DNA of 40,990 bases. Origin: Acidimicrobiaceae bacterium (GTDB lineage: Bacteria > Actinomycetota > Acidimicrobiia > Acidimicrobiales > Palsa-688). Shown one piece after another: positions 1 to 40,990 of this stretch; position 1 is the first letter of the stretch, and each line of letters opens with the position of its first letter. Below the pieces are notes generated by a model. The model ran no database searches. It was not told the DNA's origin and saw nothing but the letters and a program-made list of their open reading frames with translations. The translations under genes were made by a program, and so were the position numbers. The stretch is taken from contig PMHH01000155.1 in the NCBI GenBank assembly GCA_003156595.1, positions 1-40,990 on the forward strand. The letters run 5' to 3'.

Positions 1-78
1 GCGGATGCCGGCGGGAGGAGCGCACCCCCGGGGTCCGGCGCCGCTTTTTGGTCGCGTTTGACGATCTTTGTAGCTCAC

Positions 79-96
79 ACGACCTGATCTGGTCGT
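79..96. promoter_or_regulatory. Inverted repeat, possible TetR operator
   Basis: ACGACC and GGTCGT form perfect 6-bp arms around the 6-base centre TGATCT. The symmetry and 18-bp size suit a TetR-family operator. It lies about 235 bp upstream of the first TetR gene, so it may serve that gene or one to the left of the window. The functional role is inference. Confidence 0.35.
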
Positions 97-255
97 CTCC
101 GCTACCAAAGTCGGCGGATAGTACCAAGAAGGCTGTCTAAAAAATCATCAAAAGGCTGGAAATAGCTGAAGAAGAACGCCGCGCTCTCCACGAAGCCCCG
201 AGTCGGCGGGAGTCGGTGCCAAACGTGGTACGTTCTTAATCATATGCTCAAACCA

Positions 256-271
256 CTCGATCAACATCGAG
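256..271. promoter_or_regulatory. Inverted repeat in the leader of the first TetR gene
   Basis: CTCGAT-CAAC-ATCGAG is a perfect 6-bp inverted repeat with a 4-base centre, ending about 58 bp before the ATG at 330. It could be an autoregulatory operator or a small RNA hairpin. Short repeats of this size also occur by chance in GC-rich DNA. Confidence 0.3.
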
Positions 272-329
272 CGCACTCGACCGGCGGCGAGCAGGCCGGG
301 CGGTGAGATCAGGAAGCGCGAGCCGGCCG

Positions 330-968
330 ATGGCCCGATCGAGCGATACCCGCCAGCGCCTGGTGGACGCCGCCGTCGACGTGCTGCGCCACGAAGGCTT
401 CGCCGCCGCCACGGCGCGGAACATCGCGGCTCACGCCGACTCCAACCAGGGCCTGGTCTTCTACCACTTCGGCTCGGTCGTGGACCTGTTGCTGGCCGCC
501 CTCGACGAAGTGAGCGCCCAACGCCGGCAGCGCTACGAGGAAGCCCTGGCCGGCGTGCACGCGCCCGCAGAATTGGTCGACCTGGCCGCCCGGGTTTTCC
601 GCGAGGACCTGGACACCGGCGACGCGGCCCTGCTGGTGGAGATGATCGCCGGCGCCACATCGACGCCGGGGCTGGGCGCCGAGGTCAAAGCTCGGGTCGT
701 GCCGTGGACGCAGTTCGCGGCCGCCGCCCTGAAGTCGGCGCTCGGGACCTCGCCGCTCGCCGGGGTAGTCGACCCGGACGAGATTGCGCACGCGGTCGTG
801 GCGTTGTACCTGGGCCTCGAACTGCTGTCGCACCTCGATGGGGATCGGGGCCCGGCCCTGGCTCTGTTCGAGCGGGGTCGCCAGCTCGCCCCGCTCGCCG
901 GCCTGATCCTCGGCGGATCGCCAGCATCAGCCGGCACATCGAACCCACCAAACAAGGAGGACCCATGA
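330..968 (+). CDS. TetR/AcrR-family transcriptional regulator
   Basis: A 212-residue one-component repressor. The N-terminal helix-turn-helix covers about residues 8-55 (TRQRLVDAAVDVL, then NIAAHADSNQGLVFYHF with the usual YHF end of the recognition helix). The rest is a helical ligand-binding domain of normal TetR length. I chose the ATG at 330; a GTG at 303 adds nine unconserved residues. The stop overlaps the start of the next gene by 4 bp (ATGA), so the two are translationally coupled. The regulator may control itself and the coupled reductase. The ligand is unknown; an acyl-CoA or other pathway intermediate would fit the neighbourhood. Confidence 0.9.
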   Translation: MARSSDTRQRLVDAAVDVLRHEGFAAATARNIAAHADSNQGLVFYHFGSVVDLLLAALDEVSAQRRQRYEEALAGVHAPAELVDLAARVFREDLDTGDAALLVEMIAGATSTPGLGAEVKARVVPWTQFAAAALKSALGTSPLAGVVDPDEIAHAVVALYLGLELLSHLDGDRGPALALFERGRQLAPLAGLILGGSPASAGTSNPPNKEDP

Positions 969-1948
969 GCCGAACCGGCATGACAGCCCCGCCCGCCGCA
1001 CCGACCACCGAGCTGCTGGCTAATCGGGACGCCAACGACACCGGCCTCGACGTGGTGACCGGCGCTTTCAGTTACTCGGGAGGCGCCATTGCCCGGGAGT
1101 TGCTCCGCGCCGGGCGCCGGGTCCGTACCCTCACCGGCCATCCTGACCGCCGCCCAAACCAATTGGACGATGTCGACGTGCGACCACTCGACTTCGACGA
1201 TCCGCCGGCCTTGGCCGCGTCGCTCGCCGGCGCCACCACGCTCTACAACACCTACTGGGTCCGCTTCGCCCACGGCCCAGTGGACCACGCTCTGGCCGTC
1301 GAGAACTCTCGCACCCTCTTCGCCGCGGCCCGCCGGGCCGGCGTGAGCAAGATCGTCCATCTGTCGATACTCCACCCGTCGGCCGCTTCGCCCTATCCCT
1401 ACTTTCGGGGCAAGGCGTTGGTCGAGCGGGTTCTGGCTGAGACCGGCCTCCCCTACGCGGCCCTGCGCCCATCGGTGCTATTCGACGAACGCGGCGTGCT
1501 GCTCAACAACATCGCCTGGCTGCTTCGTCGACTGCCCGCCTTCGGAGTAGGCGGCCATGGCACGTACCGGGTCCGACCAATCCATCTCGATGACCTGGCC
1601 ACCCTGGCGTTGGAGGCAGCCGGCTGGCCAGATGACCGCATCGTCGACGCGGTGGGCCCCGAACGGCCGACGTTCGTCGAGCTGGTTGACGAGATCCGGG
1701 CGGCTGTAGGCAGCCGGGCTCGGATCGTCAGGGTGCCGGCGCCGGCGCTGCTCGGATTGTCCAAGGCCATGGGCGCCGTGCTGCACGACGTGCTGCTCAC
1801 CGCCGACGAGTACCGGTCCATGGCTGAGGGCCTGGCCGACTCCGACGCCCCCGCCACCGGCGCCATCCGCCTGTCGCAGTGGATAGCCGACCACGGCGAT
1901 ACCCTTGGCACCCGGTACGCCAACGAGCTCGACCTCCACTTCCGATAG
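965..1948 (+). CDS. NmrA-like / atypical SDR NAD(P)-binding protein
   Basis: A 327-residue protein with a Rossmann nucleotide-binding start (TGAFSYSGG, residues 32-40, a variant of TGxxGxxG) followed by an RRVRTLTGHPDRR-type segment that usually contacts the cofactor phosphate. The arrangement matches NmrA-like and atypical (extended) short-chain dehydrogenases such as NDUFA9-like and ubiquinone-biosynthesis-associated members. These act as NAD(P)H-dependent reductases or redox sensors. A strong ribosome site (AAGGAGG, about 953-959) precedes the ATG, which overlaps the TetR stop. The first 28 residues look like a non-conserved extension. It converges with the next minus-strand gene across 13 bp. 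The substrate cannot be inferred. Confidence 0.8.
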   Translation: MSRTGMTAPPAAPTTELLANRDANDTGLDVVTGAFSYSGGAIARELLRAGRRVRTLTGHPDRRPNQLDDVDVRPLDFDDPPALAASLAGATTLYNTYWVRFAHGPVDHALAVENSRTLFAAARRAGVSKIVHLSILHPSAASPYPYFRGKALVERVLAETGLPYAALRPSVLFDERGVLLNNIAWLLRRLPAFGVGGHGTYRVRPIHLDDLATLALEAAGWPDDRIVDAVGPERPTFVELVDEIRAAVGSRARIVRVPAPALLGLSKAMGAVLHDVLLTADEYRSMAEGLADSDAPATGAIRLSQWIADHGDTLGTRYANELDLHFR

Positions 1949-1961
1949 CGCCCAGGCCGGC

Positions 1962-3056
1962 TCAGACGGGTCCGAGAATGAGGTCGGCCAGCCGCCGGCG
2001 ATTCCACGCCTGCGAACCGAACAGCACGTCGTTCTGCTTGACCCGACGGAAGAGAAGGTGGCAGTCGACGTCCCAGGTAAAACCCACGCCGCCGTGAACC
2101 TGGATGTTCTCCGCCGTCACCATGGTGGCCGCTTCGGCCACGAAAGCCTTGCAGGCGGCGGCCGCCGGCTCGCGCAGCGGGTCGTCCACCTGACTGGCCC
2201 ACGCCGCCCAGTGCGTGCCAACCCGGGCCAGCTCCAGCTGGTGCAGCATGTCGACGATCTTGTGCTTGATGACCTGAAACGTGGCGATCGGCCGGTCGAA
2301 CTGGACCCGCTGCTTCGAATACTCGATGGCCATCTGGAGCGCCCGGTCCGCGGCGCCCACCGTTTCGGCGCAGACGGCCACGGCGATGTCGTCGCCGATC
2401 CGGGCCCACACCGCGGTCTGATCCCCCGGGGGTCCGATGCGCCGAGCCCGACGACCATCGAGATCCAGCCGGCTCACCTTGCGGGTCACGTCGAGAGCCG
2501 GGACCGGCTGAGCGCGCGGCTCGTCGAGCGCGAACGCCGCCAGCCCGTCAGGGGTCCGGGCCGCCACGATGGCAAAATCCGCGGTGTGACCGTCGAGCAC
2601 GACGGGCTTGGTGCCATGCAACTCCCACTCCGCTCCCGACGCAGTAGCGGTCGCGGTCACCGAGGCGAGCGGGTCGCCGTTCCCGCTCTCCTCTAGCGCC
2701 ACGGTGCCGCGCCGGCGACCAGACGCCAGGTCCTGCTGCAGCTCCATCGCGCCGAGGTGGACCGCAGCCAGGGTTGCCGCCACTGCCGAGGAAAAAAAGG
2801 GGCCCGGTAGCGGCAGCTTGCCCATCTCCTCCTGCAGCACGACAACGTCAACCAGGCCCAGACCGATCCCGCCGCGCTCCTCGGGTACCAGAACGCCAGG
2901 CCAGCCCAGGTCGGTGATCGCCGACCACCACTCCTCGGTGAAGCCCCGTTCGTCATCGATCATCCCGCGGACGTAGGAGGCCGGACTCTGCTTCGCCAGG
3001 AAGGAACGGACGGTGTCGCGCAGAGCGTCCTGCTCCGGGCTGAAGGTGAAGTCCAC
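1962..3056 (-). CDS. Acyl-CoA dehydrogenase, FadE-type
   Basis: A 364-residue FAD enzyme that introduces an alpha,beta double bond into an acyl-CoA. It starts MDFTFSPEQDALRD, typical for the ACAD N-terminal helical domain. The C-terminal domain has the VQFDRPIATFQVIKHK helix and a GGVGFTWDVDCHLLFRR segment, whose acidic residue after the Trp is often Glu in relatives. It lacks the strong SEPxAGSD FAD loop found in the divergent neighbour at 3101, which is typical of one subunit of the alpha2beta2 ACADs of steroid degradation. The pair with 3101-4300 probably forms such a hetero-oligomer (inference). Divergent transcription starts within a 44-bp gap that carries an inverted repeat. Confidence 0.92.
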   Translation of the reverse strand: MDFTFSPEQDALRDTVRSFLAKQSPASYVRGMIDDERGFTEEWWSAITDLGWPGVLVPEERGGIGLGLVDVVVLQEEMGKLPLPGPFFSSAVAATLAAVHLGAMELQQDLASGRRRGTVALEESGNGDPLASVTATATASGAEWELHGTKPVVLDGHTADFAIVAARTPDGLAAFALDEPRAQPVPALDVTRKVSRLDLDGRRARRIGPPGDQTAVWARIGDDIAVAVCAETVGAADRALQMAIEYSKQRVQFDRPIATFQVIKHKIVDMLHQLELARVGTHWAAWASQVDDPLREPAAAACKAFVAEAATMVTAENIQVHGGVGFTWDVDCHLLFRRVKQNDVLFGSQAWNRRRLADLILGPV

Positions 3057-3064
3057 GACGGTAT

Positions 3065-3092
3065 GGTAACCGTGAGGAGTTGGCGCGTTACC
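3065..3092. promoter_or_regulatory. Inverted repeat between divergent ACAD genes
   Basis: GGTAAC (3065-3070) and GTTACC (3087-3092) form perfect 6-bp arms 16 bases apart, centred between the starts at 3056 and 3101. A regulator bound here could control both genes. The motif differs from the TGTCCAA operator elsewhere in the window, so a different TetR is likely. The site also overlaps an unlikely TTG start at 3080. Confidence 0.4.
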
Positions 3093-3100
3093 TTGGCATC

Positions 3101-4300
3101 GTGGACTTCTCCTATGCGCCCGAGGACGAGGAGTTCAGGTCGGAGCTGCTCTCCTGGCTGAACGCCAACCTGCCGGACTTCCTCGACCAGGGCGAGATCG
3201 GGCCGCCGCAATGGGATTCCACCCGGCGCACCATGCAGCGGCGGCAAGCGTGGCAGCGCCGTCTCAACGAGGGCGGCTGGGCGGCGATCAACTGGCCCCG
3301 CGAGTGGGGCGGCCGGGAAGCCACCATCATGCAGAACGTCATCTACTCGCAGGAGATGGCGCAGGCGAAAACGCCTGGCATCTACAACGCCAACGGCATC
3401 TGGCAGATCGGCCCCATGATCCTGCGCTGGGGCACCGACGAGCAGAAGCACCAGTGGTTGCCGGGCATCATCAATGCCGACTGCCACTGGTGTCAGGGTT
3501 TTAGCGAACCGCAAGCCGGTAGCGACTTGGCCAACCTGCGCACCGCGGCGGTGCGCGACGGTGAGGTCTACGTCCTCAACGGTCAGAAGATCTGGATCTC
3601 GACCGCCCACCTCGCCAAGTGGGGACTGTTTCTGGTGCGAACCGATCCCGACGCCATCAGCCGCGGGACCAAGCATGAGGGCATCACCGCGCTGATCGTG
3701 GACATGGAAGCACCGGGCATCGAGTGCCGGCCGATCCGCGACGTCACTGGTGAGAGCCTTTTCAACGAGGTGTTCTTCACGGATGCTCCGGTTTCGGTCG
3801 CCTATCGTCTCGGGGACGAGGGAAGAGGGTGGGAGGTGGCGATGGGCACCCTCGGCCACGAGCGGGTTGGTACCGCCGGGCTGGCCATCGGGCTCAAAGC
3901 CGAACTGGACACCATGATCGCGTCAACTCGCGACCACAACCCGGGCGCCCTTTGCGACCCTGACATCCGCGATCGAGTGGCCCGGGCCTGGACCCAAATC
4001 GAGTTGACGCGGCTGCTCAACGTGCGGGCCTTGTCCAAGGTGCTCAAGGGCGAGAAGACCTGGCCCGAGGTGCCGCTCGCCAAGCTGCAGTGGAGCTTCC
4101 TCTCCCAGACGCTGGCCGAGCTCAACGTCGACATGCTGGGGCCGCTCGGCGTGCTGGGCATGGGCGGACCGGACGCCGTCGATGGCGGTCACGCGGTGTA
4201 CAACTATCCGTGGCAGCGCTACACCTCCATCGGCGCCGGTGCCACCGAGGTCCAGAAGAACATCATCGCCGACCGGGCCATCCAGCTGCCCCGGCGCTAG
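3101..4300 (+). CDS. Acyl-CoA dehydrogenase, FadE-type
   Basis: A 399-residue ACAD complete in all three domains. FSEPQAGSD (about residues 134-142) is the FAD/substrate loop, NGQKIWIS follows, and the C-terminus ends in a GAGATEVQKNIIADRAIQL helix that binds FAD across the subunit interface. The start is uncertain: GTG 3101 gives MDFSYAPEDEEF, matching family N-termini, but lacks a well-spaced ribosome site. A TTG at 3080 has GAGGAG directly abutting it, which is too close. It is divergent from, and likely partner to, the ACAD at 1962-3056. An SDR gene follows 20 bp downstream, suggesting one operon through 6341. Confidence 0.93.
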   Translation: MDFSYAPEDEEFRSELLSWLNANLPDFLDQGEIGPPQWDSTRRTMQRRQAWQRRLNEGGWAAINWPREWGGREATIMQNVIYSQEMAQAKTPGIYNANGIWQIGPMILRWGTDEQKHQWLPGIINADCHWCQGFSEPQAGSDLANLRTAAVRDGEVYVLNGQKIWISTAHLAKWGLFLVRTDPDAISRGTKHEGITALIVDMEAPGIECRPIRDVTGESLFNEVFFTDAPVSVAYRLGDEGRGWEVAMGTLGHERVGTAGLAIGLKAELDTMIASTRDHNPGALCDPDIRDRVARAWTQIELTRLLNVRALSKVLKGEKTWPEVPLAKLQWSFLSQTLAELNVDMLGPLGVLGMGGPDAVDGGHAVYNYPWQRYTSIGAGATEVQKNIIADRAIQLPRR

Positions 4301-4320
4301 GCGCGGGCGACGTCCACCAC

Positions 4321-5106
4321 ATGAACCCGTCCGGCGCCCACGTCCTCGTGACCGGCGCATCGTCGGGAATCGGAGCCGCCACCGCCCGGCGTCTCGCCGG
4401 TTTGGGCGCGACCGTCGGGTTGGTGGGCCGGCGGGGCGACCGGCTGGCGTCGGTGCTCGACGAGTGCCAGGCGCACACGCCGGCCAGCCGCATGTGGGTG
4501 GCCGACCTCGGTGACCTCGAGGGGGCCGAGCGTCTGGCCGAGGAAGCGTGGGAGACCTTGGGTGGGATTGACGTCCTGATCAACAACGCGGCCATCCCGA
4601 AGGTCCGGGCCGTGACGGCCCTGACACCGGATGTTGTCGAGCAGACCATGCGGGTCAACTTTTTCTCACCAGTACGGATAACCCTCAAGATCCTGCCCCG
4701 CATGTTGGCCCGAGGCCGCGGAGTCATCGTCAACGTGGCCAGCGTGGGAGGGCGGCTGGGCGTCGCCCACGAGGCGGCCTACAGCGCCAGCAAGTTCGCC
4801 TTGTGCGGCTGGACTGAGGCCATGGCCGTGGACCTGTACGGCACGTCCGTGGCGGTGCGGCTGATCCAGCCCGGGCCGGTGGACACCGACATCTGGGACC
4901 GACCCGGCGAGGAACGGACCCTCTACGACGGCCCGAAGGTACCCGCGGACGAGGTCGCAGCTGGCATCGTGGCCGCGCTCGACGACGGCCGGTTCGAGCA
5001 CTACCTGCCGGACCTCAAGGCCGTGATCACCAGCAAAGACGCCGACATCGACGGTTACATCGCCGGCGCCGCGGCGATGATCCGAGCCAAGGAGGGACGA
5101 CCGTGA
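4321..5106 (+). CDS. Short-chain dehydrogenase/reductase (classical SDR)
   Basis: A 261-residue NAD(P)-dependent oxidoreductase. It shows TGASSGIG (11-18) for the cofactor, NNAA near residue 88, catalytic Ser141 (NVASVGG) and Tyr154/Lys158 in YSASK. All catalytic residues are present. An Arg-Arg pair after the second strand (VGRRGD) suggests NADP preference. It lies 20 bp after an ACAD and overlaps the next alcohol dehydrogenase by 4 bp (GTGA). In this setting it could oxidise a 3-hydroxyacyl-CoA or a hydroxyl on the ring or side chain of the substrate (inference). Confidence 0.9.
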   Translation: MNPSGAHVLVTGASSGIGAATARRLAGLGATVGLVGRRGDRLASVLDECQAHTPASRMWVADLGDLEGAERLAEEAWETLGGIDVLINNAAIPKVRAVTALTPDVVEQTMRVNFFSPVRITLKILPRMLARGRGVIVNVASVGGRLGVAHEAAYSASKFALCGWTEAMAVDLYGTSVAVRLIQPGPVDTDIWDRPGEERTLYDGPKVPADEVAAGIVAALDDGRFEHYLPDLKAVITSKDADIDGYIAGAAAMIRAKEGRP

Positions 5107-6341
5107 AGGCACTGGTGTTCGGGGTGGATCCGGAGCCGTGGACCGCGCCCCCGGGCGCGGCGTCCAATCGACTGCTGGGGAATCTGGCCATCACCCCCAT
5201 GCGCCTCATGGACGTGGAGGACGCCCGCCCTCTCCGCCCCGATTGGGTCGTCACCCGGCCCCTCCTAGCCGGGATCTGTGGATCGGATTCCAAGATGGCG
5301 CTGCTCGACTTCGGCGAGGAGGACACTGACAATGCCATGGCCGGGCTGTGCTCCTTCCCGCAAGTGATGGGCCACGAGGTGGTGACGGAGGTCGTCGCCC
5401 TGGGCCCCGACGCAGAGGGAGTCGAGATCGGGCAGCGCATGGTGCTCAACCCATGGCTGTCCTGCGCGCCTCGCGGCGTCTCACCTGTGTGCCCGTCGTG
5501 CGCCGCCGGTGACTACAGCCTGTGCCACAACTTCACCGCCGGCCCGATCAGCGCCGGCATCCACACTGGAGTGTCGAGCGACGCCACGGGGGGCTATGCC
5601 GAACTGATGCCCGCCCACCCGGCCATGCTCTTCCCCGTACCCGGCGGCGTCGCCGACGAGGATGCCGTGCTGGCGGATCCGTTCGCGGTGTCGTTGCACG
5701 CCGTCACCCGGCACCCACCACCGGCCGGAGGAAAGGCGCTGGTGTACGGCGCCGGGGCCCTCGGCACGACCACCCTGACCATCCTCCAGGCGCTCTACCC
5801 CGACGTCGAGGTGGGGGTGATCGCCCGCTTCGATGCCCAAGCCGCGCTGGCCAAGTCTTTTGGGGCAACCATCGTGCTGCCCCCCGACGACCGCCTCGGC
5901 ATCATCGAAGAGCTGGCCCGGTGGTCGGGCGGGCGCCTGGTGCTCGGGACGACTGGCCTGCCGATGTGCCACCCCGCGGGAGTCGACGTCGTCTACGACA
6001 CCATCGGCAAGCCCGAGACGCTCGAGGTCGGGGTCCGCCTGCTGCGGGCCCGGGGCACGCTGGTCAAAACCGGCTTCCACGCCCCGGGCCGCTGGGAATG
6101 GAGTCCGTTGTATTTCAAGGAGATCTCCTGGGTCGGCTCCAACGCCTTCGGCATCGAGGAAGTCGAGGGGCAACGCCGCCACGGCATCGAGCATTACCTG
6201 GATTTGGTCGCCGCCGGCCGGGTCAACCTACGACCGATGCTGACCCACATCTTCCGGCTCGCCGAGTGGCGCGAGGCCTTCGTCACCATCGCCACGCAAG
6301 GTGATACGGGGGCAGTAAAAGTCGCTATCGACCACCGCTGA
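5103..6341 (+). CDS. Zinc-dependent alcohol dehydrogenase (MDR family)
   Basis: A 412-residue medium-chain dehydrogenase. Catalytic zinc ligands are Cys59 (AGICGSD) and His91-Glu92 (GHE). The structural zinc lobe has Cys121, Cys130, Cys133 and Cys141. The cofactor fold follows (VYGAGALGTTTLTILQAL), with an insert around residues 265-300. It is related to the threonine dehydrogenase and glutathione-independent formaldehyde dehydrogenase branches, and is somewhat longer than a typical 340-380-residue enzyme. It probably oxidises an alcohol to an aldehyde or ketone. It is translationally coupled to the SDR and is the last gene before a strong hairpin at 6374-6416. Confidence 0.88.
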   Translation: MKALVFGVDPEPWTAPPGAASNRLLGNLAITPMRLMDVEDARPLRPDWVVTRPLLAGICGSDSKMALLDFGEEDTDNAMAGLCSFPQVMGHEVVTEVVALGPDAEGVEIGQRMVLNPWLSCAPRGVSPVCPSCAAGDYSLCHNFTAGPISAGIHTGVSSDATGGYAELMPAHPAMLFPVPGGVADEDAVLADPFAVSLHAVTRHPPPAGGKALVYGAGALGTTTLTILQALYPDVEVGVIARFDAQAALAKSFGATIVLPPDDRLGIIEELARWSGGRLVLGTTGLPMCHPAGVDVVYDTIGKPETLEVGVRLLRARGTLVKTGFHAPGRWEWSPLYFKEISWVGSNAFGIEEVEGQRRHGIEHYLDLVAAGRVNLRPMLTHIFRLAEWREAFVTIATQGDTGAVKVAIDHR

Positions 6342-6373
6342 ACTTCCTCTGGTCCGGGCACAGTGACCGGTAC

Positions 6374-6416
6374 CAGCGAGGTCCGGTCCCGAATGAACGA
6401 GGACCGGACCTCGCTG
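6374..6416 (+). terminator. Strong hairpin, likely terminator of the ACAD-SDR-ADH operon
   Basis: Arms 6374-6389 and 6401-6416 are perfectly complementary over 16 bp (CAGCGAGGTCCGGTCC and its complement) around an 11-base loop, 33 bp after the alcohol dehydrogenase stop. There is no T-run, so termination would be of the tail-less kind common in actinobacteria. Its presence argues against extending the next gene upstream to 6363. Confidence 0.7.
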
Positions 6417-6532
6417 CACCGGCCCCTGCTTCTCCACATCCGCTTGGCGCTGGTTCCATTAACAAATGGCGGGTTCTGGTCAGTCGCATCACGGTTTCTG
6501 GCTCCCGAAACGGTCGAACCCACAACCGGCTC

Positions 6533-6556
6533 TCGCACACCGGTAAGGGTGTGCGA
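6533..6556 (+). promoter_or_regulatory. Inverted repeat just upstream of the unrecognised gene
   Basis: TCGCACACC and GGTGTGCGA form perfect 9-bp arms around GGTAAG, ending 10 bases before the ATG at 6567, where a ribosome site would sit. It could be an operator or an RNA hairpin that limits translation. Either role is inference; no partner site was found in the window. Confidence 0.45.
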
Positions 6557-6566
6557 CGATGGTGGC

Positions 6567-7079
6567 ATGGAAGCGCCCACTACGGACTCCGGCGGCGGAC
6601 AAGACTTCTCTGTCTCGGGTGTGGTCCTGATGAAAGGCCATCCCCATCACCCGGCGTTGCACCATCACGGGCTCGGCGATCTGTCGGTTTCCTCAGAGCG
6701 GGTAAAGCTGCTCAGTTATCACAGCGACGAGGCGTTGGCGGAGTCCCCCGCAGAACGGGTGACGCTCGGAACTTCGAGCACCCTGAAGGAGTTCGGCTCC
6801 ATCCTGTTCGTGGACTTCGGCGACGAGTCTGTCCCCCGTCACGAAACTCAGTGGGCTATCGATTTCGGCCTGGCCAACGATGTTCAGCGCCTTCTGCACC
6901 CTGACGGCACCGTCAACCACGAGAAGCTGGTGGAGTACCAGGTCCTGCTCTCGGTAGACAGCATCGAGGCGGGGATCCGCTATCGCCAGCAGTTCGTCGA
7001 CGCGGTGACACGGCTAGGAGGACGCTACGAGGACGAGTCGACTTCGTTCGAGCATCTCATCGCCAAGTGGCCGTTCTGA
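6567..7079 (+). CDS. Hypothetical protein, unrecognised
   Basis: A 170-residue protein I do not recognise. It has no signal peptide, membrane segment or cysteine. The first 40 residues are polar with a His-rich patch (HPHHPALHHH). The rest looks folded, with an acidic stretch LFVDFGDESVPRHETQW and a C-terminal half ending LGGRYEDESTSFEHL. The reading frame is open back to 6363, but those upstream codons cover a terminator-like hairpin, so ATG 6567 is preferred. It differs from its neighbours in lacking any link to CoA metabolism and stands alone between a terminator and a decayed thiolase fragment. The C-terminus faintly recalls RraB-like proteins, but not enough to name it. Confidence 0.6.
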   Translation: MEAPTTDSGGGQDFSVSGVVLMKGHPHHPALHHHGLGDLSVSSERVKLLSYHSDEALAESPAERVTLGTSSTLKEFGSILFVDFGDESVPRHETQWAIDFGLANDVQRLLHPDGTVNHEKLVEYQVLLSVDSIEAGIRYRQQFVDAVTRLGGRYEDESTSFEHLIAKWPF

Positions 7080-7165
7080 GCCCCGAGCGGGTCGCCAATG
7101 GCGATGGCGCCACCGCGCGGGTTTCAACACAGCCGGGTCGGGTTCGAACTCCCGCGCCCGGTATT
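7080..7165 (-). pseudogene. Thiolase C-terminal gene fragment (partial duplication)
   Basis: This stretch repeats about 80 bp of the adjacent thiolase gene (matching about 7434-7513) with roughly half a dozen substitutions. Read on the minus strand it encodes RAREFEPDPAVLKP. A single inserted base then shifts the frame before the part corresponding to GGAIAIGHPLGASG. It begins at the stop codon of the hypothetical gene, and neither end of a thiolase remains. This is a remnant of a duplicated or once-neighbouring thiolase gene, not a functional gene. Confidence 0.75.
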
Positions 7166-7177
7166 CGAGGCTTGTCG

Positions 7178-7279
7178 TCAGATTGCAACGACCGTCACGT
7201 TCGCCATGTCAGTGGTCAGTGCTTTCAGATCGGACGGGTCGCCCGTTAGTCGGAGCAGGAACTCGCCAGTGCCGGTCAC
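7178..7279 (-). CDS. Possible small ORF or gene remnant, 33 residues
   Basis: GTG at 7279 opens a 33-codon frame beginning VTGTGEFLLRL and ending NVTVVAI. The composition looks protein-like (alternating hydrophobic residues, a DPSDLKAL turn-helix), unlike the arginine-rich shadow frames common here. There is no good ribosome site. It lies between the intact thiolase and the thiolase fragment, on their strand, so it may be the tail of a decayed gene. Function unknown. Confidence 0.2.
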   Translation of the reverse strand: MTGTGEFLLRLTGDPSDLKALTTDMANVTVVAI

Positions 7280-7306
7280 GACGCCAGAACGACGCAACGC
7301 CAGCCT

Positions 7307-8494
7307 TTACGCCAATCGCTCGATGACCGTGCAGTTGGCCTGCCCCCCACCCTCACACATGGTCTGCAATCCGTAACGGCCACCGGTCGACTCCAGATGA
7401 TTGAGCAGCGTCGCCGCCAATCGGACCCCGGACGCCCCGAGCGGGTGGCCAATGGCGATGGCGCCACCGCGGGGGTTCAACACCGCCGGGTCGGGTTCGA
7501 ATTCCCGCGCCCAGCGCAGGACGATGGCAGCGAACGCCTCGTTGCACTCGATGGCGTCGAAGTCTTGGATCTTCATCCCGGTCCGTTCGAGCAACTTGCG
7601 AGTGACCCGGTTGGGGGCCGACAGCACCAGCACGGGGTCCTCGGCACCAACCGCAAAGTGGACCAGGCGAGCCCGGATTGGAAGGCCCAACCGCTCGGCT
7701 GTTGACCGGTCTGCGATGATCATCGCGGCCGCGCCGTCAGTCATCTGTGACGAGTTCCCGGCGGTGATGTCCCTGGCCGTGTCCGGCTCCCACGACTGGG
7801 CCGGGGCGAGCGCGGCGAGCGCGGCCGCGCTGGCGTCGTAGCGGATGCCTTCGTCCGTCGACAGCACCTGATCGGTCGGCTCGCCCTCGGGGCTTTTGAC
7901 CTGGACCGGGACGATCTCCGCGGCGAAGTGACCGCTGCGGGTCGCCTCGGCCGCCCGGCGGTGGCTCTCGAGGGCGTAGGCGTCCATCTCGTCCCGGCCT
8001 ACGCCGGCCTCATCCGCCAGCACCTGCGCCACCCGGAACTGCGCCCACAGCCGGTCGTCGATGTTGCCCATGAAGGTCGGAGAAAAGGGGCCGGTACCCC
8101 CGCGCGCGTTGGACGCCATCGGGGCTCGGCTCATCGACTCCACCCCACAGGCAATGGCGATGTCGTACATGCCGCTGATGACACTGGCCGCCACGAAGTG
8201 CATCGCCTGCTGCGACGATCCGCACTGCCGGTCGACGGTCGTCGCCGGCAGCGTCCACGGCAGCCCGCCCGCCACCACGGCGTTGCGAGCCACGTTGCAC
8301 CCCTGCTCGCCGGACTGGGTGACGCAACCACACACCACATCGTCGAGCAGCTCTGGGTCGACCCCGACCCGATCGACGAGGTGACCAAGGGTGAAGCCCA
8401 GCAAGTCCGTCGGGTGCCACCCGCTCAGCGCCCCCTTGCGTTTCCCCAGCGCGGTGCGGACGACGTCCACGATCACCGCTTCACGTACGGGCAT
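7307..8494 (-). CDS. Acetyl-CoA acyltransferase (thiolase)
   Basis: A 395-residue thiolase of the FadA/AtoB fold that cleaves a 3-oxoacyl-CoA with free CoA, releasing acetyl- or propionyl-CoA. The nucleophile is Cys91 (VDRQCGSSQQAM), followed by NEAFA, His350 in GHPLGASG, and the acid/base Cys380 in MCEGGGQANC. All three catalytic residues are present and the length is normal. It lies 49 bp after the thiolase-like gene on the same strand and is the last gene of the 12.5-7.3 kb operon. A fragment of a near-identical sequence lies just downstream (7080-7165). Confidence 0.95.
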   Translation of the reverse strand: MPVREAVIVDVVRTALGKRKGALSGWHPTDLLGFTLGHLVDRVGVDPELLDDVVCGCVTQSGEQGCNVARNAVVAGGLPWTLPATTVDRQCGSSQQAMHFVAASVISGMYDIAIACGVESMSRAPMASNARGGTGPFSPTFMGNIDDRLWAQFRVAQVLADEAGVGRDEMDAYALESHRRAAEATRSGHFAAEIVPVQVKSPEGEPTDQVLSTDEGIRYDASAAALAALAPAQSWEPDTARDITAGNSSQMTDGAAAMIIADRSTAERLGLPIRARLVHFAVGAEDPVLVLSAPNRVTRKLLERTGMKIQDFDAIECNEAFAAIVLRWAREFEPDPAVLNPRGGAIAIGHPLGASGVRLAATLLNHLESTGGRYGLQTMCEGGGQANCTVIERLA

Positions 8495-8543
8495 TGGCGC
8501 TCCGCCTCGATGACATGAGCGTCACCTTAGAGGCGGTGCTCGT

Positions 8544-10055
8544 CTAGGCGATGCGGTTGACACCGTCCGGTGAGGCCTTCAGCTGCACTTGGGCCCCCAC
8601 CCATTCGGATTCCTCCGCAGCCCGCAGGAGTTCGGGGTCCTCGACCCGGGCGTAACTGCGCTCGCCGCTCGGCAGGTCGCAGATGGCCAGGCCCCACTCG
8701 GGCTCACCGGCGCGATCGTGCACCACCGTGTAGGTGGCGACGGTTGCCAGCCCGGTGTAGCTGTCGCAGATCGATCGGTGGGGCAGATTGGCTGCGTCCG
8801 CGCCGGATCGGGTGGGGTCGGTCAGGACGCCGGCCGACGGAGGGTCGGTGGAATAGATGTCGAAGGCGTGCTTGGTCATGTGCATGCCAACCCCACTCAC
8901 CAGCCCCAGACTCCCTGGGTCCTGGCGCAGACAGTCGACCATGGTGGCCGTGCTGTGCAACAGGTAGCCGCTCCCCGGACCGCCGGCGAAAGGGAGGCCG
9001 CCGGTCACCGTCAGGCCTCTGGCGTCGTCGCCGCGAAGGCCCAGGGCGTCGCAGGCCAGATTGAGCGCGCTGGTGAAGCAGCTGTAGAGGTCCAGGTGGC
9101 CGATGTCGTCGATGTCGCTGCCGGCCATAGCCAGCGCCGCCGAAGACGCTCTTCGCATGGCGGGCGAAGCCCAAAGAGGATCGTGCTCTGCGACGTAGAC
9201 CGGATCTTTGTCCTCGCCCCAACCCCGCAGATAGACGCGACGCTCGACCGGGACGCCGAGCGATTCGGCGGCTTCGTGGCTGGCCACCACCAAGGCTGCG
9301 GCCATGTCGACGTCCATGATCGCCACCATCGTCTTGGTGTAGGGGTAGCCGACCATGCGATTGGAAGGGGTGGGGTCGATCAGCTCGGCGGCGGTGCGCC
9401 GGGTCGGAAACCAGGCATACGGGTTGACCTCGGCAACCGCGCTCATACTCGCCAGCATCTCGCCCATCGATCGGCGGTACGACGCGGCATCGGCGCCCTC
9501 GTGGGCTCGGCGGGCGATGTCGAACACCGCAAACGTCAACCAGGCCTGGAAGACCCCGTGGGCCACCTCGGCCGGGTGGAAGGGCGCCTCGAAGGGGAAC
9601 GGCTTCTTCTCCGGGTCGCGGTGGGACCAAGGCAGGCGCTCGCCGGCCTGCTTGGCCTGGCGCACCGTCGCCAAGGCCTCGCCGCCGACGACCAGGGACA
9701 CGTCGAGCTCGCCGGCGGCGATCGCGGTGGCGGCCCTCTGGACCAGCACGTGGGGCGTGGTACCGCCGATACCCGAGTAGGTCGCATCTGGGGGTGCGAT
9801 CCCGAGCCGGGCCGCCAGCCGACCGGCCGGGTCGTCGTAGGGCCAGCTCTGGCAGTACAACACGGCCAGGCTCTGCACGGCCGAGAGCACCCGGTCGCCG
9901 GGAGCACCGGTGTCGGCGGCCGCACCGCGACTCACCGCCTCCCACAACACGACCGGTTCGGGCGCCGGGCCACTACCCGGATGGACGGTCCGCTGGGCTA
10001 CTCCGATGATGCAGGGAGCCCGGCTGTCAACCGAACGCAACGGCCCGACGCTCAA
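8544..10055 (-). CDS. Type-1 thiolase-like protein with extra C-terminal domain
   Basis: About 503 residues. The core is thiolase-fold (PCIIGVAQRTVHPG at the N-terminus, SLVVGGEALATVRQA in the middle, HLDLYSCFTSALNLACDALGL with Cys326). The last 80-90 residues form an additional small domain (HDRAGEPEWGLAICD onward) seen in mycobacterial type-1 thiolase-like proteins. The usual GHPxGxSG motif is replaced by GGLPFAGGPGSGY, so plain thiolysis is doubtful; acyl transfer or retro-aldol cleavage is possible. The start is uncertain: TTG 10055 overlaps the upstream stop by 4 bp, GTG 10067 overlaps more, and TTG 10040 lies just downstream. Confidence 0.85.
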   Translation of the reverse strand: MSVGPLRSVDSRAPCIIGVAQRTVHPGSGPAPEPVVLWEAVSRGAAADTGAPGDRVLSAVQSLAVLYCQSWPYDDPAGRLAARLGIAPPDATYSGIGGTTPHVLVQRAATAIAAGELDVSLVVGGEALATVRQAKQAGERLPWSHRDPEKKPFPFEAPFHPAEVAHGVFQAWLTFAVFDIARRAHEGADAASYRRSMGEMLASMSAVAEVNPYAWFPTRRTAAELIDPTPSNRMVGYPYTKTMVAIMDVDMAAALVVASHEAAESLGVPVERRVYLRGWGEDKDPVYVAEHDPLWASPAMRRASSAALAMAGSDIDDIGHLDLYSCFTSALNLACDALGLRGDDARGLTVTGGLPFAGGPGSGYLLHSTATMVDCLRQDPGSLGLVSGVGMHMTKHAFDIYSTDPPSAGVLTDPTRSGADAANLPHRSICDSYTGLATVATYTVVHDRAGEPEWGLAICDLPSGERSYARVEDPELLRAAEESEWVGAQVQLKASPDGVNRIA

Positions 10056-10861
10056 CGCCCTTGCCACACCGGTGGGCGTTTGGCGGCGAAGGCGGCCGGT
10101 CCCTCCTTGGCGTCTTCGCTGGAGAACACCTTGGCCGCCAGTTCGTTCTCGATGCGGTAGGCCTCCTTGAGGTCGACCGCCATCCCCCGCAGCACGCTCT
10201 CCTTGGTGGCCTGCACGGCCATCGGCGCGTTCGCGGTGATGCGGGCCGCCCAGGCCCGGGCCCGCTCGGACAGGTCGGCTTCCGGCACGATCTCGTTGAG
10301 CAGCCCGAGCTCGAGCGCCCGCTCGGCAGGAAAAGCCTCCGCGGTCAAGAGAAATTCCATCGCCGCCGGGAAGGGGAGCTGGCGAGGCAGGCGGGCCGTG
10401 GTGCCCCCGCCCGCGAACAAGCCTCGCTTCGGCTCCATCACGCCGAATCGGGCGTTGGGAGTGGCTATCCGGATGTCGACGCCGCCGAGCATCTCCATCC
10501 CTCCCGCTACACAGGGGCCGTTTATGGCGGCGACGATCGGCTTGTAGATCTTCAGACTGCGCAGCACGGCGTCGGTTCCATCGCGCAGTTGGCAACCGTC
10601 GACTTCGGTTACCTCGCCGCGGGCGATCTCCTTCTGCAGGGCCGTGATCTGTGGGATGTAGGTCTTGAGGTCGGCACCGGACATGAAGTTGCGCTCGACG
10701 CCGGTGACGATCGCCACCCAGGCACTGTCGTCGTCGCGGAAGCGGCGCCAGGCGTTGGCCATGTCCCGAAAGTGGTATAGGTCAAGAGCGTTACGGACCT
10801 CGGGCCGGTCGATCGTGATGAGCGCGACGTGATCCTCACCGAGCTCGTAGTGGATCGGCAT
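10052..10861 (-). CDS. Enoyl-CoA hydratase (crotonase family)
   Basis: A 269-residue crotonase that adds water to a 2-enoyl-CoA. The oxyanion-hole segment is FMSGADLK (about 59-66). Both catalytic glutamates are visible: Glu123 in GGMEMLGGVD and Glu143 in FGVMEPKRG. It is the only one of the three crotonases in this window that keeps both, so true hydratase activity is most likely here. ATG 10861 follows the aldolase stop by 8 bp. Its product would pass to the downstream thiolases after oxidation (inference). Confidence 0.93.
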   Translation of the reverse strand: MPIHYELGEDHVALITIDRPEVRNALDLYHFRDMANAWRRFRDDDSAWVAIVTGVERNFMSGADLKTYIPQITALQKEIARGEVTEVDGCQLRDGTDAVLRSLKIYKPIVAAINGPCVAGGMEMLGGVDIRIATPNARFGVMEPKRGLFAGGGTTARLPRQLPFPAAMEFLLTAEAFPAERALELGLLNEIVPEADLSERARAWAARITANAPMAVQATKESVLRGMAVDLKEAYRIENELAAKVFSSEDAKEGPAAFAAKRPPVWQGR

Positions 10862-10869
10862 GGCGACCG

Positions 10870-11526
10870 CTACAGCGGGTTCTGGCGGAGGTAGCCGTAG
10901 ATGGCGGCGAACCCCTCGTTGACCTTGTCCGGCAACGGAAGTGGCGATCCCAACGCCCGCGCCCCCCACACGATGTGGGCGCTGCGTTCGACTAGCGCGG
11001 TGATGTGCAACGCCGCCGCCGGGTGCGGCCCGACCGCCACCATCCCGTGGTTGGCGATGAGCGCGGCGCCGCGGCCTTCCAGGGCTTTGACCGCCTGCTC
11101 GCCCACATCGGTGGTGCCGCTCGCGGCGTACTCGGTGCAGCGCACCTCGCCACCGACGAAGATCGAGAACTCGTCGATACAGGCGGGGATGTCCTGGTGA
11201 GTGACCGCGAACATGGTCGCGTGCACCGGGTGGGAGTGGATCACCGAACCGATGTCGTCGAACGCTTTGTAGCTGGCGAGATGGAGCAGTTTCTCCGAGG
11301 AGGGCGATCGGCCGTCCTTGCTAGACAGGGTCTCGCCCTCGATGTCGATTACCACCAGATCGTCAAGCTGCATGTCGGCGTAATCCACCGACGACGGGGT
11401 GATCACGATGGTGCCATCTTGCTGGCGGGCTGAGATGTTGCCTGCTGTGCCCTCGACCAAGCCCTTGCGGAGCATGTCTTTGGCGGCTGCCAGCACCGCC
11501 TCCGGCGCATCCTCGACATATTTCAC
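10870..11526 (-). CDS. Class II aldolase/adducin family protein
   Basis: A 218-residue protein of the L-fuculose-phosphate aldolase / ribulose-phosphate 4-epimerase fold. Seen are GTAGNISAR (26-34), TPSSVDY, Glu78, and the zinc-binding His97 and His99 (HSHPVH) with His160 (IANHGMVAVG). The metal site is complete. Relatives cleave phosphorylated sugars or sugar acids into a three-carbon unit and an aldehyde, or decarboxylate phosphorylated keto-acids. GTG 11526 overlaps the stop of the 2-hydroxyacid dehydrogenase by 4 bp. A carbohydrate-type aldolase is unexpected among beta-oxidation genes. Confidence 0.9.
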   Translation of the reverse strand: MKYVEDAPEAVLAAAKDMLRKGLVEGTAGNISARQQDGTIVITPSSVDYADMQLDDLVVIDIEGETLSSKDGRSPSSEKLLHLASYKAFDDIGSVIHSHPVHATMFAVTHQDIPACIDEFSIFVGGEVRCTEYAASGTTDVGEQAVKALEGRGAALIANHGMVAVGPHPAAALHITALVERSAHIVWGARALGSPLPLPDKVNEGFAAIYGYLRQNPL

Positions 11527-12521
11527 GTGAGCACCTCCGGGTTGACGACGTGGACCGGCGCCTCGCCCGCCAGCAACCGGGCCACGTCGTCGGCGACCAT
11601 GGTGGCCTGACGGCACTCGGTGTCCCAAGTGGCGCCCCCGATGTGCGGGGTCAGCACCACGTTCGGCATGGCTACCAGTGGGTGGTCGACGGGCAGGTTC
11701 TCGCCTGCAAAGTGATCGAGGGCGGCGCCGGCCAGCTGGCCGGTTTGCAGGGCGGCTACCAGAGCGTCGGTGTCGTGGAGCTGGGCTCGGGCGGTGTTGA
11801 TATACACCGCGTCGGCACGCATGGCCGCGAACTGGTCAGGACCGATCATTCCGGCGGTGGCCTCGGAAACGGCAGCGTGCATGGACACCACATCCGAACG
11901 TTCGAGCAGCTCGGGCAGGGACACTTTGGCTTCGTCGTTGTAGGGATCGTGGGCGATGACCGTCATCCCCAGGCCCTCGAGGCGCCACCGCAGCGCCTGT
12001 CCCACCGACCCCAACCCGATAAGCCCGGCCGTGCGGCCGGCCAGCTCCCAGGCTCGGAACCGCTGGTAGGGGATGCTGCCATCGCGGTAGACCTGGCCGG
12101 AACGCACGTCGGCGTCGGCTTGCAGCACCTGCCTGGTCAGTGCGAACAGGAGAGCCACGGCGAGCTCCGCGACGGCGTCGGCGTTGCGGCCGGGACAGCG
12201 CAGCACCGGAATCCCCGCCGCCGTGGCTGCCGCCACGTCAACGTTGTTCGGGTCGGCTCGCGTGGCGGCGACGACCCGCAACGGTCGCTCGAAGACCTCT
12301 CGGCCCACGGTGTCGGCTTCGACGATCAGCACCTCGGCACCCTCCGCGTCGATCCGCTCGCACAGCTGCGCAGCCGAGTACATCCGCAGCGGATGCTGAT
12401 CGATCCATGGGTCATAGGTGACATCGGTCAGCTCGCACAGGCGGTCGAAACCCTCCCCGCGCAGGGGCGCCGTCACCAGGGCACGGGGGTGAGCTCTCGC
12501 ATCGGTCACGCCGGACATCAT
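11523..12521 (-). CDS. D-2-hydroxyacid dehydrogenase (NAD-binding)
   Basis: A 332-residue member of the D-isomer 2-hydroxyacid dehydrogenase family (phosphoglycerate / glycerate dehydrogenase-like). The Rossmann motif is GLGSVG (169-174). Catalytic candidates are Arg245 (INTAR), Glu274 (ALDHFAGE) and His293 (TPHIGGAT), all in the usual order. It probably interconverts a 2-hydroxyacid and a 2-ketoacid. It heads the minus operon that continues into the aldolase. Its start is divergent from the FGGY kinase, about 45 bp away. An ATG at 12518 is an equally good start. Confidence 0.9.
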   Translation of the reverse strand: MMSGVTDARAHPRALVTAPLRGEGFDRLCELTDVTYDPWIDQHPLRMYSAAQLCERIDAEGAEVLIVEADTVGREVFERPLRVVAATRADPNNVDVAAATAAGIPVLRCPGRNADAVAELAVALLFALTRQVLQADADVRSGQVYRDGSIPYQRFRAWELAGRTAGLIGLGSVGQALRWRLEGLGMTVIAHDPYNDEAKVSLPELLERSDVVSMHAAVSEATAGMIGPDQFAAMRADAVYINTARAQLHDTDALVAALQTGQLAGAALDHFAGENLPVDHPLVAMPNVVLTPHIGGATWDTECRQATMVADDVARLLAGEAPVHVVNPEVLT

Positions 12522-12564
12522 GGCCTACTCTGACCCTCATGTCATGCTCATGCTCGGTCGTGCC

Positions 12565-13908
12565 ATGGGCTCGGTGACCATCGGACTCGATATCGGTACC
12601 ACCTCCGTCAAGGCGGTGGCCGTCGACGGCGCGGGCACGATCGTGGCCCGCTCCCGCATACCCCACCGTCTGTTGGTGCCGGCGCCCGACCAGATGGAGC
12701 ACGACGCCAACCTGGCCTGGCGGCTCGGCCCGCGGCGAGCTCTGGCCGCCCTCGGCGACGTCGACGCGGTGGCGGTGGCGGTGGCGGCGATGGTGCCGTC
12801 CCTGACGGCGGTCGACGCCAGGGGCCGGCCCCTCACCCCGGGCCTGTTGTACGGGGACGCCCGGGGCCGGCCATCCGGCCGTTCGACTTCAGGCCCGACC
12901 GGTGATGGGGAGGTCGTCGGGTTCTTGGGTTGGACTGCTCAGATCGCCCCACAGGCGCGCGGATTTTGGCCCGCGCCAGCAGTAGCCAACCGGGCGCTGG
13001 GCGGGACAGCCGCCATCGACCTGGCGGTGGCGTTCACGTCCATGCCGCTTTACGGCGAAAACGGATGGGACTCTGAGGTCTGTGCCGAGTGCGGCGTACG
13101 CTCCGAGCAGCTCCCCGCCGTCGAGATGTTCGGTACCGCGGTCGGCCGCCTCGACGGCACCGGGCCAACGCTCTGCGCCGGCACCGTGGACGTCTGGTGT
13201 GAACAGTTGGTGGCCGGCGCCGGCGAGGACGGCGACGTCCACGTCATCTGCGGGACCACCCTGCTGGTGTGGGCGGTGGTCGATGAGCCGTCTGACGCCC
13301 CCGGGCTCTGGACCGTGGGGCACCGCATACCGGGCCGTCATCTAGTCGGGGGCGCCAGCAACGCCGGCGGCCTTTTCATCGACTGGGCCAGCCGGCTCCT
13401 AGGCCGACCCCGCGCCGGGGACCAGCTCGATCCCGCCAACATCCCGGTGTGGGCCCCCTACCCGCGTGGGGAACGGACCCCTTACCACGACCCGGCCCGG
13501 CGGGCCGCGCTGCACGGGTTGGACCTCACCCATGGAGCCGCGGCGGGGCAGCGGGCCGCCTGGGAGGCGTCCGGATTCGTGGTCCGGCACCACCTCGACC
13601 TGGCCGGAGTCCGACCACGACGGGTTGTCGCCACCGGAGGAGGCACCCGCTCCGACGGATGGATGCAGGCGCTCGCGGACGTCACCGGGATCCCGGTCCA
13701 TGTCGCCGCCGCGCCGGAGGGTGCCGCCCGCGGCGCGGCATTCCTAGCTCGCATCGCAGCCGGCCTCGAGACCGACATCAACGAAGCCGACAGATGGGCA
13801 TGCACCGGCCGGGTGGTCGAGCCAGACCCCAGCTGGGTGCCGGCCGTCAGCGACCGCTACGCCCAGTTCATGGAGGTGTCGGGCACGCCGGAAGCAGCCG
13901 AATCGTGA
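12565..13908 (+). CDS. FGGY-family carbohydrate kinase
   Basis: A 447-residue ATP-dependent sugar kinase. The N-terminal ATPase motif is GLDIGTTSVKAVAVD. The catalytic base is probably Asp209 in CAGTVDVWCEQLVAGAG, matching the xylulokinase/glycerol kinase pattern, and ICGTT and ATGGGTRSDGWMQ bind phosphate and adenosine. It is nearer xylulose, fuculose or autoinducer-2 kinases than glycerol kinase, but the N-terminal sugar site is short and divergent, so the substrate is unclear. ATG codons at 12520, 12544 and 12550 are alternative starts; none has a clear ribosome site. The stop overlaps the double ACAD by 4 bp (GTGA), and the gene is divergent from the 2-hydroxyacid dehydrogenase/aldolase genes. 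Confidence 0.88.
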   Translation: MGSVTIGLDIGTTSVKAVAVDGAGTIVARSRIPHRLLVPAPDQMEHDANLAWRLGPRRALAALGDVDAVAVAVAAMVPSLTAVDARGRPLTPGLLYGDARGRPSGRSTSGPTGDGEVVGFLGWTAQIAPQARGFWPAPAVANRALGGTAAIDLAVAFTSMPLYGENGWDSEVCAECGVRSEQLPAVEMFGTAVGRLDGTGPTLCAGTVDVWCEQLVAGAGEDGDVHVICGTTLLVWAVVDEPSDAPGLWTVGHRIPGRHLVGGASNAGGLFIDWASRLLGRPRAGDQLDPANIPVWAPYPRGERTPYHDPARRAALHGLDLTHGAAAGQRAAWEASGFVVRHHLDLAGVRPRRVVATGGGTRSDGWMQALADVTGIPVHVAAAPEGAARGAAFLARIAAGLETDINEADRWACTGRVVEPDPSWVPAVSDRYAQFMEVSGTPEAAES

Positions 13909-16169
13909 GCATCGCCATCACCGAAGAGCACGCCGCCCTCGCCGCCGCGGCCCGACGTTTCCTCGACAACCACTGCCCGCCGGCCGTTGCCCGGGCAGCC
14001 CTCGAGGCGGAGGTCGGATCGTTGCCGCCGTTCTGGGACGAGATGGCCAAGCTCGGTTGGCTGGGGCTCCACATCGACGAGGCCGACGGCGGGCAGGGCT
14101 TCGGTCTGGCCGAGTTGGCCGTGGTGGTCGAAGAGCTAGGGCGCGTCGGCGCGCCAGGGCCCTTCGTACCCACGGCGCTCGCCATCGCCGCCATAGCCCG
14201 CGGCGGCACGACGGTCCTGCGCCAGAGTGCGCTGCCGGGCCTTATCGCGGGCACGACAGTCGGGGCCGTGGCGTTGGCCACGTCCAGGCCGCTGGATGCC
14301 ACCGCTCCTGACGACGGCGGCACGATCACCCTGTCCGGCACGGCCAGGCCCATCCTGGGAGCGGCGATGGCCGACTGGGTGATCGTCGCGGCAGGAGGCC
14401 CTGGCGACGAACGGTGGTGCGTGGTACCAGCTGGGGATCTCACGGTCGCCCCGGTCCCCAGCCTCGACCCGACCCGCCCGTGCGGAACCGTCACCGCAAG
14501 CGGGGCCCGGGTGCCGGCCAGCCACCAGCTGGCGCTGCCGCCACGGGCAGTGGAGGACCTGGGGGCCGCGCTGTTGGCGGCGGAGTGTGCCGGCGGCGCC
14601 GGGTGGTGCCTGGAGACGGCCGCCGCCTACGCCACAGTGCGCGAGCAGTTTGGCCGGCCCATCGGCCAGTTCCAGGCCGTGAAGCACCGCTGCGCCGACA
14701 TGCTCGTGGCGGTGGAAGAGGCCCGGGCCGTCGCCTGGGACGCGGCCAGTGCCGTGGACCAGAGCAGGGACACCGGGCGCTATGACGAAGCCGCCCTCGC
14801 CGCTGCAGTGGCCGGCGCCGTGGCCCCCGACGCCTTCTTCCAGGTGGCCAAGGACTGCATCCAGGTGCTGGGCGGGATCGGCTTCACCTGGGAGCACGAC
14901 GCGCACCGGTATCTGCGGCGCGCTACCACCGTCCGCCAGCTGCTCGGAGGTCCGGCGCCTTGGCGGGAGCGGGTGGCCGGGCTGGCCCTGAGTGGTGTCC
15001 GCCGCCGGCTCGGCGTGGACCTGCCGGCCGAAACGGAGGCGCTGCGGTCCGAGGTAGGCGCCACGGCCGATGCCATCGCGGCGTGCCCGGCCGCCCAGCG
15101 ACGCACGGCCCTGGTGGATGCGGGCTTGTTCGTGCCGCACTGGCCCCGACCGTGGGGGCGGGCTGCAGGGGCGGTTGAGCAGCTGATCATCGACCAGGAA
15201 CTGCGCCGCGCCAAGCTCCGCCGGGCCCACCTGGCCGTGGGCGCCTGGGCCGCCCCGACGATCGCGACGCACGGGACGGCGGCCCAACAGGAGCGATGGG
15301 TACGCCCAACGCTGTTGGGCACGATCCAGTGGTGCCAGCTCTTCAGCGAGCCCGGGGCCGGGTCGGACCTGGCGGCGCTCGCCACCAAGGCGGTCGCCGC
15401 GAGCGGCGGCTGGTTGCTGAGCGGACAGAAGGTGTGGACGTCGCTGGCGGCAGAGGCAGACTGGGGAATCTGCCTGGCCCGAACCGACTCCTCCGTTGCC
15501 AAGCACCAGGGGATCACCTACTTCGTCGTGGACATGCGTAGCGCCGGGATCGAGATCCGCCCGCTCCGGGAGATGACAGGTAACACGATGTTCAACGAGG
15601 TCTACCTTTCGGACGTGTTCGTCCCGGACGACTGCGTAATCGGGCCCGTTCACGGAGGCTGGGCCCTGGCCCGCACCACGCTGGCCAACGAACGGGTGGC
15701 CATGGGGAGCGGGTCTTCGTTCGGTGGCGGGCTGGAGGCGCTGCTGGCCCTAGCCGGCGAGCTCGAGCGCGGTGCGCTCGACCGCGGTGTGCCCGGCCCC
15801 GGCGAGCTCGGCCCCGACGGGCTGGGACCGGTCGCCCGCGACGGCCTCGGCGCCCTGGTCGCCGAGGCCCAGACGGTCACCCTGCTCGGTCTCCGCTCCA
15901 CTCACCGGGCGGTGGCCGGCGCCGGCCCCGGGCCGGAGGCCAGCGTTCGCAAGCTGCTCGCCGCCGAGCACGACCAGCGCACCCAGGAGTATGGACTGGC
16001 CCTTCTCGCCGGCGAAGGCGCCACCACGGAAGGGGCGGCCGGCCAGTGGAGCTTCGGGTTCCTGGCCAACCGTTGCCTGACCATCGCCGGCGGGACCAGC
16101 GAGGTGCAGCGCAACGTGATCGCCGAACGGCTGCTGGGTCTACCGCGGGACGTCGAGCCTGGCGCCTAA
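13905..16169 (+). CDS. Double acyl-CoA dehydrogenase (two ACAD units fused)
   Basis: A 754-residue protein with two ACAD units in tandem. Unit 1 (about 1-365) is of the small type: FGRPIGQFQAVKHR and GGIGFTWEHDAHRYLRR, carrying the Glu that serves as base in relatives. Unit 2 (about 370-754) has the FSEPGAGSD loop, SGQKVWTS, and ends GGTSEVQRNVIAERLLGLPR. The order mirrors in one chain the two-subunit alpha2beta2 ACADs; the mycobacterial FadE34 is a known double-length example in steroid side-chain degradation. A Gly/Pro-rich run (GPGELGPDGLGP) sits in unit 2. GTG 13905 overlaps the kinase stop by 4 bp. Confidence 0.93.
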   Translation: MSIAITEEHAALAAAARRFLDNHCPPAVARAALEAEVGSLPPFWDEMAKLGWLGLHIDEADGGQGFGLAELAVVVEELGRVGAPGPFVPTALAIAAIARGGTTVLRQSALPGLIAGTTVGAVALATSRPLDATAPDDGGTITLSGTARPILGAAMADWVIVAAGGPGDERWCVVPAGDLTVAPVPSLDPTRPCGTVTASGARVPASHQLALPPRAVEDLGAALLAAECAGGAGWCLETAAAYATVREQFGRPIGQFQAVKHRCADMLVAVEEARAVAWDAASAVDQSRDTGRYDEAALAAAVAGAVAPDAFFQVAKDCIQVLGGIGFTWEHDAHRYLRRATTVRQLLGGPAPWRERVAGLALSGVRRRLGVDLPAETEALRSEVGATADAIAACPAAQRRTALVDAGLFVPHWPRPWGRAAGAVEQLIIDQELRRAKLRRAHLAVGAWAAPTIATHGTAAQQERWVRPTLLGTIQWCQLFSEPGAGSDLAALATKAVAASGGWLLSGQKVWTSLAAEADWGICLARTDSSVAKHQGITYFVVDMRSAGIEIRPLREMTGNTMFNEVYLSDVFVPDDCVIGPVHGGWALARTTLANERVAMGSGSSFGGGLEALLALAGELERGALDRGVPGPGELGPDGLGPVARDGLGALVAEAQTVTLLGLRSTHRAVAGAGPGPEASVRKLLAAEHDQRTQEYGLALLAGEGATTEGAAGQWSFGFLANRCLTIAGGTSEVQRNVIAERLLGLPRDVEPGA

Positions 16170-16182
16170 GCCGGCTCGTGCG

Positions 16183-16220
16183 GCCGGCCCGGTGGGCGCC
16201 GGCGCAGGACCGGGGCCGGC
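16183..16220. terminator. GC-rich hairpin in a convergent gap
   Basis: GCCGGCCCGGT (16183-16193) pairs with ACCGGGGCCGGC (16209-16220), with one bulged base, around a loop that is itself nearly palindromic. It starts 14 bp after the double-ACAD stop and would stall transcription from that side. No T-run follows. Confidence 0.5.
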
Positions 16221-16280
16221 GACGCCGGCGGCTCGACGATTGGTGGTCAGTTCCGCTAGCTGGGGTGCGGGTGCCGGGCG

Positions 16281-16338
16281 CCCCGTTTTTTGGTATCTAA
16301 TACATCTATAGGGTGTAAAAAATAACAAAGAATCGGGG
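16281..16338. other. A+T-rich island in a convergent gap
   Basis: Between CCCCG (16281-16285) and CGGGG (16334-16338) lie about 48 bases that are strongly A+T-rich, with a run of six T near the left end and six A near the right end. The flanking genes converge, so a promoter is not expected. The T-run on one strand and A-run on the other suit a bidirectional terminator. The rest of the 16170-16402 gap holds only the hairpin listed separately. Confidence 0.4.
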
Positions 16339-16402
16339 CAGCGGCAGCAAGTCACCCGAACCGGACGGTCAGTCATCTTACCCCGGGCCCTGGCCGCCCC
16401 TC

Positions 16403-17596
16403 TCAGGCCAGCGGCCCCCGCCCATAGCGAGTGAGCCGCGCCGGCTCACCGTCGGTCACGAGCACCAGGTCCTGCTCGAGGACACCTCCGACACCGTCGA
16501 CCGCCACCCACGCCGTTACGGCCAGGACGGTTCCGGCCGCCAGCTGAGCCGACTGACCGACGCGGTGCCCAATCAGGGGGAGCTCGGCCCCGAGCCCCAC
16601 CCCACGAACGAAGGGTTCGGGCGGAGGGGCCTCGCCGGTGGAATCCCAGACCCGGCACAACTCCGCGCCAGTGGTGCCGGCTCGGCAGGCGTCCAGGACC
16701 GCCTGCAGCGTCTCCCGGCTCCGCTGGGCCAGGCGCCGCTGGGCCGGGCTGGGCACCATGGCCCCGACCACCCAGGTGCGAGCCAGCGTCCCCTCGTAGC
16801 CGGCGTAGAACGCGCCCGGGTTGAGGACGACGAGCTCACCGGGGGCAAGGCAGCGGTCGGTGGCGAGCCGGCGCAGCCGCACCGGGCCCTGGCGAGGGGT
16901 GGCGCAGACCACCGCCTCGGTCGGCGGGGTGGGCGCACCAAGCCCGGCAATCGCCTCTGCGTAGACTCCGAGCAGCTGGCGTTCGGACACTCCAGGATCC
17001 AGCGCCGCGACCAGCGCGGAGAGGGCCGCTTCGGCGATGCCGGCCGCCGACACGATGCATGCCAGTTCGTCGGGGGTCTTCGGCGTCCGGGCCCGAGATA
17101 GCACCGGGGCCGCATCCACCACGGCCGCGTGGGGGCAGAGGGCGGCCAGCAACTGGCGGGCGCCCGGGCTGAAACCGTCTGTCCCAACCTGGGCGGCGTC
17201 GCCAAGGCCGGCGATGGCGCCCAGGTTCGAGGCCAGGATGGCGGGGTTCCATGACAGCCCGAACAGCTCGTCATGACCGATCTCCGGCGGCACGCCCGCG
17301 TCCCACGTCGACAGTAGGTGCACCCGTCCGGTCGAGCGGACGACGAGGCAGGCCGGTCCGAACGGGCGCGTTCCGGCTGTCCACAGCTGCTGGGCGCCGG
17401 ACGCGTAAGCCACATTGGCCGGGCGGCCCAGGACCAGGACATCGACTCCGCCGGCGGCCATGGCGTCGAAAAGCCGGCGCCGGCGCTCGGCTCGGAGCCG
17501 GGCGAAGTCGATCTGGTCGGACGCGCCTGTGAGGCCGAGCACGCCGGCGCCGGCGCCGGCGATGGATCCGGCCCCCGGGCCGCCCGCCGCGCTCAC
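16403..17596 (-). CDS. M24-fold protein lacking metal ligands (pseudo-peptidase)
   Basis: A 397-residue protein with the creatinase/prolidase (M24) layout: an N-terminal domain then a pita-bread domain beginning near RARTPKTPDELACI. Aligned with its upstream neighbour, all five metal ligands are replaced: Asp by Asn259, Asp by Thr270, His by Arg331, Glu by Thr361 and Glu by Gln375. Binuclear metal hydrolysis is therefore unlikely. The fold seems intact with no frameshift, so it is probably a structural or regulatory partner, or a metal-free enzyme as creatinase is. GTG 17596 overlaps the stop of the intact paralogue by 4 bp, implying equimolar synthesis. Residues 6-22 are Gly/Ala-rich. Confidence 0.88.
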   Translation of the reverse strand: MSAAGGPGAGSIAGAGAGVLGLTGASDQIDFARLRAERRRRLFDAMAAGGVDVLVLGRPANVAYASGAQQLWTAGTRPFGPACLVVRSTGRVHLLSTWDAGVPPEIGHDELFGLSWNPAILASNLGAIAGLGDAAQVGTDGFSPGARQLLAALCPHAAVVDAAPVLSRARTPKTPDELACIVSAAGIAEAALSALVAALDPGVSERQLLGVYAEAIAGLGAPTPPTEAVVCATPRQGPVRLRRLATDRCLAPGELVVLNPGAFYAGYEGTLARTWVVGAMVPSPAQRRLAQRSRETLQAVLDACRAGTTGAELCRVWDSTGEAPPPEPFVRGVGLGAELPLIGHRVGQSAQLAAGTVLAVTAWVAVDGVGGVLEQDLVLVTDGEPARLTRYGRGPLA

Positions 17597-18819
17597 CAGG
17601 CCCCGACAAACGGGTCGTAGGGATGGGCGCTGAGCGGCACCCATCCGTCGTCGGTGATGGCGACGATGTCCTCGGCGCGATACCCGGCCGCGCCGTCATC
17701 CCAGATGACTGGCTCCAAGACGAACACCATCCCGGGCTGCAGAATCAGACGCTCGTCGAAGGACGCGCCGAGGTCGGTGCCGATGAGCGGCATTTCGGCG
17801 CTGTCTGTCCCCACCCCATGGGCCAGGTAAAAGTGTTCGATCCACGGCTTCACGCCCTCGTTGGCCGCGATCGCCGTCTGGCCGAGCTCCAATGCGGTGG
17901 TGCCTGGCTGACAGCGTTCTAGCACCGCCTCGACCACCGCCGCCCACCGGTCGAACTGCGCTTGCTGGCGAGCGCTGGGCGCCGGGTCGGCCCCCACGAT
18001 CCAGGTTCGGCCGAAGTCGGAGGCGTAGCCCTGGTAGGTGATGCCTGAGTCGACCCAGATCACGTCTCCTTCTCGGAGGAGGCGGTCGCCGGTCGCGAGA
18101 GGGAAGGCGATGTCACCATGAGTGGTCCACGGCCCGCCGGCGCGCATTGTCGGCATGACCTGCCAGATCGGGTCGATGGCGTTGGTAGTGGCGCCCAACT
18201 CGAATACCCGACGCAGGAACCGGGCGGTGAGGTCGGTCTGGCGCAACCCGGGTCGGAGCATCGCCTGGACATCCCACATAGCCAGCTCGTTGATGCGTTG
18301 GGCGGCGCGGATGCACGCCAACTCGTCCGGCGTCTTGCACAGCTTGGCCGCCCCGAGCACCGCCGCTGCGCTGGTGAACTCGCGGTCTGGGAGACCCCGA
18401 AGCATGGCGTGGGTGAGCTCGTCGCACCCGAGCCGCGCCCCTGGCTCGAACAGCTCGTCGAGCGCCCTCTTGATCGTCGTCACCCCTTCGTCCAGCTCGG
18501 GGTACAACGGGCCGTGCACGAACTCGGTCGGCAGCTCCGAGGGGGCCCCCTCTGGATGGGCGGTAAAGAGGTGGGCGGCCGGCGCGCCAGAGACCACGAT
18601 CGCCACCGTCCGGTCAAGGACCGCGTGGCTGCTGTCGACGGCGGGCGCTACCGCGCCGGTGGCGTACGCCACCGCGCTGGTGCCCATCAACACCAGGCCG
18701 TCGAGGCCAGCCGCTCCCAGCTGGTGCTGCAGCTTTTCGCCACGATCCCTGCGCATCCGGACGAGATCGGGAGCCGCAGGGATCGGCGCTCCGGCTATCA
18801 ACGATCCCACCTCCCCCAT
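17593..18819 (-). CDS. M24-family metallopeptidase (Xaa-Pro-peptidase-like)
   Basis: A 408-residue protein with an N-terminal creatinase-like domain and a complete M24 pita-bread site: Asp257 (WVDSG), Asp268 (SDFGRTW), His334 (AHGVG), Glu369 (LEPVIW) and Glu383 (RAEDI). Family members hydrolyse Xaa-Pro bonds or related C-N bonds. Similar genes occur in actinobacterial lipid and steroid clusters without a settled role. I chose ATG 18819; TTG 18858 is in frame but lies inside the operator at 18850-18884. The gene is divergent from the ACAD operon and coupled to the ligand-less paralogue downstream. Confidence 0.9.
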   Translation of the reverse strand: MGEVGSLIAGAPIPAAPDLVRMRRDRGEKLQHQLGAAGLDGLVLMGTSAVAYATGAVAPAVDSSHAVLDRTVAIVVSGAPAAHLFTAHPEGAPSELPTEFVHGPLYPELDEGVTTIKRALDELFEPGARLGCDELTHAMLRGLPDREFTSAAAVLGAAKLCKTPDELACIRAAQRINELAMWDVQAMLRPGLRQTDLTARFLRRVFELGATTNAIDPIWQVMPTMRAGGPWTTHGDIAFPLATGDRLLREGDVIWVDSGITYQGYASDFGRTWIVGADPAPSARQQAQFDRWAAVVEAVLERCQPGTTALELGQTAIAANEGVKPWIEHFYLAHGVGTDSAEMPLIGTDLGASFDERLILQPGMVFVLEPVIWDDGAAGYRAEDIVAITDDGWVPLSAHPYDPFVGAW

Positions 18820-18825
18820 CCAACC

Positions 18826-18843
18826 TATGACGTCGGCGTCATA
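18826..18843. promoter_or_regulatory. Second inverted repeat in the M24/ACAD promoter
   Basis: TATGACG-TCGG-CGTCATA is a perfect 7-bp inverted repeat with a 4-base centre, 7 bp upstream of the M24 ATG at 18819 and 7 bp from the TGTCCAA operator. It may be a binding site for another regulator or part of the M24 leader. If translation starts at TTG 18858 it would be coding instead. Confidence 0.4.
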
Positions 18844-18849
18844 GTATGG

Positions 18850-18884
18850 GCTGTCCAACTGAACAGAGGTCGTGGTTGGACAGC
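18850..18884. promoter_or_regulatory. TGTCCAA-N17-TTGGACA operator, copy 1
   Basis: Perfect 10-bp arms (GCTGTCCAAC at 18850-18859, GTTGGACAGC at 18875-18884) lie in the divergent promoter of the M24 pair and the ACAD-ligase-MaoC operon. The core TGTCCAA-N17-TTGGACA (18852-18882) recurs with identical 31-bp span at 39594-39624, beside a TetR gene. The first 11 bases, TGTCCAACTGA, are identical in both. This is good sequence evidence for a shared regulator; binding itself is inference. Confidence 0.75.
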
Positions 18885-18916
18885 GCCCCGACGTAGCGAC
18901 CGCGAGGGACCTGGCA

Positions 18917-20197
18917 TTGGACTACGACTTCGGCGAGCGGGCCTCAAAGCTGCGGAGCCGGTTGCGCGAGATGATCGCGGCCGAGATCCCAGCCGGCTAT
19001 CTTGGCGCCTTCACCGACGATCCGGCGGACCTCCACATCGCCCAGCACTTCTGCCGCCGCTTGGCCGAGGAGGGCCTCCTCACCGTGTCGTGGCCAGAGG
19101 AATATGGAGGGGGCGGCGGATCGGTGTGGGAGCAGACCGTCGTGCGGGAGGAGATGTGGTCCCATCACGAACCGCGCGGCGCCCAGTACATGGGGCTCAA
19201 CTGGGTCGGCCCGGCCATCATGGCGTTCGGTACCGACGCCCAAAAACAACGCTTCCTTCCGCCGATCGCCGCCGGTGAGGTGATCTGGTGCCAGGGGTTC
19301 AGCGAACCGGACGCCGGATCCGATCTGGCCTCGCTCACGACCCGTGCCGAACCTGACGGCGAAGGCCTCCGCATCACCGGGCAGAAGATCTGGACTTCCT
19401 ACGCGGAGATGGCCCAGTGGTGTGTGCTGGCGGCCCGGGTCGGTGTTCCCGGGGCCAACGGGGCCAAGAAGCACGAGGGCATCACCATCTTCCTCGTCCC
19501 GATGAATCGAGAGGGGATCACCGTGCGGCCCATTCGCAGCATGCTCGGCCCCCACCACCTCAACGAGTGCTTCTTTGACTCCGTACCGGTTGAAGCCGAC
19601 GAAGTGCTGGGCGGCGTTGGGCAGGGATGGAACGTCATCCGCCGGGCGCTCGCCCACGAGCGGGTCGGCATCGCCCGCTACGCCCGTTGCGACCGGCTCA
19701 TGTCGCAATACACCGGCAAGGCGGACGGATGGCGCGCCCTGCCGGCCGGGCTACGCCAGCAGTGGGTGCGCGCCCTGGTGCAGATCCGGGTCGCCCGGCT
19801 CCTCGCGTACCGCGCCGTCGCCGAGCAGGAGGCCGGCCAGCCGCGCGACGCCACCGCTAGCGTGGCCCGCCTGGCCGTGACCCAGTGCGACCAGCAGGTG
19901 GCGGAGCTCCTGTTCCAGGCCATCGAGGACCGAAGCCTGGAAGGCTCCGACACCGGCGTGGAAAGCAAAGCCGCACCGAATCCGGCCGGGTCCAGTACTG
20001 CTGCGATTCCCGAGCGGCCGCCTTTTACCGACAAGCCATTGTCGGTAAAGGGCGGCCGCCAACGAAGTCACGCCTTTCTGGACGGCGCCATCGAGGACCA
20101 CTGGCGCTACGCCCAGGCCGCCACCGTGGCCGCCGGCACCATCGAGATCCAGCGCATGATCGTGGCCCGCGCCCTCCTTGGGACTCGGTCCTCGTGA
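18917..20197 (+). CDS. Acyl-CoA dehydrogenase with a palindromic in-frame insert
   Basis: A 426-residue ACAD with FSEPDAGSD, TGQKIWTS and the C-terminal AAGTIEIQRMIVARALLG helix. The stretch between VAELL and EDHWRY is about 35 residues longer than in the related ACAD at 3101-4300 and includes a Ser/Pro/Ala-rich run and a near-perfect DNA palindrome (20014-20059). The frame stays open, and both flanks keep the family pattern. TTG 18917 is chosen as start because GAGGGA sits 7 bases upstream; GTG 18872 lies inside the operator. Its stop overlaps the next ACAD by 4 bp, and the two probably form one heteromeric enzyme. Confidence 0.9.
   Translation: MDYDFGERASKLRSRLREMIAAEIPAGYLGAFTDDPADLHIAQHFCRRLAEEGLLTVSWPEEYGGGGGSVWEQTVVREEMWSHHEPRGAQYMGLNWVGPAIMAFGTDAQKQRFLPPIAAGEVIWCQGFSEPDAGSDLASLTTRAEPDGEGLRITGQKIWTSYAEMAQWCVLAARVGVPGANGAKKHEGITIFLVPMNREGITVRPIRSMLGPHHLNECFFDSVPVEADEVLGGVGQGWNVIRRALAHERVGIARYARCDRLMSQYTGKADGWRALPAGLRQQWVRALVQIRVARLLAYRAVAEQEAGQPRDATASVARLAVTQCDQQVAELLFQAIEDRSLEGSDTGVESKAAPNPAGSSTAAIPERPPFTDKPLSVKGGRQRSHAFLDGAIEDHWRYAQAATVAAGTIEIQRMIVARALLGTRSS
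20014..20059. repeat. 46-bp palindromic element inside an ACAD gene
   Basis: Arms 20014-20033 and 20040-20059 are complementary over 20 bp except for one position (a G-T pair as RNA), with the 6-base loop AGCCAT. The outer ends read GCGGCCGCC. It encodes part of the extra segment (ERPPFTDKPLSVKGGR) without breaking the frame. The structure resembles in-frame palindromic elements such as those of Rickettsia, or a small non-autonomous mobile repeat. I found no second copy in this window. Confidence 0.75.
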
Positions 20198-21147
20198 ACC
20201 TGGAGCTGCCGGACGAGGCCGTGCAGTTCGGGGCGACGGCGGAGAAGGCCCTCACTGCGCTCGGCGGGGTCGACCTGGCCCGAGACGCAGAGAGGGAGCG
20301 GGAGCCGGATATCCGATTGGCAAAGGTAGGCAATGCGATCGACAGCCTGGGCGCCGACCAGCTCGATCCCCGCGTCGACATCGAAACGGCAGCCGCCGCC
20401 GGCGAGCTCTGCCGCGTCGCGGGGCGGCTCGCCATCCCCTACCCGGTGGTCGCGGTCCTGCTCCGAGATCCCGTGGACCTGTTGCCGTTCGCGCTGGTGC
20501 CGGACGACCGTTGCCGAGCTGACCACGGCGATCTGTTCTCGGAGTGGCGGGTCGCCGCACCGGGCGGGCAGCAGGCCGTTGCCATGCCGGTCGGGTCACG
20601 TTTCGGCTCCAAGCTCGGTCCGTTCGTCACGGACTTGACGCCTACCGGCGAGTGGCAAGGGACCGCCCCTGGTGACGTGGCGCTGCACTTGACCTTGACC
20701 TCATGGCGGATACTGGGCACCACCGAGCGATCCCTGGAGCTGGCCATCGATCACGTCGGCGAGCGGGTGCAATTCGGCCAACCGCTGTCGGCGTTCCAGG
20801 CGGTCCAGTTCCAACTGGCCGACGCCGCAGTCGGCACGGACGGGCTGCGGGAGTTGTGCCACTTCACGTTGTGGCGACTCTTTGCCGATCCCGACGCCGG
20901 GCTAGCCGATGCCCTGGCCTTGCGGCTCCATGCCGTGGACACCGCCCGGGCCGTGTTGCGAACCAGTCAGCAGCTGCACGGCGCGGCCGGCCTGTGCGAC
21001 GAGTACGACGTGTCGGTGCTCGCCCGTCACGTTCAGCCTGACCTCCGCTTGCCTTTCGGATCGGAACGGACCTCGGCCGAACTCGTCGAGGCCGTGTCCC
21101 GGCTGGGATTCGCCAGCCTCTTTCCCCAGGGCGGCCTGGACCCATGA
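20194..21147 (+). CDS. Acyl-CoA dehydrogenase-like subunit (short)
   Basis: A 317-residue ACAD-family protein, about 50-80 residues shorter than its neighbours. The C-terminal domain is recognisable (VQFGQPLSAFQAVQFQLADAAVG, then LHGAAGLCDEYDVSVLARHVQPDL). The GGxGFTWE segment that carries the acidic base in related subunits reads GAAGLCDEYD, and the SEPxAGSD loop is absent. It is most likely the non-catalytic or partner subunit of the ACAD just upstream. GTG 20194 overlaps that gene's stop, and its own stop overlaps the ligase ATG; both overlaps are 4 bp. Confidence 0.88.
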   Translation: MNLELPDEAVQFGATAEKALTALGGVDLARDAEREREPDIRLAKVGNAIDSLGADQLDPRVDIETAAAAGELCRVAGRLAIPYPVVAVLLRDPVDLLPFALVPDDRCRADHGDLFSEWRVAAPGGQQAVAMPVGSRFGSKLGPFVTDLTPTGEWQGTAPGDVALHLTLTSWRILGTTERSLELAIDHVGERVQFGQPLSAFQAVQFQLADAAVGTDGLRELCHFTLWRLFADPDAGLADALALRLHAVDTARAVLRTSQQLHGAAGLCDEYDVSVLARHVQPDLRLPFGSERTSAELVEAVSRLGFASLFPQGGLDP

Positions 21148-22856
21148 CCACCCTCGAAGGGCCGCCGCTATCGGAGGCTCAAGGGGTGGGCGCCCTGACG
21201 ATCGGCGGGTTTCTCACCGAGATTTGCGCCCGCTTCGCGGCCAACGAGGCGCTGGTCTTCGACGACCCCCTGCGGGGCGGTGCCACGCGGCGATGGAACT
21301 ACGCCGAGCTCGGCCGGCAGGCGCATCAGGTCGCCGCGGCCCTGGTGGCAGGCGGAGCAGGCAAAGGTACCCGGGTCGGCATTTTGATGGGCAACCGCCC
21401 TGAGGCGGTGGCGGCCTTGTTCGGCGCTGCACTGGTGGGTGCGGTCGCCGTCCCGCTTTCGACCTTCTCCGCAGCGCCGGAGTTGGCCTACATGCTCCGT
21501 CACGCCGACATCGAGGTGCTGCTCACCCAGACAGAGATGCTCCACCGCCGCTTCGTCGACGACGTCGTGTCCGTCTGCGCCGAGCTGGACGAGCCCGGCG
21601 GGCAGGAGCCGGGCGAGCCGGGCCGCGGCCGGATGACGTCGCTCGGCTTCCCGTTCCTGGACCGGGTGGCGGCGATCGGGCTCGACCTGCCGCGGGGTCG
21701 AGTGGAGACGTGGGAAGGCTTTCTGGCGAGGCGCGACTCCGTGTCCGACGAGCTGATCGACGCCCGAGCCGCTCAGGTGTCGCCCTCAGACGACGGCCTC
21801 ATCACGTACAGCTCGGGAACGACGGACCGTCCCAAGGGCATGCTCCACGCCCACCGTTCACCCACCCTCCAGTTCTGGCTGCAGGCCGGCGTGTTCGGAC
21901 GGCACCAGGCCACCAGGATGTGGACATCGTTGCCGATGTTCTGGACGGCGGGATTGAACACCGCCATGGGTGCCACCCTCGCCGCCGGCGGGTGCTGGGT
22001 GATGCAGGAGTCCTTCGCAGCCGGCGAGGCGCTGCGGCTCATGGCCCGGGAGCGAGTGACCGAGCCCTACACCCTCCCCCACCAGACCGCCGCCCTCGAG
22101 GAGCACCCCGACTGGGCTCATACGGACCTCTCGTCGCTGCGATGCGTCTTCGGCAAGTCCGCCTTCGCCCGCCACCCGACCGTCACCGGTGACACGGACT
22201 GGAACATGCCGGTCGCCTACGGGCTCTCGGAAACCTGTTCGGGCTTCGCGACCCACTACTCCGACACGCGGCGCGACCTGCTCAAGACCAGCATGGGCCG
22301 GCTGCTGCCCGGCAACCGGATGCGCGTGGTGGATCCCGAGACCGGGCGGACCCTCGGGCCCAACCAGAATGGCGAACTGGCCATCGCCGGGCCGACGCTC
22401 ATGGAGCACTACGTCAAGCAGCATCGCGACGAGTGCCTCGACGCCGACGGTTTCTTCCGGACCGGTGACGCCGGTTTCTTCGACGACGACGGCTTCGTGC
22501 ACTGGACGGGGCGGCGATCCGAGATGATCAAGACGGGCGGCGCCAACGTTTCGCCGGCCGAACTGGAGGTGGCGCTGCGGGCGTGCCAGCCGGTGAAGCT
22601 GGTCAGGGTGCTCGGCCTGCCCCACTCCCGCCTCGGCCAGGTGGTGGTGGCCTGCGTGGTGCTCAAGGACGGAGCCAACGCCAGCGCCGGCGACATCCAG
22701 CAATTCCTCCGCCAGCGCGTCGCCTCCTACAAGGTCCCCAAGCAGGTGCTGTTCTTCACCGACGGCGAAATTCCCATGACCACGAGCGACACCAAGGTCC
22801 GCGACGCCGAGCTGATGCGGCTGGTGACTGCACGACTGGAAGGAGCCACACGTTGA
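21144..22856 (+). CDS. Acyl-CoA ligase (AMP-forming, ANL superfamily)
   Basis: A 570-residue adenylate-forming enzyme that activates a carboxylic acid with ATP and CoA. The motifs in order are TYSSGTTDRPKGMLH (P-loop-like, about 220), YGLSETCSG, TGDAGFFDDDGFVHWTGRRSEMIKTGG with the hinge region, and the late catalytic Lys in SDTKVRD. All are intact. Between the ACAD subunit and the MaoC hydratase it would make the CoA ester used by the operon. The carboxylate cannot be identified; FadD17- or FadD19-like ligases of steroid side chains are one analogy. Confidence 0.93.
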   Translation: MTTLEGPPLSEAQGVGALTIGGFLTEICARFAANEALVFDDPLRGGATRRWNYAELGRQAHQVAAALVAGGAGKGTRVGILMGNRPEAVAALFGAALVGAVAVPLSTFSAAPELAYMLRHADIEVLLTQTEMLHRRFVDDVVSVCAELDEPGGQEPGEPGRGRMTSLGFPFLDRVAAIGLDLPRGRVETWEGFLARRDSVSDELIDARAAQVSPSDDGLITYSSGTTDRPKGMLHAHRSPTLQFWLQAGVFGRHQATRMWTSLPMFWTAGLNTAMGATLAAGGCWVMQESFAAGEALRLMARERVTEPYTLPHQTAALEEHPDWAHTDLSSLRCVFGKSAFARHPTVTGDTDWNMPVAYGLSETCSGFATHYSDTRRDLLKTSMGRLLPGNRMRVVDPETGRTLGPNQNGELAIAGPTLMEHYVKQHRDECLDADGFFRTGDAGFFDDDGFVHWTGRRSEMIKTGGANVSPAELEVALRACQPVKLVRVLGLPHSRLGQVVVACVVLKDGANASAGDIQQFLRQRVASYKVPKQVLFFTDGEIPMTTSDTKVRDAELMRLVTARLEGATR

Positions 22857-24016
22857 CGAATCTGGACACGACCGACCTCGACCAGTACATGGGCGTCCCG
22901 ATGGAACCGGGCGAGCTCAAGGAGCCGGTGACGGTCAACGACATCCGCCGGTGGGTGCAGGGGATGCACTATCCCAACCCGCTTCACTACGACGAAGACT
23001 GGGCCGCCGCCGGCCGCTTCGGGCGCATCGTGGCCCCGCAGTCCTTCACGGTCGCCTGCGACACCAGCCACGGTTGCTCGCCCGCCCAGGTGGGCCGCAT
23101 ACCGAACTCGCACCTGATCTTCGGCGGGGATGAGTGGTGGTTCTTCGGCCCGCGAGTCGAGCCGGGCGACCGGCTGGTCTGCCACCGGATGCCGTTCGAC
23201 TACAAGGTGTCGGACACCAAGTTCGCCGGTCCGACCTGCTTTCAGCGGGGCGACACGTTGTACATCAATCAGGCAGGTGAAAGAGTCGCCCAACAGCGGT
23301 CTACCTCGATTCGCTATGAAGTACGCCAAGCGCACGAGAAGAAGCTGTTTGACGAGCCGAAGGAACCGGAGTGGACCGACGAGCGGCTCCTGGAGCTGGA
23401 GGACATCAAGTCCGGATTCATAGCCCAGATCCAGGACCTGCGCCACGACAAGCGGGTGTTCGGCTCGATCGAGCCGGGCCAGGAGTTGGCCACCAACGTG
23501 CTCGGTCCGCACAACCTGGCCAGCTTTACCACCGAGTGGCGCGCCTACCCCATGACGACGTGGGGCGCGACGCTGAAGGGGCCGACGACGGTTAGGGCCG
23601 AGGCGTTGGGCTACACCAAAGAGATGAGCGGCTTCGAAGGCGACCGCAAGATGGAGCGGGTAAACCCTGAGCTCACAGACGGCGCCTACTACGGACCGTC
23701 CCGGGGGCACCTGCAGCCCCGCTGGGCCCAACACGTCGGCATGGCCCGCGGCTACGGCTACGGGGCGTCGATGGGAGCCTGGATCCTCGACTACGTGGCG
23801 GCGTGGGGCGGCGAGTGGGCGTTCATCACGCACTCGGTAGCCCAGTACCGCCATCCCGCGTTCACCGGGGACGCCACCTTTGTCCGGGGCCGCGTCACCG
23901 ACACTCGGGTTGAGCGGCGCCGGCGCCACATCGCCACGGTGGCGGTAGAGCTGACCAACCAGGACGAGATGGTGATGGCCAAGGGGACCGTTGAGGTCGA
24001 GCTACCTGCTGACTGA
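22853..24016 (+). CDS. MaoC-like (double hot-dog) dehydratase/hydratase
   Basis: A 387-residue protein with two hot-dog units. Unit 1 shows the MaoC-like pattern near residues 45-70 (NPLHYDEDWAAAGRFGRIVAPQSF, with a candidate Asp/His pair). Unit 2 ends in YRHPAFTGDATFVRGRVTDTRVE, typical of the hot-dog core. Such double proteins hydrate 2-enoyl-CoA thioesters with bulky acyl groups. TTG 22853 overlaps the ligase stop by 4 bp and has AAGGAG 7 bases upstream, which fixes the start. It is the last gene of the operon and overlaps the convergent TetR gene by 15 bp. Confidence 0.87.
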   Translation: MTNLDTTDLDQYMGVPMEPGELKEPVTVNDIRRWVQGMHYPNPLHYDEDWAAAGRFGRIVAPQSFTVACDTSHGCSPAQVGRIPNSHLIFGGDEWWFFGPRVEPGDRLVCHRMPFDYKVSDTKFAGPTCFQRGDTLYINQAGERVAQQRSTSIRYEVRQAHEKKLFDEPKEPEWTDERLLELEDIKSGFIAQIQDLRHDKRVFGSIEPGQELATNVLGPHNLASFTTEWRAYPMTTWGATLKGPTTVRAEALGYTKEMSGFEGDRKMERVNPELTDGAYYGPSRGHLQPRWAQHVGMARGYGYGASMGAWILDYVAAWGGEWAFITHSVAQYRHPAFTGDATFVRGRVTDTRVERRRRHIATVAVELTNQDEMVMAKGTVEVELPAD

Positions 24017-24595
24017 ACGGGACCGGGCGCCGGCCAGACGCACCATGCTGTCGAGGGCGCCCTCGAGCACACCGACCACCGCGGTGCTGTTCTCGCCCGG
24101 CACCAGGAACACCGACAGCACCACCCGCAGCAGCAACTCGTTGAGCTCAGCGACGGTGACCCAGCCCTCCCGCACCGGGCTGGCATTGTGCATGACCGGC
24201 GCCAGCAACTCCTCGGTGATGCGGTGGAACACCGGCAGCTGCCGGCGGAGAAAGCCGAGCACGAACGCCGGCTCGGTGTCGATCAGCAGCGTCAGGGCCG
24301 GGTGTTGCCGCAGGTAGGTGATGATGTACTCGGCGACCTTTTCGAGACGAAGCTCGTCCTCGGGGACGCCGGCGAGCGCCGCTCTGAGCCCCTCTGCGAA
24401 GCGATCCTGCTCATACTCGGCGACCACCGCCAAGAGGTCTTCCTTGGTGGGAAAGTACCGATATATGGTCCCGCGTGAGAGCCCGGCCCGCTCGCTGACG
24501 TCGCTCATCGTCATGCGGCGCAGCCCGACCCGGCCCATCGACAGCAGAGCGGCCTCGAGGATGCGATCGCGCGTCGCGGGGACGAGTAGAGCCAT
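24002..24595 (-). CDS. TetR-family transcriptional regulator
   Basis: A 197-residue repressor. The helix-turn-helix runs about 8-52 (RDRILEAALLSMGRVGLRRMTMSDVSERAGLSRGTIYRYFPTKEDL is the family pattern). The C-terminal effector domain has the helical character expected. ATG 24595 is the natural start; a GTG a few codons upstream is possible. It lies 50 bp downstream of the P450 gene on the same strand and is likely co-transcribed with it. It is a candidate to bind the 20-bp palindrome at 25911-25930 upstream of that P450. Confidence 0.9.
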   Translation of the reverse strand: MALLVPATRDRILEAALLSMGRVGLRRMTMSDVSERAGLSRGTIYRYFPTKEDLLAVVAEYEQDRFAEGLRAALAGVPEDELRLEKVAEYIITYLRQHPALTLLIDTEPAFVLGFLRRQLPVFHRITEELLAPVMHNASPVREGWVTVAELNELLLRVVLSVFLVPGENSTAVVGVLEGALDSMVRLAGARSRSVSR

Positions 24596-24645
24596 TGGGT
24601 GTGCGACGCTACTGCCGACGCCATCGCGCCGCGGCCTTTGAGCCG

Positions 24646-25881
24646 TCAGGGCCCGCCGAAGACCAGCGGCAGCTGGAGTACGGTTCGCAGCATCGGGGTC
24701 CAGATCAGCTCGGCGCCCTCGGCGATCCGGTAGTCCGGAATCCGGCGGTGCCACTCCCGCATCGCCACCCGAAGCTCCAGCCGGGCCAGGTGGGATCCCA
24801 GGCACCGGTGAATGCCGCCGCCGAAGGCGGAGTGCCGGTTGACCGACCGGTCGAAGTCCACCTGGTCGGCACCCTCGACCGTCGCCGGGTCGGTGTTGGC
24901 CGCCCCGACGAACAGCAGCACCGATTCACCCTTGTGGACCGGGCAACCTTGCAAGTCGGCGTCCTCGGCCGCGATACGTGCCACCGCGCTGACTGGTGAC
25001 TCCCACCGGAGCAGCTCCTCGACCGCCGCGGGCACGACACCGGGATCGGCGACGATCCGCTGCCGCCGGGCCGGGTTATCGGCTAGGTGCACCCAGAAGC
25101 AGCAGAGGCTGTCGGTCACCGTGTCGAGCCCCGCCAGGATGAACAGATAGCAGACATCCATGATCTCGTCGCGGGTCAGCCGGATGCCATCCACCTCCGC
25201 CTCCAGGAGGTCGCGTAGCAGTCCGTCACCCGGTTCCCGCCCCAGCCGGTCGAGGGCGGACTCGAAGTACTCGTAGCACTCCTGGCCGGCGGTGGCGCGG
25301 GCCTTGGCCATCTTGTGGACCTCTGTCTCGCCATCGGCGCGGACAATCCCTTCCTTGATGTGCAGCAGGAAGTCGAGGTCCTCGAGCGGCAGTCCCAGCA
25401 GGCGCAGGAAGACGGTGGACGGCAGCGGGATGGCAAACTCCGAGGTGAAGTCACACGCACCGCGCTCGATAAACCGGTCGATCAACTGGTTGACGAGGAC
25501 GGTGACGTCCTGCTCCAGCTTGGCCATCTGGCGGGGGGCGAAATAGGGGTCGAGCAGGACCCGGTACTTCTTGTGGTCGGGTGGGTCGATCTGGAGCGGG
25601 ATCATGGGGCGGTCGTTGCCCAGCCCGCCCATGCCGCTGCCGAACTGCGACGAGAACACCTTCGGGTTGCGCAACACCTGGTCGACGTCGGTGGCGCGCG
25701 ACACCACAATGGTCGGCGTACCGCCGGGCAACTCGAGCTCGTCGCGCTTGGGGGGTCCGTCGCGCAACCGCTCGAAAGCGGGTCGCGGATCGCGGGCGAA
25801 CTCGGGGTCGAGCATCAGCTCGACCATCCAACCCGGCTGCGATGCATCAATGGGTGGCTGACGGGTGTCGGTCTGGCTCAT
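24646..25881 (-). CDS. Cytochrome P450
   Basis: A 411-residue soluble bacterial P450 that hydroxylates a substrate using electrons from a ferredoxin. The I-helix AGLDTVTD contains the acid-Thr pair, EELLRWESP gives the ExxR helix, and the heme loop FGGGIHRCLG places the Cys thiolate at 360. It is a close paralogue of the P450 at 36024-37196 (shared LLDPxFAPRQMA and EFAIPLPS stretches). Its own promoter region with a 20-bp palindrome lies in the 110-bp gap upstream. Confidence 0.95.
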   Translation of the reverse strand: MSQTDTRQPPIDASQPGWMVELMLDPEFARDPRPAFERLRDGPPKRDELELPGGTPTIVVSRATDVDQVLRNPKVFSSQFGSGMGGLGNDRPMIPLQIDPPDHKKYRVLLDPYFAPRQMAKLEQDVTVLVNQLIDRFIERGACDFTSEFAIPLPSTVFLRLLGLPLEDLDFLLHIKEGIVRADGETEVHKMAKARATAGQECYEYFESALDRLGREPGDGLLRDLLEAEVDGIRLTRDEIMDVCYLFILAGLDTVTDSLCCFWVHLADNPARRQRIVADPGVVPAAVEELLRWESPVSAVARIAAEDADLQGCPVHKGESVLLFVGAANTDPATVEGADQVDFDRSVNRHSAFGGGIHRCLGSHLARLELRVAMREWHRRIPDYRIAEGAELIWTPMLRTVLQLPLVFGGP

Positions 25882-25910
25882 CGGTTCCTTCCCGCCTCGG
25901 CGGTGCCACC

Positions 25911-25930
25911 CGGTGACCGGCCGGTCACCG
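25911..25930. promoter_or_regulatory. Perfect 20-bp palindrome, P450 operator
   Basis: CGGTGACCGG followed directly by its reverse complement CCGGTCACCG makes a perfect 20-bp palindrome 30 bp upstream of the P450 ATG, just downstream of the -10 box proposed at 25932-25937. That position is classic for repression. A TetR dimer is the likely ligand; the TetR genes at 24002 and 28085 are nearest. Confidence 0.65.
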
Positions 25931-25931
25931 C

Positions 25932-25959
25932 GTTGTACACTATGAGCTAATTATGTCAC
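25932..25959 (-). promoter_or_regulatory. Putative promoter of the P450 gene
   Basis: On the minus strand, GTGACA (25959-25954, one mismatch to TTGACA) is followed after 16 bases by TACAAC (25937-25932), a moderate match to TATAAT. The spacer is locally A+T-rich. Transcription would start within the 20-bp palindrome. Assigned by eye from consensus only. Confidence 0.45.
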
Positions 25960-25991
25960 ATCCGTTCAGATCCGTCGATACCCGCCGGCTG

Positions 25992-27209
25992 TCACAGCAC
26001 CGCCCCGGCCACCTTCAGCTCGAGGATGGTGTCCATGTCGAGGCCCAGCTCCTGCAAGACCTCGTCGGTATGCTCGCCATGCTCCGGGGCGCGGAGCAGG
26101 TCGGGCGGTTCCTCGTCGAACTGCAGGGGTGACGCCACCATGCGGAACGTGGCACCGGACGGCACCGTCACCTCTCTGAGGTAGCCGTTGGCGAGCACCT
26201 GAGGATCGGTGAGGAGCTCACTAGCGGTCTGCACCGGTGCCCACACGCCATCCACCTCGAGCAGGGCGGACTTCCACTCGTCGAAGGTGCGGCTGGCAAA
26301 GATCTCGTCGAGGATGGCAACGCACGCTTCGCTGTTCTGGGCGCGCGCCGACGCATCGACGAAACGGTCGTCGCCGGCAAGCTCGGGGCGGCCTACCTTG
26401 GTAACCAGATCTGCCCAGTACCGGTCGGACTCCAGCATGATCAACGACAAGAACCGGTCGTCCTTGGTGCGGTAACTGAGGACCAACGGGTTTGGCACTC
26501 GGGCCCGGTTCCCCTGGGGAAACCGCTCGAATCCAAACAGCCCAGCCATCAGAACCGCGGCGCCCGTTGCCCACATGCCGGTGGCCAGCAGCGAGTTGTC
26601 GACGACCAGCGCCTCGCCCGTCCGCTCCCGGTGGAACAGCGCGGCGGAGATGCCTCCGGCGATGGTCAAGCCAGATATGACGTCCCCGTAGGCGGGGCCG
26701 GGCTGCATGCTTGGATACTCCCCTGGGGTGCTGATGATGTCGGCCGAACCGCCTCGAGCCCAAAACGAGCAGGCGTCGTAGCCACCCCGCTCAGCCTCGG
26801 GCCCGCGCTGGCCGTGGCCCGAGCCCCGCACGTAGATGATCTTGGGGTTGACGGCCCGGAGATCGTCGACGTCGATCCGCAAATTGCGGCGGGCCTGGGG
26901 ACGGAAGTTGGTCAGGAATACGTCCGCCCCTTTCACCAGTTCGAGCAGTAGCTCGTAACCGCGCTCGCTCTTCAGGTCGAGCCCGACGCTCCGCTTCCCT
27001 CGATTGGGGAACTCCATCATGAAGTTGATCCCGCCGGGACCGCCGGGCATCAGGCCCGAGGTAACCAGCCCCCGCTGCGGGTCACCAGTCTCGGGATGCT
27101 CGATCTTGATGACGTCCGCTCCCCACTCGGCCAGGACGGCACCGGCCACTGGCACGTATGTCCAGGCGGCCACCTCGACCACCCGGATCCCGTTCATAAT
27201 GCCTTTCAC
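25992..27209 (-). CDS. CaiB/BaiF family (class III) CoA-transferase
   Basis: A 405-residue family III CoA-transferase, which moves CoA between carboxylic acids through an aspartyl-CoA intermediate. The N-terminal signature (RVVEVAAWTYVPVAGAVLAEWGADVIKIEHP) is clear, with the probable nucleophile Asp145 in RGGYDACSFWARGG. Bile-acid BaiF and racemases of the same fold are relatives, so transfer or epimerisation are both possible. It follows the SDR stop by 10 bp and lies upstream of the P450 promoter. ATG 27197, four codons in, is also a valid start. Confidence 0.92.
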   Translation of the reverse strand: MKGIMNGIRVVEVAAWTYVPVAGAVLAEWGADVIKIEHPETGDPQRGLVTSGLMPGGPGGINFMMEFPNRGKRSVGLDLKSERGYELLLELVKGADVFLTNFRPQARRNLRIDVDDLRAVNPKIIYVRGSGHGQRGPEAERGGYDACSFWARGGSADIISTPGEYPSMQPGPAYGDVISGLTIAGGISAALFHRERTGEALVVDNSLLATGMWATGAAVLMAGLFGFERFPQGNRARVPNPLVLSYRTKDDRFLSLIMLESDRYWADLVTKVGRPELAGDDRFVDASARAQNSEACVAILDEIFASRTFDEWKSALLEVDGVWAPVQTASELLTDPQVLANGYLREVTVPSGATFRMVASPLQFDEEPPDLLRAPEHGEHTDEVLQELGLDMDTILELKVAGAVL

Positions 27210-27219
27210 GTAGCTCTCC

Positions 27220-28044
27220 TCACTCCGATATCAGGGCGAACGCCGACAGGTCGAGGGTGCCCACCGCCATAGCCCCCATGGTTCCGCCGTCGGTCAGGAT
27301 GTTCTCCCCGGTGATGGCGGCCGCGGCCGGGGAGTTGAGGAAGATGAGCGGATAGGCCTGCTCGTCGGGCGTGGCCCGCCGGCCCAGCGGGATCGGGTAG
27401 TTGTCCATGAACGCCTTTCCGACCTGCTCCTCGAAGGCGGGCAGCATCGGCGTGTCGGTCGGCCCGGGACTGGTGCAGTTGATCCGGATGCCCCGCTTGG
27501 CCAGCTCGAAGGACCGCCAGACTGTCCACACGATGATGACCTCCTTGGACGGGGCGTAGCCGCTGGCGATCTCCCGGGGGTGCTCCTGAAGCCACTGCTT
27601 GCCGGCCGCGAACCCGTTGGTGGTGACGAGTGGCATCCACTTGGCGATGTTCGCCGTCCAGGCCGCGCCGGCGCCGGACGATATGGAGGCGATAGCGCCT
27701 CCTGAGGTCATATGGTCGGACACCAGGTCGGTCAGGAGGCGCAATCCCACGAAGTTGACCAGCATGGTGTCGAAGTCCGAGAATTTTCCACCGGGCAGCC
27801 CGGCACAGTTGAAGAGGGCGTCCACCGGGCCGCCGATCGCGTCCACGGCTGACTCGATGGCATCTGGATCCCGCAAGTCGACCTGGTGATAACCAGCGAC
27901 TTCGATCGGGGGTTCCTTCAAGTCGATGACGTGGGTCTCGGCGCCCAGTTCGGCCAGGTGACGCACGGTCGCGGCACCCATGCCGGCGCCCCCGCCGCCG
28001 CTCACCACCACTCGACGGCCCTCATAGGCCCACACTGATCCCAC
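27220..28044 (-). CDS. Short-chain dehydrogenase, 3-alpha-hydroxysteroid-dehydrogenase-like
   Basis: A 274-residue SDR with a variant Gly-rich loop SGGGGAGMG (15-23), NCAG at 79-82, Ser122-Ser123, and Tyr163-Lys167 in GYAPSKEVI. The pattern, with a long insert of about 30 residues (GAGAAWTANIAKWMPLV) before the active Tyr, matches bacterial 3-alpha-hydroxysteroid dehydrogenase/carbonyl reductase. It likely oxidises a secondary alcohol on a polycyclic or aliphatic substrate. GTG 28044 has GGGGGA upstream at good spacing. It is 40 bp after a TetR gene on the same strand. Confidence 0.88.
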   Translation of the reverse strand: MGSVWAYEGRRVVVSGGGGAGMGAATVRHLAELGAETHVIDLKEPPIEVAGYHQVDLRDPDAIESAVDAIGGPVDALFNCAGLPGGKFSDFDTMLVNFVGLRLLTDLVSDHMTSGGAIASISSGAGAAWTANIAKWMPLVTTNGFAAGKQWLQEHPREIASGYAPSKEVIIVWTVWRSFELAKRGIRINCTSPGPTDTPMLPAFEEQVGKAFMDNYPIPLGRRATPDEQAYPLIFLNSPAAAAITGENILTDGGTMGAMAVGTLDLSAFALISE

Positions 28045-28084
28045 GCCGGTCCCCCATCGCTCGTCCCGAACTGACGTTATCGGC

Positions 28085-28693
28085 TTACTCCGTAGTCACG
28101 CCGAGGGCCGGGAGGCAGAACCGCAGGACGTGCGCCCGGGCCTGATCACGATCCATCGGATGCTCGCGGCGCGCCTGCGGGCTGACGAAGCTCCAGACCA
28201 GGTCGAATATGGCGGCCGCGTCGCGACCCGGGTCGGCCTCGGGGAACGACCCGTTATCCGCGCCCCGGACCAACACCTGTCGCAACGGCGACACCAGCTG
28301 GGATCGAAGGTAGGCCACCTCCTCGTCGTAGCCCGCCGTCTGGCGGGCCGCCACGTTGAACATCACCAGCCGCTGGATGCGGCGCCTGTCGTAAGCGATC
28401 GCCAGCATCTCGTCGAGCCAGCCGTCAACGGCGTCGAGCGGCGTGACGGCCTCGTCCACGCGCCTGACCACGTCGGCCACCTCGCGCCCCGACGCGGTGC
28501 GAAACATGGCCAGGAGCAGGTCGTCCTTGGAGCGGAACTGCCGGTAGAAGGCGCGCGTCGACAGCCCGGCCTCGTCGAGGATGTCCTGCACGCTGGCGCG
28601 CTGAAATCCGTTGCAGCGCATCACCTTGAGGGCAGCATCCATGAGCTGGCCGCGCTCGGCCTGGGCCTCCGCCGACAGCGGTGCCTCGGTCAC
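28085..28693 (-). CDS. TetR-family transcriptional regulator
   Basis: A 202-residue TetR protein. The helix-turn-helix lies about 18-62 (ALKVMRCNGFQRASVQDILDEAGLSTRAFYRQFRSKDDLL pattern). The effector domain is of usual length and ends FCLPALGVTTE. GTG 28693 begins 2 bp after the aldolase stop, so it is inside the long minus operon and presumably follows its expression. No operator-like repeat was found immediately upstream, which is expected for an internal gene. Confidence 0.9.
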   Translation of the reverse strand: MTEAPLSAEAQAERGQLMDAALKVMRCNGFQRASVQDILDEAGLSTRAFYRQFRSKDDLLLAMFRTASGREVADVVRRVDEAVTPLDAVDGWLDEMLAIAYDRRRIQRLVMFNVAARQTAGYDEEVAYLRSQLVSPLRQVLVRGADNGSFPEADPGRDAAAIFDLVWSFVSPQARREHPMDRDQARAHVLRFCLPALGVTTE

Positions 28694-28695
28694 CC

Positions 28696-29901
28696 CTAGG
28701 CCAGGCCGCGGGTGAGCAGCATGCATCCGACGGTCGAGCCGGCCCCGTTGGCGACCACGGCCACCTCGGGGCGCCCGCCCACCTGGCGGTCACCACCGTC
28801 CCCGCGCAGCTGCAGCACGGCCTCATGGATCAGGCCAAAGCCGTGCAGGCGACCAGCCGACAGCTGGCCGCCGCTCGTGTTGAGGGGCAGCTCCCCGTCG
28901 AGGGCGATGCGGGACCCGCCCTCGAGGAATGAGGCCGCGCCACCCGTCGGGCAGAAGCCCAGCGCCTCCAGCCACAGCACCGTGATCATGGAGAAGCCAT
29001 CGTAGAGCTGGGCCACGTCGACGTCCGCGGGGGTGAGGTCCGCCCGCTCCCACAGGTGGGCAGCCGGGTCGCGCCCCGGAAAGGTGGCCAGATCCTCCCA
29101 CTGGTCCCATGACGGGCGGCCCCGCACAGCGGTCCCGACCGCGTGGATCTGGACCGGCACGTGAGCGGCGTCAGACGCGGTGTCCGTATGGGAAACCACC
29201 AAGGCGGTCGAGCCGTCGCAGGGCAGGTCGCAGTCGTACAGGCAGAGCGGTTCGGCGATCATGCGGGCGCCCAAGTAGTCGTCGAGGGTCATGGGCTCGC
29301 GCAGGAGGGCCTTGGGGTTGAGAGCGGCGTGCCGGCGGTTGCTCATGGCGATCTGGCCGAGCGACTCGCGTGTCAGGCCGAAGTGGTGGAAGTGGTACTG
29401 GGCAGAGTAAGCCAGCCAATCGACCGCCGACATGGCACCGAAGGGCACCAGGTACTGGAACGGCCCGGGCACCCCCCGGCCCATCCCCGACGATCCGATC
29501 CCGGCGCGCCCGCCCGAGCCCTGCGCGCTCGACTCGGTCACGGTGCGGTACACCAGTACGTGGCGGGACAGCCCGGTGGCGATGGCCATGCAGGCGTTTA
29601 CCACCGCCTGGAGCTGGGCGGCCCCGTCGAGACCACCGCTGTACCAATCGACGGATAGGCCGAGGGCGTCGATGACGTCGTTGGGCCCGGGACCGCCGAA
29701 GCCGCCGCTGGCCGTACCCCTCCCCCCGCCGGGATAGGTCGACAACCCGTCGATGTCATCAGGTTGGAGTCCGGCGTCCGCGATGGCGGCCTGCACCGAC
29801 TGCATGGTCAGCTCCATCTCCGACAAGCCTGTCCGCCGGCCGACGACCGATTGGCCGATCCCGGAGATGTAGGAGAGGCGCTCGCCGATCCGGGTGGTCA
29901 C
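28696..29901 (-). CDS. Ltp2-like aldolase (SCP2-thiolase superfamily)
   Basis: A 401-residue thiolase-fold protein. The position of the thiolase nucleophile Cys reads WYSGGLDGAAQL, so thiolysis is unlikely. Similar Cys-less proteins (Ltp2 of actinobacterial cholesterol degradation) perform a retro-aldol cleavage of a tertiary hydroxyacyl-CoA together with a DUF35 protein. Later motifs are CDGSTALVVS, LYDGFS and GRLHGFGLIHEA. GTG 29901 overlaps the DUF35 stop by 4 bp, matching that partnership. It would release propionyl-CoA or a similar unit from a branched side chain (inference). Confidence 0.85.
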   Translation of the reverse strand: MTTRIGERLSYISGIGQSVVGRRTGLSEMELTMQSVQAAIADAGLQPDDIDGLSTYPGGGRGTASGGFGGPGPNDVIDALGLSVDWYSGGLDGAAQLQAVVNACMAIATGLSRHVLVYRTVTESSAQGSGGRAGIGSSGMGRGVPGPFQYLVPFGAMSAVDWLAYSAQYHFHHFGLTRESLGQIAMSNRRHAALNPKALLREPMTLDDYLGARMIAEPLCLYDCDLPCDGSTALVVSHTDTASDAAHVPVQIHAVGTAVRGRPSWDQWEDLATFPGRDPAAHLWERADLTPADVDVAQLYDGFSMITVLWLEALGFCPTGGAASFLEGGSRIALDGELPLNTSGGQLSAGRLHGFGLIHEAVLQLRGDGGDRQVGGRPEVAVVANGAGSTVGCMLLTRGLA

Positions 29902-30335
29902 GGCGACTCCTGCCGCGGACGGAAGAGCGGGTAGTAGATGCCGTCGACGATTTCGAAGACCAGCTCCACCTCCATGCCGAGGATGACGTCGTCCCCATCG
30001 ATGCCCACCAGGTTGGTCGTGAGAAAGAGACCGGCCTGCTCGTTCAGCTCCACCAGGGCGATGATGTAGGGCTCCGAACCGGGAATCCAGGCTTTGTGAT
30101 TGACGGTGAAGGTGGCCACCCGCCCCCGGCCGCTGACGGCCTCGGGCGAGACGTTGGCGCCGCGGCAACGCCGGCAACGAGGAGCGGCGGGGTGCACCCA
30201 CCATCCACAGTCGCCACAGTGGTGCATGTGCAGGCGGCCGTCCCCTCCACCAGTCCAGTACTCCTGGTTGTCGGGGTCGAGGAATGGCCGCAGGCGGAGC
30301 GGCAGCACCTCGCCGACCTCTCTTCGGCCGGCCAC
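29898..30335 (-). CDS. DUF35 zinc-ribbon/OB-fold protein (aldolase partner)
   Basis: A 145-residue protein with an N-terminal helix, a four-cysteine rubredoxin-like zinc ribbon (Cys40, Cys43, Cys54, Cys57) and an OB-fold domain (about 65-140). In actinobacterial steroid degradation DUF35 domains bind and activate Ltp2-type aldolases, supplying part of the CoA site; here it is a free-standing protein rather than a domain of a MaoC protein. Its stop overlaps the aldolase start by 4 bp, which supports a 1:1 complex. Confidence 0.92.
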   Translation of the reverse strand: MAGRREVGEVLPLRLRPFLDPDNQEYWTGGGDGRLHMHHCGDCGWWVHPAAPRCRRCRGANVSPEAVSGRGRVATFTVNHKAWIPGSEPYIIALVELNEQAGLFLTTNLVGIDGDDVILGMEVELVFEIVDGIYYPLFRPRQESP

Positions 30336-30336
30336 C

Positions 30337-31842
30337 TCAGGCCCCCACCAGTAGTTGCAGCAGCTCGGCGCGGGGAACCTTTCCCATCTGATTGCGCGGC
30401 AGGTGCTCGACGATCACCAGTCGCTCCGGCACCTTGTACGCGGCCAGCTCCTCCCGGCAGTGCGCCATGATGGCCACCTCGTTGGGCACCTCCCCGGGCC
30501 GGCGCTCGACGACCGCCCCCACCCGTTCGCCCAACCGCTCGTCAGGCACCCCCACGACTGCGCACGCTCCTACGCCGGGCGCTTCGCCGAGGACCCGCTC
30601 GACCTCGGCCGGATACACGTTGGCCCCGCCCCGGATGATCACCTGACTCTTGCGACCCACGACCCGCAGATGGCCACTTGGCTCGAGCACGCCCAGGTCA
30701 CCGGTCCGCAAGGCGCCGTCCGTCAGCACCGCTCCCGACGCCTCGGGCTGCTTCCAGTAGCCGAGCAGGGGTCGGTAGCGGCCGGCCCATGGACCGCTGG
30801 TCCGGGCAGACAACACCAGCTCACCGTCGACCGTCCCCACATGTACGTGGTCCAGGGGGCGCCCGCTGGTGGCGGGCGGGCGCTCGCCGGTGACGTCATC
30901 GATGCTGACCAGGGCGGGGGCCTCGGTCAACCCGTAGGTCCGGCTCACCCGTACACCGAAGCGTTCCTCGAACGCGGCCCGGAGGCGGTCAGGGCAATCG
31001 CCGCCGCCGACCCAGACTTCCTCCAAGCTGGCCAGGTCCTCCCGCGTGACGGAGACGTCATTGACCATGGTGTGCAGCTGGGCGGGCGGGCCATTCCAAA
31101 CGGTAACCCGCTCCCGCCGGATCCAGTCGACGACCGAGGCCACGTCGCCGGGTTCGATGATGACCGCGGTGGCTTCCGCCTGGGCGGTCAGGAGCGTCGT
31201 CAGCACCATCATGTTGAGGATGGTCAGCGGCAGGGAATCACCCTTGCGCAATCCCGGCCCCCACCCGCGCCGCGCCACCGTCGCCGCCCCGGGCAGCACC
31301 AGGCCGGCCTGGCTGTGTACGGCGCCCTTGGGGAACCCGGTGGTTCCGCTCGTGTAGGCGATGGCCGCGGGCGCGTCGGAATCGGGCTGGGGTACCCGAG
31401 GTCGCCCGGCGGACGCGTCAAGAGCGGCGTGCCAAGCGGCCGGCGCCACGATTTGCACCTCCTGGCCGACCCGTCCGACCAGGTCGGTGGCGCTGGGTTC
31501 GTCCGCCAGCACCACCTGGGCTCCCGAGTCGGTGACCAGGAACGCCTTCTCGGGAGGTGCCAAGGCCCGGCTGATCCCCACCCAGATGGCCCCGAGCCGC
31601 ATGGCTCCATGGAACGCCACCACGATGTCGAGATCGTTGGGCAGGGCCGCCGCAACCCGGTCGCCGGGCCTGACCCCGAGGTCGTGGAGGGCGCCGGCGG
31701 CCTGGTCGGCCCAGGCGTCGAGCTCGGCGTACGACGTCCGGCCTTGTCGGGTGACCAGCGCCAGCCCGGCTGGGTCGTTTGCCAAGGCGGCGTCGAGGAC
31801 ATCGAACACGCCGGCCGGCACCACCGGGGCCGGACCGCTCAC
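30337..31842 (-). CDS. Acyl-CoA ligase (AMP-forming)
   Basis: A 501-residue ANL-family enzyme with YTSGTTGFPKGAVHS (about 166-180), TYGLTEAP, TGDLGVLEPSGHLRVVGRKSQVIIRGG and the C-terminal Lys in NQMGKVPRAEL. All key motifs are intact. It is shorter than the ligase at 21144 and shares little beyond motifs, so the two likely act on different acids. GTG 31842 overlaps the crotonase stop by 4 bp; the DUF35 start follows after 1 base. Confidence 0.93.
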   Translation of the reverse strand: MSGPAPVVPAGVFDVLDAALANDPAGLALVTRQGRTSYAELDAWADQAAGALHDLGVRPGDRVAAALPNDLDIVVAFHGAMRLGAIWVGISRALAPPEKAFLVTDSGAQVVLADEPSATDLVGRVGQEVQIVAPAAWHAALDASAGRPRVPQPDSDAPAAIAYTSGTTGFPKGAVHSQAGLVLPGAATVARRGWGPGLRKGDSLPLTILNMMVLTTLLTAQAEATAVIIEPGDVASVVDWIRRERVTVWNGPPAQLHTMVNDVSVTREDLASLEEVWVGGGDCPDRLRAAFEERFGVRVSRTYGLTEAPALVSIDDVTGERPPATSGRPLDHVHVGTVDGELVLSARTSGPWAGRYRPLLGYWKQPEASGAVLTDGALRTGDLGVLEPSGHLRVVGRKSQVIIRGGANVYPAEVERVLGEAPGVGACAVVGVPDERLGERVGAVVERRPGEVPNEVAIMAHCREELAAYKVPERLVIVEHLPRNQMGKVPRAELLQLLVGA

Positions 31843-32759
31843 CGGGTCGGAACCGGCGCTTCGGGTCGATCTTTGACTGCAGGCAAGACTGGAGGCGCAG
31901 TGCGCCAGTCCGGGATCCCGTCCGCCGGCTCGGCGGCCGGGTACTTCGACTCGTGGATCTCTGCCCAGTGGGAATGGTTGAGCTGGTGCAGCGTGAAGCA
32001 GGCGTTGAGCGAGTTGTAGAAGCCCATGTTGTCCACGCTCTGGTTGACGGACTCCTTGATGAGCAGGGCCGCCATGGTCGGGACCTTGGCGATGCGGCGG
32101 GCGAACGCGAGTGTCTGTTCCTCCAGGTCGAGGCGGGGAAAGACCTTGGACACCATGCCCAACCGGTAGGCCTCCTCGACGTCGATCGAGTCACCGGTCA
32201 GCATCAGTTCCTTGGTGCGGCGCGGTCCCAGCTCCCACGGGTGGGCGAAGTACTCGAGCCCGCACATCCCCAGCCGGGTCCCGACCACGTCGGCGAACAC
32301 GGCGTCGTCGGCGGCCACGATCAGGTCGCACGCCCACATCAGCATGAGCCCCGCTGCGTACACCGGACCTTGCACCTGGGCGATGGTGATCTTCCGCAGG
32401 TCGCGCCAGCGCCGGGTGTTCTGGAAGTAGTAGTGCCACTCCTGGAGCATGCGCTTCTCGGCTCCCTCCCGGGTGCCTCCGTTGGTGACCGCGCTCGGAT
32501 GCTGGTCGGGACCGGGAGCAAAGTCGGCCCGGGATTCGGCCGAGCCCATGTCGTGGCCGGCCGAGAAGAGGGGCCCCGCTCCGCCGAGTATCACCACCCG
32601 CACCAGGTCATCGGCCTCGGCACGGCGGAAGGCCGCGTCCAGCTCCACCAGCAGGCCCCGGTTCTGGGCGTTGCGGGCCTTGGGCCGGTTGAGCATGATC
32701 CGGGCGATGGTGCCTCCGTCGAGGCCCTCGTAGGTGATGAACCGGTACTCGTCGCTCAT
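31839..32759 (-). CDS. Crotonase-family protein lacking both hydratase glutamates
   Basis: A 306-residue crotonase with the oxyanion-hole loop FSAGHDM (65-71). The two general glutamates of hydratases are replaced: the AGxxE position reads AGLML (Leu140), and the second site reads VVGTRLG (Gly160). Simple hydration is therefore doubtful; hydrolysis, isomerisation or C-C bond cleavage seen in other crotonases are alternatives. An insert of about 30 residues (RADFAPGPDQHPS and nearby) follows the loop. ATG 32759 overlaps the amidohydrolase stop by 4 bp. Confidence 0.88.
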   Translation of the reverse strand: MSDEYRFITYEGLDGGTIARIMLNRPKARNAQNRGLLVELDAAFRRAEADDLVRVVILGGAGPLFSAGHDMGSAESRADFAPGPDQHPSAVTNGGTREGAEKRMLQEWHYYFQNTRRWRDLRKITIAQVQGPVYAAGLMLMWACDLIVAADDAVFADVVGTRLGMCGLEYFAHPWELGPRRTKELMLTGDSIDVEEAYRLGMVSKVFPRLDLEEQTLAFARRIAKVPTMAALLIKESVNQSVDNMGFYNSLNACFTLHQLNHSHWAEIHESKYPAAEPADGIPDWRTAPPVLPAVKDRPEAPVPTR

Positions 32760-34033
32760 CGAGCGGCCATCTTTCCCAGGTCGCTGGCCCGGGTGGAATG
32801 GGTCTGGGCCCGAGGGTTGGCCCGGGGCCGGATGGCGACGTCGTGGCCGGCCGCCTGGCGGCGTAGGGCGCCGACGGTGCACTCCTCAGCTGCCCTGACG
32901 CTAAAGGGGTCGAAGTTGAAGAGCCGGATGGCGTTGAGGTGGCTCATCCGATCGATGTCTCGGCGGTCGACCCCGTCCATCTGCTTCATGAACGTCTCGG
33001 GGGCGGTAGGCCAGGTGGAATCCGAGTGCGGGTAATCGCACTCCCAGCACACGTTGTCCATGTTGAGGAACTGCCGGCTGGCTACGCCGAAGTGGTCGTC
33101 GATGAAACAGGTGATCACGTGCTCGTTGAACACCTCACTAGGCAGCCGGTCCCCGAAGTCCTGCCCGGTCCAGAAATGGTGGCGTTGGTAGTTGTAGTCG
33201 ACGCGCTCGAGGAAGTAGGGAATCCAGCCGATCCCACCCTCGGACAGCGCGAACATGAGCGATGGAAAGCGGCGCAGCACCGTGGACCACACCAGGTCAG
33301 CCGCCGCCTGCACGATGTTCATCGGAGTCAGGGTGATGAGCACATCCATCGGGGCGTCGGGGGCGGTGATCACCAGCTGCGATGAGGATCCGATGTGCAT
33401 GCAGACCACGACCCCCTCGTCGCTGCACGCCGTCCAGAACGGGTCCCAGTGGTCGGAGTGCACGCTCGGCCATCCCAGCTTGGAAGGGTTTTCGGAGAAG
33501 GTGACGGCGTGGGCGCCCTTGGCCGCGGTCCGCCGGACCTCGGCGGCGAGAACCTCGGGATCCCAGATCGCCGGCAACGAGCATGGGATAAACCGGCCCG
33601 GGTAGCTGCCGCACCACTCGTCGATGTGCCAGTCGTTATAGGCCCGCACCATCGCCAGGGCCACGTCCTTGTCCTCGGTGCGGGCGAAGAGCTGCCCGCA
33701 GAACTGCGGAAAGGACGGAAAGCACAACGAGCCGAGCAAGCCGTTGGCGTCCATGTCCTTGATCCGCTCGTGAATGTCGAAGGTGCCCGGCCGAATCTCG
33801 TCGAGCGCGGTCGGCTCGATCCCGTACTCCTCCGGGGGCCGGCCGGCCACCGCATTGAGGGCCACGTTGCTGATCTCGGCCCCTTCGTACGCCCAGGCGT
33901 TGGTGCCGTCGGACCGGGTGATGAACTGTGGGGCCAGCTCGACGTAGCGGGCCGGCAGCCTGCCCTCGAAAACGTTTGGGGGCTCTACCACGTGGTCATC
34001 CACGCTCACCATGATCAAGTCGTCGAGGTCCAT
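32756..34033 (-). CDS. Amidohydrolase-2 family protein (ACMSD-like)
   Basis: A 425-residue TIM-barrel protein of the amidohydrolase-2 group. The usual DxHxH metal start is varied to VDDHVVEP (10-17). Further along are CMHIGSS, FALSEGGIGW and CDYPHSDSTWP, the probable metal and active-site segments. Relatives decarboxylate or hydrolyse aromatic or cyclic acids; many unassigned ones lie in steroid and terpenoid clusters. ATG 34033 is preceded by a purine-rich AAAAGGGGGG ribosome site. It follows the ferredoxin gene by 72 bp and may share its transcript. Confidence 0.88.
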   Translation of the reverse strand: MDLDDLIMVSVDDHVVEPPNVFEGRLPARYVELAPQFITRSDGTNAWAYEGAEISNVALNAVAGRPPEEYGIEPTALDEIRPGTFDIHERIKDMDANGLLGSLCFPSFPQFCGQLFARTEDKDVALAMVRAYNDWHIDEWCGSYPGRFIPCSLPAIWDPEVLAAEVRRTAAKGAHAVTFSENPSKLGWPSVHSDHWDPFWTACSDEGVVVCMHIGSSSQLVITAPDAPMDVLITLTPMNIVQAAADLVWSTVLRRFPSLMFALSEGGIGWIPYFLERVDYNYQRHHFWTGQDFGDRLPSEVFNEHVITCFIDDHFGVASRQFLNMDNVCWECDYPHSDSTWPTAPETFMKQMDGVDRRDIDRMSHLNAIRLFNFDPFSVRAAEECTVGALRRQAAGHDVAIRPRANPRAQTHSTRASDLGKMAAR

Positions 34034-34105
34034 CAGAACCCCCCTTTTCGTGCGGTCTTGGGCAGGACACTACCGGGCGTTGCGGTGCAAGCCGCCGTCG
34101 ACATC

Positions 34106-34300
34106 TCAGTCGTCCTCGAGGAAGACGGCCCGCTCGGGGCAGTTCTGCTGCGCCGTCTGGGCCTGGCCGACAAGCGCGTCGGGCACGACTGCACAGGTCA
34201 CCACGCCGTAGCCACGGTCGTCAGCGTCGAACAGTTGAGGAGCCAGGGCATAACAACGCCCGTGCCCAGTGCACAAGGACTCGTCGATCCGGAGTCTCAT
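34106..34300 (-). CDS. 3Fe-4S ferredoxin (P450 electron donor)
   Basis: A 64-residue ferredoxin with Cys10, Cys16 and Cys54 as ligands in a CTGHGRC...NCP pattern. The His13 in place of the usual second Cys gives a 3Fe-4S rather than a 4Fe-4S cluster, as in ferredoxins that serve actinobacterial P450s. A good ribosome site (GGGAGG) lies 9 bases before ATG 34300. It heads the long minus operon and is the only ferredoxin in the window, so it may serve both P450s. No ferredoxin reductase is present here. Confidence 0.95.
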   Translation of the reverse strand: MRLRIDESLCTGHGRCYALAPQLFDADDRGYGVVTCAVVPDALVGQAQTAQQNCPERAVFLEDD

Positions 34301-34320
34301 CGCCAGCAACCTCCCCGGTT

Positions 34321-34340
34321 GATGGCACAACTCTGCCATC
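34321..34340. promoter_or_regulatory. Inverted repeat between ferredoxin and SDR genes
   Basis: GATGGCA (34321-34327) and TGCCATC (34334-34340) form perfect 7-bp arms around CAACTC in the 90-bp divergent gap. A further CAGGCC...GGCCTG repeat follows at 34352-34372. An operator controlling both divergent operons is plausible but unproven. Confidence 0.4.
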
Positions 34341-34390
34341 CTGAGGCAAGACAGGCCACCTGGCCCGGCCTGAATTAGGGTCCAGGCCTT

Positions 34391-35188
34391 GTGGACCTCG
34401 GCATCGTCGGTCGGCTGGCCGTGGTGACCGGTGCGAGTCGGGGTATCGGACGGGCCGTCGCCGGAGCGCTCGCCACGGAAGGGGCGGCGCTGGTGATATC
34501 CGCCCGCGGGGCGGCCGACCTGGATACGGCCGTGCGCGAGCTGCAGACAGCCGGAGCCAACGTGGTGGGAGTGGCCGGCGATGTGTGCGCTCCTGAGACG
34601 ACCGCAGCGATCGTCGAGGCAGCCGCCGGCGCCCACAACGGGATCGACATATTGGTCAACAACGCCGGCGGCGAGAGCGGCCACCAACCCATCGACCAGC
34701 TGAGTGACGATGACTGGGAGCTCGCCTACCGGCTCAACGTGGTGAGCGCGGTGCGCCTCACGGTGGCCGCGCTCCCTCACATGCGCGCCCAGCGTTGGGG
34801 CCGCGTCGTCAATGTGGCGTCCTACACCGCCAGGGTGCCCGAACCGTTCTGCGGGCCGTACGCGGCGGCCAAAGCGGCGCTGGTCAACGTGACCCGCAAC
34901 CTGTCGCGCGCCTACGGAGCCGACGGTGTGTGCGCCAACTGCGTGCTGCCCGGGCTGACCGAGACCGAGGGGGTGCGGACGGGATTCGAGGAGGCCGCCG
35001 CCACCACCGGCCGATCGCACGAGGAGCTCTTGGCCCGCATGCTGGACCGCGCCCCGATCGACGCCGGCCGGCTGGGGACCGCAGCCGAAGTCGCGGCGGC
35101 GGTGATGTTCTTGTGCTCCGAGCGAGCCTCGTGGATCACGGGAGCCGCGCTGGCCGTCGACGGCGGCACTGTCCGTAGCGCACCCTGA
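34391..35188 (+). CDS. Short-chain dehydrogenase/reductase (FabG-like)
   Basis: A 265-residue classical SDR. Cofactor loop TGASRGIG (13-20), NNAG at 90-93, Ser144 in NVASYTA and Tyr157-Lys161 in YAAAK are all present, and the C-terminus ends ITGAALAVDGG, typical of FabG-like proteins. It likely oxidises a 3-hydroxyacyl-CoA or reduces a 3-oxo group. GTG 34391 has no strong ribosome site. Divergent from the ferredoxin, and 21 bp before the crotonase gene. Confidence 0.92.
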   Translation: MDLGIVGRLAVVTGASRGIGRAVAGALATEGAALVISARGAADLDTAVRELQTAGANVVGVAGDVCAPETTAAIVEAAAGAHNGIDILVNNAGGESGHQPIDQLSDDDWELAYRLNVVSAVRLTVAALPHMRAQRWGRVVNVASYTARVPEPFCGPYAAAKAALVNVTRNLSRAYGADGVCANCVLPGLTETEGVRTGFEEAAATTGRSHEELLARMLDRAPIDAGRLGTAAEVAAAVMFLCSERASWITGAALAVDGGTVRSAP

Positions 35189-35209
35189 CAGCCGTACGAG
35201 AGGAGACCG

Positions 35210-36016
35210 ATGCCCAGCCCCTACGAAGCCTTTACCGCCCTCCGCTTCGAGCACCCCGCCCCTGGAGTGGTCAAGATCGTCCTGGATGGGCCCGGGCTCA
35301 ACGCGGTGGGTCCCCAGCTCCATCGGGAGCTCGCCGACGTGTGGCTGGCGGTCGACCGTGACCCTGACACCCGGGTCGCCCTCCTCACCGGGGCCGGAAA
35401 GGCGTTCTCGGCCGGGGGCAGCTTCGAGCTGATCGACCAGATGACCGCCGACTACGGGAGTCGCATCAAGGTCATGCGCGAGGCCAGGGACCTGGTCATG
35501 AACGTCCTCAGCTGCTCCAAGCCGGTGGTCTCAGCCATCCACGGACCAGCCGTCGGCGCCGGCCTGGTCGCCGGCCTGCTGGCCGACGTATCCGTCGCCG
35601 GCCGCACGGCGCGCATCATCGATGGCCACACCCGCCTCGGGGTGGCAGCCGGTGATCACGCGGCCATCTGCTGGCCCCTCCTCTGCGGCATGGCCAAAGC
35701 CAAGTACTACCTCCTCACCTGCGACACCCTCCGCGGCGAAGAGGCAGAGCGGATCGGCCTGGTCTCACTGTGCGTCGACGACGACGCCGTGCAAGACCGG
35801 GCCTTGGAGGTGGCGATCCAGTTGGCGCAAGGGGCTCAGAGCGCCATCCGTTTCACCAAGCACACCCTCAATCACTGGTACCGCGCCAACGCCGCGGTGT
35901 TCGATGCCTCGCTCGCCTACGAGTTCTTGAGCTTTAGCGGCCCGGACGCCGCGGAAGGGTTGTCGTCCCTGCGGGAGAAGCGCCCGCCGATCTTTACCGG
36001 ACCGGCCAGCGAGTAG
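35210..36016 (+). CDS. Crotonase-family protein (enoyl-CoA hydratase/isomerase-like)
   Basis: A 268-residue crotonase with oxyanion loop [10 protein letters not shown] (66-75). The two hydratase glutamate positions are Ala121 ([10 protein letters not shown]) and His140 (IIDGHTRLG), so it is not a standard hydratase. A hydrolase, isomerase or C-C cleaving role is possible. AGAGGAG just upstream makes ATG 35210 secure. It converges with the P450 across 7 bp. It and the SDR upstream likely form a two-gene operon. Confidence 0.9.
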
Positions 36017-36023
36017 GCGAGCC

Positions 36024-37196
36024 TCACGGCAACCCGAAGACCAGGGGAAGTCGGTCGATCTGACGGAGAGCGGGCGAGTAGACCAACTCGGTGCCAGGAG
36101 CCAGGTGGTACTCAGGGATACGGCGGTGCCATTCGCGGAGCGCCACCCGCAGTTCCAGGCGCGCCAGATGCGATCCCAGACACCGGTGGACTCCTCCCCC
36201 GAAAGCCAGGTGACGGTTCGGGTTGCGGGTCAGGTCCACGCGGTCGGCGCCCGGGATCGCCCGTTCGTCGGTATTGGCTGTCCCTAGCCCCACCCCTACC
36301 CGGGTGCCCTTGGCGATAGGGCACCCATCGAGCTCGGCGTCGGCGGCGGCCACCCGGCCGACGGTGGTCACCGGGGTTTCCCACCGGAGCAACTCCTCGA
36401 TGGCGGAGGGGATGATGGCCGGATCGTCGACGATCGCCTGCCTGGCCCCGGGATGGCTCGCCAGGTACGCAAGGTCACATTCGAGGGCGTCGGTCACCGT
36501 GTCGAGGCCCGCCAGGAGAAGGAGAAAGCACATACCGAGGATCTCGTCCTCGGTGAGCCGGTCGCCGGCGACCTCCGCGTCCAGGAAGCGACTCAGGAGG
36601 TCGTCGCGCCGGTGGTCCGCACGCTCCTCGAGGGCCTGCTCGAAGTAGGCGTCGATGCGCTCGGCCGACCGGCGCTGATACGCCTGCACCTCCTCGACTG
36701 TCGTGCCCTGGGGGCGGATGATCCCGTCCTTCATGCTGAGGAACATTTCGAGGTCCGATAGGGGCATACCCATCATGCGCAGGAACACCGCCGAGGGCAG
36801 GGGGATGGCGAATTCGGCGCCGAACTCGCACTCGCCCCGCCCGATGAAGGCGTCGATGAGGTCGTTGACCAGCCCGGTGATGTCGTCTTCCAAGGGGGCC
36901 ATCTGGCGCGGCGCGAATATGGGGTCGAGCAGGCGGCGGTACTTGACGTGGTCCGGGGGATCGACCTGCAGCGGTATGAGCGGCCGCTTCTGTCCCAGGT
37001 CCACCGCCTCCATCGCCGACGAGAAGATCTCCGGGTGCTGAAGGGCGAATTCCACTTCGCCCCTCCGGACGACCTGCACGGACCCGAACAGGCCCGGGAC
37101 CACCCCGCCCACGTCGCGAAGCCGGCGCCAGAAGGGATGGGGATCGTTGGCGTGGGCCGGATCGGTGAACTCGGCGGGATCGAATGGGTCGGTCAC
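36024..37196 (-). CDS. Cytochrome P450
   Basis: A 390-residue P450 paralogous to the one at 24646. I-helix AGLDTVTD, ExxR in EELLRWETP and heme loop FGGGVHRCLG with Cys339 are intact. The two proteins are alike from the B-C region to the C-terminus, so a duplication followed by divergence of substrate range is likely. GTG 37196 overlaps the stop of the upstream ACAD by 4 bp; the unit is ACAD-ACAD-P450 in transcription order, suggesting that hydroxylation and desaturation act on one substrate. Confidence 0.95.
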   Translation of the reverse strand: MTDPFDPAEFTDPAHANDPHPFWRRLRDVGGVVPGLFGSVQVVRRGEVEFALQHPEIFSSAMEAVDLGQKRPLIPLQVDPPDHVKYRRLLDPIFAPRQMAPLEDDITGLVNDLIDAFIGRGECEFGAEFAIPLPSAVFLRMMGMPLSDLEMFLSMKDGIIRPQGTTVEEVQAYQRRSAERIDAYFEQALEERADHRRDDLLSRFLDAEVAGDRLTEDEILGMCFLLLLAGLDTVTDALECDLAYLASHPGARQAIVDDPAIIPSAIEELLRWETPVTTVGRVAAADAELDGCPIAKGTRVGVGLGTANTDERAIPGADRVDLTRNPNRHLAFGGGVHRCLGSHLARLELRVALREWHRRIPEYHLAPGTELVYSPALRQIDRLPLVFGLP

Positions 37197-38401
37197 GAGC
37201 GCGGTAACCCCAGAACCTTTTCGGCGATGATGTTGCGCTGGATCTCCGACGATCCGGCCGAGATGGTGAGACCGAAGGACCGGAAGTACTGCTCCATCCA
37301 GGTGCTGGCTTCGTCAACGGCCAGGAACGGTCCCCTGGCCCCTTGGGGACTGACGGTTACCGACGCCGCGCCTTCCACCTCGGCGGCCACCAAGCCCAGG
37401 CGCTGCCGGGTCTCGCTGGAGAACAACTTCATGAGCGCCTGCTCCGGGGCGCTCCCGCCTCGCATCAGCTTGCCGAAGCCCCGGTACCCGAGGCAGCGGA
37501 CCGCCTGGGTGTCGACGTACAGGTCGGCGACCATCGCCGCCGCGACGGCGCGCTCGCCGCTGCGCAACTTGGACAGCCACCCGGGAGCCGCGTCGAGCAT
37601 GTGCCGCATCGAGGCGTCCAGGGCCATGACACTGCTGACCCACACCATCCCCCGCTCGTGGGCGAGTGAGCCGTTCGCCATGGCCCAACCGTCATTGAGG
37701 GTGCCAACCAGGTTGGCCGCGGGTACGACGACGTCAGTGAAGAACACCTCGTTGAGCTCGGGATACTCCGGTGCGACGAGCTCGGGGAGCGGGCGCACTG
37801 AAACCCCGGGAGTATCGATGTCGACGAGGACGACGCTGATCCCCTTGTGCTTGGCCGCGCTCGGGTCGGTGCGGCAGAACAAGAAGCAGAAGTCGGCGTG
37901 GTTGGCGCCCGACGTCCACACCTTCTGGCCGTTGATCACGAATTGATCACCGTCGAGAACGGCCCGCGTCGACAAGGCGGCCAGGTCGCTGCCCGCTCCG
38001 GGCTCGCTCATCCCCAAGCACCCGGTCCGCTCGCCCCGGAGGATCGGCATGGCGTAGCTGCCGATTTGCTCTTCGCTGCCGTAGTCGAGGATCGAAGGGG
38101 CGATGATGCCGAGGCCCTGAGGGTTGGTGCTCCGCGGCACGTCGGCGCGAGCCATTTCCTCCAGGTAGACCAACTGCTCGAGGGGGCTGGCGTTACGGCC
38201 GCCTCGCTCGGGAGGCCAGCCGGGGACCAGCCACCCGGCGTCGAACATGGTTCGGGTCCACCGCCTCGCCCACGGCGGCGCATGGCCCGAGGACAGCGCC
38301 GGATCGGCGGCCATCTCCTCGGGCGACGGTCGGTTGTCCGCCAGCCAGGCCAGGAACGTCTGGCGGAACCCCTCCACCGATCGGTCGAAGCTGAGTCTCA
38401 T
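37193..38401 (-). CDS. Acyl-CoA dehydrogenase, FadE-type
   Basis: A 402-residue ACAD. GMSEPGAGSDLAA (about 134-146), NGQKVWTSGANHADF and the C-terminal SAGSSEIQRNIIAEKVLGL helix are present. It is the larger, FAD-loop-bearing member of a pair with the ACAD at 38398-39579, to which it is joined by an ATGA overlap. It probably forms an alpha2beta2 enzyme with it (inference from steroid-degradation FadE pairs). A coupled P450 follows. Confidence 0.94.
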   Translation of the reverse strand: MRLSFDRSVEGFRQTFLAWLADNRPSPEEMAADPALSSGHAPPWARRWTRTMFDAGWLVPGWPPERGGRNASPLEQLVYLEEMARADVPRSTNPQGLGIIAPSILDYGSEEQIGSYAMPILRGERTGCLGMSEPGAGSDLAALSTRAVLDGDQFVINGQKVWTSGANHADFCFLFCRTDPSAAKHKGISVVLVDIDTPGVSVRPLPELVAPEYPELNEVFFTDVVVPAANLVGTLNDGWAMANGSLAHERGMVWVSSVMALDASMRHMLDAAPGWLSKLRSGERAVAAAMVADLYVDTQAVRCLGYRGFGKLMRGGSAPEQALMKLFSSETRQRLGLVAAEVEGAASVTVSPQGARGPFLAVDEASTWMEQYFRSFGLTISAGSSEIQRNIIAEKVLGLPRS

Positions 38402-39579
38402 GGGGCCTCGCTGCCGGCCGGTTCGTCGAGCACCAAGCCGAGCCTGCTGACGATCGCGGCCCGCTGCATCAGGGCGGATCCGAACAGGGCGTTTGCCGAC
38501 TTCGCCCGCTTGAGATAGAAGTGCAAGTCGTGCTCCCAGGTAAAGCCGACGCCCCCATGGAGTTGCAGGCCGTCCTGCACCACCAGGCGCTGGCAGTCCC
38601 CAGCCGCAGCCTTGGCCATCGCCACGGCCAGACCCCGCCGCTCATCGTCCTCCGCGATGGTGAGGGCGGCGAAATAGGCGAGAGAGGTGGCCCGCTCGAC
38701 GGCCAGGTACATGTCTACCAAGCGGTGCTTCAACGCCTGGAACGACCCGATCGGGCGCCCGTACTGCTCCCGGTCCTTGGCGTACTGCAAGGTGATCTCG
38801 AATATGGCCCGGCAGGTCCCGGTCATCCCGATGGCGATGGCGGCAGTCGCTTCCTGAATCGCCCGGTTGATCGTCTCCACTGCGCGGGGGTCACCGGGAG
38901 CCACCAGCATTCGGTCGGCCGGAACCGCCACGTTGTCGAGCAGCACCTCGGCGAGCGGCTGGGACGGATCTATGACATCGGCGGGCCGCGAGGTCAGGGA
39001 AGCCTGGGCCACGACGAACACGCCCAGACCCTCGTCGCCGCTGGTTCCCTCCTGGCGCGCCACCACCGCCACCTCGTCCGCGGTGGCGCCATCGAAGACA
39101 AACGATTTCTTACCGTCGAGCACCCAGCTGTCACCGACCGGCCGGGCCGTAGTGGCTACCGAGGCTGCCTCCCAGCGACCGTCGTCCTCGGCCAGGGCGA
39201 GGGTGCCCGTCGATCCGGCTTCGGCGACAGGCCGGAGGAACGTGTCCTGCTGCTCGGACGTGCCGGCCTGGCGCACCATGGGCACAAATTGGGTTGCCGT
39301 GCTGACAAAGGGGGTCGGTGCCACGGCGCGACCCAGCTCCTCGACGACCACCGCGAGCTCCACGTAACCCAGGCCCAGGCCGCCGAAGGGCTCGGGAATC
39401 GTCAGCGCCGGCCAATCGAGCTGGACCATCTGTCGCCACAGTGGGGCGGCACGGGAGGCGCCGTCGTCGGCCTTGGATTCGTAGACTTGGCGGACCATCG
39501 ATGGGGGGCAAGCCGTCGCCAGCACAGCGCGAACGGCGTCGCGCAGCTCCTGCTGGTCGTTGGTCAGCTCGAAATCCAT
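38398..39579 (-). CDS. Acyl-CoA dehydrogenase, FadE-type
   Basis: A 393-residue ACAD beginning MDFELTNDQQELRDAVR. The second half carries EQYGRPIGSFQALKHRLVDM and GGVGFTWEHDLHFYLKRAK, with the Glu that acts as base in related heteromeric ACADs; a SEPxAGSD loop is not seen (LALAEDDGR instead). ATG 39579 is the clear start. It heads the minus operon, divergent from the TetR gene across 69 bp with a TGTCCAA-type operator, so it is the best candidate target of that repressor. Confidence 0.94.
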   Translation of the reverse strand: MDFELTNDQQELRDAVRAVLATACPPSMVRQVYESKADDGASRAAPLWRQMVQLDWPALTIPEPFGGLGLGYVELAVVVEELGRAVAPTPFVSTATQFVPMVRQAGTSEQQDTFLRPVAEAGSTGTLALAEDDGRWEAASVATTARPVGDSWVLDGKKSFVFDGATADEVAVVARQEGTSGDEGLGVFVVAQASLTSRPADVIDPSQPLAEVLLDNVAVPADRMLVAPGDPRAVETINRAIQEATAAIAIGMTGTCRAIFEITLQYAKDREQYGRPIGSFQALKHRLVDMYLAVERATSLAYFAALTIAEDDERRGLAVAMAKAAAGDCQRLVVQDGLQLHGGVGFTWEHDLHFYLKRAKSANALFGSALMQRAAIVSRLGLVLDEPAGSEAP

Positions 39580-39593
39580 GTCGCTCCTAGTGT

Positions 39594-39624
39594 TGTCCAA
39601 CTGAGCAAGGGGCACACTTGGACA
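39594..39624. promoter_or_regulatory. TGTCCAA-N17-TTGGACA operator, copy 2
   Basis: TGTCCAA (39594-39600) and TTGGACA (39618-39624) sit between the divergent ACAD and TetR starts. Arms, 31-bp span and the TGTCCAACTGA start match the site at 18852-18882. The position at the TetR gene's own promoter suggests autoregulation, with that protein as the binding factor (inference). Confidence 0.75.
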
Positions 39625-39648
39625 CCGCGCGGACCCGGAGGTTCGGCA

Positions 39649-40293
39649 TTGGCACGAAGTAGCAACACGGCGCCCCCTACGGTCCCGCCCAAGGGAACAC
39701 TCAACGACCGGAGGTGGCAGGAGGTACTGGACGCCGCCGCCGCCACGTTCGATGAGAAGGGCTACCAGGCGGCCACCCTCCAAGACGTGGCCTCCCGCGT
39801 GGACCTGTTGGCCCCGAGCCTCTACTACTACATCAAGACCAAGGAGGATCTGCTCTTCGGGGTCATGCAACGGGCGCACCAACTCGGTCTTCGGCTGATC
39901 GAGGAAGCACCCGAGCTAGCGGGCGCAGACGCCGAGACCCGCCTCGTCGAGTTCATCCGACGCTGGATGGGCGGCACCTACCCGCCCGAGGTCCGCATGG
40001 TGGAACGAGACCTGCGCCACCTCAGCCCGGCCCGTCAGGCCGAGGTGATGGGCTGGCGCGACCGCATGGATCATTATCTGGAAGACATCGTTCGCCAGGG
40101 GGTGACGGACGGCACCTTCGACGCCGACCTGGAGCCGAGCGTGGTGGCGAGCACCCTCTTCGTCGTCCTCAACTCGACGCCGACCTGGTGGCGGGCATCC
40201 GGGCGCCGGTCCTACGCCGAGCTGACGGAGTGGTACGCCAAACTGTTCGCGGGCGGCCTGCGATCAGAGCAGGGTCCTCGACGCGCCGTTTGA
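39649..40293 (+). CDS. TetR-family regulator (KstR2-like candidate)
   Basis: A 214-residue TetR protein with a recognition segment DVASRVDLLAPSLYYYIKTKEDLLFGVM, similar in layout to KstR2, the repressor of steroid ring catabolism. The C-terminal domain contains TWWRASG, like the VSVRWYRPGG stretch of KstR2-type proteins. TTG 39649 is the start, with GGAGG 7 bases upstream. It is divergent from the ACAD-ACAD-P450 operon. The operator in its promoter recurs at the M24/ACAD promoter, so it may coordinate both operons. The name is not assigned because the likeness is by eye only. Confidence 0.85.
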   Translation: MARSSNTAPPTVPPKGTLNDRRWQEVLDAAAATFDEKGYQAATLQDVASRVDLLAPSLYYYIKTKEDLLFGVMQRAHQLGLRLIEEAPELAGADAETRLVEFIRRWMGGTYPPEVRMVERDLRHLSPARQAEVMGWRDRMDHYLEDIVRQGVTDGTFDADLEPSVVASTLFVVLNSTPTWWRASGRRSYAELTEWYAKLFAGGLRSEQGPRRAV

Positions 40294-40319
40294 CACCCTC
40301 AGGATGACACCGGTAATCT
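40290..40319 (+). promoter_or_regulatory. Putative promoter of the ParB-like regulator gene
   Basis: TTGACA (40290-40295), a perfect -35 box, is followed after 18 bases by TAATCT (40314-40319), a partial -10 match. It overlaps the TetR stop codon and lies 40 bp before ATG 40359. The following leader is locally A+T-rich and contains CTAT-TCG-ATAG. Assigned by consensus only. Confidence 0.45.
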
Positions 40320-40358
40320 AACTTCTATTCGATAGATGAAGGTTCTCCGGGGGGTTTG

Positions 40359-40990
40359 ATGTCACTCGTGGCCGAGCCACAGGAGGCGAGAGTCGACCAA
40401 GGTCGCCGTCCGCCGGATCCACAACAACCCGCGGCCCGGCAGCACCAATCGCCCGCACTCCCCCGCGGCGATGCGATGGTGGCCTACGTCGACCGCCTGG
40501 AGGTCCTCTACCAGGTGCGAGGTGGAGGCCTCGACCCCGACCACGTGGCGACGCTCGTCGAGCTGGGCGGCCAATGGCCACCGCTGGTGGTGTGGGCGGA
40601 CCGTCCCGAGGCCGTAATTGACGGGGCTCACCGCCTGGCCGCGGCCAAGCGGCTCGGCCATCGGACGGTAGCTGTCATCGCCTTCCACGGGTCGCTCGAC
40701 GACGCCTTCGTCGAGTCCGTGCAACGCAACGTGGTGCACGGCCTGCCCCTCGCGCTCGAGGACCGGCTGAGGGCCGGACGGCGCATCGTGCGCCGGCACC
40801 CGGAGTGGTCCGATCGGCGCATCGGTGACGTGTGTGCCTTGGCGGCCAGGACCGTGGCTCGGCTGCGCCGGGACCTGGCCGCCGACTCGGCGCCGCCCGT
40901 CGTGGCGCTCGACGCCGGGATCGCCTCGGCGACTCGGATCGGCCCAGACACTCGGATCGGCCCAGACGCTCGGATCGGCCCAGATACTCG
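40359..40990 (+). CDS. ParB/StrR-family DNA-binding regulator (partial)
   Basis: At least 210 residues, running off the window edge. After a Gln/Pro-rich start comes a ParB/Srx-like nuclease-fold domain (VIDGAHRLAAAKRLGHRTVAVIAF), then a KorB-type helix-turn-helix (ALEDRLRAGRRIVRRHPEWSDRRIGDVCALAARTVARLRRD pattern). The layout matches StrR-type pathway-specific activators of antibiotic gene clusters more than chromosome-partition ParB. The end is a repeated TRIGPD hexapeptide. ATG 40359 is preceded by GGGGGG. It is the only gene here not tied to CoA chemistry apart from the hypothetical one at 6567. Confidence 0.85.
   Translation, partial: MSLVAEPQEARVDQGRRPPDPQQPAARQHQSPALPRGDAMVAYVDRLEVLYQVRGGGLDPDHVATLVELGGQWPPLVVWADRPEAVIDGAHRLAAAKRLGHRTVAVIAFHGSLDDAFVESVQRNVVHGLPLALEDRLRAGRRIVRRHPEWSDRRIGDVCALAARTVARLRRDLAADSAPPVVALDAGIASATRIGPDTRIGPDARIGPDT
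40932..40990 (+). repeat. Tandem 18-bp repeat coding for TRIGPD
   Basis: Three 18-bp units (40932-40949, 40950-40967, 40968-40985) and the start of a fourth encode TRIGPD, ARIGPD or close variants. Units differ by one or two bases, so expansion looks recent. The array continues past the window, and its total length is unknown. Confidence 0.85.

Follow-up and report, generated by a model that had tools for sequence, protein, structure and literature searches.

Pita-bread enzymes are widespread, and several of them borrow residues from the neighbouring subunit. In Escherichia coli PepQ, Asp45 of the N-terminal domain enters the active site of the other monomer (PMC4213023), and in bacterial PepP Trp88' is supplied by the adjacent subunit (PMC5723419), as described in the accessible parts of these papers. 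Unequal partners occur as well. In Caenorhabditis elegans, an intact aminopeptidase P of the M24 fold, APP-1, is predicted to heterodimerise with PID-5, a homologue poor in metal ligands (PMC10377022, available text), and in the mitochondrial processing peptidase an active and a zinc-less subunit (alpha/beta, family M16) heterodimerise, the inactive one supplying needed residues (PMC11266112, available text). The enzyme/pseudoenzyme design itself is already known from ChsH1-ChsH2, where, according to the accessible part of the source, catalysis falls to ChsH1 alone and ChsH2 accommodates the steroid rings (PMC11321319). For bacterial M24 proteins, literature searches found no description of an enzyme/pseudoenzyme pair, a weak absence given the sparse coverage of subscription papers.

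The window, that is, the whole stretch of 40,990 nucleotides analysed, carries two M24 genes in tandem:

17593..18819, minus strand: gene A, M24 (pita-bread) enzyme, 408 aa, ATG at 18819, stop ending at 17593
16403..17596, minus strand: gene B, M24 pseudoenzyme, 397 aa, GTG start at 17596, without a canonical metal ligand
17593..17596, minus strand: overlap of the A stop and the B start, GTGA, read from the sequence

The coordinates, frames and residues that the initial annotation had assigned to both genes were all correct. Its 4-bp overlap exists in the window but is not a general rule: the junction in 52 pairs was -4 in 9, -11 in 33, -1 in one, a short gap in 8 and unresolved in one, taking the B start nearest the stop of A, a choice that favours overlap. 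A and B are 31% identical across 366 aligned positions, and both belong to the M24/pita-bread family, with PF00557 scores of 121.5 and 84.7 bits, respectively (Pfam M24 cut-off 23), and models that match solved M24 structures with Z above 32. The top solved matches of the A model (pLDDT 87.2) were 4r60 (3.1 Å, 354 aligned residues) and the DddP structure 4b28 (2.9 Å, 374 aligned), both with Z 32.7; that of the B model (pLDDT 86.6) was the DddP structure 4rzy (Z 36.0, 2.8 Å, 374 aligned). We rejected an identity as DddP (NF043017; A 59.9 and B 32.3 against a cut-off of 600) or DoeA (TIGR02993 and NF038259; at most 34.3 against cut-offs of 575 and 613). B carries the plain annotation 'M24 family metallopeptidase'.

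We located the metal ligands of A and the corresponding columns of B in a joint alignment of 129 sequences, from which the own-genome matches L001-L005 were omitted:

18049..18051, minus strand: A metal ligand D257 (translation and alignment)
18016..18018, minus strand: A metal ligand D268 (translation and alignment)
17818..17820, minus strand: A metal ligand H334 (translation and alignment)
17713..17715, minus strand: A metal ligand E369 (translation and alignment)
17671..17673, minus strand: A metal ligand E383 (translation and alignment)
16820..16822, minus strand: B N259, column of A D257 (sequence and joint alignment)
16787..16789, minus strand: B T270, column of A D268 (joint alignment)
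16604..16606, minus strand: B R331, column of A H334 (joint alignment)
16514..16516, minus strand: B T361, column of A E369 (joint alignment)
16472..16474, minus strand: B Q375, column of A E383 (joint alignment)

A thus has all five ligands and B none, its N259, T270, R331, T361 and Q375 falling exactly in the ligand columns, as had been claimed. Scored for the five ligands of M24B Xaa-Pro peptidases, A passes and B fails. All 53 orthologue rows of A read DDHEE, while the 53 B rows retained none of the five ligands in 38 cases, one in 14 and two in a single case; because no B row exceeds two of five against an invariant A, the loss in B is not due to chance. The ligands still present in B were D257 in 5 rows, H334 in 9, and D268 and E383 in one each. 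In a distant set (20 of the 31 pairs of the order sample described below, picked to include the distant ones), 19 of 21 A rows read DDHEE; the remaining two are fragments of one broken gene. By residue content, the C-terminal domain of B is catalytically dead. A in turn departs from the Xaa-Pro peptidases. Seven residues past the metal His, the peptidases aligned with its profile have a second active-site His, where A has Ala in 73 of 73 scorable rows. Position 234 of A, which lines up with the catalytic His preceding the first Asp ligand, is His in 50, Thr in 19, Asn in 2, Ser in 2 and a gap in one of 74 rows, in a gappy part of the alignment.

The pair is old and conserved across many actinobacteria. 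In a sample of 298 genomes of the order, A and B occurred in the same 30 genomes as 31 pairs, of which 30 lie side by side on a single contig and one (G043) is split between contig ends. In a 396-genome sample of the phylum each gene was found at 15 places, in the same set of 12 genomes and always next to the other. A scan of the whole species-genome collection with six exact short peptides, which distant members, including any outside Actinobacteria, would escape, gave 47 loci, of which 45 had both genes; at L078 the contig ends after A and L082 is a non-member, and the neighbourhood clustering excluded both. The genome sets overlap: many genomes of the orthologue searches recur in the 298-genome sample, with the window and some relatives common to all sets. 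There was no clear A without B in the samples, the lone candidate (G004) scoring 176 bits, where the initial genome search required at least 195, with a gene that reaches the contig end. The search for adjacent intact/ligand-less M24 pairs in actinobacterial genomes, proposed as a check by the initial annotation, therefore found the pair conserved and adjacent in every unbroken case.

A 67-row tree places A and B as sister groups whose subclades match (support 100/100 for A, 100/99 for B and 99/96 for A+B with one intact row); a second tree had 48 rows. The A and B distances correlate at 0.97 over 406 pairs of loci, which are not independent of ancestry. The alignments A1 and A2 comprised 28 of the 45 paired loci from the species-genome collection plus the window. 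The dN/dS ratios of 10 close pairs (A 0.06-0.27, B 0.08-0.26) indicate purifying selection on both genes. Co-inheritance, mirrored trees and purifying selection together strongly support the earlier suggestion of a selected enzyme/pseudoenzyme pair, and on co-retention and dN/dS we rejected the idea that B is a pseudogene or a sequencing artefact. A and B are homologous and co-inherited, and one of them lacks the active-site residues, which is the pattern expected of an enzyme/pseudoenzyme heteromer.

What is new here is that constraint is divided by domain, resting on the catalytic domain in A and on the N-terminal domain in B, which is the domain that extends into the active site of the neighbouring subunit in homodimeric relatives. 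The relevant parts of B are:

17084..17497, minus strand: N-terminal domain, residues 34-171, the conserved half and proposed cover of the active site of A
17354..17386, minus strand: loop, residues 71-81, candidate cross-dimer segment
16433..17080, minus strand: C-terminal pita-bread domain, residues 173-388, catalytically dead by residue content and some 50 residues shorter in 15 distant orthologues

Mean pairwise identity was 58% and 69% for the N- and C-terminal domains of A but 65% and 56% for those of B, so that the conserved half is reversed between the two proteins. The median N/C distance ratio, calculated over pairs of loci that are not independent of ancestry, was 1.47 for A, 0.69 for B and 1.77 for 12 single intact M24 proteins (those of one tree clade among 23 unpaired M24 rows). 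On the short time scale of the 10 close pairs, B showed no extra constraint on its N-terminal domain (mean dN/dS 0.120 versus 0.122 in A); within B, dN/dS was lower in the N- than in the C-terminal domain in 8 of the 10.

The lengths of the two B domains differ in the same way. In the distant set the N-terminal domain is steady at 135-138 residues in all 20 pairs, while the dead domain has only 156-167 residues in 15 of 20 against a median of 214 (we call a B protein short when its C-terminal domain has at most 167 residues), with about 50 residues lost around the former cleft. In the five shortened proteins mapped, the gaps lie at identical places. Across 73 rows the loop keeps L71 in 72, W72 in 70, G75 in 72, R77 in 65 and F79 in 70, and none of the proposed lid residues is invariant (W98 in 68, W72 in 70 and R77 in 65 of 73). 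The idea that Trp98 is an invariant cross-dimer tryptophan like PepP Trp88' is weakened, as it was found in 52 of 53 rows of the first set but in 16 of 20 of the distant set. Arg77 aligned, in one HMMER profile alignment, with the Arg of creatinase FGRPY, which we take to be Arg64. Creatinase uses its Phe62 and Arg64 across the dimer.

Our preferred reading, to which we assign a probability of about 0.6, is that A and B are the obligate partners of a heteromer whose single active site is composite, with the metal coming from A and the lid from the N-terminal domain of B, and that this heteromer arose from a duplicated homodimeric pita-bread enzyme. A physical A-B complex is likely, and the domain reversal and the shrinkage of the dead domain lend indirect support to a composite site within it. 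The ancestor would have been a homodimer in which each N-terminal domain reached into the active site of the partner, and which would therefore have held two composite sites. After duplication, the metal-binding catalytic domain would have been retained by A and lost by B, leaving a single site in which the dinuclear metal centre of A is completed by the N-terminal domain of B, which would bind and position the substrate. The N-terminal domain of A would then face the dead cleft of B and hence be less constrained, and the cleft itself would be at liberty to shrink.

The genomic setting bears on what such a complex might do. The window encodes an acyl-CoA dehydrogenase, a CoA ligase, a dehydratase, a thiolase and a CoA-transferase, and near the pair in relatives are genes for a CoA-transferase, a crotonase, a P450 and an SDR. 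Upstream of A lies a further element:

18825..18884, no strand assigned: stretch with two palindromes, 18825-18844 and 18850-18859/18875-18884

This stretch is a candidate operator common to A and the acyl-CoA dehydrogenase gene that diverges from it (ORF from 18872, plus strand). The initial annotation had placed the pair in a CoA-catabolic regulon, and the CoA-catabolic setting is borne out by the gene content of the window and its relatives. A regulon via a shared operator found no support, as a genome search gave no further copies of the two palindromes, each of which occurs once, and near-matches of one palindrome arm within the window were only mildly above chance (15 versus 8.4, with 4 of 100 shuffles as high). 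The most likely target of the complex would be a bulky molecule that is degraded with the help of P450 and CoA, in which it might hydrolyse an amide or comparable bond and so release an acid for activation with CoA; this substrate class is the weakest step of the proposal.

A more detailed history is tentative, and we hold it with less confidence than the composite site itself. A symmetric two-site enzyme may have passed in a series into an asymmetric one-site form, with B becoming an N-domain lid that keeps a full-length dead domain in some lineages and in others has lost about a quarter of it around the old cleft, probably more than once. A would possess a new, non-peptidase pita-bread activity (amide, carbamate or C-X cleavage) on bulky compounds catabolised with P450 and CoA, with its specificity provided by B.

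We considered an unlikely but serious alternative, in which B regulates or inhibits A or serves as its scaffold, binding A to tune or localise it but contributing nothing to the active site. Such a role has likewise been proposed for PID-5 with APP-1 of C. elegans, the nearest M24 analogue (PMC10377022, available text), and strict 1:1 adjacency fits any stoichiometric partner. However, a regulatory B does not predict that its N-terminal domain stays conserved and length-locked while the rest shrinks, nor that no clear A is found without B.

Creatinase is a metal-free member of the pita-bread fold, and B could in principle be a separate enzyme with a similarly repurposed site, working beside A in the pathway. 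The B profile has a full-length match to creatinase 1chm (E 1.1e-25; Z 34.1 for the B model), and three columns of the former metal site show a recurrent acid and two recurrent arginines (Glu in 42, Arg in 39 and Arg in 41 of 53 rows). This pattern also counts against the composite-site view, since a mere relic would need none. We nevertheless regard a creatinase-like B as improbable: in the HMMER alignment the B consensus has Arg opposite the His of creatinase GAHNP, which we take to be the catalytic His232, the aligned segment (B 232-250 or more) is missing from the five shortened B proteins mapped, and most distant B proteins have a shortened C-terminal domain. It is very improbable that B is a weakened enzyme with one metal still bound via neighbouring acidic or His residues. 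The scattered ligands of the 53 rows and an Asp at the D257 column in 15 of 20 distant B proteins would suit this idea, but E369 is retained in none of the 53 rows, none keeps more than two ligands, and inspection of the ligand columns in the B sequence of the window revealed no Asp, Glu or His, the acidic residues near them being E268 at -2 of T270, and E374 and D376 flanking Q375. A functionless, decaying duplicate would account for the loss of length in some lineages but is scarcely credible given the open frames, the dN/dS of 0.08-0.26 and the co-retention with A across the samples.

The composite heteromer would make the A/B pair a natural experiment that parts two roles, placing the metal in one gene and the lid in the other. 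If it is true, reversed domain conservation in paired paralogues would be a rule for spotting split homodimers, the annotation 'M24 family metallopeptidase' would be re-read as a non-catalytic subunit, an assay of A by itself would miss its activity, and the catalytic/inert heteromers of actinobacterial CoA catabolism would extend to another fold.

Compared with the known systems, A/B shares with the M24B Xaa-Pro dipeptidases and aminopeptidase P (PepQ, PepP) the fold, the five ligands in A and, as proposed, cross-dimer residues (PMC4213023, PMC5723419, accessible parts), but those enzymes pair identical subunits and A has Ala in place of their second active-site His. DddP (DMSP lyase), DoeA (ectoine hydrolase) and creatinase, which are among the top structural matches, are likewise non-peptidase pita-bread enzymes of small-molecule catabolism, but A and B score far below the NCBIfam cut-offs for the first two, and the creatinase His is absent from B by alignment. 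The mitochondrial processing peptidase belongs to another family, M16. PID-5/APP-1 is an animal system, and PID-5, a germline protein of several domains, may retain one zinc; the available text describes neither an adjacent gene pair nor reversed domain conservation (PMC10377022). ChsH1-ChsH2 and other heteromeric MaoC hydratases of actinobacterial steroid catabolism resemble the proposed complex in their homologous catalytic and non-catalytic subunits, single composite site and CoA-dependent breakdown of bulky substrates, but differ in having a MaoC fold and hydratase chemistry where A/B has a pita-bread fold with metal ligands; according to the accessible part of the source the ChsH1-ChsH2 complex is proven, whereas that of A and B is inferred (PMC11321319).

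Two proteins with the M24/creatinase fold, as assigned by Pfam, are encoded by overlapping genes in the window and share 31% identity:

17593-18819, minus strand: A, the upstream gene, 408 aa
16403-17596, minus strand: B, the downstream gene, 397 aa
17593-17596, minus strand: GTGA overlap of A and B

A has all five metal ligands (D257, D268, H334, E369 and E383; DDHEE), and when 129 M24 sequences were aligned together, exactly these columns held N259, T270, R331, T361 and Q375 in B. The initial annotation had named the five ligands and the five replacements, each correctly, and the 4-bp gene overlap it reported is the GTGA. Among the relatives first collected, A was DDHEE in 53/53 rows, and B kept no ligand in 38 rows, one in 14 and two in 1, with E369 never kept. 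In a maximum-likelihood tree A formed one clade (support 100/100), B formed another (100/99), and both joined one intact row (L021, beside A) in a supported group (99/96); the subclades of A correspond to those of B. Across 406 pairs of loci, which are not independent of each other, the pairwise distances of A and B had a correlation of 0.97, and dN/dS in 10 close pairs ranged from 0.06 to 0.27 in A and from 0.08 to 0.26 in B. From the ligand loss, the tree, the distance correlation and the dN/dS values we therefore conclude that B is a pseudoenzyme of long standing, kept by selection and inherited alongside A; the simplest starting point is a single duplication. The matching subclades, the correlation and the dN/dS of B thus bear out the initial reading of B as a selected pseudoenzyme.

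The dead site of B shows a residue pattern of its own at positions 268, 270, 331 and 375 (73 rows, distant pairs included): Glu often occupies the column of the second Asp or the position two residues N-terminal to it, and Arg is common in the His column and the last Glu column. Perhaps this Glu/Arg pattern forms a salt bridge in place of the metals.

Scanning the species-genome collection with B we obtained 47 loci, 45 of which have A directly upstream; the other two are L078, where the contig stops right after A, and an alphaproteobacterial locus (L082), which is a non-member. According to record titles, the carriers are Mycobacterium, Mycolicibacter, Streptomyces, Pseudonocardia, a Frankiaceae MAG and Acidimicrobiia-type or unclassified actinobacterial MAGs. 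Conservation of the pair, which the initial annotation had named as a check, held across three partly overlapping whole-genome samples. Among 99 relatives, 8 genomes had a B orthologue (at least 195 bits), and those 8 were also the ones with A; one further genome (G004) encodes an A-like protein scoring only 176 bits, its gene reaching the contig end with no B downstream. In a phylum sample of 396 genomes A was found at 15 places and B at 15, in the same 12 genomes and adjacent every time, and in an order sample of 298 genomes both were confined to the same 30 genomes, with 30 of 31 pairs adjacent by coordinates and one (G043) divided between two contig ends. Neither the species-genome scan nor the three samples contained a clear A without B. 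Four genomes (G191, G465 and G472 of the phylum sample, G544 of the order sample) have two pairs apiece, the second copies being likewise paired. At one locus (L157, genome G549) A is split over two frames next to an open B, a possible recent inactivation or assembly error.

The two proteins differ in which domain is constrained. Over 29 matched loci, mean identity of A was 69% in the catalytic domain versus 58% in the N-domain, and a control of 12 intact, unpaired M24 proteins gave 58% versus 38%; B was reversed, with 65% in the N-domain (residues 34-171) versus 56% in the C-domain (the pita-bread domain, residues 173-388). The N/C distance ratio had a median of 1.47 in A, of 1.77 in the control and of 0.69 in B. 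At these loci the N-domain of B is therefore more conserved than that of A. The contrast is weaker at a short time scale: mean dN/dS in 10 close pairs was 0.122 (N-domain) and 0.098 (C-domain) for A, and 0.120 and 0.144 for B, the N-domain of B having the lower value in 8/10. After the first beta-alpha unit, the N-domain of B has a near-constant stretch (L71 in 72/73 rows, W72 in 70/73, G75 in 72/73, R77 in 65/73 and F79 in 70/73).

For distant B proteins from the order-wide scan, the profile match often ended past the N-domain. We examined 20 pairs, picked so as to include such proteins, and found that the C-domain of B had 156-167 residues in 15 of them, versus 200-226 residues (median 214) in the first 53 rows, while the N-domain was held at 138 residues in the distant pairs (135 in two). 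In five mapped short B proteins, gaps fell at B residues 232-250 or 254, 281 to 292-294, 320 to 325-328 (314-326 in one) and 364-368 or 372, with small additional gaps in some. The first gap is aligned with the catalytic-His segment of relatives, the third adjoins the H334 column and the fourth falls between the E369 and E383 columns. The tree requires two or more switches between full-length and short B (four on the best tree), so the shortening probably occurred more than once. The A partners were not shortened (C-domain 237-254 residues where unbroken) and were DDHEE in 19/21 rows, the remaining two both coming from the gene that is broken in G549. If the N-domain is the still-working part of B, a shrinking dead domain beside a length-locked N-domain is as expected.

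Single-chain models of A and B were good (pLDDT 87.2 and 86.6, respectively) and matched solved M24 structures throughout:

A model against 4r60: Z 32.7, rmsd 3.1, 354 aligned
B model against DddP 4rzy: Z 36.0, rmsd 2.8, 374 aligned
B model against creatinase 1chm: Z 34.1, rmsd 2.7, 351 aligned

The B profile aligned with creatinase over the full length (E 1.1e-25), placing R77 of B on the Arg of creatinase FGRPY, which we take to bind the substrate of the neighbouring subunit. In E. coli PepQ, Asp45 on an N-domain loop of one monomer enters the active site of the other (PMC4213023), and in bacterial aminopeptidase P Trp88' is supplied by the adjacent subunit and aids substrate binding (PMC5723419). 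By analogy with these cross-subunit residues, we propose that A and B form a heteromer with one composite site, to which A would give the metals, while the N-domain of B would act as its lid and form some of the substrate pocket.

The His seven residues past the metal His in aligned peptidases is Ala in A (73/73 scorable rows), directly followed by Glu in 53/53 rows of the first set, and position 234, which lines up with the catalytic His in a gappy part of the alignment, has His in just 50/74 rows. Scores of A for DddP and DoeA were far under the family cut-offs. Given the Ala for the second His, the variable position 234 and these scores, it seems more likely, judged by sequence, that A is a hydrolase or lyase of another kind than that it cleaves Xaa-Pro.

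Around the pair, the window holds acyl-CoA dehydrogenases, an AMP-forming CoA ligase, a FAS1/MaoC-type dehydratase, TetR regulators, P450, thiolases, enoyl-CoA hydratase and CoA-transferase. The common neighbours in 46 loci, the window included, counted as clusters that may lump paralogues and are named from one member each, were CoA-transferase family III (38), SDR (36), P450 (35), TetR (35), an Amidohydro_2 protein (27) and crotonase (20). A 3-ketosteroid-delta-1-dehydrogenase-type cluster occurs at 8 loci, its scanned member scoring 627 bits versus a cut-off of 789. This gene setting suggests that the pair acts in the degradation of a bulky cyclic compound. The module can be plasmid-borne, since locus L124 (NZ_AP022607.1, 545739-574764) lies on an 864-kb Mycobacterium branderi plasmid, with the gene row P450, amidohydrolase, A ('Xaa-Pro peptidase family protein') and B ('M24 family metallopeptidase'). 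Further features of the window are:

18825-18844 and 18850-18884: two palindromes, which separate A from a divergent acyl-CoA dehydrogenase gene
18872-20197 and 19885-21147: two neighbouring, overlapping acyl-CoA dehydrogenase genes
13449-16169: open frame that joins two acyl-CoA dehydrogenase units in a single protein (N- and C-terminal domains each matched in two stretches)
10870-13908: next to CoA-catabolic genes, genes for a class II aldolase, a D-isomer 2-hydroxyacid dehydrogenase and an FGGY sugar kinase

Each palindrome occurs once in the whole genome, and in locus L037 A is preceded by a stretch that resembles the first; the two are a candidate operator, and alternatively the stretch could be an N-terminal extension of A. 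The second of the overlapping genes has only C-terminal Pfam domains above cut-off, and the two may be a second pair of catalytic and degenerate subunits within this cluster. The 13449-16169 frame probably starts near 13900, past the kinase gene. The sugar-like module at 10870-13908 is in an unexpected place amid CoA catabolism.

Heteromers of a catalytic and an inert subunit are an already known kind. MPP is a case within M16 (PMC11266112), and PID-5 with APP-1 of C. elegans is a proposed case within M24 (PMC10377022). The available text of a pseudopeptidase review names EBP1 alone among M24 pseudopeptidases (PMC11266112), and our literature searches found no report of a bacterial M24 enzyme/pseudoenzyme pair. 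By sequence comparison, the pair has no clear place in any known M24 activity. In ChsH1-ChsH2 the catalytic dyad lies in ChsH1 only and the steroid rings are held by ChsH2 (PMC11321319); the A-B pair is not of that family but, as far as can be inferred, is like it in working mode.

Follow-up and report, generated by a model that had tools for sequence, protein, structure and literature searches.

The stretch of DNA analysed here (the window, 40,990 nucleotides, the entire contig C9 of an Acidimicrobiaceae genome) holds two copies of a long palindromic sequence, both exact matches to TGTCCAA-N17-TTGGACA and each within a divergent intergenic region. They lie at 18852-18882 (TGTCCAACTGAACAGAGGTCGTGGTTGGACA, hereafter O1) and 39594-39624 (TGTCCAACTGAGCAAGGGGCACACTTGGACA, hereafter O2); their first 11 bases are identical, and 9 of the 17 spacer positions agree when both are read in the same orientation. 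The surrounding 40 kb form a catabolic cluster with pairs of acyl-CoA dehydrogenases (ACADs), ligases, thiolases, hydratases, a CoA-transferase, P450s and, besides the TetR gene next to O2, two further TetR genes (24005-24805 and 28088-28726, both on the minus strand). This cluster is largely syntenic with those of two relatives, G003 and G004, where orthologs of the two further TetR genes occupy the same place.

O2 is a 31-bp imperfect palindrome (TGTCCAACTGAGCA-AGG-GGCACACTTGGACA, no strand assigned) in a TetR/ACAD divergent promoter, where it is a putative autoregulatory site; 24 nt separate it from the TetR start and 14 nt from that of the ACAD. To its right lies a TetR-family repressor gene (39649..40293, plus strand, TTG start), whose product, referred to as 39649, carries TetR_N and TetR_C_24 domains by Pfam and is the proposed binder of both O1 and O2. 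The leftward operon, on the minus strand, is led by an acyl-CoA dehydrogenase gene (38398..39579; Pfam ACAD N/M/C domains) with orthologs beside the operator in G003 and G004, followed by a second acyl-CoA dehydrogenase gene overlapping the first (37193..38401; assigned by Pfam, syntenic) and by a cytochrome P450 gene (36024..37196; Pfam p450, with 72-76% orthologs in L068/L071). The P450 genes at 24649-25881 and 36024-37196 are related, cross-matching at ~50% identity within one cluster. Beyond tetR, an open frame on the plus strand (40317-40988) is cut by the contig end; its window part has no Pfam match, it is conserved in G003 and G004, and the relatives' protein shows a DGAHRLAAA-like stretch that, by eye, recalls ParB-type domains.

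O1 (31 bp, TGTCCAACTGAACA-GAG-GTCGTGGTTGGACA, no strand assigned) lies between an M24 gene and an ACAD operon, at a distance of ~34 nt from the ACAD start (18917) and of 32-50 nt from that of the M24 gene. Leftward, on the minus strand, are two M24-family genes assigned by Pfam Peptidase_M24, the first (17593..18819) encoding a protein of the creatinase/prolidase fold, whose real start may be the TTG at 18801 behind GGGGGAGG, and the second (16403..17644) downstream of it. Rightward, on the plus strand, the operon comprises an acyl-CoA dehydrogenase gene with a TTG start (18917..20197; assigned by Pfam, with a 74% ortholog in G004 that has no operator), a second acyl-CoA dehydrogenase gene of approximate start (20179..21147; Pfam Acyl-CoA_dh_1), an acyl-CoA ligase gene (21144..22856; Pfam AMP-binding, with orthologs in 6 of the 31 other family genomes) and, at its end, a MaoC/FAS1-dehydratase-like hydratase gene (22856..24016; Pfam FAS1_DH_region). 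The syntenic block of G003 and G004 does not contain the M24 pair (16403-18819), which in another family genome, G025 (L076 7741-10079), lies directly divergent from the ligase gene; this pattern suggests that the pair was inserted or lost here.

The recurrence of the sequence is well above chance. The span, the coordinates, the common 11-base start and the divergent setting described in an earlier sequence-only reading are confirmed, as is the lack of a third full pair, none being found in the window when as many as 3 mismatches are allowed. That reading had also listed isolated halves at 1758, 4032 and 32146, which are present, and had missed a TTGGACA at 37569 within an acyl-CoA dehydrogenase gene. 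Of the combinations of 7-bp arms and gap that recur in the window, TGTCCAA/TTGGACA with its gap is the only one not made up of G and C alone; the remaining recurrent 7-bp inverted repeats are all pure GC, as expected at 69% GC. Over the genome (4,122,220 bases in 185 contigs, 77% complete), base composition predicts 0.0024 exact sites, so that the probability of two or more is ~3e-6. At 0-1 mismatch no TGTCCAA-N17-TTGGACA occurs beyond O1 and O2, while the 5 further matches at 2 mismatches are background, the reversed control pattern giving 4, and a scan with the 14-bp half-site yields no excess above its reversed control. A genome-wide regulon is therefore rejected, and with it the regulon of lipid genes that a one-mismatch scan had been expected to bring out. 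Neither a sigma-70-like promoter near O1 or O2 nor a terminator overlapping either was found, and a literature search with the half-site string returned unrelated papers only.

Conservation separates the two copies. Among 32 genomes of the same family, the exact pattern is found, besides the source, only in G003 and G004, each representing another genus. In both, the site is flanked by the ortholog of the acyl-CoA dehydrogenase gene 38398-39579 and, divergent from it, by a TetR gene whose product is 67-69% identical to 39649, so that the assignment of the second copy to a TetR promoter holds across genera. Alignment of the three TetR-promoter intergenic regions (TGTCCAA.TGTGC....TGCTC.GTTGGACA) leaves 25 of 31 positions invariant, including 11 of the 17 'spacer' positions, and the flanks have diverged in both sequence and length; judged by this alignment, O2 represents a phylogenetic footprint. 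The operator and a close TetR ortholog are found together in 3/3 genomes against 0/29 of the other family members, although the three TetR orthologs are related and their conservation does not amount to three independent observations. The close orthologs of 39649 in the family are those of G003 (67%) and G004 (69%) only; the next-closest homolog, in G030 (42%), is without the site. More generally, no such operator is found upstream of the homologous TetR genes of G030, G077 (50% and 43%), G198 (40%), G529 (47%), G002 and three named genomes, the homologs of 40-50% identity all being without it.

Wider scans added little. A looser search of the family for the 31-bp palindrome at 3 mismatches gave one added, chance-like match in G006, and in the 397 genomes searched across the order the exact pattern adds just two matches, one in G098 and one within a coding region of G215, the same number as with the reversed control. 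The G098 match (L010/L079, C84:5782-5812; TGTCCAAGTGCAGCTTCGGGGCACTTGGACA), in another family of the order, has 11 symmetric bases on each side and lies in the promoter region from which a xanthine/CO-dehydrogenase-like and an ABM-monooxygenase-like gene diverge (names given by eye). No close homolog of 39649 was found in G098, and the site could belong to a different TetR with a similar operator or be due to chance. A separate case is a Pseudonocardia MAG (L014), where a TetR gene at 6001, whose product is 31% identical to 39649, has upstream an exact KstR2-type motif (ACCAAGCGCTTGCT) and, ~25 bp beyond, a second similar repeat; this TetR may be a KstR2-like protein.

The internal organization of the operator is informative. 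Its consensus is a 31-bp palindrome, TGTCCAAcyGwGCa-N3-tGCwCrgTTGGACA, and the invariance of 11 of the 17 inner bases shows that N17 is no unconstrained spacer. The G003 site is a nearly full palindrome, with 6/8 inner pairs complementary, and the pairing at inner positions 10, 12 and 13 is kept in all three TetR-promoter sites and not in O1, whose outer arms are perfect but whose right inner half is degraded and off consensus, with 1/8 inner pairs complementary. Conserved positions fall into four blocks centred near 4, 11.5, 20.5 and 28, and each half, TGTCCAACyGwGCA, has a weak internal symmetry, TGnnCA-nn-TGnnCA (the internal palindrome of the 14-bp half, TGnnCAnnTGnnCA, is too weak for significance by itself). 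From these features we infer that the operator is composed of two adjacent 14-bp TetR sites, each equal in size to a KstR or KstR2 site, for two dimers, a reading that replaces the earlier one of a single long-spaced operator exceeding the 14-bp sites of KstR and KstR2. The sequence properties expected of an operator for a dimer of dimers are present: the operator, at 31 bp, is longer than ~20 bp, and both the inner G.GC/GC.C elements and the outer half-sites are conserved. Binding of one TetR dimer to the outer arms alone, across a true 17-bp spacer, would agree with the outer 7-bp arms being the most strictly conserved part and the only part that O1 keeps intact; it is nevertheless highly improbable given the invariant inner bases and the geometry of the protein, the recognition helices of a TetR dimer being 31-38 angstrom, or about one turn, apart (PMC4150764), far less than the 24 bp between the arm centres. 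Two adjacent dimers thus fit the four blocks better than one, and the long span is not unprecedented, since TetR operators of 22-32 bp occupied by two dimers are known.

The protein encoded next to O2 has the expected features of a TetR/AcrR regulator, namely a helix-turn-helix (PF00440, TetR_N, 43 bits), a helical ligand domain (PF17932, TetR_C_24, 74 bits) and, in the divergent promoter of its own gene, a palindromic operator. Its AlphaFold model (pLDDT 82.5) is all-helical and matches the TetR fold, with 3dcf, PfmR, KstR2 and AibR as nearest structures; its neighbours in sequence or fold, which also include DarR and FadR, contain several acyl-CoA responsive proteins (KstR2, AibR with isovaleryl-CoA, FadR with stearoyl-CoA). 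The label 'KstR2-like' can be retained for membership of a shared TetR subfamily and for nothing closer: identity to the KstR2 structures 4w97/4w1u is 22-23%, two TetRs other than KstR2 score higher, and orthology to KstR2 is rejected, orthologs showing >50% identity (PMC3068626). The operators are likewise not KstR2 operators (AnCAAGnnCTTGnT), there being no CAAG-nn-CTTG in either, and identity with KstR (NF033703) is dismissed by a score of 20.4 bits against a curated cut-off of 280. By sequence comparison, 39649 is a distant relative of KstR2 within a common subfamily only.

A difference in the recognition helix accompanies the operator. LAPSLYYYI, with Ala-Pro at its start, is common to the three operator-associated TetRs, whereas the motif is LxGS(L/V/I)YYYI, with x-Gly instead of Ala-Pro, in eight homologs (31-50% identity) and LKGSLYYYI in a further 47% homolog, from G529. 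In DarR the Lys-Gly pair makes base contacts with the operator (PMC10636190); its correspondence with the Ala-Pro of 39649 rests on an alignment by spacing to the YY pair. Proline at this place is not unique to the group, as 3dcf has Lys-Pro, and Ala-Pro does not set it apart among TetRs at large.

Because the window encodes three TetR genes, another regulator, either the product of 28088-28726 or of 24005-24805 or one encoded outside the window, might bind the sites and 39649 be merely one of its targets. Co-occurrence fails to single out 39649, as G003 and G004 also carry orthologs of 28088 (61-66%) in this cluster, and their distribution likewise matches the operator. For 24005 this is not so, since a close ortholog (70%) exists in G025, which is without the operator. 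Both candidate genes, moreover, are internal to runs of leftward genes and have no operator where they start, while O2 lies in the 39649 promoter in all three genera. A TetR usually regulates itself from a site in its own promoter, and control by another regulator is accordingly regarded as quite unlikely.

O1 is a feature of one lineage. No counterpart was found upstream of the orthologous genes in G003, G004, G025, G026, G027 and G001, and in G025 the divergent region between the M24 pair and the ligase gene is without operator. Its absence from G003, G004 and G025 implies that it was either gained in the source lineage or lost in others, and the link between the operon pairs is, on present evidence, peculiar to the source genome. 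The earlier proposal of one regulon joining the M24 pair, the ACAD-ligase-MaoC operon and the ACAD-P450 operon is thus plausible in this genome, but its first two members depend on O1 and have no equivalent link in two relatives. Could O2 be the only functional site, with O1 a chance resemblance or decaying relic and the M24 pair and ligase-MaoC operon outside the regulon? Its absence from relatives and its degraded right inner half are in keeping with this, as is the existence of a chance-like exact match in the G215 coding region. Yet the expectation for an exact second site in a 41-kb window is ~2e-5, and O1 lies in a divergent promoter with 11 contiguous and nine spacer bases in common with O2, so that a non-functional O1 seems unlikely. 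Its flanks are unlike those of O2, which rejects an origin of O1 by passive duplication of the promoter.

Taken together, these data make it probable that both 31-bp palindromes are operators of TetR 39649-40293, a cluster-restricted, autoregulated repressor acting as side-by-side dimers on four transcription units and responding to an acyl-CoA inducer. In the absence of ligand, its dimers would occupy both operators; most likely each 14-bp half holds one dimer, the two lying side by side with 17 bp between their centres. Both divergent start codons are 14-50 bp away from their operator, and a single occupied operator may therefore repress both directions: O2 would repress tetR itself and the ACAD-ACAD-P450 operon, and O1 the M24 pair and the ACAD-ACAD-ligase-MaoC operon. 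The likely inducer would be an acyl-CoA intermediate of the cluster's substrate. The earlier interpretation is therefore partly supported, being right in outline (a local TetR operator, a small regulon) and wrong in detail (N17 is constrained, the repressor differs from KstR2, and O1 lacks conservation).

A more far-reaching scenario, offered tentatively and somewhat doubtful, is that a clade of Ala-Pro TetRs recognizes, as side-by-side dimers, a new composite operator in which two inverted 14-bp sites abut with a centre-to-centre distance of 17 bp, and that one lineage gained O1 de novo, thereby capturing a second operon pair 20 kb away; if true, this would show a local regulon expanding in nature. 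The presence of O1 here against its absence from two relatives is in any case a small, clean instance of operator gain or loss in a conserved cluster, and the change in the recognition helix linked to the operator provides a testable point on TetR specificity. In addition, an uncharacterised TetR of a little-studied bacterial lineage now has a candidate operator and regulon, and the latter predicts co-induced catabolic operons that help to identify the substrate of the cluster.

The kind of system described is already well known, both as cluster-local, autoregulated TetR repression of acyl-CoA catabolism and as regards long TetR operators. KstR2 (Rv3557c) is a TetR autorepressor with a 14-bp operator, three sites near kstR2 and distances of 22-82 bp from motif to start (PMC3068626). 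The present system resembles it in its divergent promoter, its very small cluster-local regulon of acyl-CoA catabolic genes, its 14-bp unit, similar operator-to-start distances and a similar predicted fold of 39649, and differs in the low identity of the regulators, the half-site (TGTCCAA versus CAAG), the 31-bp double operator and the other genes of the cluster. MAB_4384 of Mycobacterium abscessus has, in a divergent promoter, a 27-bp operator whose two 13-nt inverted repeats are 1 nt apart (PMC5895659), to be compared with the 14-nt repeats, 3 nt apart, of the present operator; the sequences are unrelated, and MAB_4384 controls the MmpS5/MmpL5 efflux pump, unlike the O1/O2 cluster. FadRSa of Sulfolobus acidocaldarius, a TetR with few sites in one lipid/beta-oxidation cluster and two stoichiometric binding modes (PMC6449355), is similar in that the candidate sites of 39649 are confined to one lipid cluster, and different in being archaeal, with a 16-bp motif and four sites. 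Operators for two TetR dimers include those of QacR (28 bp), CgmR (32 bp), Ms6564 (31 bp) and CprB (22 bp) (PMC4150764) and the 20-bp operator of DarR (PMC10636190); the dimers of CprB and DarR lie on opposite faces or on overlapping palindromes, whereas the blocks conserved in the present operator suggest neighbouring 14-bp sites without overlap.
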